Positions 1-41,497 of a stretch of DNA of 41,497 nucleotides are shown piece after piece. Position numbers and translations under genes: made by a program. This DNA is from a virus. Numbering within the stretch: position 1 is the stretch's first letter; every line of letters begins with the position of its first letter. The stretch is taken from positions 1-41,497 of the IMG/VR virus record IMGVR_UViG_3300030329_003378, one strand, 5' to 3'. Below the pieces are notes generated by a model that worked only from the letters and a program-made list of their open reading frames with translations, was not told the DNA's origin and made no database searches.

Positions 1-101
1 AACGAAGCAATTCTTGTGCATTCAACGCCATCAATAATCACTTTGTCACCAATACTTGGCGCATCATCAAACGAAAAGAAGGATTCTACTTCTTCACCAC
101 T
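1..101. repeat. Left copy of the 101-bp terminal overlap (circular closure)
   Basis: Bases 1-101 match 41397-41497 at 100 of 101 positions. The only difference is base 3 (C here, T at 41399). The overlap lies inside one open reading frame that becomes complete when the ends are joined. This is what a circular or circularly permuted genome looks like when an assembler leaves overlapping ends. A short physical direct terminal repeat is possible but less likely, because the repeat is intragenic and about as long as a read or k-mer. Confidence 0.9.
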
Positions 102-128
102 ATTAGTTTGAAATGCGTAAACCGGCAT
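1..128 (-). CDS. FmdB-like small phage protein, N-terminal part (gene crosses the circle join)
   Basis: The gene starts at ATG 128 on the minus strand, 3 bases after the portal stop, with a GAAAGG-like ribosome binding site just upstream. It runs off the left end of the window. Joined to 41399-41222 through the terminal overlap it gives a 100-residue protein beginning MPVYAFQTNSGEEVES. Its layout resembles phage FmdB-like zinc-ribbon-derived proteins: a short beta start, an acidic middle, then a basic C-terminus ending in Gly-Tyr. The paired cysteines of true FmdB proteins are missing, with only one Cys at residue 37, so metal binding is doubtful. It lies between portal and scaffold genes, which suggests a head-assembly or virion role. 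The function is unknown. Confidence 0.75.
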   Translation of the reverse strand, partial: MPVYAFQTNSGEEVESFFSFDDAPSIGDKVIIDGVECTRIAS

Positions 129-131
129 CTA

Positions 132-1940
132 CTAACCTTTCGCTATTCCTGCAACTGCTTCAGCAATTGGATCCCGACCCTGGGCCTGTTGCTGGGCTTG
201 TTGCTGGGCTTGTTGCGGAGCTTGCCTACCACCTCCACTATTGCCACGAGACATTGCTCCCATTGCTTTAATTTGCTCTTGCTGTTGTTGCTGCTGAATC
301 ATTTGCTGCAGCATTCTTTGGTCTATAAGCTCACCAAGCTCTGGGATGTTCATAGAATCACCCAGCTTTTTAAGAAGCGAATCCCAATCCAAGAACGGAG
401 TGGTTTGCATAACCTGGGCAGCCTGAACCACCAAGTTGAAAGCCTCCATGGCTCTTCTTTGGAGCAGGGGCTCATTTGCACGCTGCATTGAATAAGTATC
501 AATTTCAAGCTCAAGGTCTTGGAAAGTAGCACCCGTAGACATATTGTGCATACCGCCAACAAAGATCGGCTCAGGGACACCCATGTCTTCAGCAGCCTCA
601 ATTCCCAGAGGGAAAGTAATTCTTTCGTCGTGGTACAAATACCACGCTGCTGTCTTCATTACCTTTCTAACTGCATCTTGATACTGGCGATGAATATACG
701 CAAACCGCAAACTTCCAGACGCTTCTGCTACCTGAACCTCCGTAGCCGTTGCCTCTCCAGTGACAACACCTCTCTGCGCGTCTTGCATGCCACTATTACG
801 GTCTAGTCTATCTCGGCAAACCTGCATATAGGTAAGCTGCTGATTAGTAATACCGCCTAGTTCAATCGGGACCACGCTATCGCTGTCAACACCATCAACA
901 GGAATAACAAAGTTATCTGGCTGATTTTTAATATCCTGGACGAGTTTTTTGTTCTTGGCATCAACAAGCACCAATTTCTTGTATTGAGAAGCAGATGTAG
1001 TTGCCGCCCTTACATGCTCATTCAGCTCCATGACCTGTGGTTGCGTAGCAACAATAGGTGAAAGCGGATAAGGAGAATCAGGAACTATGTACGCTCCAAA
1101 CAAAGTATACGGCCCCGTAGGCGGGCCATAATATGGGCGAGGCTTTCGTATAAAGTCTGCACGTTTCTCGGAGTCATCATCGCCGGGATTGGAAACAGCC
1201 ATTGTGTAAATGGTGCCATTAAACCCAAGGTCTGGGCCAGGAGAATCGTCAATTATCTTTTCTGGAACCCAAATTTCATAACATACAATTTCGTTTCGGT
1301 CTGGGGATCTTGTTGTCTTTTTGCTTCTCGTATCGTTTACATCAGCACTTGAAGCCAAAGATTCAATGACTTCTTTATTCCAACTCGGGTCAACTGATGC
1401 CTCTGCCAGTATATCATCCTTGTCACGAATCATGCGATGGCCACAAAATCTGGCATCTTGCATATTCGAAGCAATTGGATCCATAAACCAACGACTTGGA
1501 CTCAAGCGATGCAAGGATGGCCAGTGGGGACCACCAGCATCAACTACATCGTAGCCCTTAATTGGCTCTTCCAAAGTAATACAAACCCCAAATCCCAACA
1601 GCATGTCATACGCAAGCCTTTGAAGCGTTTCTTTTGCTTCAGTATCACGGCACCAACGATTTACACCATGCTCAATAGCCATAGCTACGCCACGCTGGGA
1701 TACGGGTCGCCTAGTTTTTACATGCACCCTTGGATTATCATAAATCAACCGAGGGACAGTTAAGCTAAGGTACTCATACACATGGTTTTCAGGCAAGAAA
1801 TTTTCTTCTGAAAATGTTCCTGTGTAAGCAGGGCCAATGTATTGGTCAACAAGATCGTTCAAGCTACCAAGGTGCTTGTCACGAAATTCTTCTGCAACCT
1901 GCACTTCGGTGTATAGATTTCCAGGGCTTAGATTCAGCAT
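132..1940 (-). CDS. Portal protein
   Basis: This 602-residue protein is the likely dodecameric portal at the head vertex through which DNA is packaged and ejected. The length fits podovirus portals. A characteristic stretch in the middle to late part (GVVTGEATATEVQVAEASGS, then a long helix rich in Arg and Tyr) is typical of portals of this class, where a Thr/Glu-rich segment precedes the crown and stem helices. The C-terminus is very glutamine-rich, with Q runs and QQAQ repeats, then a short Ala/Gly tail, and is probably flexible. The gene follows the terminases and a Pro/Gly-rich cluster, and precedes scaffold and capsid genes around the circle join. The ribosome binding site before ATG 1940 is weak (GTGGTGATTAAAC). 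Confidence 0.85.
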   Translation of the reverse strand: MLNLSPGNLYTEVQVAEEFRDKHLGSLNDLVDQYIGPAYTGTFSEENFLPENHVYEYLSLTVPRLIYDNPRVHVKTRRPVSQRGVAMAIEHGVNRWCRDTEAKETLQRLAYDMLLGFGVCITLEEPIKGYDVVDAGGPHWPSLHRLSPSRWFMDPIASNMQDARFCGHRMIRDKDDILAEASVDPSWNKEVIESLASSADVNDTRSKKTTRSPDRNEIVCYEIWVPEKIIDDSPGPDLGFNGTIYTMAVSNPGDDDSEKRADFIRKPRPYYGPPTGPYTLFGAYIVPDSPYPLSPIVATQPQVMELNEHVRAATTSASQYKKLVLVDAKNKKLVQDIKNQPDNFVIPVDGVDSDSVVPIELGGITNQQLTYMQVCRDRLDRNSGMQDAQRGVVTGEATATEVQVAEASGSLRFAYIHRQYQDAVRKVMKTAAWYLYHDERITFPLGIEAAEDMGVPEPIFVGGMHNMSTGATFQDLELEIDTYSMQRANEPLLQRRAMEAFNLVVQAAQVMQTTPFLDWDSLLKKLGDSMNIPELGELIDQRMLQQMIQQQQQQEQIKAMGAMSRGNSGGGRQAPQQAQQQAQQQAQGRDPIAEAVAGIAKG

Positions 1941-1946
1941 GTTTAA

Positions 1947-2432
1947 TCACCACGGCCACGAAAACGGCAACGACCAAATTGGCCTTACGCCTTTCAAACC
2001 TTTAAGTATGGGTGTTAGGTTATCCACAGGATATATGTCAGGCTTTCGCCCCATAGTTGGCCTCCACGTATGCCCGGTCCACTCGTACCAGTTTCCATCC
2101 TTATCCTGTTTTTGCGGGTTTACAGGGTCGCCTTCTTGTCTATCCGGCCTTCCCCAAGTATCGACTGGAGACTGATCCCACCCCGGGGGAGGGGAAGGGG
2201 GGGGGGAGTTGGGATCGCTTGGGAAGTTAGGTCTTTCTTCGTAACCCGGCATAATCGGTGACCAACCAGGCTGTGGGTTCTGAAGATCCGATGGTGGACC
2301 CATAGGTTCGTCACTACTACGGTAGCCACCTAATGGAGATTGTCCACCATTGGAGTTACCCATGCCATTAAAGCGAGGCATTTGATTGCCTGTTGACATA
2401 CCGCCGAACATTGGTTGATTAAATTGGCTCAT
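1947..2432 (-). CDS. Pro/Gly-rich protein with PMFGGMSTGNQMP motif
   Basis: This 161-residue protein has no recognised family. It begins MSQFNQPMFGGMSTGNQMP, and the same PMFGGM/STGNQMP words occur in the next upstream gene (2435-3043), with PMFGGMG near the end of the one before (3070-3576). The middle is proline- and asparagine-rich. A tract of ten G on the plus strand (2197-2206) encodes part of SPPPSPPPGW. A W/Y-rich segment (GNWYEWTGHTWRP) follows. The C-terminus has a hydrophobic and aromatic end. Low complexity and a place between terL and portal suggest a virion-associated or assembly factor, but no function can be assigned. Confidence 0.7.
   Translation of the reverse strand: MSQFNQPMFGGMSTGNQMPRFNGMGNSNGGQSPLGGYRSSDEPMGPPSDLQNPQPGWSPIMPGYEERPNFPSDPNSPPPSPPPGWDQSPVDTWGRPDRQEGDPVNPQKQDKDGNWYEWTGHTWRPTMGRKPDIYPVDNLTPILKGLKGVRPIWSLPFSWPW
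2197..2206. repeat. G10 homopolymer tract inside a coding region
   Basis: Ten consecutive G lie on the plus strand, preceded by G5-A-G4-AA. The tract encodes prolines in the 1947-2432 gene. Such tracts slip during replication and sequencing and could switch the downstream reading frame. The four G blocks could also form a quadruplex on the non-coding strand. Confidence 0.8.
2377..2414. repeat. 38-bp imperfect direct repeat, copy A (with 2883-2920)
   Basis: This segment matches 2883-2920 at 33 of 38 positions. Both copies encode the PMFGG/DMSTGNQMP words on the minus strand. A 20-bp segment at 2865-2884 is a partial third copy of the right part (18 of 20 bases). The similarity at DNA level points to fairly recent duplication within the Pro/Gly-rich cluster. 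Confidence 0.75.
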
Positions 2433-2434
2433 TT

Positions 2435-3043
2435 CTACGGCCCGCCAAATCCCGGCTGATCGGAATCTGTTTGAATTCCCTTGACCTTATCCAACCACCA
2501 ATTTGTTCTGCCACCAGTCAAGTCATTCAAAGCATCACCAGCCAGGAACATGGCATTTCCTGAAATATCGTCAGCCAATTCAGGATTAAAATATTGCAAA
2601 ATCTGAAACGCTTGATTTGGATATTTTCGTGTCAGATGTGGCAAAAGACCGCCTTGTTCCATCCATGGCCTGTTCGGAGGATAGGGCCGGTTAGGTGGAA
2701 CACCATACCAATTATCCGACAGCCCAGGAGTTTTGCTAGGCTTAGTTTTTCTTGGTTTATTTAGTTGTCTTTGTCGCCAAGGTGACATAGGAGGATGGCC
2801 ATCATAATCCCAATTCTTTTGATCCCCTTGGCCTCCTACAGGAGGACGGCCCATTGGGGGGTTTGACATACCGCCAAACATAGGCATCTGATTGCCTGTT
2901 GACATGTCACCAAACATTGGGTTCATTCCCGTGGCGGGTTGATTACTAGGCTTTGCAGCACTACTTTGAGCAGCTTGAGCTTGTTGTGCTTGCTGCATGC
3001 CTTCAGGCGTATAAGGAAACTGTTGTCCATTTACATTTGGCAT
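2435..3043 (-). CDS. Pro/Gln-rich protein with MPxVNGxxFxYTxxG N-terminus
   Basis: This 202-residue protein has two parts. Residues 1-15 (MPNVNGQQFPYTPEG) match a short N-terminal word seen in many small phage proteins, and also form almost all of the 31-residue product at 7826-7921. Next come Q/A-rich and Met/Gly/Pro-rich segments with two PMFG(G/D)M words. The C-terminal 60-70 residues look folded, with WMEQGGLLPHLTRKYPNQAF and NPELADDISGNAMFLAGDALND, and end with GFGGP. It lies 2 bp upstream of the next gene in the same operon, between terL and portal. The role is unknown; an assembly or head-associated role is inferred from position only. Confidence 0.7.
   Translation of the reverse strand: MPNVNGQQFPYTPEGMQQAQQAQAAQSSAAKPSNQPATGMNPMFGDMSTGNQMPMFGGMSNPPMGRPPVGGQGDQKNWDYDGHPPMSPWRQRQLNKPRKTKPSKTPGLSDNWYGVPPNRPYPPNRPWMEQGGLLPHLTRKYPNQAFQILQYFNPELADDISGNAMFLAGDALNDLTGGRTNWWLDKVKGIQTDSDQPGFGGP
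2883..2920. repeat. 38-bp imperfect direct repeat, copy B (with 2377-2414)
   Basis: This is the partner of 2377-2414, with five mismatches in 38 bases. It encodes PMFGDMSTGNQMP in the 2435-3043 gene, and a further partial copy (2865-2884) lies next to it. Confidence 0.75.
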
Positions 3044-3069
3044 TTTCTGTTCTCACAAACTTTTTAGAA

Positions 3070-3576
3070 TTACAGGGAAGGAGGTGTAGATCGAGGATTA
3101 TTATTAGCCAAACCCATTCCACCAAACATCGGTCGCGCTGACCTAGCTCCAGGGGGCCCTAAAATTGGCCCTGAAGGCTTACCCCACCTACTTGGCCTGT
3201 ACCCCGGTCCAGGCAAAGGGATTACAGGATCTAACTGCTGCCAATCATCTGGCAAACCATCATGATTGTTATCTTCTCCGGGCTTTGGCGCGCTTGGATC
3301 AATCCATTCCGCAGGCCTTATTAGCCTCGAAGGATCCAAAGACGGATACCACGGTTCATTTGGGTTAGTTTGCCCCGGACCTAAATGCCAAGGAAACATC
3401 GGTTTCCAAGGCCTTGGGGCCGGAGAACTTGGAGCCGGAGTAGCTTGAGAGCCAGGAAAAGGGAACCCAAATCCCCAACCCTCTGGCCAACTTTGTAGCC
3501 ATTCCTTCTGACCCTCTGGGGTCATCAGGTCTGGGCCTTGCCCCGGAGGTCGTTGACTTTGTTTGTAATCTGCCAT
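3070..3576 (-). CDS. Proline-rich protein with a calcium-loop-like segment
   Basis: This 168-residue protein is very rich in Pro, Gly and Trp. A segment near residues 100-115 reads DNNHDGLPDDWQQLDP, an Asp/Asn-spaced loop of the kind that binds calcium in thrombospondin type-3 and dockerin-like repeats. Near its C-terminus it has PMFGGMG, the word shared with the two downstream genes. No family was recognised. It sits 4 bp after the preceding small gene in the terL-portal interval. Calcium binding is an inference from the residue spacing only. Confidence 0.65.
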   Translation of the reverse strand: MADYKQSQRPPGQGPDLMTPEGQKEWLQSWPEGWGFGFPFPGSQATPAPSSPAPRPWKPMFPWHLGPGQTNPNEPWYPSLDPSRLIRPAEWIDPSAPKPGEDNNHDGLPDDWQQLDPVIPLPGPGYRPSRWGKPSGPILGPPGARSARPMFGGMGLANNNPRSTPPSL

Positions 3577-3580
3577 CTAA

Positions 3581-3892
3581 TCACAGACCTTCCATTAACT
3601 CATCAAAATCCACTGCAGGCTCACAATGGCTTTGTAGCACTTCTGCAACCACTTTTACCAAAGACAAGGGATCGTTTGCCGCAATTACTACCCAAGGATC
3701 ATCTTCTCTCATGCTCTGAGCATACGCTACTGCTGACATATCCTCATCTTCTTGCTTGATGTATTCGATAGCAAGCTCAAGCATTTTGGAAATATGAGGA
3801 CTTATTGAATGAACATCTGACGCTACAAGCGAAAACTCGCCTTGAAAATCTTCGGACTCCGAACCGCAAAACCTTGAATCAGACTCAGCCAT
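3581..3892 (-). CDS. Small acidic protein downstream of terL
   Basis: This 103-residue acidic protein starts MAESDSRF. Its ATG overlaps the terL stop (3885-3887) by 8 nt and is preceded by GGGAG seven bases upstream, so this start is chosen over the longer frame that begins at 3910. It contains a helical middle part (HISKMLELAIEYIKQEDEDMSAV) and a second helix pair near the C-terminus. No known family was recognised. Tight coupling to terL suggests it is made with the packaging proteins. Confidence 0.7.
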   Translation of the reverse strand: MAESDSRFCGSESEDFQGEFSLVASDVHSISPHISKMLELAIEYIKQEDEDMSAVAYAQSMREDDPWVVIAANDPLSLVKVVAEVLQSHCEPAVDFDELMEGL

Positions 3893-5735
3893 CTTGTGAC
3901 TCCCAAACATCTTCGTGGTTTAACACAGCACCCATTGAGTCTGCTGCATAGCCAGATCGCTGCACTTCAAACTTAGGCGCTTCTGTTCTCATATAAACAC
4001 AACCGGCATATGCAATTACTCTGTCGCCATGGGCCTCTTTTGCCCCGGTTGTTTCTTCTCTAATTGACCCAGGGCCAATTGCCCCAGTGTCGTAATACAC
4101 ATATTCCAGCATTTCACCAAGACCACGTTTGCTGTGAATTGTTATTTGACCCGTTGCCATCGCCCGACCTAATCCACTAAGAAATATTCTCTTAGCCTTA
4201 CGATCTGGCTTCCACCCATAATCTTTAGACCTACGATTTGTCCTCTTACCTAACTGTCTACGAAAATACACTCGGGTGTAATCCAAACGACGTATGTCTT
4301 CGTACCACGCCTCTCCTGGGCCTGCCGCTTCCCAGCCCAAGAAGGCTTCATGGCAACTTCCCGCAAATACCGTCCTGCCTGCCCCAACAACTTCTTCTGA
4401 CAATTCAAGTGGTCCCGTGTTCGCATCAACAAACTCCGCAACTATCTGTCCCGTATTGCAATCCATTGCGGCAACCGCACTATTGCTTTTCCCCTTGCCC
4501 GCAGAAATGTCGGCAAACATCACAAAGTTGCAGTCCAGATCAGGCTTCCCATCTTCCAAGTCGCACCAAACATACCACCGGCCTTTTGGGTCTTGAACAA
4601 ATTTCCCGTTCTCGATCTCGTACCTACTGCTATCTCTGCCATTCTGCTTCAAGTGCTGCGTAACCATTACAGAGTTGTAGAACAAGTCACCCGAAGTAGT
4701 ATGGTCAATAAGAATGTTTTGACCGATGTCTGATGGGTCTTTACGTCGCCTGACCTCAACCTCAAACCAAGGGCAGGTGTAATATCCTCGCCCTGCAATT
4801 CCAGTCAAAGACCCATCTGTATCTACCATCCATTCTCGACCCCTACCCTTTTCGGGATGGTCCCAATACCCCATGGTCAACACATGCGGCCTGCCATCAA
4901 TAAGGCCCAGATTACGTTGATTCGTAAACTCAGTACCGGGACCAATAGGCGTACTGTTCCCAATTCGACAGGCAGTCGTATCTGCAGCCGCACGCCAAGC
5001 ATCCGTTGCGTGATCCATTGCCGCCATTTCATCAAACAAGATGAATGTACGGCGGCCACCACGACCAACGTGCCCAGTAGTTGCCTGACCACTGATAGTG
5101 GCATCTGTTTTAGGGTTGGTTAGCTGCATATGATTGCGGCACGAACCACCCCTGCGAAACAGTGCAGGCTCTCCGGGCAACATCCATTCTGGAATACGCT
5201 CAAGTATGTAGTCAATCTTCCAGAACAATGTATCAGGGTCACCCCGGCGATCTACCATGTCTTCTACTCGACTAACGAGCATGACCTGGGCATCTTTTCG
5301 GAACAACCAGTACCAAGTGGCTAACGAAACCGTCAGCCAACTGGCTCCCATATCTCTTGACTTGTCAAGGATCACATCGACACCGTTGTCGATACAAGAC
5401 GAAAGTTCCGTAATTATCTGGTCTTGGACAGGCCAAGTCAGAAAAGGAACATGATGCTCACTAGCAGGAACCTCTTTACCATTCTCATCAACCGCTTTAA
5501 CTACATACGTCCAACCAAACAGGTTCAACCAAAGGTGTATGCTTTGCTGGCAATACTCAGTTAACTTTTCCTGCTCGCTTTCGTTTCCCAGCGCCGCTTC
5601 CAGAAGCCACTCTCTTGCTTCCAGATTCTCTTCCAACCTCTTTGGAATCAAGAACCCTGTTGCTGGATCCGTCCAATACTGAGGCGAATCTAGCGGGTGT
5701 GTCTTCAGGGGTACTGAGGCGTTGCTTTCGCTCAC
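3885..5735 (-). CDS. terL: Terminase large subunit
   Basis: This 616-residue protein is the ATP-driven motor and nuclease that cuts and packages phage DNA. The ATPase domain shows a terminase-type Walker A at about residues 126-132 (SRDMGAS) and a Walker B ending in Asp-Glu at about 235-236 (FILFDEMAAMD). The RNase H-like nuclease domain shows an Asp at about 409 (MFADISAGKG) and a late Asp at about 571 (HGDRVIAYAG). Translation is best started at GTG 5735, which has AGGA seven bases upstream. No in-frame ATG precedes Walker A, so the gene must begin inside terS, giving a 179-nt overlap in another frame. Confidence 0.93.
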   Translation of the reverse strand: MSESNASVPLKTHPLDSPQYWTDPATGFLIPKRLEENLEAREWLLEAALGNESEQEKLTEYCQQSIHLWLNLFGWTYVVKAVDENGKEVPASEHHVPFLTWPVQDQIITELSSCIDNGVDVILDKSRDMGASWLTVSLATWYWLFRKDAQVMLVSRVEDMVDRRGDPDTLFWKIDYILERIPEWMLPGEPALFRRGGSCRNHMQLTNPKTDATISGQATTGHVGRGGRRTFILFDEMAAMDHATDAWRAAADTTACRIGNSTPIGPGTEFTNQRNLGLIDGRPHVLTMGYWDHPEKGRGREWMVDTDGSLTGIAGRGYYTCPWFEVEVRRRKDPSDIGQNILIDHTTSGDLFYNSVMVTQHLKQNGRDSSRYEIENGKFVQDPKGRWYVWCDLEDGKPDLDCNFVMFADISAGKGKSNSAVAAMDCNTGQIVAEFVDANTGPLELSEEVVGAGRTVFAGSCHEAFLGWEAAGPGEAWYEDIRRLDYTRVYFRRQLGKRTNRRSKDYGWKPDRKAKRIFLSGLGRAMATGQITIHSKRGLGEMLEYVYYDTGAIGPGSIREETTGAKEAHGDRVIAYAGCVYMRTEAPKFEVQRSGYAADSMGAVLNHEDVWESQDG

Positions 5736-6087
5736 GAATCATTCCTAACAGTTCGTCACTTGTCCGACCGTGGCGTACTTTGATGTCCCCACCACCTGGG
5801 CCACTTATTTCATGTCGGTTTGCAAACAGTGTTGGATGCAAAGCTTTGCTCAAATGCACTAGCAAGGGAACATTTCCATCCATCGCAAGCTCACGGCACT
5901 TCTCAAGAATCGTGTCTTTAGACTGTGCATCAGCTTCTTCAAACGCTTCTACATACAATTCATTCTTTTGCCACTCGTAATGTTTCTTACGAGCAACATT
6001 AGCTGCCCTAGCAGCCCCACTAACAGTACCACACTGCACATATGCAGCTAAGAAGCGATGTTGGTTAATCGTCAACTTACGTCGCAT
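5557..6087 (-). CDS. terS: Terminase small subunit
   Basis: This 176-residue protein should recognise phage DNA and regulate the large terminase. Residues about 5-45 form a helix-turn-helix of the terminase small-subunit type (INQHRFLAAYVQCGTVSGAA, then ANVARKKHYEWQK). A helical oligomerisation region follows. The C-terminal 60 residues are polar and basic (GSGAGKRKRAGKVN) and are encoded by sequence that also encodes the TerL N-terminus in another frame. It directly precedes terL, as in most tailed phages. The site upstream of ATG 6087 is weak (GGGTCACTAGAA). Confidence 0.85.
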   Translation of the reverse strand: MRRKLTINQHRFLAAYVQCGTVSGAARAANVARKKHYEWQKNELYVEAFEEADAQSKDTILEKCRELAMDGNVPLLVHLSKALHPTLFANRHEISGPGGGDIKVRHGRTSDELLGMIRERKQRLSTPEDTPARFASVLDGSSNRVLDSKEVGRESGSKRVASGSGAGKRKRAGKVN

Positions 6088-6089
6088 TT

Positions 6090-6272
6090 CTAGTGACCCA
6101 GATTCTTTTTGTCCGAACCTGATCTACTGGACTGGACACCAAAAGTGGTAAAATATGGGCGAGTAAAATCTTCTACTCGTGTGCCAGGGTTCCGACTTGA
6201 TGTCAGATTTGGCTTTTTATTGCGCTTTTTGCGATCACCATAAATTCCAGCACGCGAATACTTCTTAGCCAT
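6090..6272 (-). CDS. Small basic protein
   Basis: This 60-residue protein is rich in Lys, Arg and Ser (MAKKYSRAGIYGDRKKRNKK at the N-terminus). It has a good GAGGTG site before ATG 6272, and its stop is two bases before terS begins. No family was recognised. Basic charge and position suggest a nucleic-acid-binding or virion peptide, but this is inference. Confidence 0.65.
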   Translation of the reverse strand: MAKKYSRAGIYGDRKKRNKKPNLTSSRNPGTRVEDFTRPYFTTFGVQSSRSGSDKKNLGH

Positions 6273-6280
6273 GATTCACC

Positions 6281-6436
6281 TCAATACTTCTTTTTTGATT
6301 TACCGCGTGCAGTTGATGCGCTTTTCCCGCCAGCACCACGTTTTCTAGGGGCACTTCTGCTGGCCCTAGACATTCTTGACGATGTCTTAGCACCTCGCTG
6401 TTTAGATGTCATACCTGCTCCACCACCTCTAGACAT
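6281..6436 (-). CDS. Very basic Ser/Arg/Lys/Gly peptide, 51 residues
   Basis: The frame begins MSRGGGAGMTSKQRGAKTSS and ends GKSKKKY. It has almost no acidic residues, so it resembles a protamine-like peptide. GAGGTGAG lies just upstream of ATG 6436, and the stop lies eight bases before the next ATG, which fits the spacing of the operon. It could condense or coat DNA, or be a basic virion component. No homologous family is recognised. Confidence 0.6.
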   Translation of the reverse strand: MSRGGGAGMTSKQRGAKTSSRMSRASRSAPRKRGAGGKSASTARGKSKKKY

Positions 6437-6444
6437 AACTCACC

Positions 6445-6804
6445 TCACATTTTCTCTATGTAAATCTTTATTGTTCTAGTTTGACTTGGCTTTGTGCCGG
6501 TGTATTTGGCTTTTAGCGGGCCGCGACAATAAGCACCAGAGCCAGTATTGACAGAAGTAGTCTTGATATCCGAAGAATCAACAGACCCTGAAAAAAGTTC
6601 CATGTTGTTAGCCGTATCTTCCAAAACCAAATTAAATGCGCTTGAAACACCGCTTGGGTTTTGTACGGAAATCTGCTTTATGTGACCTACAACATCTTTT
6701 GCAGTAGTTACACCTACACCTTCTGTATCTGTTGAAGTGTCTGCTTCAACAGTAACAACCATCATATCCCCGTCGCGTTCAGCATTGCTAATAGACCACG
6801 CCAT
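6445..6804 (-). CDS. Beta-rich YCRGPLK-motif protein, paralogue A
   Basis: This 119-residue protein has alternating hydrophobic/polar residues typical of a beta-sandwich. It shares its plan with the gene directly upstream (6808-7149): MAxxIS...RDG at the start, a (V/I)VGxI(K/V)Q segment, L-x-D-T-x-N-x-ME-(L/I)-F, then G(A/G)YCRGPLK near residues 90-97, and a C-terminal strand of I/Y residues ending in M. The pair is a tandem duplication. Position in the structural operon suggests a repeated minor virion or head-decoration protein. It starts at ATG 6804, 3 nt after the upstream stop. Confidence 0.75.
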   Translation of the reverse strand: MAWSISNAERDGDMMVVTVEADTSTDTEGVGVTTAKDVVGHIKQISVQNPSGVSSAFNLVLEDTANNMELFSGSVDSSDIKTTSVNTGSGAYCRGPLKAKYTGTKPSQTRTIKIYIEKM

Positions 6805-6807
6805 GCG

Positions 6808-7149
6808 TCACATCCTGATGTAGTAAATTACAAATGTCTGCGAATCCGCACTAGCAATACTGGAAATAGTCACCTTTAGCGGCCCTCTGCAATAACCACC
6901 GCCACCGGCGTTAATGTCATCAGGAGCCAAATCAGTTGCAGCAGCACTGGACTTTGCAAATATTTCCATGCTGTTGGAAGTGTCTGTTAGCGTAATTGTA
7001 GATGTCTGACTGCCTGTACGGTTGATTGACATCTGAACGATTTGGCCGACTACCGTATTGCCAGTAGTCACATCGCCATTTGCATCAGCCGTCACCGTCA
7101 GGGTGCAAAGAACACCGTCTCGCTGATGTGATGAAATTGCTACAGCCAT
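6808..7149 (-). CDS. Beta-rich YCRGPLK-motif protein, paralogue B
   Basis: This 113-residue protein begins MAVAISSHQRDG. It is the sister of the 119-residue product encoded next to it, with the same strand pattern, the L-T-DTSNSMEIF segment and GGGYCRGPLK. One Cys in this motif is conserved in both copies. Its ATG overlaps the stop of the preceding 42-residue gene by one base (TAATG), so translation is likely coupled. The function is not known; a virion surface role is inferred from operon position and fold-like composition. Confidence 0.75.
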   Translation of the reverse strand: MAVAISSHQRDGVLCTLTVTADANGDVTTGNTVVGQIVQMSINRTGSQTSTITLTDTSNSMEIFAKSSAAATDLAPDDINAGGGGYCRGPLKVTISSIASADSQTFVIYYIRM

Positions 7150-7277
7150 TACTTACACCCACCCTTGCACTTGCCCCAGGGCATCTTTGCATTAAGCCAA
7201 CAGAAAAAGCCCGTGCATTGCAAAGCAGCACCAGCTACGAACCCGCCAACAGCGGCCAAACAGAGCATAGAAATCAT
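7149..7277 (-). CDS. 42-residue membrane peptide with cysteines
   Basis: The frame begins MISMLCLAAVGGFVAGAALQ, which is one hydrophobic membrane-spanning or signal-like segment. It continues with FFCWLNAKMPWGKCKGGCK at the C-terminus, containing a CxxxC pair and a basic end. Both ends use one-base TAATG overlaps with neighbours (7277 and 7149), strong evidence for a real coupled gene. It follows a lipoprotein/multi-pass membrane gene and may belong to the same membrane or lysis function. No family was recognised. Confidence 0.65.
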   Translation of the reverse strand: MISMLCLAAVGGFVAGAALQCTGFFCWLNAKMPWGKCKGGCK

Positions 7278-7786
7278 TATCCGACTACCTTTTTCTCAGG
7301 ATCAAACTTGCGGTCAGTAACGTGCTGCAAGACCTTCTTCACCGCCTCTGGTGTCAGATCCTTCTCAGCCACACTGTTAGCAATATATTCGCCCCTAGCC
7401 CGCAATCGTTGTTTCAACGTATATCTCTGCCACAGCATTCCGCCCAGATATGCCAAGCCCATAATGCCAGCACACCCAAACATCCATGCCGATGGCACCA
7501 CCAGATGATCCAGAACCTTCAAAGCCCAAGCATTAGCCGTAACCAGCAAGGCTCCTAGAAACATCAACCCAATGCCCGCTGCACGCGAGCCCAAAAACCA
7601 ACTTGCAATTCCAGCAAGTATGGCCAATAATCCACCTACAGCCACTGGCCAGACTAGCCCCACACTAGCTGCAGTAGCTGCTACCTCTCCCGTCATCTCA
7701 GGGCCGGGCACCCCCGTAGGAGGGATTGGACGGGTCGCCGCACAGCCCGAGATGACGAGGGGGAGGGTAATAATGTATTTACACAT
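7277..7786 (-). CDS. Predicted lipoprotein with three membrane segments
   Basis: This 169-residue protein starts MCKYIITLPLVISGC. The word I12-S13-G14-C15 is a good lipobox, so signal peptidase II cleavage and lipidation at C15 are expected. A Pro-rich linker is followed by three hydrophobic stretches at about residues 42-66, 69-92 and 98-118, and then by a charged helical tail ending DPEKKVVG. The ATG at 7786 is preferred over GTG 7816 because it places the lipobox properly. A lipoprotein with several transmembrane helices is unusual. It could be a lysis or superinfection-exclusion factor. No family was recognised. Confidence 0.65.
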   Translation of the reverse strand: MCKYIITLPLVISGCAATRPIPPTGVPGPEMTGEVAATAASVGLVWPVAVGGLLAILAGIASWFLGSRAAGIGLMFLGALLVTANAWALKVLDHLVVPSAWMFGCAGIMGLAYLGGMLWQRYTLKQRLRARGEYIANSVAEKDLTPEAVKKVLQHVTDRKFDPEKKVVG

Positions 7787-7825
7787 GTTCACCGAAGGTT
7801 CCAAAAGGGGGCCCACTAGGAGTCC

Positions 7826-7921
7826 CTACTTTCGTTTCTTCTGTTGTTTCTTCCTAGCTGCCGCTGCCTTTTTCTTACCTTTTTCTGTGTACGCAAATTT
7901 CTTCCCGTTTACCTTTGGCAT
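7826..7921 (-). CDS. 31-residue Lys/Arg-rich MPxVNGxxFxYT peptide
   Basis: The product begins MPKVNGKKFAYTEKGKKKAA and ends in a Lys/Gln/Arg-rich tail. It shares the MPxVNGxxFxYTxxG word with the N-terminus of the 202-residue protein encoded at 2435-3043. Very short phage proteins with this word are common in marine and related phage genomes, where they are annotated as hypothetical. The frame fits between its neighbours with a 9-base gap upstream. The function is unknown; the high positive charge suggests binding to nucleic acid or membrane. Confidence 0.6.
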   Translation of the reverse strand: MPKVNGKKFAYTEKGKKKAAAARKKQQKKRK

Positions 7922-7930
7922 TTTATTTCC

Positions 7931-8266
7931 TTACTTATACGTCAGAATACTAAGGCCTACTTCACCGCCACCTGGAGCAGAAGCATGAAGCTCTACATGC
8001 TCCCCAGCAGCGATATCAAACTCAAAATCCTCTGGATTGAAATAGAACTCTCCGTCTGGCTCTACCTCAACAGAATGAACAGGACGGGGCTTGCCTTTCC
8101 CGATCTCATTGTGGGCTAAAGTCACAATCACCGGGTTCTCCTCGTCATAGTTGCTTACCGCTGCGTGGGAAAACACCCGATCTGCAGATGTAACCTCAGT
8201 ACGCAAAACCCCATCATCCCTAACAACGTCCCTGAAGAACTGGCAATTTCTGATGCCTTTAACCAT
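7931..8266 (-). CDS. Beta-rich hypothetical protein, possible virion component
   Basis: This 111-residue protein starts at ATG 8266, which has GGAGG six bases upstream. The longer frame from TTG 8284 lacks such a site. Acidic and beta-rich, it has strands such as NPVIVTLAHNEIG and HSVEVEPDGEFYFNPEDFEF and ends GEVGLSILTYK. The composition fits a decoration- or adaptor-like beta-sandwich. It was not recognised as any named family. Confidence 0.65.
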   Translation of the reverse strand: MVKGIRNCQFFRDVVRDDGVLRTEVTSADRVFSHAAVSNYDEENPVIVTLAHNEIGKGKPRPVHSVEVEPDGEFYFNPEDFEFDIAAGEHVELHASAPGGGEVGLSILTYK

Positions 8267-8308
8267 ATCTAGCCTCCGCCCCAAAAAACAATATATGCCC
8301 AGAGAGGC

Positions 8309-8521
8309 TCATTCACGATTTACAGGAATCCTAGATATCTGGGCTTCCATCATTTCCACGCGATCCGCCAAAGCCTGCTGTTTGACCAAAACCTCCGTAA
8401 GCAACCTGTCGTGACGTATGAACTGAGATCCCAGCAACACCACCACAGTCAATGTCAGCGTGGCAATGCCCAACCAATCACGACTGCTCAAACGTACTGT
8501 TTCCGCGTCTTGCCTCGTCAT
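8309..8521 (-). CDS. Small membrane protein with coiled-coil tail
   Basis: This 70-residue protein has an N-terminal cytoplasmic part (MTRQDAETVRLSSRDW), one transmembrane helix (about residues 17-35, GIATLTLTVVVLLGSQF) and a heptad-like C-terminal helix (LVKQQALADRVEMMEAQISR). Its ATG overlaps the preceding stop by one base (TGATG). Topology and size match holin-associated or i-spanin-like phage proteins, but there is no decisive motif. With the lipoprotein encoded nearby (7277-7786) it could form a two-component envelope function. Confidence 0.6.
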   Translation of the reverse strand: MTRQDAETVRLSSRDWLGIATLTLTVVVLLGSQFIRHDRLLTEVLVKQQALADRVEMMEAQISRIPVNRE

Positions 8522-8808
8522 CAATCTCTCACAGGTATCTTTGCCTTAGCCAATTGAGCCTCAGTCAATGACCCAGGATCCGGAAACCTGCTAGTAGCAC
8601 GAGAAGCATTTCGCTCCTTACGCCACCATGAACGCAATGATTTCGCAATGTCCCGCTCGCCACTATGAGCAAGCCAAGCCTCGCCAATAGCATCGCCACG
8701 ACGGTCTGGATGCACCTCGCCCAATGCAGCAACAATATCCGGTAGCTGCGTACGCCCCACTGGAGGTAAGGGCAAGTGTGCGTTGTCTTGGTCTAGTAGT
8801 AGCTGCAT
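8521..8808 (-). CDS. Hypothetical protein, first gene of the structural operon
   Basis: This 95-residue, mixed-charge helical protein has no recognised family. A Trp-rich stretch (AWLAHSGERDIAKSLRSWWRK) lies in the middle. It is coupled to the next membrane-protein gene by TGATG at 8521. The ribosome binding site before ATG 8808 is weak. It is the first minus-strand gene of this run after the 123-bp gap that follows the HTH regulator. Confidence 0.55.
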   Translation of the reverse strand: MQLLLDQDNAHLPLPPVGRTQLPDIVAALGEVHPDRRGDAIGEAWLAHSGERDIAKSLRSWWRKERNASRATSRFPDPGSLTEAQLAKAKIPVRD

Positions 8809-8931
8809 GTTCGTGCGAGCAAAAGGTCAACTATCAAAGCGACACGGGGGATCCGTACTGCGGGGGTCCCCCCCCCTGCCTATTGTTGTCGCGTGGTCAT
8901 TTCATCGCCGCCGCCGCCGCGATTCCATCCG
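8809..8931. other. Intergenic gap with G/C homopolymers
   Basis: This 123-bp gap lies between the HTH regulator and the next minus gene. It contains GGGGGATCC...GGGGGTCCCCC blocks and a C9 run (8868-8876) that can fold as a G/C stem, but no T-tract follows on either strand, so a classical terminator cannot be claimed. A GCC-repeat lies near 8907-8918. No convincing promoter was found. Confidence 0.5.
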
Positions 8932-9246
8932 CTAACCTCTATCGCTTCCATTGTGCGCACTTTCTCTCTTCCCCTTGATCGCCTCAACCGCTCGCCATCG
9001 CTCCGCTGCTGGGTGATCGCTTGGCATGGCATCCAGGACGAGCCCGGCTCGCCTGCTATCACTGGTGACGGGTACGCCTCTGATCTCCAAGTACCGCAAG
9101 GCCCGCCCCACTGCATGCCTTGAGACCTGGAGGGATTCAGCAAGCTGGGCCTGTGTTGGTGGCTGGCCATGGTTGGCGATCCAGGCAAGCCAAGCACGGC
9201 CTACGGTCTCCCGCGTAGCTTGCTCGCGTTCTCTGCTACGACGCAT
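8932..9246 (-). CDS. HTH transcriptional regulator, divergent from the plus-strand island
   Basis: This 104-residue protein has a basic N-terminus (MRRSREREQATRE). A helix-turn-helix spans about residues 30-57, with PPTQAQLAESL, turn, VSRHAVGRALRYLEIRG, resembling winged or GntR/MarR-type DNA-reading helices. A charged C-terminus follows. ATG 9246 is preferred because AGGGGG lies six bases upstream; earlier in-frame starts at 9288 (TTG) and 9279 have no such site. It is transcribed away from the plus-strand operon and likely controls it, and itself, through the dyads at 9306-9338. Repressor or activator cannot be told from sequence. Confidence 0.75.
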   Translation of the reverse strand: MRRSREREQATRETVGRAWLAWIANHGQPPTQAQLAESLQVSRHAVGRALRYLEIRGVPVTSDSRRAGLVLDAMPSDHPAAERWRAVEAIKGKRESAHNGSDRG

Positions 9247-9305
9247 CCTGCGCCCCCTGTTATGCCTGCCCTTTATCATCTTATGCAATAGGACACCAAA
9301 AGCCG

Positions 9306-9338
9306 ATAGACGCTATAGGGTTCATCGCATACGATGCG
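9306..9338. promoter_or_regulatory. Two operator-like dyads between divergent operons
   Basis: ATAG-ACG-CTAT (9306-9316) and CGCAT-ACG-ATGCG (9326-9338) are perfect inverted repeats sharing an ACG centre. Their centres (9311 and 9332) are 21 bp apart, two turns of the helix. They lie in the 142-bp gap between the HTH regulator gene (start 9246) and the first plus-strand gene (9389), where both promoters must lie. Binding by the divergent HTH protein is an inference. Confidence 0.5.
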
Positions 9339-9388
9339 CACACTATCAACGCGGAAACACTCCGCCCAACAGCCAAGGAGGCTTATCA

Positions 9389-9547
9389 ATGTCAGGCACT
9401 GAACCACTCACAATCCTAGAGCTGTTCCTTGGACCGCTTGCACTGTTCACCGTGATCGCGCTGGGCATCGTGACCATCAACGCCGTGCGCGCTGTGTTCT
9501 GTGATCGCGTCCGGAATGAATCCAACAGGAAAGGCCGAAAGCTATGA
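9389..9547 (+). CDS. 52-residue single-pass membrane protein, first gene of plus-strand island
   Basis: The product begins MSGTEPLTILELFLGPLALF. It has one hydrophobic helix at about residues 8-32, followed by a basic tail (CDRVRNESNRKGRKL), consistent with an N-out, C-in small membrane protein. CAAGGAGG lies eight bases before ATG 9389, one of the strongest sites in the window. The longer frame back to 9026 overlaps the opposite-strand regulator and is rejected. The stop overlaps the next ATG (ATGA at 9544). The function is unknown. Confidence 0.65.
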   Translation: MSGTEPLTILELFLGPLALFTVIALGIVTINAVRAVFCDRVRNESNRKGRKL

Positions 9548-9795
9548 AAGCGTACAACGTAAACGCGGGAACGTATCAGGATGGCCCAATTGACGAGGCT
9601 GAACCGCTCACACTGTCCGACATCGCCGCCGGTGACTATGACCCGTGGCCGTGTACCGCTGACCAGATGCGGCAACTGATGAAGCAACATGGCCAAACCC
9701 TGGAAGCGTACGAAAGCGATGACTCATGGTGGCGGATCGACCACACCTATGAGGCCAACACGCTTCAGAACGTCCTAAGCTGGCTCGGGTATTGA
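9544..9795 (+). CDS. Hypothetical acidic protein
   Basis: This 83-residue protein begins MKAYNVNAGTYQDGPIDEAE. It is acidic and aromatic-rich, with DDSWWRIDHTYEANTLQNVL near the C-terminus. It is translationally coupled to the preceding membrane-protein gene by an ATGA overlap. No family was recognised. Confidence 0.65.
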   Translation: MKAYNVNAGTYQDGPIDEAEPLTLSDIAAGDYDPWPCTADQMRQLMKQHGQTLEAYESDDSWWRIDHTYEANTLQNVLSWLGY

Positions 9796-9828
9796 TCGCG
9801 TCCGAATTCAACACAAAGGAACTGACCG

Positions 9829-10074
9829 ATGAACATAGAACGAATGCTTGAGAACATCACCCCGCCACGCTTGCAGACCCCTGATGAGATCGCCATGGCG
9901 CGGGCCTTCCTCGATTGTGCAGGCATAAAAACAACACTCGACACCAGCACCAAGCCACCGACCCTAATAGCAGATGACCCCGAGAATGAACCCTTGGCAC
10001 TGGTTGAGGTGGTCACAATGTCCCAGGCTTTGAGCATGACAGAGAAGGCCTTAGGCCATGGGGGGAAACGATGA
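9829..10074 (+). CDS. Hypothetical small protein
   Basis: This 81-residue protein starts MNIERMLENITPPRLQTPDE. AAAGGA lies eight bases before ATG 9829, and the stop overlaps the next ATG (10071). It is probably a mixed alpha/beta fold. The sequence around it is rich in GC compared with the structural genes. No family was recognised. Confidence 0.65.
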   Translation: MNIERMLENITPPRLQTPDEIAMARAFLDCAGIKTTLDTSTKPPTLIADDPENEPLALVEVVTMSQALSMTEKALGHGGKR

Positions 10075-10259
10075 AAGAAGTAGATATCAGCCTGACACCT
10101 GGGCGCGTCGATCTGGAGGGGTTGAAGCTACAAGCGGAGATCCTGAGCGGTCGAGTCCTGCCATGGTTGGCTGAAAGCGGCCAGCCGGGAGAATATGACC
10201 AGATTGAGGGTGTTGTCCGCTTCCTTGAACACTTCATCAAGGAAGGGGGCCAGCCATGA
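10071..10259 (+). CDS. Hypothetical small helical protein
   Basis: This 62-residue protein (MKEVDISLTPGRVDLEGLKL at the start) is coupled by ATGA overlaps to both neighbours (10071 and 10256). It is predicted mainly helical in its C-terminal half (YDQIEGVVRFLEHFIKEGG). No function can be assigned. Confidence 0.6.
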   Translation: MKEVDISLTPGRVDLEGLKLQAEILSGRVLPWLAESGQPGEYDQIEGVVRFLEHFIKEGGQP

Positions 10260-10987
10260 CCCCCGCAAGCCTAAGTATTGAAGGACGTACCGTTCTATCT
10301 TCATTCGGTAAGGCAGTAGGGGCAGCGCGGGCCCTGTCGTTCTGCGAGTCAGGCGGGGCTAATTGCTCCCGCTCCTGTCGCCATCATCCAGAGTATGAAG
10401 GCCCCGAGCCTGGGCCACGGTGCTACGCGGTACGGATGGAGGCCCGCCGAGGCGGTAACATCCAGCGGAAACTACAGCGACACGAAGCCACGCCGCCGGA
10501 TGATCTACTAGCAGCAGCAGCCGCCGACCTTGACCGGCACGGGTGGCGGTTGCCATGGTTCAGGTTTAGCGTATCGGGATCCGTTCCCGCCCGCGTCCCG
10601 TCTGGCTTACGGCGGTTCGTCGCTCGGCTGGTCAAGGCCGGAACGCCGATTCATCTACCCATTGAGGATGCCCGCAAGGCCACCCGATACCGCAAGGCCC
10701 TAGCGGGCCTGGGCGTGGCTGTCCGTGAATCGTGCCAGACCCGCCGCCGGTGGCTTACTGCGTCTGGCCCTTGCTCATTCGTGGCTGGTCATGGGCTACC
10801 CATGGCCGAAAGAGTTGAAGCAGCCAAGCAGGCCGCAAGGGATAGAACCGCCGCGACGGGCCGCAGGGCTGGCGTATGTCCAGCCGCCGCCGCTAGTGTG
10901 AACCGCCGCCCGTCAGAAACAGCCAAATGCGGAAATTGCACATTATGTGGCGACCCTGATTTTGATTCAGTGTTCCCAGCCCACTAG
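10256..10987 (+). CDS. GP88-like cysteine-rich phage protein
   Basis: This 243-residue protein has C30-x6-C37-x3-C41 (FCESGGANCSRSC) and C56 in PRCYAVR. Near residue 100 is a strand reading WFRFSVSGSVPA, and the C-terminus is KCGNCTLCGDPDFDSVFPAH. The Cys-rich start followed by CYA, the R-x-SG strand and an end of the form CxxCxxC...FPxH match the plan of the phage GP88/DUF7227-type family, found in many phages with unknown biochemical role. The clustered cysteines suggest metal or Fe-S binding. It is the last gene before a strong terminator at 11013. Composition is Arg/Ala-rich and GC-rich. Confidence 0.55.
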   Translation: MTPASLSIEGRTVLSSFGKAVGAARALSFCESGGANCSRSCRHHPEYEGPEPGPRCYAVRMEARRGGNIQRKLQRHEATPPDDLLAAAAADLDRHGWRLPWFRFSVSGSVPARVPSGLRRFVARLVKAGTPIHLPIEDARKATRYRKALAGLGVAVRESCQTRRRWLTASGPCSFVAGHGLPMAERVEAAKQAARDRTAATGRRAGVCPAAAASVNRRPSETAKCGNCTLCGDPDFDSVFPAH

Positions 10988-10992
10988 AACCC

Positions 10993-11065
10993 CCAACCCA
11001 GCCCCCAACCCAGCCCCCGCCACGGTCGCACGTGGTGGGGGCTTCTAATTTGCCAACCCAGCCCC
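10993..11065. repeat. Three copies of CCAACCCAGCCCC
   Basis: Copies lie at 10993-11005, 11005-11017 and 11053-11065, around the terminator hairpin in the 158-bp gap before the DUF932 gene. They could be protein sites or the debris of a duplication; nothing more can be said. Confidence 0.6.
11013..11051 (+). terminator. Rho-independent terminator after the GP88-like gene
   Basis: GCCCCCGCCACG pairs with CGTGGTGGGGGC (12 bp, one G-U) around a 6-base loop (11013-11042), followed by TTCTAATTT. It lies 25 bases after the stop of the 10256-10987 gene. Confidence 0.8.
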
Positions 11066-11078
11066 TACCGCGTACCAT
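11050..11078 (+). promoter_or_regulatory. Candidate sigma70-type promoter for the DUF932 gene
   Basis: TTGCCA (11050-11055), a 17-bp spacer and TACCAT (11073-11078) fit a -35/-10 pair (5 of 6 and 4 of 6 consensus bases). It lies directly after the upstream terminator and about 67 bases before the DUF932 start codon. Confidence 0.45.
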
Positions 11079-11145
11079 ATAAGCCGATGAACACACGCCG
11101 CGAGTAGCGGCCCAACCGAGGGAAACACCCTCAAGGAATTACAAA

Positions 11146-12363
11146 ATGAACGATCTAACAATTGACACGCGCGCAGATTGGACTGGGCAAGGCTCGCTGA
11201 CCAAGCTGGCCGACACACTGAAAGCACGCGCGGCAGCAAGCCGTGACTGTTGCGTTGATCCGCGACAACTGGTGATCGGAACCACGCGCGCAGGCGAATT
11301 GACTATTGCTGCAGCTCCTGGAACGCAAGCCGCTGAGTTTATCCCGACCGACGGTATGCCAATTCGGGACCGCGCTATTACTCAACTATGCTCGCGTCTG
11401 AATCCCGAGGTCCCAGCACGATTCGGGAAAGACCTCGCGGTCGCTCGCCCGCACATTGCTATCGACCTGTTCAACAGCTTGATCGACAAGGATGACTACA
11501 GCAAGAACCGCAGATGGTTGGTTCGCATGCTCAATGGTAGGATCCGCGCGGTATTGAGTGACCGATACCTCATCCTCGACGATGAGGGCATGATCTTCAC
11601 TGCACTTGATAAGCTCAGGCAGGTCGGCGGCTTCCCAATGTCATGTACGATGACTGAGGATTACACGCGAATGAGCTATTGCTGCCCAAGCCTGGGACAA
11701 TACATCGACTCGCCATCACGCGGTGATGGTGCATTCTTCAATGCTGGCAGCATGGGCTCGCAAGTATGGCAGCACAGAGTCGGCGTATCCGACGATATCC
11801 TGAAGCCACTCACAGACCGCAAGGGGAATACGATTTTCCCCGGTGGCGAAATCGGAAACAGTGAAACAGGCGCGGGTTCGGCATACGTTAAGTTCAAGAC
11901 ATATGACAGCATTTGTTTGAATGGTTGCGTATCCGAAGTGGTGCATACAATCCGCCACATCGGTGAGAAACTCGACGCGGGCATCTGGTCTCGCAACACC
12001 ATGCACAAAAATCAGCAGTTGAAGCACACTATGGTTCAAGACGCGATCCAAACCACATTTGACGCGGATCGGCTCAACGCTTGGATGGTCAAACGGCAAC
12101 AGGCCTCGACTGATATCCTCGCTCCAAATGCCGCAATTGACAATGTTGCAGACTTGTGTGAGCTTTCCCAGGAAGACCGCGACAACCTGCTCTGCACATT
12201 CTGCAGGGACTATAAGCCGACCCGCGATGGATTGTCACAGGCTGCAGCACGGTTGGCTCAGGATGAAACTGATCCGAACAAGGCATGCGGCTGGGAAGCT
12301 CACTCGGCTACAATCATCAAGCAGCGCAGTGCAGTGAATCGAAACGCGCTTGCAATTTCTTGA
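11146..12363 (+). CDS. DUF932-family protein
   Basis: This 405-residue protein has the family landmark VLSDRY at about residues 136-141 inside RWLVRMLNGRIRAVLSDRYL, a region shared by DUF932 phage/plasmid proteins. These occur widely on plasmids and phages and have no settled function. Later parts contain a Gly-rich segment (NSETGAGSAYVKFKTY) and a helical C-terminus. The gene starts at ATG 11146 with AAGGA eight bases upstream. It has its own candidate promoter, is insulated by a terminator on each side (11013 and 12380), and so should be expressed separately from its neighbours and probably strongly. Confidence 0.75.
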   Translation: MNDLTIDTRADWTGQGSLTKLADTLKARAAASRDCCVDPRQLVIGTTRAGELTIAAAPGTQAAEFIPTDGMPIRDRAITQLCSRLNPEVPARFGKDLAVARPHIAIDLFNSLIDKDDYSKNRRWLVRMLNGRIRAVLSDRYLILDDEGMIFTALDKLRQVGGFPMSCTMTEDYTRMSYCCPSLGQYIDSPSRGDGAFFNAGSMGSQVWQHRVGVSDDILKPLTDRKGNTIFPGGEIGNSETGAGSAYVKFKTYDSICLNGCVSEVVHTIRHIGEKLDAGIWSRNTMHKNQQLKHTMVQDAIQTTFDADRLNAWMVKRQQASTDILAPNAAIDNVADLCELSQEDRDNLLCTFCRDYKPTRDGLSQAAARLAQDETDPNKACGWEAHSATIIKQRSAVNRNALAIS

Positions 12364-12379
12364 AAACCCTTCTCTAATG

Positions 12380-12411
12380 GGGGGCGGGCCAGCGTGGCCT
12401 GCCCCCTTTTC
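12380..12411 (+). terminator. Rho-independent terminator after DUF932 gene
   Basis: GGGGGCGGGCCA pairs with TGGCCTGCCCCC (12 bp, one G-U) around a GCG loop, followed at once by TTTTCT. It is located 16 bases after the DUF932 stop. Confidence 0.88.
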
Positions 12412-12433
12412 TAATGCGCACAGGAGGAACAAC

Positions 12434-12685
12434 ATGGCGCTCATGATGGCAATATTCAGCGACGGACACACGGTCCACTACACGGGGAACAAAATGCATT
12501 GGGCCTGGCAAGTTCACAGACCAGAAGGTATTGATCTGCACGGGAACGAACGCGCGACAATGATTACAGGATTCTCAGGAACAAGGGACAACGCCAACAA
12601 CGGCGCTCTCAAACTTGCGCGATATGAATTTGGCGCTCGTATTGAAATAAGGCAATTAGTACCACACAAGGAAACAGGACAATGA
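12434..12685 (+). CDS. Hypothetical protein
   Basis: This 83-residue protein starts MALMMAIFSDGHTVHYTGNK. AGGAGG lies six bases before ATG 12434, so the longer frame from 12350, which reads through the terminator, is rejected. It is coupled to the next gene by ATGA at 12682. No family was recognised; beta-rich composition. Confidence 0.7.
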   Translation: MALMMAIFSDGHTVHYTGNKMHWAWQVHRPEGIDLHGNERATMITGFSGTRDNANNGALKLARYEFGARIEIRQLVPHKETGQ

Positions 12686-13149
12686 AGTATCCATTCAAGA
12701 ATGGTGATTCGGTCGCATTCACTGAGGAGTGTGTCGCGTATCAACTGCAGAACGGCAAGCGCAACAAGGTCACACTGCCCCAGCAGACCTACGGAACAGT
12801 CATCCACGTTGACAACAAATACGTCTACCTGGAATGCGTTGAAGACAATGAAGTCAATGCCGTAGTGGAACTCAGTGATTGGGATTCGGTCAAGTATCAC
12901 GCGCCGCACGAATCACAGACGTATAAAGCGCTCAAGGATGCCGCCACGTTTATGGCAAGCCGCTGCGATCTGGGAATGCTTGCAGGAGCCTTGATTTACA
13001 GTGACCTGGATCGCAAGTCATATACGGATGAAATATTCAAGTTCCTGCGAGCGGCTTCAGCATGCCACCACCAAGCTGAAAAAGTCAATGAAGCATTCAA
13101 TGTTGGTGAGCGTATATGGCACGCGCAGGAAGCAGGTGAGGTGGAATGA
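12682..13149 (+). CDS. Hypothetical protein
   Basis: This 155-residue protein has an SH3/Tudor-like beta-rich first half (FKNGDSVAFTEECVAYQL... TYGTVIHVDNKYVYLECVED) and a helical second half (KALKDAATFMASRCDLGMLA). The first half resembles small beta-barrel domains that bind nucleic acid or protein, but this is only a composition argument. It is ATGA-coupled to both neighbours. Confidence 0.65.
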   Translation: MKYPFKNGDSVAFTEECVAYQLQNGKRNKVTLPQQTYGTVIHVDNKYVYLECVEDNEVNAVVELSDWDSVKYHAPHESQTYKALKDAATFMASRCDLGMLAGALIYSDLDRKSYTDEIFKFLRAASACHHQAEKVNEAFNVGERIWHAQEAGEVE

Positions 13150-13349
13150 TTGCACGAAGGGGAATGAGTCTCGCGCAAGCAAAGAAGCTCGCGCGCAAAT
13201 TAGGGGTGGCAGTGGAAGGCATCCACGCCACTGGTGAGGTGAGATTCAGGTTTCACCACGGCAGAGCAATCGTTGTCAACAACAGGAAGAAAGATGCATC
13301 GTGCAGGCTTGTCACCGCCTTGCGAAGAGAGCAAAAAGCGGTACAATAG
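13146..13349 (+). CDS. Small basic protein ending the plus-strand island
   Basis: This 67-residue basic protein starts MIARRGMSLAQAKKLARKLG. It has a helix-turn part (LAQAKKLARKLGVAVEGIHA), then beta strands VRFRFHHGRAIVVNNR and a Lys-rich helix. Small phage proteins with a strand-then-RKKDA-helix plan are common and uncharacterised; a nucleic-acid contact is plausible. It is the last gene before the terminator at 13366. Confidence 0.6.
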   Translation: MIARRGMSLAQAKKLARKLGVAVEGIHATGEVRFRFHHGRAIVVNNRKKDASCRLVTALRREQKAVQ

Positions 13350-13365
13350 CTGAAGATCTTTGTCT

Positions 13366-13407
13366 GCCCCGTTCATCGACTCCCTGATGGGCGGGGCTTT
13401 TTCTTTT
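13366..13407 (+). terminator. Rho-independent terminator at the convergent operon junction
   Basis: GCCCCGTTCATC pairs with GATGGGCGGGGC (12 bp, two G-U pairs) around an 8-base loop, followed by TTTTTCTTTT on the plus strand. It ends the plus-strand island. The opposite direction lacks an immediate T-tract. The hairpin also contains the stop codon and last codons of the minus-strand gene at 13373-13555. Confidence 0.85.
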
Positions 13408-13555
13408 CCCTCATTGCATCGTCCCAACCCTTGGAATATCCATGCAGATGCCCACGCTGGTACGTCCTTTCAAAATCCCTGCGTTGCTCAGGAGTAGGCA
13501 ACGGGACATCGGCAAGATTGACAATCCAAAGTCCGCAATCTGGGTCATACGCCAT
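13373..13555 (-). CDS. Hypothetical protein, last gene of the minus-strand replication operon
   Basis: This 60-residue protein starts MAYDPDCGLWIVNLADVPLP, with a helical aromatic C-terminal half (RRDFERTYQRGHLHGYSKGW). It overlaps the preceding gene's end by 11 bases and has GGAAAGG about ten bases upstream. It terminates inside the plus-strand terminator hairpin. No function was recognised. Confidence 0.65.
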   Translation of the reverse strand: MAYDPDCGLWIVNLADVPLPTPEQRRDFERTYQRGHLHGYSKGWDDAMREKKKPRPSGSR

Positions 13556-13907
13556 CAGTAACTACCTTTCCATCGCCATCCAGCACAAGCTCACTGATGC
13601 GAGGCTGCCAGCGGTTTTTCTTTTTAGTCCAAGATATGACTTGAAGACGGTTTCCTGCAGCAATCCATTCGGCTGAAGATTCAGCTTCAATTAGCTTGGC
13701 AATGCGAGCGGAATGATTGCTGCCACTTGTAGCCTGGACCCCAAGTGTCACCGGCTGGCGATCCAGCACCCCAATGGCAACCAGATCAAGTATGCCAAAC
13801 AGGTCTTTTCGCTTGCGGGCCTGGGGAATCCACTTCTCACAGACATCCGCGCGCAAACCGTAATCACGAAGAAGTTTCAGTGTTCTCTGGGTCGGACTCG
13901 TTGACAT
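13545..13907 (-). CDS. Possible PD-(D/E)XK-like nuclease-fold protein
   Basis: This 120-residue protein has the order TLKLLRDYGL, then LFGILDLVAIGV (Asp), then VTLGVQATS (Gln where nucleases usually have Glu), then an Arg-containing helix and strands. This D...QxT arrangement is found in restriction-endonuclease-like folds such as resolvase-type and VSR-like families, but the match is by motif order only. It starts at ATG 13907; an in-frame TTG two codons earlier (13913) is nearer to GGAG. It overlaps the preceding gene by about 44 bases. It could process recombination intermediates; alternatively it is an inactive relative. Confidence 0.5.
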   Translation of the reverse strand: MSTSPTQRTLKLLRDYGLRADVCEKWIPQARKRKDLFGILDLVAIGVLDRQPVTLGVQATSGSNHSARIAKLIEAESSAEWIAAGNRLQVISWTKKKNRWQPRISELVLDGDGKVVTDGV

Positions 13908-14214
13908 CGACAAGCAACTCCAAGGCTTCAGGGCCAGTAGTCATGATTATCGGGGTTCCCTTGCCCATGTATGCGGTGAGCGCATTGAAGGCGAGAAACT
14001 CATTTGCGTCTTCCACAGTGAAATCATTGTCTCGCATGCAGATATCGAGCATCTTGTCATACGAATAAATAGCAAGGCTCTGAGCGCCAGCCTGACTTCC
14101 AAAACCAATAATCGCCTCATTGAATCCATTCATCAAAAGACATTGGTCATCATTGATGGATTCTTCTTCCGATTGATTTGATTTCGACATGCCAGACGTT
14201 TTCTCTGTTTCCAT
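13864..14214 (-). CDS. Conserved phage hypothetical protein
   Basis: This 116-residue protein has the central pattern CLLMNGFNEAIIGFG...SLAIYSYDKMLDIC...DFTVEDANEFLAFN, a layout I recognise from uncharacterised small phage proteins found near replication genes. The start is uncertain: METEK at 14214 has a poor site, and MSKSN at 14190 is also possible. It overlaps both neighbours. The acidic C-terminus (DVNESDPENTETSS) overlaps the next gene. The function is unknown. Confidence 0.65.
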   Translation of the reverse strand: METEKTSGMSKSNQSEEESINDDQCLLMNGFNEAIIGFGSQAGAQSLAIYSYDKMLDICMRDNDFTVEDANEFLAFNALTAYMGKGTPIIMTTGPEALELLVDVNESDPENTETSS

Positions 14215-14455
14215 GAAATCCCATTGTCGCTTTCACCTGACCGTTGCGTATCCATTGTGTGATTGTAGAGGTTGGAACCCCGAAATGCTTAGAAGCATCC
14301 CTCACCGTCATATAAACCTTGGGGTCTGGTTCATAAAAAGCACCCTCACCAATAACAGGCAAGGACGGCTTCCAGGTCTGCTCGCTGTTTGATTTTACTG
14401 GCTCACCCCTATCGCTGGGCAAGCTCGCCTTTGCATAAAGTCCCATCTTCCTCAT
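14150..14455 (-). CDS. Small HTH DNA-binding protein
   Basis: The C-terminal half contains an excisionase/MerR-like helix-turn-helix (VYMTVRDASKHFGVPTSTIT, then QWIRNGQVKATMG) with the VxxASKxFGVPxSTIxxWIRxG pattern. The start is not clear. ATG 14455, with GGATGG eight bases upstream, is chosen because longer frames read far into the loader gene; the overlap with that gene is then 47 bases. It is likely a regulator, or a DNA-binding accessory of replication or recombination. Confidence 0.6.
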   Translation of the reverse strand: MRKMGLYAKASLPSDRGEPVKSNSEQTWKPSLPVIGEGAFYEPDPKVYMTVRDASKHFGVPTSTITQWIRNGQVKATMGFHGNRENVWHVEIKSIGRRIHQ

Positions 14456-14933
14456 GCGTATTGCCATCCATGCAATAAATAACCGCAGCGCGAAACATGA
14501 TGCTCCAGTCCTTTGGGTCATCACCGCTACTCTTCGAGAGTAACATTGAATACCTGCTCCGTGCCACACTCGCTGCATCAGACAATTCTTTTTGCGGCGT
14601 ATCCAGCAGCCGATCCAGCATCGACTCTTGACTAAGCCTTATCTGCTGATCTTCGTACTCCTGGGTCGCCCGATCCTCATCGCTTGATACGAATTCACGC
14701 TGCCGATTCTCTTTGATCTGGTAGATGATCGACTTGACCTCGGGCAACCGGGGGGTCTTCCAGCTCTTCTCGCGCCAATGTTGTTTGATTGCAATGCGCA
14801 CATCCTCCTGATTCATGCTTGCCAGATCATCTCGCCAAATGTCGTACTGATCCTGAGTAAGCTCGGCATTTGGAAACAGCCCCTTAAGCAACTCAAATGT
14901 CACCGACCACGCATTCGCTTCTCCAAAATTCAT
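14409..14933 (-). CDS. Helicase-loader-like replication protein
   Basis: This 174-residue protein has an N-terminal helical domain (SVTFELLKGLFPNAELTQDQ, then IWRDDLASMNQEDVRIAIKQHW) followed by PRLPEVKSIIYQI. Compact helices plus a Pro-x-Leu-x-Glu/Asp turn are seen in phage G39P-type helicase loaders. A charged linker and a C-terminal helical part follow. It follows the initiator gene (15021-15821), as loaders follow initiators in lambda-like order. The phage encodes no helicase, so the host replicative helicase would be the partner. The family match is moderate. Confidence 0.55.
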   Translation of the reverse strand: MNFGEANAWSVTFELLKGLFPNAELTQDQYDIWRDDLASMNQEDVRIAIKQHWREKSWKTPRLPEVKSIIYQIKENRQREFVSSDEDRATQEYEDQQIRLSQESMLDRLLDTPQKELSDAASVARSRYSMLLSKSSGDDPKDWSIMFRAAVIYCMDGNTHEEDGTLCKGELAQR

Positions 14934-15028
14934 CGAGCCTCCTTCACCGCAGCCACAACCTGCAGAACAAGAACACAGATCACAACAACTGACGCAAGCA
15001 ACAGTAACGCTTCACCTTCACTACTCAT
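14930..15028 (-). CDS. 32-residue single-pass membrane peptide
   Basis: The peptide starts MSSEGEALLLLASVVVICVL and ends AAVKEAR. It is an almost pure hydrophobic helix. GGAGG lies six bases before ATG 15028. The stop overlaps the next ATG (ATGA at 14930-14933), and the start overlaps the initiator gene's stop. Coupling on both sides makes it a probable real gene; a membrane anchor or toxin-like role is possible but unproven. Confidence 0.6.
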   Translation of the reverse strand: MSSEGEALLLLASVVVICVLVLQVVAAVKEAR

Positions 15029-15821
15029 GGGTCGCCTCCAATGCATCCCAACCAGAAGGAGTCTGGACATCAGGACCGCCCCGATTCCACTCCTCTGGGT
15101 CCATCAAATATCTCTCTTCCCCGAAGAAAGTGTGCGCTCTACAGGCATACTTCTTCTCAGAAGCCGCAGAAGAGCCCAGGTAGGCTTTTGAGGCCTCCAG
15201 AAGGGCATCCTCTGTTTTATCAACCAAAGCTCGCCATACGGCCTCTCTGGCCCTCACAGGGGATCCTATGAGTAGGGCCTCTTTCCATGGCTTAAGAACC
15301 CTGTCAACCCTCTCATCACTGCCCGCAAGATATCTCTCACCGCTGGTCAGTTCTCTTACGGTACGGTTCGGTTCGGGTACGGTTCGGGTACGGGTACGGT
15401 CTGGGCCAGGGCTGGTTCCAGCACCTTCAGTAGTGCTGGTGGATGCTGGATTTTTAGCCTTGAAACGGCCATTGGCTCCTCTGGCCTTGTCTTTCGATTC
15501 GACCCTGGCCTTGTTGCGTCGGCTCTTTGTTGTCCGACCGTCTCCCGTGTATCTATCAAGGTTGGGGAAGCGGAATCCCTCGTCAAGCACCTCGATCCAG
15601 CCGACCCGATTGAGTGCGTCTGTCAGGCCGGGTACACCAATGATTGATTCAAGCACACCATGGTGATGGCGAGAATACCCATCAGAAGTATGCTGATCGG
15701 CCCAGATCCATACCCTAATGAGAATTCCAACAGTCGCATTGACATCTAAATCCAAGGCGGAGGCGATCTCGTACACCTCCGCCTTGTTGACCAATTCGTG
15801 ACACACCCGAATGTCAGGCAT
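15021..15821 (-). CDS. Replication initiator (lambda O/replisome-organiser-like)
   Basis: This 266-residue protein has an N-terminal winged-helix-like domain (about residues 5-90) with VYEIASALDLDVNATVGILI, then IRVWIWADQHTSDGY, the GVPGLTDALNRVGWIEVLDE segment and FPNLDRY. This layout is typical of phage replisome-organiser/DnaT-like N-domains. It is followed by an Arg/Lys-rich linker, a Thr/Arg/Pro repeat region and a helical C-terminal domain (MDPEEWNRGG). ATG 15821 is preferred, with GGAGAGG nine bases upstream. The gene contains a short-repeat array at 15357-15402 that may be the origin. A helicase-loader-like gene lies downstream, so host helicase recruitment is the inferred role. Confidence 0.6.
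   Translation of the reverse strand: MPDIRVCHELVNKAEVYEIASALDLDVNATVGILIRVWIWADQHTSDGYSRHHHGVLESIIGVPGLTDALNRVGWIEVLDEGFRFPNLDRYTGDGRTTKSRRNKARVESKDKARGANGRFKAKNPASTSTTEGAGTSPGPDRTRTRTVPEPNRTVRELTSGERYLAGSDERVDRVLKPWKEALLIGSPVRAREAVWRALVDKTEDALLEASKAYLGSSAASEKKYACRAHTFFGEERYLMDPEEWNRGGPDVQTPSGWDALEATHE
15357..15402. repeat. Short-repeat array inside the initiator gene (candidate replication origin)
   Basis: The array is made of 5-6 bp units (GTACG, GTTCG, GTTCG, GGTACG, GTTCG, GGTACG, GGTACG on the plus strand). It encodes the Arg/Thr/Pro linker DRTRTRTVPEPNRTVRE. The lambda origin likewise consists of iterons inside the initiator gene O, between the DNA-binding and partner-binding domains. 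The repeats here are shorter and imperfect and no AT-rich block is adjacent, so an origin is only a candidate. Confidence 0.45.
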
Positions 15822-16023
15822 CTTCAAGCCTCTCCGCATCCCTGCTCAGGCCATTCTTGACTTCGGACCAGAATTTCTTCCGGTCGTAATACATAGTTTT
15901 GCTCATGTCACTGATGGATCTAGCAGGAGTCAGGACTCCACGCTGCTCCATGCGGCGTAGCGTGGAAACACTGACCCCCAATTCCTCAGCAGCATGCGCC
16001 CTGCTGATAACTGGTATCTCCAT
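15814..16023 (-). CDS. Excisionase/MerR-type HTH protein
   Basis: This 69-residue protein starts MEIPVISRAHAAEELGVSVS and continues TLRRMEQRGVLTPAR. That is a MerR/excisionase winged helix-turn-helix (AAEELGVSVSTLRRMEQRG), followed by a basic helical tail. It is coupled to the preceding gene by TGATG at 16023 and overlaps the initiator gene start. It is likely a DNA-binding regulator of the replication operon. With no integrase visible, a true excisionase role is unlikely. Confidence 0.7.
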   Translation of the reverse strand: MEIPVISRAHAAEELGVSVSTLRRMEQRGVLTPARSISDMSKTMYYDRKKFWSEVKNGLSRDAERLEDA

Positions 16024-16436
16024 CAGAACGGAATCTCTCCTTCCTTAACCGCCTTTGGGGCAGGCTGGACAGGGGGATCGCTCACCCCATCCTTACTTTC
16101 TTCACGCTTGACATCTTGGTAAGTGTTGTAGGTATTGCCGTCATCTTCGTTAGTCCACTGAGCAAGCTCAACCTCCATTTCGACATCCTCAAGGTCTACT
16201 GCATTCAGCACACCTCCAGGAGTAGAAATGCCCAGCTTCTCAGCAAACTCCTTACCCTTCGCCGCATTGACGTTGAATTTGCATCGCCTTCCATCGTCAA
16301 GATCCAGTGTCAATTGGATCTTGTTGTATTTAGGCTTCTCATCCGAAAAACGGACCTTGCCCTTATGCCAACCAGCTTCAACCAGTTCAACCTCTCGTTT
16401 TCCGCCACCCCTGCTGGGTCCACTTGTGCATTGCAT
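16023..16436 (-). CDS. SSB-like protein
   Basis: This 137-residue protein has a central beta-rich segment (ELVEAGWHKGKVRFSDEKPK, then YNKIQLTLDLDDGRRCKFNV, then EDVEMEVELAQWTN) compatible with an OB fold. The C-terminal tail is acidic and proline-rich and ends EGEIPF. An acidic tail ending in (D/E)IPF is the hallmark partner-binding tip of single-stranded DNA-binding proteins. It is adjacent to the ERF and RecE-like genes, as expected. Family assignment is from the tail and composition, not a full match. Confidence 0.55.
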   Translation of the reverse strand: MQCTSGPSRGGGKREVELVEAGWHKGKVRFSDEKPKYNKIQLTLDLDDGRRCKFNVNAAKGKEFAEKLGISTPGGVLNAVDLEDVEMEVELAQWTNEDDGNTYNTYQDVKREESKDGVSDPPVQPAPKAVKEGEIPF

Positions 16437-16828
16437 CAGTTCAACTCACTTTCTTCTTGCATTTCTCTTTGTGCTTCATATTTGGAATCAGCCTCATCGT
16501 CTTCAACCAAACTCACAGCTTCGTCATAAATATCACTGTCCCACCAGTAGTGATGAAACAGGTCAAACCCGTACTTTCCAGTAAACGTCAAGCTACCCTC
16601 AACCGGTTGGTCATTGTCAAACTCCATTTCAACCGTAGCCCCAGTCACTCTCACCGATGGAGAATCTTCAGGCTCATATTGCTCTTTTCTATACGATATA
16701 TGGGTGATTTCAGCATCAACTTCAGCGCGAATCCTGGCAGTAGGATGCTGCAGGAATCCATTGAGAGACATAGGAAACGTCCCATTGCATTCAACTTTAA
16801 TAGTTGCCTTCTGCTTCTTTCTAGCCAC
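16436..16828 (-). CDS. Hypothetical acidic protein in recombination operon
   Basis: This 130-residue protein starts at GTG 16828 (MARKKQKATIKVECNGTF...), overlapping the ERF stop (16821) by eight bases, with GGGGAATCAGG just upstream. It is beta-rich in the middle (VRVTGATVEMEFDNDQPVEG) and has a strongly acidic C-terminus (SLVEDDEADSKYEAQREMQE). It lies between SSB-like and ERF genes. It may be a single-strand DNA or protein-interaction factor, but no family was recognised. Confidence 0.65.
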   Translation of the reverse strand: MARKKQKATIKVECNGTFPMSLNGFLQHPTARIRAEVDAEITHISYRKEQYEPEDSPSVRVTGATVEMEFDNDQPVEGSLTFTGKYGFDLFHHYWWDSDIYDEAVSLVEDDEADSKYEAQREMQEESELN

Positions 16829-17519
16829 CCTGATTCCCCTTAATCCAGTCGATCACACCAGCAGCAGCCTTGCTACTCAGATCCTCAAACCCGCAATCAT
16901 ACTTCTTCTTGCACATCTCCAACGCCAAAATACATGCCGCAGGATGTGTCTCGTTGAGTTTCATCAACTCCTGGGTCTGTGAAGAAGTGATACCTGCGTC
17001 ACGGGGGCGAGACTCCCGATCCCTTGCAGTACGCTCCCCATCGGGATCACTGTCCGCTTGCATTTGGCTCTGGTCAAGCCGAGGGAGCATCAGCACATCA
17101 CGAAGCATGTAAAGCCATTGTGTTGTCATGACTGAACACTCACCCTTCAGTGGAGTCCGAAGATTCTCCATGAAGAAGTCTCGCTCGTACATACGGTGTT
17201 CACCAGTGGAATCACAATCGAGTCTCCACACAGTTTCAATGATTGGGTAACGCTGTTCGTTAATCAGGCATCCATCAGCAACCTTGACCTTCTCAGGAGT
17301 AAGCACCAATCCAAGATCAGTCATGATGTCTCGGCAATGGCCAAGCATTGCTTCCGTTGAGGTGTATGAGTAGCTACCCCCACGGCCCATGTTCGCATCA
17401 GCCTCCTTGAGGATGGGTCCGATCAGGCTCCTGGCCTCACGGATGTAGGTAACAATCGTCTGAGTCGCTTTGGTCTGCGACTTCTTTGCCGGGGTTTTCT
17501 TCGTTGCGGTTGTGGTCAT
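16821..17519 (-). CDS. ERF-family single-strand annealing protein
   Basis: This 232-residue protein shows the ERF plan: a Lys/Thr-rich start, YIREARSLIGPILKEADANM, then SYSYTSTEAMLGHCRDIMTD, then GLVLTPEK, then LDCDSTGEHRMYERDFF. ERF proteins, such as P22 Erf, anneal complementary single strands. Together with the RecE-like exonuclease gene just upstream it makes a standard phage recombination pair that pairs cut ends and can circularise the genome. The C-terminus is polar and variable. AGGAGG lies close upstream of ATG 17519. Confidence 0.75.
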   Translation of the reverse strand: MTTTATKKTPAKKSQTKATQTIVTYIREARSLIGPILKEADANMGRGGSYSYTSTEAMLGHCRDIMTDLGLVLTPEKVKVADGCLINEQRYPIIETVWRLDCDSTGEHRMYERDFFMENLRTPLKGECSVMTTQWLYMLRDVLMLPRLDQSQMQADSDPDGERTARDRESRPRDAGITSSQTQELMKLNETHPAACILALEMCKKKYDCGFEDLSSKAAAGVIDWIKGNQGG

Positions 17520-17529
17520 TTAGTTCCTC

Positions 17530-18327
17530 CTAATAACCGTAGGCCCACATGGGCAAATCCAAGACAGGTGTATCGTGATCGGTATCTTTCCAATCCCCAG
17601 GCCTGTCTTTGTAAATGTTCCAGATATCAAGCATGTTGTCAACCAGCTTGTCTCCCTCTTCAAACATCTTGTAGGAAGGCATGAATATCTGAGCAAGATA
17701 AGGTTCTTTGCTCCTGACCACTGCCAACCTAATGTCTTTTGTCTCTCTTCCACAGGCCTGCAGACCCCTGCGATAAAAGGCAAGCTGACCGAAATACTTG
17801 CGGTAGTAACAATCCTTTGAGAAATACTCCCAAGAGTCCGCAGAAGTTGTCTTCAACTCCAAGAAGCCCCGGCCAGATACCACATAATCAATAAGGCCTC
17901 GACATTGAATGCCGTGTTTTTCCTCCCATTGCAAGGCCACCTGCGGCATACCGAATCCAAAAAGATCCTTTGCCTCTGGTAAAGACAACACACTTTCTGA
18001 CATCCTTTCAGCAGTGGCCCAGGTATTTCGATTGACAGGAGAGAGCCCTTGTTCAATTTGTTCCTTCTTCCAGGCCTTGCCTGCTGCAGTACGAAAATCG
18101 TATTCCTTACCCTCTGGCTGTTGCACAAAAGACCTACCAACATGGTCGGGCGTGGTCACCATGGCATCAACAAGCGAGCCCAAAAGCATGGCATCAGACT
18201 GCTTTCTCTTAACAGTCATCTCATGCCGTGCAATTGCAGGCTCATCCATGTTTTTCAACACAGACCAATTAACACCATCAAGCTCACGGTATTCTTCAAA
18301 AGATAGGTTTGATATCAATTCGTTCAT
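17530..18327 (-). CDS. RecE-like (PD-(D/E)XK) exonuclease
   Basis: This 265-residue protein starts ELISNLSFEEYRELDGVNWS after Met, the beginning typical of phage RecE-like nucleases of the DUF3799 type. Key positions: a Gly-Ser-Leu-Val-Asp segment near residue 48 where others have G-x-x-x-H, D147 (CRGLIDYV), E157-x-K159 (FLELKTT) and Q181 (YFGQLAFYRR). These match the PD-(D/E)XK set, with the first His absent. ATG 18327 is chosen because GGAG lies six bases upstream; GTG 18354 would sit inside a terminator-like stem. The enzyme would resect double-strand ends to feed the ERF annealer. Confidence 0.75.
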   Translation of the reverse strand: MNELISNLSFEEYRELDGVNWSVLKNMDEPAIARHEMTVKRKQSDAMLLGSLVDAMVTTPDHVGRSFVQQPEGKEYDFRTAAGKAWKKEQIEQGLSPVNRNTWATAERMSESVLSLPEAKDLFGFGMPQVALQWEEKHGIQCRGLIDYVVSGRGFLELKTTSADSWEYFSKDCYYRKYFGQLAFYRRGLQACGRETKDIRLAVVRSKEPYLAQIFMPSYKMFEEGDKLVDNMLDIWNIYKDRPGDWKDTDHDTPVLDLPMWAYGY

Positions 18328-18337
18328 CTTGGTCTCC

Positions 18338-18377
18338 AAAAAAGACAACCCCACCGGGGTCAGGCTTTCCGGCGGGG
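18338..18377 (-). terminator. Rho-independent terminator before the exonuclease gene
   Basis: On the minus strand CCCCGCCGG pairs with CCGGTGGGG (9 bp, one G-U) around an 11-base loop, followed by TTGTCTTTTTT. It overlaps the 3' end of the 18360-18530 gene and ends only about ten bases before the exonuclease start codon, so it can act as an attenuator for the recombination and replication genes. Confidence 0.65.
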
Positions 18378-18530
18378 AGTCTTATCGGAGGAACTACCTT
18401 CGATGAACGGACCCAGTATACACGACATAAAGTCGGCAGCACTGGCCGCATCCCGCTTTGCTTGTTCTTTGTTTCTCTGCTCACACTGAGCATTACGGAC
18501 CTTCGGGTCCACATCTGGCTTGTCACACAT
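18360..18530 (-). CDS. Small hypothetical protein
   Basis: This 56-residue protein starts MCDKPDVDPKVRNAQCEQRN. ATG 18530 is chosen because GGAGG lies about nine bases upstream; the longer frame from 18602 lacks a site. Two Cys near the N-terminus and one later (FMSCILGPF) may bind metal. The last codons fold into the terminator. The ribosome binding site is in the 3' arm of a hairpin (18537-18576), so translation may be controlled by RNA folding. Confidence 0.6.
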   Translation of the reverse strand: MCDKPDVDPKVRNAQCEQRNKEQAKRDAASAADFMSCILGPFIEGSSSDKTPRRKA

Positions 18531-18536
18531 ATAAAA

Positions 18537-18576
18537 AGCCTCCAATATGCCAAGAGTGTAGCACATTTGGGAGGCT
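18537..18576 (-). promoter_or_regulatory. Hairpin that hides a ribosome binding site
   Basis: On the minus strand AGCCTCC pairs with GGAGGCT, with an inner stem ATGTGC/GCATAT and a ten-base loop, followed by TTTTTATATG. The GGAGG in the 3' arm is the ribosome binding site for ATG 18530. The same structure followed by T5 could instead act as a weak terminator. Either reading places control in front of the 56-residue gene. Confidence 0.55.
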
Positions 18577-18604
18577 ATGCAAGCCCATGGCTGTATTTGC
18601 ATGC

Positions 18605-18886
18605 TTATGGAAGTGAGCCCTCGGATACCTGGACTATCTGAACGCCCCTAATAAGGCCGCGAGGAATGTTTATAGCTCCAGATGTTTCTTCTGGACCCCA
18701 GGTCATGGTCAAGGAAATACGCTCTTCGTTCTGCTCAACAACGAATCCAACGGAACGGATTACTTTGAAAGGCTCTACAGCATCGGCCCGCATCTGGTCT
18801 GTTTCGACCCAAGACGGGCTGGTGTGATCCTCAACATCTATCCATTCAACAATTGCAACCCTGTCAGGGCCACAGATTTCGCTCAT
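18605..18886 (-). CDS. Conserved phage protein (W-D-x-(S)-W / SVGF type)
   Basis: This 93-residue protein starts MSEICGPDRVAIVEWIDVED. Its layout of (V)EW(I/V)D(V/S)...WV..., then IRSVGFVVEQNEERISLTMTW, then INIPRGLIRGVQIVQV resembles uncharacterised small phage proteins encoded near replication genes. ATG 18886 overlaps the phosphoesterase stop (ATGA). This coupled start is preferred over GTG 19003, which would overlap by 121 bases. It is beta-rich. The function is unknown. Confidence 0.7.
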   Translation of the reverse strand: MSEICGPDRVAIVEWIDVEDHTSPSWVETDQMRADAVEPFKVIRSVGFVVEQNEERISLTMTWGPEETSGAINIPRGLIRGVQIVQVSEGSLP

Positions 18887-19656
18887 ACTGCCATGCGCCA
18901 TTCGTCGTAACTCCTGAAAATCACCGATTCTGCATCCCAGCATTTCCTTGCTCTCGGGCTTTTCAACAACTGCGCTCGACCCGTTATTAAACCTTGACCC
19001 CACCTTGACTTATCCTCCTTGGCCGCCCAGTCGGGTGCCATGTGTCTCATACAACCTGGGTTCGCTCGCCACCAATTCAATGGCCACGCTTGCCCTGCAA
19101 TAATTCTTTCCGGTTGGCCCTCCGGCGTAGGGCGGTGAGTGTGTCCGTGGATATATAGACCCCACTCACGGGCAAGGATGGTGGCTTCCTTTTTAATCCC
19201 ACTGGCTGAACAAGCAACCCCATGGTGGAATGTGACTTGGCCCAGGCGGAAGCAGCCTTGGTGCCGACACATTTGGTATTTAGGAACAGGCATCTCCCAA
19301 TGCTCTTTAATCTCAGGCTCATGGTTCCTGTAATGCATAGCCTCGCGTATTCGCGGGTCTATTTTGGGAGAATCAAGGCGTGCCTCATGGTTTCCGGGCA
19401 GCAATACACGCCTAGAATCAGGTGAAGCCAAACGTATGGTGCGAAGTATTTCATTACTAGCAGCGTATTCTTCAGCGGCATCCACTGACTCAACGTCAGC
19501 GTGCTGGCTCGCCCACGCCATCTCATGCAGGTCCCCCAGACAAACAATTACATCAGGCTTTCTGGCAGCTATCTGCTCTACAAGCCAATCAATTGCTTCC
19601 GGGTCATGCAAAGGGGCATGGACACAAGAAAACGCTAGAAAAGATCTGTCTTCCAT
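18883..19656 (-). CDS. Calcineurin-like metallophosphoesterase
   Basis: This 257-residue protein has GDLHE at residues 41-45, GNHEAR at 88-93, HHG at 144-146 and GHTH at 171-174, the standard order of metal ligands. The first motif, usually D-x-H, reads F-S-C-V-H at residues 9-13, so a Cys occupies the first Asp position. The substrate could be phosphodiester bonds in DNA, RNA or nucleotides; this cannot be told. ATG 19656 is preferred over TTG 19668. It lies upstream of recombination genes. Confidence 0.75.
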   Translation of the reverse strand: MEDRSFLAFSCVHAPLHDPEAIDWLVEQIAARKPDVIVCLGDLHEMAWASQHADVESVDAAEEYAASNEILRTIRLASPDSRRVLLPGNHEARLDSPKIDPRIREAMHYRNHEPEIKEHWEMPVPKYQMCRHQGCFRLGQVTFHHGVACSASGIKKEATILAREWGLYIHGHTHRPTPEGQPERIIAGQAWPLNWWRANPGCMRHMAPDWAAKEDKSRWGQGLITGRAQLLKSPRARKCWDAESVIFRSYDEWRMAV

Positions 19657-19664
19657 GACATCTA

Positions 19665-19952
19665 TCAATCTTTCCGCTTGTCCTGATGATCCAGCTTGCC
19701 CATCCGCTCCCAGTCAGGCTCAATGTCTTTCATCAACCGAATCATGGTTTCCAGACGGACAATGCTGTTATCAAGGCTTCTTAGCCTGTCAATCATTTTT
19801 ACAGTCATATCCCACAAGGCCTGAATCTTATTCAGGAGAACATTCATCATCCATTTGAGCATGAAATACATCCCAGCCATGAGTATGACTGCGATAAAAA
19901 TAGGAAATCCAAGCTCTTCTACCACCTTTACGGCGTGATTTACCTCTTCCAT
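19665..19952 (-). CDS. Small membrane protein with coiled-coil tail
   Basis: This 95-residue protein has one long hydrophobic helix at about residues 14-40 (ELGFPIFIAVILMAGMYFML), then an amphipathic helical tail rich in Leu, Ile, Arg and Asp that may form a coiled coil. Topology resembles small holin-like or membrane-anchoring phage proteins. It begins at ATG 19952 with GGGGTTAGG upstream. The role is unknown; position before the phosphoesterase gene may mean it anchors DNA-processing proteins, or serves lysis. Confidence 0.6.
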   Translation of the reverse strand: MEEVNHAVKVVEELGFPIFIAVILMAGMYFMLKWMMNVLLNKIQALWDMTVKMIDRLRSLDNSIVRLETMIRLMKDIEPDWERMGKLDHQDKRKD

Positions 19953-19992
19953 AGGCCTGACCTAACCCCTTGAAAAACCACAAGTAACAAGA

Positions 19993-20256
19993 CTACACAG
20001 GCATCACCCCGGAATAGAACATTTTCCCAGGCTCACTCTTACGGTAGGCGTAGACATGCTCGCCAACCGATGGAAAGGAATTCAAGAACTCATCAGCCGC
20101 AAACATGACAGGAATCGTCCAGACCAGATCGTTCTCATCAGCCTCAACAACAAGGCCATCCAATGGGCCACCGATTAATTCCCTGACAACAGAACTCTCA
20201 CCAACCCCCTCGTCACCCCGACCTTCTGGATAGCAAATGCAAATCGTGTACCACAT
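19993..20256 (-). CDS. GGPLDG-motif conserved phage protein
   Basis: This 87-residue protein has VRELIGGPLDGLVVEADEN at about residues 24-42 and a C-terminal YAYRKSEPGKMFYSG. The E-x-x-GGPLDG start plus a late Tyr-rich strand is a recurrent pattern in small phage proteins of unknown role. TAGGAGGAAT lies right before ATG 20256. It is the first gene after the giant protein gene, only 11 bp away. Confidence 0.7.
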   Translation of the reverse strand: MWYTICICYPEGRGDEGVGESSVVRELIGGPLDGLVVEADENDLVWTIPVMFAADEFLNSFPSVGEHVYAYRKSEPGKMFYSGVMPV

Positions 20257-20267
20257 AACTATTCCTC

Positions 20268-23200
20268 CTACTCTCTGTTGCCAAGCTCGCCAGACCTCGC
20301 CCTTTTGTCTGCCTTTTTGTAGGCCTCTCGAAGGGGCTCTAGCTGGAAATCCTTGTAATACTCTTCCGCTTTCAAGATATTACTCCGATGAGGCTCAGGC
20401 AGATTTTCAACCATAGCTTTTACAGCATCGGTTTGACTCATTCGGCTAAGGTTTTTAGGCAATGATTTCTTATATGAAGCACGATCATTTTCAGGAACCA
20501 GATTAATCAGAAAGCCGGGCACATCGTCTTTGGCAAGCATTCCAAGGGGAGAACGCATTCGTGAGGACTGCGTAAGAGCCCTTTCGATTTCCTTGGGATC
20601 TATTTTCAATTTACCATCAACAGATTTTGCAAACGTACTAACATATTCAAGCATGAAATATTCAGCTTGATCGGGGTCTTTGTATTTAATAGCCTGCTTC
20701 ATAAAGTAAAGAGCGTCAGCACGGCGACCTGTTGCCATTCCGCCTTGGTATCCGTACTTTTCAAGAACCTTTTCGCGGTACTCACGCACTTCGTCTCGGA
20801 TTCTGTTGTAAGCATTGAGCCCAGGCTCGTAGGTCTGGAACAACACGTCCTCGCCGCCAATATACCTGTCTGACCAGCGACTTGGCTTGCCCATTAAAGC
20901 AGCATATTCTTCACCCATACCAATTGCATCAAACATTTCCTTGGTGCGATCTTTTACTCTTCGGGGTTCAAGTATGCTTGGGTAAGTATCAAGACCCATT
21001 GCAGCGTAAGCCAATGATATATATGGGCCCTTCATTTGGCCCCAGTGGTTCAAGAAGGTTTCTCCTGTGGTTGCTGCAAATTCACCCAGAGTTACATCTC
21101 CTGTGAACATGCGAAGACCGCGAGCGAAAAACTCCCCATCCATACCTAGAGAACTCTGGAACTCAGGTGACGTTGCACCTCTCAAGAAGATGTGATTAGA
21201 ACCATCCTCGCCTTTCCAAAGGTTTATGTGGAACTGCCTTCTTTGGTAGTCAGGAAGCTCTTCCTCAATATGACCCATAACCATATTGTTCCATAACCAA
21301 GCTGCAGCCTGGGTTCCCCACAAAGCAAACATCAAACGAAGTTTAACCTTAAGAGCGAACTGGGCCCCCTTAGAAGCAACCATGCCAGCCGCTCGTGCAG
21401 CTCGCCTTCTTCCTTCTCCGCCGGGATCATAGCCATCGCCGCTGCCACCTCGGCCACCACCGCCACCTCGGCCACCACCGCCACCTCGGCCACCACCGCC
21501 ACCTCCACCTGGAGGGGGAGCCCCCGGAGGCAAGCCTAACTGCTCCGCCACCTGACGCTGAACACGTTCATGGTTGACGGCATTCATAATGTAGCGGAAG
21601 TACCACATATTGTTTCCGGTGTGGAACCTAATAAATGGAGCAGCGTGGCGAGCAAGGCCTTCTGTAAGCGGGCTTGCGTCACCATAGTTGACAAACATTT
21701 CGTTAGACAGCTTCCACGCCATTTCTGCTGGAGAATTCAAAGCCACAACTTCTTCAGGGATAGAGCCCGCGAAAGTGGACGGCCTACCCTGATAGTCTTT
21801 CATATCAGGGTACTTTTCTCTGATTGCTTTTCTGTCGGCTTCAATGTCTTTCTTGAAGTGAAGGTACATGGCGTACCGCAAAGCAGATTCTCTCAATCCA
21901 GTCACCTTGCCAGCAATCTTCCACCACGGCCCCAGTTTCACAAGATCAAGAGCTACACCAGAAACACCTTTCGACAGATAACCCTTAAAGCCAGTTTTAA
22001 CTCCAGTCTGCAAATCAAGTGCAGCCTTAACATCAGGCAATTCGCCGGAAGCAAACAACTCTAACCCGCCCCCCATGGCCATCCAATCAGCAAGGTCTTC
22101 TGATATCTGAGGGGTTTCTCCAGGCTTGTGCATAACAGATTGCGTCAAATCAACCAAGGCTTTAGGCAACATTCGCAATCCAGAAGGTGCAGCCCAAACA
22201 GCTTTTTCAACTTCGCCCATGTTTCTGATGTTGTATCCAAGAAAAGCCTTGGGGCTCAACAGCAGCCATCTCTTGTAACCACCAATAACCAACTGATTGG
22301 CTTTGGAAAATATGCTTGCATCTTTATACCTATCCTTATGAGCGTTTTCCAAAGCCCTGAATTGATTAACAAGCCTTTCGGGAATAAGCATAACATCAGC
22401 AGAATCGCCCATAGCTTGGGCTTCAGCCATTGCTTTTTCATCCAGATTAAAGTGATGAGCCATCAACTTCTCAAACGAATCAAGAGCAATTGAATGCCCG
22501 TTTGAGTGCCCTACAACTGGAGTAGATCCCTTAAGGTGCCATAGCCGATACCCAGGATACTCGTCTATGTAACGAGTCCAATGGTGGTAATCTCTGGGGT
22601 TTACTTTTACACCTCTTGCTTCCGCTTCCTTATCCAATGCCTTATTAAATTCTTCTGCACGCTTCTTAAGGGGCTTTGAAATGTCATACTGATCCCGTAT
22701 GTCCCCGATAGCGTCCATGAAAACAGTGTCAAACAACATGTTTCGCAAAGTAGCAAATTCCACTTCAGCGTAATTGGAGCTAATGTCAGACATGCTGCCC
22801 ATACGCATCTGGTACTCGCCCCGACCAGAAGGTTGTTTGATTGTTCGACCTTCCCACTGTGCTTTAATTAGCTCGGCACGAATCTCGATGTTTTGGTGCT
22901 GGTAATAATCCTTCCGCTGAAGAATGTCTTCCAATTCGGGGAAACCAGCACGGGATGCCGCATCAATAAGAAACTCTCTGACCCGATCAAACACATCTTT
23001 GCGATGCTCGGCAGCAGCCCTGACGTTAATACTGCCACTAACCATGTCCGCATATTCCTGGGCATGCTTCATGACATCGGCTTCAGTCAGATTGTAAGGC
23101 AAGGGGTACTCAGATTCTTCGCCTCTTTCTTTGTGAATCTTGATTGATTCCTTAAGGTCTTGGAAAAGAAGATGAAGATTGAATAGCTCGTACTCATCAC

Positions 23201-26200
23201 GATTCAAATGCCCAACAATGTCTTGAACCGCATGACGAGCGTCACGACCGGCAATTGCATAAAAAGACGGCAATTTATCCAGCCTATCTCTTGCCACAGC
23301 CCAATAAGCAGCTTCACCACCTCGGGTTCTGCCAAGCTCACTTTGTTTGCCCCTAAGCATGGATTTGCGAAGAGATTCGACAAACCCTTTGCCCTTGGAT
23401 TCAAACCTTTCCCTTGCCTTAATGTGCCCATCTACACCGGCAGTCGATCTTGTGTATCGCTCCCTTGTCTCTTCGCCCATCTTCTCCCGGAGTTTGTCAA
23501 CAGATGGGACGGGGCCAGCATCCACTTCGCCTGCAGCACGCATGTTTTTTGCACGCTCCTTAGCATTGCGAGGGGCTCCTGCTGGGTTTGCCATGGCACC
23601 CATTGCATGGAGCCTTCGGGGCTGCCGTATCTCAGCAAGAACGGGACGTTCAGCCAGCTTTCTGCCAAATGCCTCAAAGACTTCCTTGTCTTCAAGCCTG
23701 GGGGTAAGAACTAACCTGCCGTTCTTGATATCTACCCACCCCAAATCAGACAAAAGAACAGACCGGCCAGATTGGGGGTGAACAAATTCAGTTATTCTGT
23801 CATTTGGATCCAACGGGAATGCCCGCTCTTCCGTCCCTTTGTATTCCCCCTTCCACACCCAATCATTTATCACGGTCGTAAACTTGGGCATCAGCTTACT
23901 CATTGGGCTGATAATTTGTTTTTCAAGCATTTCTACGTCTTGCTTAGGCCAAGACGCAGGGTCTTCCGGCTTTACCATTTCTTGCCACCGGCTCTTGTTG
24001 CTGTCACTTCCAATCTTTTCTGGAATCTTGACAGTGCCGAATATTGTTGCTGTTGGGTCAGCGGGGTCTACTTCCTTGTTGCTTTCTTCAAACGGATTTG
24101 GCTGATCCCTTTTAAGCATCCCCTCGGACATCAAAACCTTTGCAGAATTAGGCAAAGCAAACGCAGAACGCCCGTCCATGAAGATTACATACTCATCTCC
24201 AGGCCTGATTGGATTGCCTATCATGTCCCGCATGGTTGTCTGGTCAACTAGGATTGAAACCGCTTGATCTTCAGGCATAGCAAGCATGATTTCGCCAGCG
24301 GTTACACGCTCAAGGACAAAGTAATCATGTCCAGAAACCCCAAACGTGTCGCCGGGCATAAGCTGAGACACAGGTGCTTCTACCAAAGACCTACCCTCAG
24401 TCATGTCCGCCCTGTAATCGCCCCGAGAAGCATTTAGATGAATTGAATTCAAATAATCTTCATGAGAAGAAATGCTAGGCAACAGTTGGCCCTCAGACAA
24501 AGCGTACATAGGCACTTTTCCGCGAGCCCCACCCTGCTTTTTAACCCACTGTGCAACCTTGGCGGGACTTCTTGCCACATTCTTCTGCTCAACCCCCATG
24601 GATTCAACAGAACGTCTTTCAGCTTTAATAGCTTGCAAGTCATACTTTGGCTGCTTCTTTTCCTTTGCCTTAGCTTCAGCAGCCTTAGAGGCAGCCTTAG
24701 CGGCCTTAGCCTTGCTTTTCTTTAGCTGCGTATAGAAGCCAGTGCGATAAACCTCTGCTGCTTTCTTTGCATCAGCAAGCCGCGTAAACCTTTCCTCAAC
24801 AATAGGAGTAGTTGCAGCTTTGCCCCTTGTCCCGTGCAAAGAATAATAAGCTGGTGTGCCGCCATACTTCTGCTTAGTCCATTTGGTTCCACGGAACCTC
24901 GGCATACCTGGCCTTGCTTCGGTTTTGACGATCTTGAATCTACCGTCAGTAGATCGCCAATCTCCCTTATCTTTGACTTTCCATTGCAGTGGTTCTGCAG
25001 GTGTTGCAGGTGCTTTAGGGGCCTTAGCAACCTCCTTCTTGGCTGCACGAAAAGCCTTGGCTACATCAGAAACAGGCTCAATAAGTTTCTGTGTGTGTAA
25101 CCCATGGATGCCGTTGCCCAAGACAATTTTTGCATCTTTCCAAATCTCAGGGATTTTAACATCATCACTAAGGCCCATAAGCCTAGCCATCATGCGAGGA
25201 GTCACTCTTTTGATTCTGCCATCAGGCATAATAATCCGAGGAACTTCTGCAGGAGTAGACTTAAGCGTTGGAGACGGGCCGCCAGAGTTGGCTGCAGCCG
25301 TAATTCCTCTTGTAGCAGACCCCCCCATGGTAATAATCGGCTTACCTGGATCAAGCAGACCCCGTTCAATCATGTTGTCAAGACGAACTCTTTCCCAGTT
25401 TTTCTTGCCGGGTTTTCTGCTGACAAATTCACTATCAGGGGCTGAATCAATAAGATCCTTTACAAGCTCATACCAATCTCCTGGCTTGGATTGTTCTGGC
25501 AAAGCAGGCAAAGAGCCAACGTCTTTTCTCACAGCTTGAATAATTGTTCTTCGTCTGGTCTGAGCAGCGCCATAATCAGCCGCATCAACAGTAACCAATC
25601 GGTAGTCATACCCAGAATCTACTAAAGACTCTGTGATTATCCAACCAAGTTCAGTGTCAAAATAATGGGGCACATTTTCAATTGTTACTGAAGGAGGCTT
25701 GGCACCCCGAATGATTTCAGCAACTTTCTCTGCATGAGCAATGTCGTTTTGATTTAGCCCGCGCCCCTTCTTGGCCGCCGAAAGATTTTTGCATTCAGGA
25801 CTTGCGTGAAACAGATCTGGTTTGGCTTCAGCTACTTCTGCAGGGGTAACATCAAGAGCGTCCCTAGCTTCATATTTGGTGCCGTGCTGAAGGTTGTAGT
25901 AGTAAACAATCTTCTCTTCAAGCTCAACAGCACCTCGGTGTGTAACCGTAGAAAGCCCTGCCTCCATAGTGCCCATGCCTGAATGGGTGGTAAACGTGCG
26001 AACCGGCTCTGTCTTGGTTGCAACAGCTTTGGCGGGAGCCTGGGGTGCAACAGGAGCAGCTTCGGCAACAGGAGCAGCTTCGGCAACAGGAGCAGCTTCG
26101 GCAACAGGAGCAGCTTCGGCAACAGGAGCAGATAGCTTCTCACCTCTTTTTCTCACGGCTTCAACAGCCGCTTCTTGCGGGGTTAGGGTTTTTGCCGGAG

Positions 26201-29200
26201 TAGCGGGAGCTTCAGAAATAACCTGTTCAGATGGCTTGGTTTCAGGAAAATAGCCAAACTCATTCAAATCATCACCAGCAAAGCGAACATCTCTGGCCGG
26301 GACTTTCATTGACCTCACCGGCCAATCCTTGTCTCCCATTTCCAGCTCTGCCTCACTAACCATTCCGTGCTGCTTTGCGTAATCTTCAGAAAGCGACACC
26401 CAGTCCCCAGGCTTAATAGGATCATTATTAGGTGACGATCTGTATATTGTCACTTCTGCGTCTGGCCTTCCCCTCATTCTGCGTATAGCAGCTATGGACT
26501 GCTTGCTAGAAAGCGATGACGCATCACCAACATAAAGCTCAGGACGGCTGTAAACATCTTCTGGAATCTGTTCCGATTCGGTCAGGTCATGCAGCCTTGC
26601 ACCTTCTGGATTTGGCCTGTGTGCCGCATGCCAAGATTCCTCAACAGGAGCTTCTTCCGCAGCCAGAGCGGGCGGAGCGGTTGCATCAGGCGCTTTTGGA
26701 ACCTGCTCCACAACAGGAGCTTCTTCCGCAGCCGGAGCGGGCGGAGCAGGTGTAGGGACCATCACTTCTGTTAGTGAAGTATCCACAGCCACCGGCTTGC
26801 CCGCTTTGTCACGCCCGTACACCACCCCCTCGTCAACCCGCTCAACCGTAACCTCAGTGCCAGCCTTGGGCTCCTCAGCCCGGCTCATGCCATACTCAGT
26901 CGCCTCGGCACTAGCTTTGCCCACAACGATCTCAGAGCCCGCCTGAACGCCACTAGGAGTCTTGGTGATGTCCCATAGCTCCAAGGGCTTCTCGGCTTCC
27001 GCCACCTTAACTGGAGCCTTGGGCTCCTGGCCAGCTTCTCTTTGTTGAACCGCTCTTTGGCCCGCAGTCCGACCTTCAGCCAATTGCTGCTCCCACATAG
27101 CTTCTTTGCCGGGCAGTTCTGGCCGCTTCTTGAACGGGGTAACAATCGGAGGGCGAGGCGGAGCTTCAGGCAAAGCCTTTCGTGGGGTAGGGCCAGCCTG
27201 AATTGGCGTAGTTTCTTCAACTGGCCTTGGTAGCTTTCGTGGCCTACCTGTTCCAGGTGCTAATGGCTTGCCTGCTTGCGGCGTGCTTGGCATTGTAAAT
27301 GGAAGACTAGTCGGGCCAGTTGGGCCAGCAGGAGCAGCTTTGCTAGACTTGAACCTACCGGCAACCAAAGCATCTCCAAGAGAAACCGTCTGGACATCAA
27401 TGTTAGTGGGCAATTTGCCCAACATATCCTTAAACGCCTTTACAGCCTCTTCTCTTGTCGCATTTGGATTAGCTTGCCGCCACTTGGACAGGAAGTCGCC
27501 AAGTTTCTTTGTCCAAACCTCAATAGCTTGGGCACGCAACAGGCTCTGCTTTGCCGCTGCAGACGAACCTTCTGTCAAACGAGGAACTCCGCCCGGTTCC
27601 TTTTTACCCTTTACAACATAGGCCCAGTGGTTGGCAATTTCCTGTGGGGTGACTCGGACGTTTCCAAATTTAAGGTTCTTGCCTGTAAAGCCAATGCCAA
27701 GAAGAGTCATTGTAAAGAAATCTGACCAAGAGGAATGGTCAGCGTCTGGGGGTGGAGCCTCTGCAAAACCAGACGCTACCGCAAGCTCTTCCATGCCTTT
27801 GATTGTGCCAAAAGCAACGCCGCCGCCAACAAGAGAAGTCCCCGTAATTGCGGCCATGTTGCCAACGCCAAATCCGCCCGGTTTCGTTGCCATACTCCAG
27901 GCTTTAACCATGTTCCTAGTACCGGGAACAACTATAGAAGCCGTAGGCACAGCAAAGCCAATAAATTCGCCGGTCGAAACAGAACCTGGGTATACATTTC
28001 TTGACGCAGCAAACTCAGCCGCAAAGTCATAATACTCCGCAGCCAAATCAGTAGCTTCATCAATGGTTAGGCCAGCAACTTCACTTGCCATCCATCCAAC
28101 AGCAATAGAACCAGCAGTTTCAACAGTAGGCCCAAGAAAAGGCCCAATGATTGGGGTCTTTCCGGCTAATTTTCCCGCAGTTTTTCCTACAGATTTACCC
28201 CAAAGTTTGGCTGCAGTGGCAAATGAAGCAAACCCTACCCCCCCTTTAGCAATGCCATACGCCAAAGCCTTCTTCTCAACCGCACGAATCATCTCAAGTT
28301 GGTCAGGAGCAAAGTTCTTGGCAAGCTCTTCATTCCACTGGCTTTCAACAGAACGCAATTCTGCAGCCTGCTCTTCGTCAATCAAGCCATCCTTTAGAGC
28401 TTTTTCAATACCCTGGCCCATACGGCTTGGGTCAAAATACGTTTCCCCACCAAAGGTTCTGTATGGGGCATCATTTGCGTTAAACAAAGCGGGCTGCAAA
28501 CGCTTGATGTTTGCCATCTTTCGCTCAATAGCATCCTCTGGAATGTATTCCAGATGCTCGAACATCCCACCATCCAATGCACCATATGCAATCGCATCAA
28601 CTACAGCATTCAAGTTATCAATAGCCCATTCCCGGTCGTGATAACTGTATTCCGGCTTTTCTAATGCATCGTTGGTTAGGCGAGACATCGTAAGTTCTGC
28701 AACGTACCCAGGATAGTCCTCTAACGCACCCCCCTTTGACATCCAAAACAGATTTCTAGCATTGCTATCGCCAAGCAAATCAATAGCTTCATTTTCCCTA
28801 GCCCAAGTTCCATACCTTTCCTCATCTACAGGAGGAGTAATAGAAAACAAATCAGCCTGCTTACCCCTTGATGGCTGATCCAAAAACCTTGGGTCAAATG
28901 CTTCGGGAATATCACTGCTAGGATCTTGAGGCATCACTCCTTCTAGTGGTGATGAGTGTGGCTTTAGAGCTTCTTTTATCTGCTTTTCGTTTTCTGGACG
29001 AGTAAAATGTTTTGACAATTCCTCGCTTCGTTTGCGAGAAAATTCATCTGCTTGCTCTGAACTCCACCCCTCGCCTCGACCATAGACTTCACCACTTTCA
29101 AAGGCAAGGCGAAGAATCTCGTCATCGTCACGAAGAATCCTGCCACCCCAAACGGTTGGGACAACAATGTTTTCCCCGTCAACCTCATAGCTTGCAGTCC

Positions 29201-29351
29201 GCTCTGTTACGGGCTGGCCATACTGATCGTAATATATAGTCCGACCAGATTCGGGGTGTCGGCTGTAACCGCCATCCAAAATCGTGTCTCGACCCAAGAC
29301 CTCATCCAAAATATCACGGTCAATTCCTGGCGGAGTAAAATCGTTACTCAT
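20268..29351 (-). CDS. Giant polyvalent virion protein with C5 DNA methyltransferase domain
   Basis: This 3027-residue protein takes about 22% of the genome. Order: an N-terminal module (about residues 27-115, YSRHPESGRTIYYDQYG... EVDGENIVVPTVWGG) seen in giant phage virion proteins; a Gly/Ala-rich, membrane-active-looking segment (about 368-525); Pro/Ala/Lys linkers; an ADP-ribosyltransferase-like segment (about 935-1036, Arg 971, GDWVSLSEDY, E1031); four AEAAPV repeats (about 1075-1101); and a cytosine-C5 methyltransferase (about 1117-1420). Methyltransferase motifs: F1120-THSGMGTMEAG, S-P-E-C1187, E1225-N-V, QTRRR 1264-1268 and the GNG motif around N1413. A PLxRFG-like motif (APFIRFHTGNN, about 2575) and a poly-Gly/Arg linker (about 2613-2641) follow. 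Likely an ejected protein that counters host defence, like P1 DarB in concept. GAGGCTCTAA precedes ATG 29351. Confidence 0.8.
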   Translation of the reverse strand: MSNDFTPPGIDRDILDEVLGRDTILDGGYSRHPESGRTIYYDQYGQPVTERTASYEVDGENIVVPTVWGGRILRDDDEILRLAFESGEVYGRGEGWSSEQADEFSRKRSEELSKHFTRPENEKQIKEALKPHSSPLEGVMPQDPSSDIPEAFDPRFLDQPSRGKQADLFSITPPVDEERYGTWARENEAIDLLGDSNARNLFWMSKGGALEDYPGYVAELTMSRLTNDALEKPEYSYHDREWAIDNLNAVVDAIAYGALDGGMFEHLEYIPEDAIERKMANIKRLQPALFNANDAPYRTFGGETYFDPSRMGQGIEKALKDGLIDEEQAAELRSVESQWNEELAKNFAPDQLEMIRAVEKKALAYGIAKGGVGFASFATAAKLWGKSVGKTAGKLAGKTPIIGPFLGPTVETAGSIAVGWMASEVAGLTIDEATDLAAEYYDFAAEFAASRNVYPGSVSTGEFIGFAVPTASIVVPGTRNMVKAWSMATKPGGFGVGNMAAITGTSLVGGGVAFGTIKGMEELAVASGFAEAPPPDADHSSWSDFFTMTLLGIGFTGKNLKFGNVRVTPQEIANHWAYVVKGKKEPGGVPRLTEGSSAAAKQSLLRAQAIEVWTKKLGDFLSKWRQANPNATREEAVKAFKDMLGKLPTNIDVQTVSLGDALVAGRFKSSKAAPAGPTGPTSLPFTMPSTPQAGKPLAPGTGRPRKLPRPVEETTPIQAGPTPRKALPEAPPRPPIVTPFKKRPELPGKEAMWEQQLAEGRTAGQRAVQQREAGQEPKAPVKVAEAEKPLELWDITKTPSGVQAGSEIVVGKASAEATEYGMSRAEEPKAGTEVTVERVDEGVVYGRDKAGKPVAVDTSLTEVMVPTPAPPAPAAEEAPVVEQVPKAPDATAPPALAAEEAPVEESWHAAHRPNPEGARLHDLTESEQIPEDVYSRPELYVGDASSLSSKQSIAAIRRMRGRPDAEVTIYRSSPNNDPIKPGDWVSLSEDYAKQHGMVSEAELEMGDKDWPVRSMKVPARDVRFAGDDLNEFGYFPETKPSEQVISEAPATPAKTLTPQEAAVEAVRKRGEKLSAPVAEAAPVAEAAPVAEAAPVAEAAPVAPQAPAKAVATKTEPVRTFTTHSGMGTMEAGLSTVTHRGAVELEEKIVYYYNLQHGTKYEARDALDVTPAEVAEAKPDLFHASPECKNLSAAKKGRGLNQNDIAHAEKVAEIIRGAKPPSVTIENVPHYFDTELGWIITESLVDSGYDYRLVTVDAADYGAAQTRRRTIIQAVRKDVGSLPALPEQSKPGDWYELVKDLIDSAPDSEFVSRKPGKKNWERVRLDNMIERGLLDPGKPIITMGGSATRGITAAANSGGPSPTLKSTPAEVPRIIMPDGRIKRVTPRMMARLMGLSDDVKIPEIWKDAKIVLGNGIHGLHTQKLIEPVSDVAKAFRAAKKEVAKAPKAPATPAEPLQWKVKDKGDWRSTDGRFKIVKTEARPGMPRFRGTKWTKQKYGGTPAYYSLHGTRGKAATTPIVEERFTRLADAKKAAEVYRTGFYTQLKKSKAKAAKAASKAAEAKAKEKKQPKYDLQAIKAERRSVESMGVEQKNVARSPAKVAQWVKKQGGARGKVPMYALSEGQLLPSISSHEDYLNSIHLNASRGDYRADMTEGRSLVEAPVSQLMPGDTFGVSGHDYFVLERVTAGEIMLAMPEDQAVSILVDQTTMRDMIGNPIRPGDEYVIFMDGRSAFALPNSAKVLMSEGMLKRDQPNPFEESNKEVDPADPTATIFGTVKIPEKIGSDSNKSRWQEMVKPEDPASWPKQDVEMLEKQIISPMSKLMPKFTTVINDWVWKGEYKGTEERAFPLDPNDRITEFVHPQSGRSVLLSDLGWVDIKNGRLVLTPRLEDKEVFEAFGRKLAERPVLAEIRQPRRLHAMGAMANPAGAPRNAKERAKNMRAAGEVDAGPVPSVDKLREKMGEETRERYTRSTAGVDGHIKARERFESKGKGFVESLRKSMLRGKQSELGRTRGGEAAYWAVARDRLDKLPSFYAIAGRDARHAVQDIVGHLNRDEYELFNLHLLFQDLKESIKIHKERGEESEYPLPYNLTEADVMKHAQEYADMVSGSINVRAAAEHRKDVFDRVREFLIDAASRAGFPELEDILQRKDYYQHQNIEIRAELIKAQWEGRTIKQPSGRGEYQMRMGSMSDISSNYAEVEFATLRNMLFDTVFMDAIGDIRDQYDISKPLKKRAEEFNKALDKEAEARGVKVNPRDYHHWTRYIDEYPGYRLWHLKGSTPVVGHSNGHSIALDSFEKLMAHHFNLDEKAMAEAQAMGDSADVMLIPERLVNQFRALENAHKDRYKDASIFSKANQLVIGGYKRWLLLSPKAFLGYNIRNMGEVEKAVWAAPSGLRMLPKALVDLTQSVMHKPGETPQISEDLADWMAMGGGLELFASGELPDVKAALDLQTGVKTGFKGYLSKGVSGVALDLVKLGPWWKIAGKVTGLRESALRYAMYLHFKKDIEADRKAIREKYPDMKDYQGRPSTFAGSIPEEVVALNSPAEMAWKLSNEMFVNYGDASPLTEGLARHAAPFIRFHTGNNMWYFRYIMNAVNHERVQRQVAEQLGLPPGAPPPGGGGGGGRGGGGGRGGGGGRGGSGDGYDPGGEGRRRAARAAGMVASKGAQFALKVKLRLMFALWGTQAAAWLWNNMVMGHIEEELPDYQRRQFHINLWKGEDGSNHIFLRGATSPEFQSSLGMDGEFFARGLRMFTGDVTLGEFAATTGETFLNHWGQMKGPYISLAYAAMGLDTYPSILEPRRVKDRTKEMFDAIGMGEEYAALMGKPSRWSDRYIGGEDVLFQTYEPGLNAYNRIRDEVREYREKVLEKYGYQGGMATGRRADALYFMKQAIKYKDPDQAEYFMLEYVSTFAKSVDGKLKIDPKEIERALTQSSRMRSPLGMLAKDDVPGFLINLVPENDRASYKKSLPKNLSRMSQTDAVKAMVENLPEPHRSNILKAEEYYKDFQLEPLREAYKKADKRARSGELGNRE
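21444..21497. repeat. Three tandem 18-bp repeats coding Gly/Arg linker
   Basis: GCCACCTCGGCCACCACC occurs at 21444-21461, 21462-21479 and 21480-21497, followed by a degenerate copy. It encodes the GGGGGRGG linker between the PLxRFG-like part and the next helical part of the giant protein. The copy number could vary between strains by slippage. Confidence 0.85.
26049..26130. repeat. Four tandem 18-bp repeats coding AEAAPV linker
   Basis: AACAGGAGCAGCTTCGGC occurs at 26049-26066, 26067-26084, 26085-26102 and 26103-26120, with a partial fifth copy to 26130. The copies are exact, so expansion is recent. They encode the Ala/Glu/Pro/Val spacer between the ADP-ribosyltransferase-like and methyltransferase parts. 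Confidence 0.9.
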
Positions 29352-29410
29352 TTAGAGCCTCTTGAAGCTATTTGTTTTAATAGGGTTTTTGGGCAATTCA
29401 ATGACATCTA

Positions 29411-31366
29411 CTAATTGTCATTTTGCTGAACAGGTTCCGCCTTCATCCTGCCACGGCGATCTACTCCGCTTGTCAAATTAGCGTGGTATCTCTGCATGCC
29501 CGCAGTGTCGAGGCCATACTGTTCTCGGTATCTTGCCAAATACTGCCTTGCATATTCTTCGCTAACCCCCAGCATCATGGCAAAATCAGAAATTTGCCCC
29601 TGAGTTAAAGAAGTGCTTTCGTCTAAATCTGGAATACCTTGTTGGTTGATGTAATCAGATAGGTACGAACTTTCTCCCTCAACAGTTTCAGAAGCAGGTT
29701 TATCTTTCGTGCCCTTCATGCTTTCCCTAAACCCACTCACATAATCACTGTCAGCGGTAGTCAAGTCAGGTTCAACCGCCAAAGATGCCTGAGCCGCAGC
29801 ATCATCTTTAGCAAGCTGCTTTCTTACAGCTTCAATTTTTACAGAATCATCAATATGTGTTATGTAGTTTTGTGCCCACCATGCTGCGTCAAGCGGATTT
29901 TGTTCATCAATATGCCACCCAGCCGAACGCGCTTCTGTAACCAAAGCAGGAATAAACTCGGTAAGAAATTGGTTGCTATCAGTAATAACGCTAGGCAAAA
30001 CACGCATTGCAGTCGAAGGATCTGTTTCACCAGTCAGTTTTGAAGCAGCTAAACGCATAAGGTCATCCATGCTTCCAGAATCAATTCGCTTGTTACTTCC
30101 TGTTGCATAAAGCCCAAGATTTGGATTTGACCCATGGATATTGTGGTTGTAAAGCGACCTGGATCTTGTGTGGAGCTTTTGCTGCCTTTTAGAAAGGAAG
30201 TCATATTGATCCTGAAGAGAACTTCTAATACCTTGCTGAACAGGGCCATCCCCAGGCGTTGAATCACCCCCAACGTCATACGCGCCCCCAGCACCGCCAC
30301 CACCTTTACCGCTATCCATCTGGGCCTGAATAGATTTTAATTGCGTTCCAACATTTTTGATTTCATCGTCAATTGCAGTCTTTTTTTCGTTACGAGTTCT
30401 GTCACGAACCGTGTCAATAAGGCCCTCAAGACTAATATGATTTTTAATTAAGTCCTGCCACTCGTCTTGAGTAGGAACAATGCCGTATCGAACCATGAAG
30501 TCATGGGTTCTCTGGTCGATAACTCCTGCTTCCAACGCTTGCCTACGAGCTTTATCACCTTGAATGTGATTAAAGTTCTCTGCAAGAACCATATCGGATG
30601 CGGCTTGCCTTGCAGCAGACCTACCTGCAGAAGAAACACCATCGGCAATAATTGCAGCGTTTTCGGCCTTGATTGCACCCTGAATTGCCGCCAAATCTTC
30701 TTTGGAGTAAATCGCGGTTTTTCCAGTCTTGGGAAAACGTGCAACAATTCCATCGCCATAAGGATTGGGATATAGCTCTACCCCAGGAATGTTATATCCT
30801 ACCCTCTGACTTGCAGGAGCGTTAGCGCCGCGAGTTGCAACATTGCGTATTGCCTGAGCTTGCTCTGGGGTAACGCCTTCTGGAATACGAACATCGCTGG
30901 CCACAGGAGCAGTTGCCGGAGGGAGCCCGCCATCAGCAGACTTTGGGGAAGGGGCACCATCATCACTCGCAGGAGGCTGAGTTTGTTGCTCAGGTTCAGT
31001 GCTTCCACCAATGGTCATCATAGGAGTGCCATCGGCAATAGCCTTATCTATCATTCTTTGACGAATGCGATCCTGTGCGTCCATTTCAGCATTCTTAACG
31101 GCTTCAGCAACGCTAACCCTAGATTCGCCAGAAATCGTAGACAGGAATTCACCTATGGGGCTAGACTCCATGGCCTGGCTAAACATCTTCTCAATCGTAG
31201 GGTAAAGAATTTCTTTAGCCTGATCTGCTGCCATTTTCTTTTCAAAAGCGTACCGATCCCACATCTCGTCGCTGCGGCTATCGAGTCGCTTATCTAGCGC
31301 TAGCTGTTGATTGAAATTTTGTTGGCCAAGGTTGGCGGCCAATTGTACGCCCTGAAATGCACTCAT
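29411..31366 (-). CDS. Internal virion (ejection-type) protein
   Basis: This 651-residue protein starts SAFQGVQLAANLGQQNFNQQ after Met. It is helical at the N-terminus, followed by a Pro/Ala/Ser/Asp-rich linker (near residues 120-165), then long charged helices and a C-terminal helical domain (YVSGFRESMKGT...). No enzymatic motif is seen. Size, helix content and place between another internal protein and the giant gene fit the core or ejection protein class of short-tailed phages. AGGA lies upstream of ATG 31366. Assignment is from context. Confidence 0.6.
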   Translation of the reverse strand: MSAFQGVQLAANLGQQNFNQQLALDKRLDSRSDEMWDRYAFEKKMAADQAKEILYPTIEKMFSQAMESSPIGEFLSTISGESRVSVAEAVKNAEMDAQDRIRQRMIDKAIADGTPMMTIGGSTEPEQQTQPPASDDGAPSPKSADGGLPPATAPVASDVRIPEGVTPEQAQAIRNVATRGANAPASQRVGYNIPGVELYPNPYGDGIVARFPKTGKTAIYSKEDLAAIQGAIKAENAAIIADGVSSAGRSAARQAASDMVLAENFNHIQGDKARRQALEAGVIDQRTHDFMVRYGIVPTQDEWQDLIKNHISLEGLIDTVRDRTRNEKKTAIDDEIKNVGTQLKSIQAQMDSGKGGGGAGGAYDVGGDSTPGDGPVQQGIRSSLQDQYDFLSKRQQKLHTRSRSLYNHNIHGSNPNLGLYATGSNKRIDSGSMDDLMRLAASKLTGETDPSTAMRVLPSVITDSNQFLTEFIPALVTEARSAGWHIDEQNPLDAAWWAQNYITHIDDSVKIEAVRKQLAKDDAAAQASLAVEPDLTTADSDYVSGFRESMKGTKDKPASETVEGESSYLSDYINQQGIPDLDESTSLTQGQISDFAMMLGVSEEYARQYLARYREQYGLDTAGMQRYHANLTSGVDRRGRMKAEPVQQNDN

Positions 31367-31396
31367 TTTTTTTTCCTAAAAGTGTCTTGCCACAGA

Positions 31397-32395
31397 CTAG
31401 ATAGTTCCGGTCCAATTACCCAAAATGTCTCCAAGATTGTCGTAGTAACTGCCATCAATGTTTACTTGCCAGTCACCTGTATTGGGGTTAAAGGGGCTAA
31501 TATCCATATCCAATCCACTATTCCACCAGCTATCCCAACCAGAAGCGATTGAATCCCAACCAGAACCAAGTGCATCCCACGCAGCACCACCCGCTTCTGC
31601 GCCAAGTGCGCTCATAGCAGAGCCCAAAAGGGCTTCAAGCGACCCACTGAGCAGGCCTGGAGTTGCTGCCTGTGTTACAACCTGCTGTCCCGGCCAATCG
31701 GTTGCGTAAAGCTGGTTCCACATATTGTATTCAAGCTGCGGCACCATGCTCATTTCTACCGGGTTTTCTCGATACAACTGATCCTGGAAAGTTGTCAAAG
31801 CCCGTTCAGCATCTTGGCGACGCGCAGACAATTGCTGCATTCCAGAATCATATTGCGCCTGACCAGAATTTATACCTGTAGTATAAGTGTTGTTCGCCTT
31901 GTTTCTTTCAGACGATCTCCATTGGTTTAACTCATTCTTAGCTTCGCTTTCAGCTTTGTCGTGGCCTCTTATCTTTGAATCATGCGCGGTAGAGCCCAGC
32001 AATCCACGGCGAGCATCCGCAACCTCCTGAGTGCCCCTTGCCTGATCCGCCATTTCTTCAATGCTGGTATTTTGGTCGCCATACATTGTCTCAATGTCTG
32101 CATATGTGGTGTCTCTTTGTGCAAGCAGGTCAGATTTTAGAGCATCCAGGTTTTGCAAAAGAGCGTCTTCAGAGTCTGTAATGGTAGCCAATTCGTTTTC
32201 ATAACCAGACTGAAACATTGCCATACGCTGTATGTTTTGAAGCTGTGATTCAGCAATGTATTGCCAGTAAGCATCAATCATGCTCTGGCCATAATTTTGA
32301 ACAACTGCCGGACCCTCAGTAGACCAAGGAAGAGTCCTTGTCTCTTCGTCTGTGCCAAACAACGAACCCCAAATATCGTCAAAAAAATTGCCCAT
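31397..32395 (-). CDS. Internal virion protein, coiled-coil rich
   Basis: This 332-residue protein has long alpha-helical coiled-coil segments from about residue 45 to 210 (SQLQNIQRMAMFQSGYENEL..., KSDLLAQRDTTYADIETMYG..., LTTFQDQLYRENPVEMSM), then an Ala/Gly-rich stretch and a Trp/Gly/Asn-rich C-terminus (DALGSGWDSIASGWDSWW). ATG 32395 is chosen, with GGAG six bases upstream; GTG 32398 overlaps the preceding stop. It follows the nozzle gene, as ejection or core proteins do in short-tailed phages. No enzyme motif is visible. Confidence 0.6.
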   Translation of the reverse strand: MGNFFDDIWGSLFGTDEETRTLPWSTEGPAVVQNYGQSMIDAYWQYIAESQLQNIQRMAMFQSGYENELATITDSEDALLQNLDALKSDLLAQRDTTYADIETMYGDQNTSIEEMADQARGTQEVADARRGLLGSTAHDSKIRGHDKAESEAKNELNQWRSSERNKANNTYTTGINSGQAQYDSGMQQLSARRQDAERALTTFQDQLYRENPVEMSMVPQLEYNMWNQLYATDWPGQQVVTQAATPGLLSGSLEALLGSAMSALGAEAGGAAWDALGSGWDSIASGWDSWWNSGLDMDISPFNPNTGDWQVNIDGSYYDNLGDILGNWTGTI

Positions 32396-32397
32396 CA

Positions 32398-35300
32398 CTA
32401 ACTCCTAACTCTTGTCTGACCAGCCATTGCAAGAGTGGCTGTTATTTGCTCAAATGCCCACGGGGTAGCCGAGGCTGATTGATAAACCTTTACAAAAACA
32501 AATGACCCGCGAGCCCTAGTGTAGCTCCAGGGGTTTCTTCCAGAATTCCATTCCGAAGTAATTACAGGGGAACCCGCCTTTGCGGCTTCGACTGTATCGC
32601 CAACATAAACCTCGTACTTAATAACAGATGACTGCTCATCTAAAATTGATGCCAATCTCATCAGCTTTGTCTCGGTGACAGTATCAGCATATATAGGGCC
32701 TATCCAAACATAGCTGTCAATATCTGTTCCTGCATCTGATGTTGCATCTGAATCAAAAGTTCTAATGTGCCCATCAAACCCACCCATAAACACTCCCCTA
32801 TTTCCAGTAATAGGGCTGCTGTAATACATTGCGTAAGAAGGCCCAATTACTGCTGGGTAATGCAAAGGCCAGAACGAATCATTTCTGTCATCGTAAAAGT
32901 AATGTTTAGTCTCACCAGTTTCCTGGGTCGGAGGAATTAGGAATATATGCACCCCAAACAAGGTGTGGTCATACATCAACCGGACTTGATGTTTATCAAG
33001 ATCAAGGCCAGAAAATTCCTTGTCTAAACGGCCTATAGAAACTCGCTCGCTTCTATCTACGTTGTATTCGTTTGGCTGAAGTCTGTATAGCCCATCAGCA
33101 GCAAAGAAGAACAGGGTCTTGTTTGCAGCATTGCACCAAGCCATTGGAGAAATAATTCCAACCGTTAAACTTACTGGAATAAGCTGGGCTGTTTCCACCG
33201 ATGGATCATCAGTCAAAGCATAAATTGAATCTCGACATCCAATAGCCAATGAACTAGAGTGCAAAGGAAATATCGCACGAATTGGATCGCCAATTTCAGC
33301 CAAATTTGTAGAGTTGCCAGCAATCGGACCACTCATATCGTCTACAACACTGGTATTCCAATCCCAGAAATTACCTGTTCCAGACATCCACCAGTTGTTG
33401 GGCTCATCCGCTTTCCCAGCCAACACCAGTCGCCCCATGTATTGGGTAACAAGCCTTGGTTTAAGCTCGGTACTGTAAGTAACCCCATCAGTTTCAAAAT
33501 TGCTTCCGCCGGGCAAGTCTGGAAGGAATTCATCTTCTCCAGTTATCAGCTTGCCTTCCTCTTTAGCTTTTTCATACCAATCCTCTACCGTCCTTGTTGC
33601 CGGGTTGTACCTGTAGTACCTAGTCCCATCTGCAAAGTAATACTTGTCTAAGAAGGATGTGCCAGTAACAACACTCCTATTAGCATTAAAAGTATTTGTA
33701 GTGTGATTCCCAGGACCGGCAAAAGACTTGTTATCTCGACTATCCCTAACCTTGCCATCAGCAACTGCAATAGTAATTGGATTTCTAATCGTAGCCAGAT
33801 CCGCTATGTATTCAAATTTGTAATCAGCAAACGCTGGTTCCATCCAAGTCCTAAGCCAATCAGCGCCCCAATCAGAGCCAAACATAAGCTGTGCGCAATT
33901 TTTTACACGAACCCAGGCCATGCCCGAACCGTCATCAGTGCCATCAGTGTCGTTGCCCTTAATGTTTGACGAACCAATGCCGCTTGTGTCAACGCCAGAT
34001 TCAAGATGCCCACTAAAATACCCTTTGTATTCTTGGGCATTTTGTCCTGACAACCCATCGGCGTTTTGGTATCCGCCAGTTGCATGCTCCAGCTTACATG
34101 GGTATGAAACCGTAACAACACTGTTGCCTTCAACTATTGAATCCTGGCCAGCATCTCTTCTATACAAATGATATCTATCATCCGATCCGCCGTTAGAAGA
34201 AGTCAAAGTAAGCTCGGTAGTTCCAGAAATTTCCCCATCAAAAGACACAGGATGGCTTCCGGTTGGAAAACCTGTAGCATTACCTCGAATGTTTCCAGAG
34301 CTACCGCCTCCCGCATACCAATGCATCCAGTGGACTGAAGTGTAAAGCTCTTTATGAACCCCGAAAATCAACCCCGACGAAGCTCTTGTATTGTCAAGAG
34401 AAGTATCAGTGTCTTCTGTGCCGCCAAGGTATGCATTTAGATCAAGCTCGGTTTCAGATACAGTTGGCTGCTGCTCACCAAACTTAATAGACTCGCCCTG
34501 AAACAAAATAGACAGATTTCCATTAAGGCATTTTACTTCAATATCATGCCAAACAGCTAAATCTGGATCATCATACGGGTCATAATGCTCAACTTGGATA
34601 TTGCTTCTTTGATGAGTCCCATCGAAATCAATAATGTTTCCAAGAGCAGCTTTGAAAAAGTCTTCTCCCCCAGAAGCTCCTTCATTATCAACCGATTCAA
34701 TAGTAGCTACTACAAATCGAGGAGCAACATGCCAATCAGGGGAAGGGACACCATACGAATCCCCAGTAAACTGCCCAGCACCTGGAGTAAGGGTTCCGTC
34801 AGTAATAAATCCAATAAAAAGACCTTTAGAACTATCTTCTTCATTACTTGTTGGAATTGACCCCACAGTAACATCTTCATTAGTAGTGCTGTAATTAACT
34901 TTTAGCCTAAACACCATTCCGTAGTAATACTTGGAATTAGTTTGCTTAATGGTTCCCTCGTTATCTTTGCCCCAAAAAGTTACGGAACAAAGAAGGTTAT
35001 CTATAGAGGAACCGTTGTGAGTCTCCCAATGGTTGTCAGTTGTGTCCCAAAGCCGATACAGGTTTTTGGTGTGGTGGCCGCCACTAGAAAACGAATAGTC
35101 GCTATCTGTACCATATAGCTGAGTTACAAAGGGGGTTTCGTAAGAGGAGTTGCCACTAACTTTTGCCATTTTCTGGTGATCCCAAGGGGCAGGCCTAACC
35201 GAACAAGAACAAGCCCAGTCATTCCCCTTCTTAGAATTAAACGGCAAATCATCAACTTCCGTGTAAGGGAAAATGGCAGACGAAAAAGCCATTTTATTGG

Positions 35301-36108
35301 TTGGCAAAGCATTGTCGCTGCCAACTATTTCTCCATTACCACCGCCAATAAAAATATTGTCTACAGGAACACGATCCTTTGCATCAATTCCAACATTGGG
35401 CTCAAACATATGAAACCGAGTTTTGCCATCTAACTCATTGCCGCCAATAGTAGTCCCCGAACCTGATGCATGCCCTTCTGAACGATACATCCCAGTTGTG
35501 TCTTTACCCCTGGGCCTTTCAGGATCAGAATAAGGAAGAGGTGGACATGGAGTAATGCAATCCCTGTCATTAAACTTCCTGCGAACCCACACTCCTCCGT
35601 CAGCAGTTCTTACACGGCCCCCGTTTGGAAGCAATGGAATAGATTTAGAAGACGAGGCCAAGTTATAAGAACCATCGTCCCACAAGGAATCAGACGTAAC
35701 GTCAGGGGCCTTTCTTGTAGACTCCCTTAATACAGGCTGTTCTGGCCTATAAGAAACATGAGTGTTTTCAGGAACATTCATGTGGTCAAGCCATTGCATT
35801 ACTTTAGCCAAAGAACCAATGTAAGGGCCAGTTTCATAAATCATTGGCCCCGCGGCACCAATAATGCTTGCCGAATCGGCTGGCGGAACAATGGTGTCTA
35901 TTAGCTGGATTTTTCCGCCAAGACCTGGGCCTGTTACTTGAACTATGCCCGGCCTGCGACCACCCCTTGCCCGGTTTTCCATAGAATCCCAAGCAATAAC
36001 ATTTTTGCAGTCAACAGTAGTCATTTCTATCTGGCCTACATGCGACTGACTTTGGTCAAGCCCGCCAACAGGAAATGGGACCACAATGTCTTTTGTTTGA
36101 GGTTTCAT
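32398..36108 (-). CDS. Tail nozzle-like protein (T7 gp12/P22 gp10-type) with jelly-roll insert
   Basis: This 1236-residue protein starts KPQTKDIVVPFPVGGLDQSQ and continues TTVDCKNVIAWDSMENRARGG(R)RPG. That N-terminal word (P-x-GGLD...TT-x-DCKNV...RxRPG) recurs in tail nozzle/stabilisation proteins. The C-terminal third has beta-propeller-like repeats (FLDKYYFADGTRYYRYNPAT..., RLVLAGKADEPNNWWMSGTG). The middle (about residues 350-620) reads like a concanavalin/LamG insert (HDIEVKCLNGNLSILFQGES). It is larger than usual for this class and probably forms the tail tube and part of the host-contact surface. It overlaps the preceding gene by four bases. Confidence 0.65.
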   Translation of the reverse strand: MKPQTKDIVVPFPVGGLDQSQSHVGQIEMTTVDCKNVIAWDSMENRARGGRRPGIVQVTGPGLGGKIQLIDTIVPPADSASIIGAAGPMIYETGPYIGSLAKVMQWLDHMNVPENTHVSYRPEQPVLRESTRKAPDVTSDSLWDDGSYNLASSSKSIPLLPNGGRVRTADGGVWVRRKFNDRDCITPCPPLPYSDPERPRGKDTTGMYRSEGHASGSGTTIGGNELDGKTRFHMFEPNVGIDAKDRVPVDNIFIGGGNGEIVGSDNALPTNKMAFSSAIFPYTEVDDLPFNSKKGNDWACSCSVRPAPWDHQKMAKVSGNSSYETPFVTQLYGTDSDYSFSSGGHHTKNLYRLWDTTDNHWETHNGSSIDNLLCSVTFWGKDNEGTIKQTNSKYYYGMVFRLKVNYSTTNEDVTVGSIPTSNEEDSSKGLFIGFITDGTLTPGAGQFTGDSYGVPSPDWHVAPRFVVATIESVDNEGASGGEDFFKAALGNIIDFDGTHQRSNIQVEHYDPYDDPDLAVWHDIEVKCLNGNLSILFQGESIKFGEQQPTVSETELDLNAYLGGTEDTDTSLDNTRASSGLIFGVHKELYTSVHWMHWYAGGGSSGNIRGNATGFPTGSHPVSFDGEISGTTELTLTSSNGGSDDRYHLYRRDAGQDSIVEGNSVVTVSYPCKLEHATGGYQNADGLSGQNAQEYKGYFSGHLESGVDTSGIGSSNIKGNDTDGTDDGSGMAWVRVKNCAQLMFGSDWGADWLRTWMEPAFADYKFEYIADLATIRNPITIAVADGKVRDSRDNKSFAGPGNHTTNTFNANRSVVTGTSFLDKYYFADGTRYYRYNPATRTVEDWYEKAKEEGKLITGEDEFLPDLPGGSNFETDGVTYSTELKPRLVTQYMGRLVLAGKADEPNNWWMSGTGNFWDWNTSVVDDMSGPIAGNSTNLAEIGDPIRAIFPLHSSSLAIGCRDSIYALTDDPSVETAQLIPVSLTVGIISPMAWCNAANKTLFFFAADGLYRLQPNEYNVDRSERVSIGRLDKEFSGLDLDKHQVRLMYDHTLFGVHIFLIPPTQETGETKHYFYDDRNDSFWPLHYPAVIGPSYAMYYSSPITGNRGVFMGGFDGHIRTFDSDATSDAGTDIDSYVWIGPIYADTVTETKLMRLASILDEQSSVIKYEVYVGDTVEAAKAGSPVITSEWNSGRNPWSYTRARGSFVFVKVYQSASATPWAFEQITATLAMAGQTRVRS

Positions 36109-36470
36109 TGAGCCAGCCTATCCCTAGTCCTAATAGCCAAATCAACATCCTGAGTTCCACTAGCTACCAATTCAACATACCCAGTCTTTGCTAAATCAAA
36201 TCCATAGTCTTCATACGTCCATACGGCAGATTCACCAGCAAGAAGAAGAACAGAATCTATTCGTATAGCAGCGGAATCTGAAACTGTTGAGCTACTCTTG
36301 TACCGCACCGTAACAGTAGTCGATGCTGTAGATTCCCTGTTATATGCACTCGCCCAATAAAACTCTCTAGCAGAAACATCCCTAGAGTTTTTGCTTTTAG
36401 ACAACGGCACAGAAGCCAGGGCTGTGCCATCCGTCTTTGTTCCCATCGTTGTGTCGTATCTTTTATACAT
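36105..36470 (-). CDS. Hypothetical beta-rich head-tail protein
   Basis: This 121-residue protein starts MYKRYDTTMGTKTDGTALAS. ATG 36470 overlaps the preceding stop by one base (TGATG) and is chosen over TTG 36473. It is beta-rich (TVTVRYKSSSTVSDSAAIRI, GYVELVASGTQDVDLAIRTR). It lies between adaptor and nozzle genes, so a head-tail connector, minor tail or decoration protein is possible. No family was recognised. Confidence 0.65.
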   Translation of the reverse strand: MYKRYDTTMGTKTDGTALASVPLSKSKNSRDVSAREFYWASAYNRESTASTTVTVRYKSSSTVSDSAAIRIDSVLLLAGESAVWTYEDYGFDLAKTGYVELVASGTQDVDLAIRTRDRLAQ

Positions 36471-37168
36471 CAAGATGTCGGGTCAGCAATAGTGTCAAAT
36501 GGCAGCCTATTGTTTCGATTAGAAGAAGTAACGCCATTCATAATTGGGCCGTAATCAGGCTGCACCAGCCCATCATGTGCCAATGCTCTTTGGAACAATG
36601 GCGACTGCTCTGTTTCCAGAAGTCTTTGAGCCATGTTCTCTTCCTCATAACCCAAAGCAAAAGCCCTAACCATTTGCACCAGAACTGATTCACAAAACTG
36701 AGGAACAGCAGCACTTTCAGTTGACTCGCTCAACTCTTTCCAGGACTGCAGGTAGGTTAGCGTCAAAACATCTGCAGATGTCGGCGTGGGCGCAAGCTCC
36801 AAAATAGGTGGCTTATTTGCCTTTGCAGAACCTTCGGGCCACACAATGGAAGCAATGTAGTTTGCACCTGTTGAAATGCTTGTGTTTCTGGTGCGGACCA
36901 CTTCCTGAATCGTTGTAAGCCTAATGCTGTCAGTCAACCCGTCTTTCATATAGGCATTAACTATTTCCCCAACATCATTGGGTAGCTCTACGCTTGAAAG
37001 ATTTGCAGTCAAGGTAACATCCACTGGCCCACGCAGACGGAAGTTCCATTGATAGCCATACAAATGACGGCCCGCCTGATTCACAATGTCTGTAGTGGAC
37101 AACTGCGAGGCAGGCGTGCCGCCAAGTGCGTGTTCAACGTGTGATTGTAGTTGAGCTAATGTTGCCAT
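36470..37168 (-). CDS. Head-tail adaptor (tail tubular A-like)
   Basis: This 232-residue protein begins with a helical segment (LAQLQSHVEHALGG, then LSTTDIVNQAGRHLYGYQWN), followed by beta strands (VDVTLTANLSSVELPNDVGE) and a C-terminal helical domain (FCESVLVQMVRAFALGYEEE). The D-I-(V)-N-x-A-G-x-x-L-x...W word and domain order match phage adaptor proteins (T7 gp11/P22 gp4 class) that connect portal to nozzle. Its location before the nozzle gene agrees. Confidence 0.7.
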   Translation of the reverse strand: MATLAQLQSHVEHALGGTPASQLSTTDIVNQAGRHLYGYQWNFRLRGPVDVTLTANLSSVELPNDVGEIVNAYMKDGLTDSIRLTTIQEVVRTRNTSISTGANYIASIVWPEGSAKANKPPILELAPTPTSADVLTLTYLQSWKELSESTESAAVPQFCESVLVQMVRAFALGYEEENMAQRLLETEQSPLFQRALAHDGLVQPDYGPIMNGVTSSNRNNRLPFDTIADPTS

Positions 37169-37671
37169 CAGGTCACCGCAAATACGCGGACTACGGATGC
37201 CGAGCCGGAACGGTAATACTCAATACGGTCAATAGTGTCGGCAACCCAGTCGGCTTCCCAAGTGTCAATTTCCGACTGATGATTGCTTTCGTTAAACGTG
37301 CCGTTCATGTTGCCCATGTTGCGACTATCATCAGCAGCCAACACAAAAGGAATGCCAGCTTTTAGTTTAATGCAAAATCCATTTTCGATGTTTCCGCCAG
37401 AAAGCGTTCCGCCTTCATTACAAACAAGCTGGATCTCTCCATCAACATCAGACTCAATCCAAAGGAAATCAAAGTCTGCAATGTAATGAGGGGTAGAGTC
37501 TGACCAAATAACAGTAGCCGAACCACCAGAGCCGTCAGCAATAGCGTAGGTCCGATCAAAAATTTGATCGGCTACAGAAATGGTTCTAGCGGTGGTGGTT
37601 GAACCATCTGAATAAGTATTACCAGCAGCGTCCGTGTAATCGAACTTCTGGTAAAGGTTAATAGTTCCCAT
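37168..37671 (-). CDS. Beta-rich virion protein
   Basis: This 167-residue acidic, Ser/Thr/Asp-rich protein begins MGTINLYQKFDYTDAAGNTY. The pattern of short strands and the lack of long helices fit a head fibre, decoration or small tail protein. It starts after a hairpin (37689-37716) with GAAGTGAGAAG upstream and overlaps the next gene by one base. No family was recognised. Confidence 0.65.
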   Translation of the reverse strand: MGTINLYQKFDYTDAAGNTYSDGSTTTARTISVADQIFDRTYAIADGSGGSATVIWSDSTPHYIADFDFLWIESDVDGEIQLVCNEGGTLSGGNIENGFCIKLKAGIPFVLAADDSRNMGNMNGTFNESNHQSEIDTWEADWVADTIDRIEYYRSGSASVVRVFAVT

Positions 37672-37688
37672 ATTCTTCTCACTTCCGG

Positions 37689-37716
37689 GCGGATGCTGGC
37701 CGCAGCCAGCACCCGC
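37689..37716 (-). promoter_or_regulatory. Strong intergenic hairpin without T-tract
   Basis: On the minus strand GCGGGTGCTGGC pairs with GCCAGCATCCGC (12 bp, one G-U) around a TGCG loop. It is followed by CCGGAAGTGAG, not a T-run. It lies between the 37732-38079 and 37168-37671 genes. It could stabilise the 3' end of upstream mRNA or mark RNA processing rather than terminate. Confidence 0.65.
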
Positions 37717-37731
37717 CGCAGCTAAGGTTTA

Positions 37732-38079
37732 TCAAGCGATTGCGCCGGTCATGATAAAGACCATTACCCAGGCACTACCGTCACAAACGTAAAGTGCGCC
37801 TTCGTTTTGGCTCACGGTTCCGATTGTCGAAGCAGCATCGTTTTTTACAGTAATGTCTTCTGAACCATCTGCCGCATTCCAAATCCAAAACTCTCGACCC
37901 TGCGAACCTTCTTCTGCCGGAAGAACAACATCACGGGCAGAGCCGCCTGGATCAAGTCGCTGATGTCGTTTGTCGCTATCTACCAAAGTCTTGGTTCCAG
38001 CCAAAGTTTCTACGTTAATACCGGGAGAGCCACCGGCCATCTGTGTTGCGATTACTCGCGTGTGAAAGGGACTAGGCAT
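37732..38079 (-). CDS. Small head-decoration-like protein
   Basis: This 115-residue beta-rich protein has the word TLVDSDKRHQRLDPGGSARD, then VVLPAEEGSQGREFWIWNAA, and a C-terminal DGSAWVMVFIMTG. The arrangement (L-DP-G-x-x-RDV-LP...G-x-x-F-x-I-x-N...DGSxW) recurs in small phage head or fibre-domain proteins. It stands alone between two strong hairpins (38141-38168 upstream, 37689-37716 downstream) with AGGAG before ATG 38079, consistent with separate control of amount. A virion decoration role is inferred. Confidence 0.65.
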   Translation of the reverse strand: MPSPFHTRVIATQMAGGSPGINVETLAGTKTLVDSDKRHQRLDPGGSARDVVLPAEEGSQGREFWIWNAADGSEDITVKNDAASTIGTVSQNEGALYVCDGSAWVMVFIMTGAIA

Positions 38080-38140
38080 TTAAGTTTTCTCCTGCCTGTA
38101 GGTAAAGTTTGCGTGAACCCACTCGCCACGCTTAGAAATA

Positions 38141-38168
38141 CTGCCTGCCCCCCGAAGGGGGAAGGCAG
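38141..38168 (-). terminator. UUCG-tetraloop hairpin after the jelly-roll gene
   Basis: On the minus strand CTGCCT-T-CCCCC closes a TTCG loop with GGGGG-C-AGGCAG, one mismatch. C(UUCG)G is among the most stable RNA loops. It is followed by TATTTCTAA, a weak T-tract, and lies six bases after the stop of the 38175-38903 gene. It is probably a partial terminator or a 3'-end stabiliser. Confidence 0.7.
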
Positions 38169-38174
38169 CGTGAA

Positions 38175-38903
38175 TCACGGACGCTCACACATTGCCAGGA
38201 AGTAATCCAAGGTCAAAGTGTTGGCAGCACCACCATCGTTCCGAATGCAGACAGTAGGCGTAAGTGCCTCGTCTGTAGGAAGATTGGTTGTATGCGTTGC
38301 CTTCAACGCACCATCTACAAAATACTTAGCAGATGTGCCATCGTATTCAACCCGAAGTGTGACAAACGTATTGTCAGCAAGGTCTGACGTTGTGTCAGTT
38401 GTTGTCTGGCTGTTGTTCAATTCGCTGATTGCGTCAATGTCGCCAGTTGAATCTGGGCATTCAAATCCGATGCGATCCGAGTTAGCAGTCATTACAGTTG
38501 TGTCTGTAATAGCAAGACCAACAAACCAATCGAATTCACTGACATCAGCACCTTTAAGGCGTACTTCGAGCATGCCGCGCGTACCGGGCGACCACTTGAA
38601 TGCTTCGCCGTTAAGCTGCATTTCTACGGAGTCATTATCCTTATCGTTAGTAGTGATTGCAAGATGACCGCCAGCCGCATCGTCAGCACAAACAATAGTT
38701 TCACCATTGTCAGTATCACCATCGACTACAGTTACAAGCCACTGACCAAGGTTAGCAGTTTCACTAAACTTACCAGTGTTATCAGCGTCGTTGCCTTCAA
38801 AACCCCACCCGTCGGTGAAATCGTCAAAGAAAACGACTGGTCGCCCAACACCGCCACCGGGGCCTGTTACGGGCGAAAAGATATCAGAAGCATAAAGTGA
38901 CAT
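38175..38903 (-). CDS. Concanavalin/LamG-like virion protein
   Basis: This 242-residue protein has strands typical of a jelly-roll sandwich: VVFFDDFTDGW near the N-terminus, VEMQLNGEAFKWSPGTRGML then EVRLKGADVSEFDWFVGLAI, and FVTLRVEYDGTSAKYFVDGA(LKATH). The FxD-F-x-D-G-W start and the 'Y-x-x-FVDG' near the end are those of LamG-like phage proteins next to capsid genes. It likely decorates the head or forms fibres. It follows the capsid gene with AAGGAGAAG upstream. Confidence 0.65.
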   Translation of the reverse strand: MSLYASDIFSPVTGPGGGVGRPVVFFDDFTDGWGFEGNDADNTGKFSETANLGQWLVTVVDGDTDNGETIVCADDAAGGHLAITTNDKDNDSVEMQLNGEAFKWSPGTRGMLEVRLKGADVSEFDWFVGLAITDTTVMTANSDRIGFECPDSTGDIDAISELNNSQTTTDTTSDLADNTFVTLRVEYDGTSAKYFVDGALKATHTTNLPTDEALTPTVCIRNDGGAANTLTLDYFLAMCERP

Positions 38904-38935
38904 TATGTCTTCTCCTTCTTAAAAAACCCCACCTA

Positions 38936-40111
38936 TCAGGCAGGACGGACAATACCCTGTCGCTTACGAGAGTTGCAGAACACGTTCCACCAGCAATCGA
39001 CGGGCTGAACGCTCGTAAACGGCTGGTTAGGATGACGCATTGGATCATGCTTCTCGAAGTAACGTCGGGAGTGATAGATTGGGGTCATGTAGTTAGCATT
39101 TACCCAGAAGTAACGAGAACCCGTGTACGCGGCGCTTGCACTATCTTCTGCATGGAATCCAGTGTGACCCGAATAGCTGTTGCTGTAGATAGCAGCCGTG
39201 TCCAGAGCAGAAACGTAGATAACGTCAATGCCGCTGTATTGTGGGTTGTTATACGCAGGATCCTGGGCCGAAATGAGTGAGTCATTGCTGGCACGCAGGG
39301 CTCGCTTGTATTGATTAACACCAGCACGACTGGCGAAAATCATCTGACGGCTCAGATTGTCATTCTCAAAGTATTCCTGCTTCGTTGCAGGTGGAATGAA
39401 CTGACACTTCAGGAACATTTCGTCGAAGGCTGCAATCAGCGAATCGCTGCTGCCAGTGCCGCCGCCGATGATTCCGTCTGGATCATTTGCGTCATAGGTC
39501 GAAACTTGGTTCTTGTAGTTAGCGCCAGTAGCGGCAACACCAAGACCCTGAAGGTCCGTACCAGTGAATCCAGCGGGAAGTCCGCCGTCTTCTTCCTGGA
39601 TGAAGGTTGGGATGGAGTAAGGCAGCTTGCCTGTGTTGGTTTCCATTCCAGCTTCGTTAGGAGCCTTCCAAAGATCGTCTTCCATACCGTTGAGCATGGA
39701 TGTCCAAAGCCGCATCTCTTTGATACGCTTCAGCTTCTTGTAAACGACCTTCTGAGCATCGCGGGAAAGACCCTCGCCTACGTTCAGTTCGATCTCCTGA
39801 TCGGTCCAACTCATGTGATCGACTGAGAACTTCCAGTCAATCTCAAGAGTGTCTACGACCTGGGGATTCGTCCATGAGAACGTATCGTTAGGCTGATAGT
39901 GATCGTAAGTTGAACTCTCGTCCATCAAGACCACATCGTTAATTGTTTTGCCGCCCTGGATAACCTTGTCGGTTCCACGACCCTTGAGGAAGCGGGAAAG
40001 AACGTAGGTGTTCTTGACTGCTTCGTTGATGACATCCTCAGCGGAGGTCAGGTATCGCGGTCCAGTAGCGGCCATGAAATCGTTGAAGTTAGCTAGTGCT
40101 GTTCCAGCCAT
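38936..40111 (-). CDS. Major capsid protein (HK97-fold type)
   Basis: This 391-residue protein is the right length for an HK97-fold capsid protein and follows the scaffold-like gene. The N-terminus has a helical arm (SAEDVINEAVKNTYVLSRFL), then GGKTINDVVLMDESSTYDHY, and a Trp-rich beta part (SWTNPQVVDTLEIDWKFSVD). Long spine-like helices and a P-domain-like C-terminal part follow (PIYHSRRYFEKHD...). A repeated W and SRxY pattern supports a coat protein. GGAG lies close upstream of ATG 40111. Identity is from context and plan, not from a precise family name. Confidence 0.8.
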   Translation of the reverse strand: MAGTALANFNDFMAATGPRYLTSAEDVINEAVKNTYVLSRFLKGRGTDKVIQGGKTINDVVLMDESSTYDHYQPNDTFSWTNPQVVDTLEIDWKFSVDHMSWTDQEIELNVGEGLSRDAQKVVYKKLKRIKEMRLWTSMLNGMEDDLWKAPNEAGMETNTGKLPYSIPTFIQEEDGGLPAGFTGTDLQGLGVAATGANYKNQVSTYDANDPDGIIGGGTGSSDSLIAAFDEMFLKCQFIPPATKQEYFENDNLSRQMIFASRAGVNQYKRALRASNDSLISAQDPAYNNPQYSGIDVIYVSALDTAAIYSNSYSGHTGFHAEDSASAAYTGSRYFWVNANYMTPIYHSRRYFEKHDPMRHPNQPFTSVQPVDCWWNVFCNSRKRQGIVRPA

Positions 40112-40136
40112 TTGACTTCTCCTTCAAGTCCGAAAA

Positions 40137-41189
40137 TTAAGAGTTATATGCCTCAGAGGCTCCATCAAGCCCACCGCCATTGAAAATAGCGTCAAGTGCA
40201 GCGTCTTCCCTGTCATCATGACTCATAGGCGCGTTGCTAATTCGTCTATTTGACGTTCTGGTAGTCGGCTGACCTGCAGACCTAGCAGCGTGTTGCTGGG
40301 TCTTAGGTGGGGCCGCATCCGCGAGCCGAATGCGTACAGCGTCAGTCATAAGATCGTTCAGATTCCGGTATTCGCCGGTTCTGTAAAGCGTTTGCATCTT
40401 TTCAATAACACTGTTGAAGTTGCCATCATCGGAAAGTTGCGGGTAACGCTCCTGCAACTCAGTACGAACCCTTGCCAATTCCTGTGTTTCAGTATGACCC
40501 GTTTGAGCCGCTACATTTACATACAAGTTGGCAAGCATATTGGCTACAGAACGCATTGGAGCCATAATTGACTCCGCAGCCTCATCGCCAAAAACCTCGG
40601 CAATTTCCTGCTGGTGCTTTAACATGTTCTGCGGGGTAGGCAATTGAGAAGAAGCTGCAGGAGCTTGAGTCCGAGTCGGCTGTTGACCGCCTCTTTCACC
40701 CTGCTGCTGCTGGAGCCTCATTACCTCTTCGACTGTCTGCCTGAGCTTGGAATGCTCATCAGAAAACCGATCACCATCCTTCTGAACCTTTTCACGTTTT
40801 AGCCCCCACTGCGTAAATGCATCAGGGTCCTTTTCGTAATACTCATCCAGCAATTCCCGAGGTGTGCCGTCACGCTGCAAAGCTGCCATAGCTCGATGGT
40901 AATCCTCTCCAGGTTCGCTGCGTGTTTCAGCGTCTGTAGGGAAAGTATCAACCTCTGGCTCTGAATCCTGATTCTGCGACACATCAGAAAAAGTTTCAGT
41001 TAGCGACGAAGGGTCAGGCTCATTTTCCAAGACTCCCATGATTTTGTCCAAAACCTCGTCATCACTCTGATCGTTACCAACTGTAACTCCCTCAGAGATC
41101 GGGTTCGATGGTTCATCAGACACCACGGGGTTATCCTGAACAACAGATTCCTGCACTTCCGACACATTCATTTCATTTTCGTTAGCCAT
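40137..41189 (-). CDS. Scaffolding-like protein
   Basis: This 350-residue protein begins MANENEMNVSEVQESVVQDN. It is strongly acidic in the first third, then Gln-rich and helical (RQTVEEVMRLQQQQGERGGQ), with a C-terminal helical part and a basic tail (RRISNAPMSHDDREDAALDA). The acidic disordered start plus coiled-coil and small C-terminal domain match phage scaffold proteins, and it lies just upstream of the major capsid gene. ATG 41189 is preferred, with GGAG five bases upstream, over the longer frame from 41225. No protease motif was seen. Confidence 0.7.
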   Translation of the reverse strand: MANENEMNVSEVQESVVQDNPVVSDEPSNPISEGVTVGNDQSDDEVLDKIMGVLENEPDPSSLTETFSDVSQNQDSEPEVDTFPTDAETRSEPGEDYHRAMAALQRDGTPRELLDEYYEKDPDAFTQWGLKREKVQKDGDRFSDEHSKLRQTVEEVMRLQQQQGERGGQQPTRTQAPAASSQLPTPQNMLKHQQEIAEVFGDEAAESIMAPMRSVANMLANLYVNVAAQTGHTETQELARVRTELQERYPQLSDDGNFNSVIEKMQTLYRTGEYRNLNDLMTDAVRIRLADAAPPKTQQHAARSAGQPTTRTSNRRISNAPMSHDDREDAALDAIFNGGGLDGASEAYNS

Positions 41190-41221
41190 AATTTCTCCGG
41201 GGGTTAGCCTAAGCCTCCCCA

Positions 41222-41497
41222 TCAATCCTTCACATAACCGTGTTCAGCAGCCACGTTTCTTTCGTGGGCCTGAGAACGGATAACTGGCCTGCCCTGTTTA
41301 TCGTAATTGCCAACCCCGGAAAGATTCCTGGGGAGAGCCCTGCTCACATATGGATATTTGTGAGTCTTTCTTTCTATGCCCGCCGAATCAAGAATAAATG
41401 AAGCAATTCTTGTGCATTCAACGCCATCAATAATCACTTTGTCACCAATACTTGGCGCATCATCAAACGAAAAGAAGGATTCTACTTCTTCACCACT
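41222..41497 (-). CDS. FmdB-like small phage protein, C-terminal part (gene crosses the circle join)
   Basis: The open frame runs through the right end of the window, and its first 98-101 bases repeat the left end. In the joined genome it is the 100-residue product starting at 128. This part encodes residues from about 9 to 100, ending QAHERNVAAEHGYVKD. The basic, Arg/His-rich tail (SRALPRNLSG, GRPVIRSQAHERN) may bind nucleic acid. The stop is 32 bp before the scaffold start. Confidence 0.7.
   Translation of the reverse strand, partial: SGEEVESFFSFDDAPSIGDKVIIDGVECTRIASFILDSAGIERKTHKYPYVSRALPRNLSGVGNYDKQGRPVIRSQAHERNVAAEHGYVKD
41397..41497. repeat. Right copy of the 101-bp terminal overlap
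   Basis: This is identical to 1-101 except at 41399 (T instead of C). The difference falls at the third base of a serine codon (TCA versus TCG), so both versions encode the same protein. Confidence 0.9.

What the first reader, a model, noticed from the sequence alone, without database searches (positions are those of the whole stretch)
20268..29351. 3027-residue virion-type protein that carries a complete cytosine-C5 DNA methyltransferase and an ADP-ribosyltransferase-like segment
One gene takes more than a fifth of the genome and joins head/ejection-type segments to a cytosine methyltransferase with all key motifs (F1120, C1187 in SPEC, ENV at 1225, QTRRR at 1264, GNG near 1413). Polyvalent phage proteins (Iyer et al. 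2017 class; P1 DarB) are known to be packaged and ejected to modify or protect incoming DNA. Ejection here is inferred from gene position and the PLxRFG-like part, not shown. It may be a self-delivered counter-restriction protein that marks phage DNA on entry.
Basis: partly seen in the sequence, partly recalled or inferred. Interest (0 to 1): 0.82.

Follow-up and report, generated by a model that had tools for sequence, protein, structure and literature searches.

The report
Giant phage protein carrying cytosine methyltransferase
An uncultivated phage makes one 3,027-residue protein, probably carried in its particle and pushed into the host with its DNA, that contains a cytosine-methylating enzyme; its closest sequenced cousin carries an adenine-methylating enzyme plus helicase in the same slot, which suggests a swappable payload for protecting phage DNA.

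Summary
The ORF is real: 20268-29351, minus strand, 3027 aa, 21.9% of a 41,497-bp record with 101-nt terminal direct repeats. It contains a whole C5-cytosine methyltransferase domain (aa ~1117-1436): Pfam E 4.7e-22, confident model, Z 27.6 to M.HhaI. An ART-like segment (aa 914-1037) is supported more weakly. The gene is the last large one of the late cluster, after 333- and 651-aa genes and before a holin. That matches the N4 ejection cassette in number and size.

(1) In the nearest relative (TerL 77%), a 3665-aa protein at the same locus shares both ends of the window's protein (23-31% identity). Its middle holds an N6-methyltransferase plus Strawberry-notch helicase (DarB-type) and no C5 enzyme. 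(2) The window's enzyme belongs to a C5-MTase group with an altered catalytic motif, mostly SPVCK (SPECK here) instead of PPCQ. About 45 of 76 tree members lie inside giant ORFs; at least four also carry polyvalent domain LPD38.

Verdict: a polyvalent-type phage protein with a C5-methyltransferase cargo, a new variant of a known kind. Packaging, ejection, activity and counter-restriction are inferred. The PLxRFG-like claim was not supported.

The parts
20268..29351 (-). 3027-aa giant ORF (P0001), polyvalent-type virion protein
   Evidence: same-locus giant ORFs in relatives; AGAGG upstream of ATG
27651..28829 (-). N-terminal conserved block, aa 175-567
   Evidence: 31% identity, E 1.8e-45, to aa 90-479 of the sister giant G001
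26619..26795 (-). Ala/Pro/Glu-rich linker, aa 853-911
   Evidence: low entropy
26241..26612 (-). ART-like domain, aa 914-1037 (PHROG name 'ParB C-terminal domain')
   Evidence: phrog_2579 E 1.8e-25; conserved R/S-T/E positions in homologues; model pLDDT 84.7; mostly ART-fold chains, best Z 4.9
25977..26195 (-). Ala/Pro/Val linker with APVAEA repeats, low-entropy stretch aa 1053-1125 (runs into the start of the MTase)
25044..26003 (-). C5-cytosine DNA methyltransferase domain, aa ~1117-1436
   Evidence: PF00145 E 4.7e-22; phrog_116; model pLDDT mostly above 90; Z 27.6 to M.HhaI
25791..25793 (-). catalytic Cys1187 codon (motif IV, SPECK)
   Evidence: invariant in alignments A6 and A7
24645..24782 (-). 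Lys/Ala-rich linker, aa 1524-1569
20460..23639 (-). C-terminal conserved block, aa 1905-2964
   Evidence: 23-27% identity, E 3.0e-37 and 4.3e-23, to aa 2535-3638 of G001
21354..21587 (-). Gly/Arg-rich repeat linker, aa 2589-2666
29411..31366 (-). 651-aa gene directly upstream, candidate ejection protein
   Evidence: position; weak homologue in G001 (E 2e-5); N4 gp51 is 644 aa (PMC12633501)
31397..32398 (-). 333-aa gene, candidate ejection protein
   Evidence: position; homologue in G001
32398..36108 (-). 1236-aa tail-type protein
   Evidence: phrog_376 tail, E 1.2e-4; conserved in all relatives with the locus
36470..37168 (-). head-tail adaptor (SU10 type)
   Evidence: PF24175 above its cut-off
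38936..40111 (-). major head protein
   Evidence: phrog_9953 E 3.6e-13
132..1940 (-). portal / head-tail adaptor
   Evidence: phrog_332 E 3.7e-12, portal phrogs weaker
3885..5735 (-). terminase large subunit
   Evidence: phrog_5989 and phrog_2
19665..19952 (-). holin-like gene downstream
   Evidence: phrog_18771 E 5.8e-13; phrog_4898 holin E 1.7e-4

Best explanation
The protein is a late, virion-borne polyvalent-type protein. It is the largest member of a three-gene ejection set (333, 651 and 3027 aa) and is released into the host with the DNA as domains joined by flexible linkers. In the new cell the cytosine methyltransferase uses SAM to methylate C5 of cytosines in the incoming genome while it enters, so that host restriction enzymes do not cut; the ART-like domain would modify a host component. 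The middle of the protein is a replaceable cargo slot: the sister phage fills it with an adenine-MTase plus helicase of DarB type. Shown: the ORF, the MTase sequence match and catalytic residues, a confident predicted MTase fold, the late-gene position, the homologous ends and different middle in the sister phage, and the recurrence of this MTase group in giant phage ORFs. Inferred: packaging, ejection, catalytic activity, target sequence and protective role.
For: MTase identity and predicted fold. Catalytic C/E/R/N retained, and invariant or nearly so across 31 aligned relatives. Last large gene of the structural run, before holin; the locus holds a giant ORF in every relative contig that reaches it. 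Sister G001: ends homologous, middle N6-MTase + AAA_34 + Helicase_C_4, the methylase-helicase dyad Iyer et al. describe for DarB (PMC5512222). Same-locus relatives carry ART-PolyVal and LPD38 and some an HExxH motif. The same MTase group is embedded in giants with LPD38 in the same ORF; in G064 it follows TerL, portal, MCP and an internal virion protein. Three-gene set like N4 gp50/51/52 (3500/644/150 aa) with beads-on-a-string domains. [quoted passage not shown]
Against: No virion proteomics. No Pfam LPD, ART-PolyVal or zincin motif in the protein itself, and its C-terminal block does not match the relatives' LPD38 region by HMM or profile comparison. H1123 and E1186 depart from near-invariant positions. 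No helicase accompanies the C5 enzyme, whereas Iyer et al. infer that DarB-type protection needs the ATPase. Host and its restriction systems are unknown.
Confidence: 0.55

Rival explanations
1. The protein is a virion protein, but its methyltransferase acts in the producing cell: it is made late and methylates progeny DNA before packaging, so particles leave already marked and nothing needs to be ejected as an enzyme.
For: Late-gene position means expression when progeny DNA is abundant. Standalone members of the same MTase group exist, so delivery is not essential to the enzyme family.
Against: Does not explain why the enzyme is kept inside a giant protein in about 45 of 76 tree members, or why the same slot holds a DarB-type cargo in the sister phage.
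Confidence: 0.22
2. The methyltransferase domain is degenerate or only structural: H1123 and E1186 have weakened catalysis, and the giant's role is in forming the ejection channel.
For: Both substitutions are at near-invariant positions, and His1123 was not seen in the aligned homologues.
Against: C1187, E1225, R1266/R1268 and N1413 are intact. The non-canonical motif IV is group-wide (40 of 45 giants VCK), so it is not decay. 50-54% identity to intact relatives.
Confidence: 0.12
3. The enzyme is delivered to act on the host: it methylates the host chromosome (or RNA) to change gene expression or to trigger methylation-dependent host nucleases against host DNA, with the ART-like domain as a second host-directed effector.
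For: Polyvalent proteins are predicted to hit several host targets at once (PMC5512222); the ART-like neighbour is typical of host-directed activity.
Against: No direct evidence; the same-slot DarB-type cargo points to DNA protection.
Confidence: 0.08
4. The ORF is an assembly chimera that joins an unrelated methyltransferase to a virion gene.
For: No near relative with the same full-length architecture was found.
Against: Continuous 9-kb ORF with linkers in frame around the MTase; equivalent fusions in dozens of independent contigs.
Confidence: 0.02

Closest known systems
Polyvalent proteins of phages (Iyer et al. 2017, PMC5512222)
   Same: Very large, linker-joined, several unrelated enzymatic domains, next to virion genes of a portal-terminase phage; same-locus relatives carry the named domains ART-PolyVal and LPD38.
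   Different: The paper describes adenine MTases nearly always fused to SF2 helicases; its main text does not mention a C5-cytosine MTase. The window protein has no Pfam-named LPD or metallopeptidase.
Phage P1 DarB (virion-borne antirestriction MTase-helicase)
   Same: DNA methyltransferase in a large late protein; the sister phage G001 has the DarB domain pair in the homologous protein.
   Different: C5-cytosine rather than N6-adenine enzyme; no helicase; podovirus-like rather than P1 myovirus context.
M.HhaI / PF00145 C5-cytosine methyltransferases
   Same: Whole fold (Z 27.6), catalytic Cys, Glu, Arg-x-Arg, Asn.
   Different: Motif IV SPECK instead of PPCQ, motif-I Phe replaced by His; embedded in a giant virion-type protein.
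CmoX cytosine carboxymethyltransferase (phage S-B43, PDB 8YF3)
   Same: Phage C5 enzyme of the same fold (Z 24.3).
   Different: CmoX is recognised by SPPC and Arg350 at the HhaI Asn304 position; the window has SPEC and Asn1413, so SAM rather than carboxy-SAM is expected.
Coliphage N4 ejection proteins gp50-gp51-gp52 (PMC12633501)
   Same: A giant of about 3 kaa plus a ~650-aa and a smaller gene in one cassette; domains on flexible linkers.
   Different: No sequence relation found; the cargo is an MTase, not an RNA polymerase.

Membership tests
Phage polyvalent proteins (Iyer et al. 2017) | One polypeptide with two or more domains of disparate activity | tested here: met
   C5-MTase certain; ART-like domain moderately supported; conserved N- and C-terminal blocks.
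Phage polyvalent proteins (Iyer et al. 2017) | Encoded among late/virion genes of a portal-terminase phage | tested here: met
Phage polyvalent proteins (Iyer et al. 2017) | Named polyvalent domain (LPD, ART-PolyVal, zincin) in the protein itself (diagnostic, not required) | tested here: not met
   None by Pfam at E<0.1; no HExxH. Same-locus relatives do have them.
Phage polyvalent proteins (Iyer et al. 2017) | Packaged and delivered into the host with the DNA | not testable with these tools
   Needs virion proteomics and ejection assay.
DarB (N6-MTase plus SF2 helicase) | Adenine MTase with NPP(Y/F) fused to SWI2/SNF2-type helicase | tested here: not met
   No NPP[YF]-type motif or helicase in P0001; present in sister G001 (NPPF at aa 1183, AAA_34, Helicase_C_4).
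C5-cytosine DNA methyltransferase (PF00145) | Family score over the curated cut-off and the whole fold | tested here: met
   79.3 against 22 bits; Z 27.6 over 295 residues.
C5-cytosine DNA methyltransferase (PF00145) | Catalytic Cys, ENV Glu, QxRxR, motif-X Asn | tested here: met
   C1187, E1225, Q1264/R1266/R1268, N1413.
C5-cytosine DNA methyltransferase (PF00145) | Pro-Cys dipeptide in motif IV (common, not required by the Pfam model) | tested here: not met
   SP-E-C-K; the relatives have mostly SP-V-C-K.
CmoX carboxymethyltransferase | SPPC and Arg at the HhaI Asn304 position | tested here: not met
   SPEC and Asn1413.
ADP-ribosyltransferase fold | ART fold and conserved R-S/T-E residues | tested here: inconclusive
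   Conserved Arg, Ser/Thr and Glu positions in homologues; mostly ART-fold chains but best Z 4.9 and no significant Foldseek hit.
ART-PolyVal (PF18760) | Pfam match | tested here: not met
   No match in P0001; profile comparison not significant; the two domains are neighbours in L002.
N4-type virion RNA polymerase | Single-subunit RNAP domain | tested here: not met
   No RNAP family hit by Pfam or PHROGs.

The most novel reading that the evidence does not exclude
Many uncultivated phages use a so far undescribed group of C5-cytosine methyltransferases with a remodelled catalytic loop (SP[V/E/T]CK) that have become payloads of ejected giant proteins, alternating with DarB-type and ART payloads in one cargo slot. 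Cytosine marking at the moment of DNA entry would then be a second, independent branch of virion-borne counter-restriction, and the altered loop may change target choice or chemistry.
Probability: 0.4. Interest if true: 0.78.

Novelty: new variant of a known kind. Interest (0 to 1): 0.6.

Why it matters
Virion-borne antirestriction is best known from P1's adenine-type DarB system. A locus where close relatives carry either a C5-cytosine or an N6-adenine enzyme between homologous protein ends makes a 'payload slot' directly testable. It also gives a family of cytosine methyltransferases with an unusual active-site loop, for which the tblastn searches of the phage-isolate collection found no member.

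Tried and rejected
Near-identity and tblastn searches of phage isolates with the whole gene and the C-terminal third found nothing; among the rows listed, the MTase found only enzymes annotated as separate genes at 23-30% identity. Single-protein IMG/VR scans with the C-terminus or the MTase found no relatives; TerL, MCP and MTase alignments were needed. MCP relatives in the bacterial and archaeal genome collection: none, so no host and no prophage evidence. LPD38 in the C-terminus: not found by HMM or hhalign, although groups B and C of relatives weakly matched each other elsewhere. PLxRFG-like motif: only a regex match at aa 2561, not shared with the sister protein; dropped. Transmembrane segments by a simple hydropathy cut-off: none in the giant or its two upstream genes, so membrane insertion has no support here. 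CmoX-type carboxymethylation considered because 8YF3 matched; rejected on the Asn/Arg criterion. Genome tetramer depletion (GCGC 0.58, GTAC 0.61) may reflect host restriction avoidance but points to no specific target. A plasmid search with a related MTase gave only ~30% hits, led by cyanobacterial plasmids. Several giants were scanned against Pfam only, and four (G032, G036, G048, G051) not by hmmscan at all, so absent domains may be missed.

Full report
WHAT IS THERE. The window is a 41,497-base virus record whose first and last 101 bases are direct repeats at 99% identity, consistent with a complete or circularly closed genome. The reported ORF is on the minus strand, 20268-29351, 3027 aa. 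AGAGG lies a few bases before its ATG. PHROG and Pfam hits place it in a podovirus-like genome. In transcription order on the minus strand: small and large terminase, portal, then (across the record ends) major head protein, SU10-type adaptor, a 1236-aa tail protein, 333-aa and 651-aa genes, the giant, an 87-aa ORF, holin, metallophosphoesterase, exonuclease, Erf-like annealing protein and replication initiator.

THE METHYLTRANSFERASE. Pfam PF00145 matches aa 1123-1415 at E 4.7e-22, PHROG 116 at 3.2e-32 and NCBIfam dcm at 2.6e-16, although below dcm's strict cut-off. An AlphaFold2 model made with 29 relatives has block-mean pLDDT mostly above 90 over the domain. It matches M.HhaI with Z 27.6 over 295 residues, nearly end to end. 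Cys1187, Glu1225, Gln1264-x-Arg1266-x-Arg1268 and Asn1413 are present. Two positions differ from the textbook enzyme: H1123 stands where motif I has Phe, and motif IV reads SPECK instead of PPCQ.

A METHYLTRANSFERASE GROUP OF GIANT PROTEINS. The first profile scan found two further giants (L167 with SPEC, L222 with SPVC). An alignment of the three then found 80 IMG/VR loci, up to 53% identical to the window's enzyme, and one contig of a Deltaproteobacteria MAG. By ORF length, 48 of 81 loci lie in frames of at least 1000 aa and 38 in at least 2000. Motif IV is VCK in 40 of 45 giant members of the tree set and 20 of 31 others; the PPCQ type is mostly standalone. Caveat: the search patterns themselves asked for SP[EV]C or a VTIEN-type motif, so these proportions describe the set found, not all C5-MTases. 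In a maximum-likelihood tree, 'giant' against 'standalone' needs 4 changes where shuffled labels need 24; the window sits in a well-supported 19-row clade with 14 giants. Long branches make the deeper joins unsafe. In four records (G074, G071, G084, G086; a fifth weakly) Pfam LPD38 lies in a giant ORF that, by its length and strand, is the one holding the MTase. Where a P22-type portal was found, the giant is on the same strand in 14 of 15 records (strands compared by hand; several of these matches are weak). In G064, the MTase giant is the last gene of a run with terminase, portal, major head protein and internal virion protein.

THE SAME LOCUS IN RELATIVES. TerL and MCP searches gave 17 and 80 related contigs. 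Every contig that covers the locus has one giant ORF there, usually preceded by a 0.6-0.8-kaa ORF in the nearer relatives; complete ones are 2.9 to 4.1 kaa. The giants diverge fast. Only the nearest relative, G001 (TerL 77%, MCP 85%), is recognisably homologous along both ends: aa 175-567 (31%, E 1.8e-45), 1905-2236 (27%) and 2238-2964 (23%). Between these, G001 has an N6-MTase (Pfam hit just below cut-off, but NPPF motif and PHROG methyltransferase hits), AAA_34 (E 4.9e-83) and Helicase_C_4 (E 5.1e-69). That is the methylase-helicase dyad that Iyer et al. describe for DarB, in its Strawberry-notch version. It has no C5-MTase. Others at this locus carry ART-PolyVal (G008, G010, G011, G034, G037, G042, and G018 split across its contig ends), LPD38 (G034, G056, and by profile G032, G036, G048, G051) and HExxH motifs. 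Across 63 related contigs PF00145 is otherwise found only in separate shorter ORFs (G002, G015, G036, G056). So within this phage group the C5 cargo is, so far, unique to the window.

THE ART-LIKE SEGMENT. aa 914-1037 match a PHROG labelled 'ParB C-terminal domain' and 55 IMG/VR loci. The homologues keep Y-R, G-[DN]-[WF]-[VI]-[ST] and E-x-G-[YFW], the order expected of an R-S/T-E ADP-ribosyltransferase. The model (pLDDT 84.7) finds mostly ART-fold chains, but best Z is 4.9 and Foldseek finds nothing significant. Probable, not proven. It recurs in the same giant as this MTase type in L263, L267 and L268, and beside ART-PolyVal in a virion-region gene of phage ctTUS972.

HOW IT MOST LIKELY WORKS. 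The layout (333, 651, 3027 aa, after the tail gene) resembles the N4 ejection cassette gp52, gp51 and gp50 (150, 644 and 3500 aa), where the giant is proposed to pass a ~35 A channel as beads on a string (PMC12633501). The window protein has four low-complexity linkers, two of them flanking the ART-like domain, the second running into the MTase, and one behind the MTase. P1 Dar proteins are ejected with the DNA and protect it from type I restriction (PMC12810830); DarB is a virion component acting in cis (PMC5512222). With a DarB-type cargo in the homologous protein of the sister phage, protection of entering DNA is the best-supported purpose. Not shown: that the protein is in the virion, that it is ejected, that it methylates, and what it recognises. 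Asn1413 (HhaI Asn304; Arg350 in CmoX) argues for SAM and plain methylation rather than carboxymethylation (PMC12783734).

KNOWN OR NEW. Polyvalent proteins are a described class; this protein fits it in build and context, although it lacks a Pfam-named polyvalent domain of its own and its delivery is untested. Iyer et al. describe adenine MTases in them; 'cytosine' appears in that paper only in a reference title. My text searches of open-access papers found no description of C5-MTases in ejected giant phage proteins. Subscription papers and preprints were not searched, and the supplementary domain lists of Iyer et al. were not available, so priority is not established. I rate it a new variant of a known kind.

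Noticed in passing
L043:1-10998 (G001 giant, contig IMGVR_UViG_3300030329_001707): Sister phage's 3665-aa protein carries N6-MTase plus Strawberry-notch helicase between ends homologous to the window's protein.
   Followed up: yes
window 38936-40111 versus G018, G007, G003: Major head protein is 92-94% identical to these relatives while TerL and portal are only 58-63%; either strong constraint on the capsid or recent exchange of the head gene.
   Followed up: no
window 6445-6804 and 6808-7149: Two adjacent ~115-aa genes that both match the same pairs of adjacent genes in G001, G003 and G007; looks like an old tandem duplication of unknown function.
   Followed up: no
phrog_2579; L320-L374; window 26241-26612: The PHROG name 'ParB C-terminal domain' probably labels an ART-like domain; the annotation has spread to Mycobacterium, Gordonia and Vibrio phages.
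   Followed up: partly
L035:16196-17173, L131, L132 and L025: Other members of the phage group carry separate C5-MTase ORFs outside the giant gene.
   Followed up: no
window 9026-13149: Plus-strand block of ORFs with almost no match among those scanned; only 11146-12363 hits a PHROG (1362) of unknown function.
   Followed up: no
window, whole: GCGC (0.58) and GTAC (0.61) are under-represented against a Markov expectation, possibly host restriction avoidance.
   Followed up: no
window 2352-2414 and 2858-2920: 63-nt direct repeat at 75% identity within two neighbouring genes upstream of the portal.
   Followed up: no
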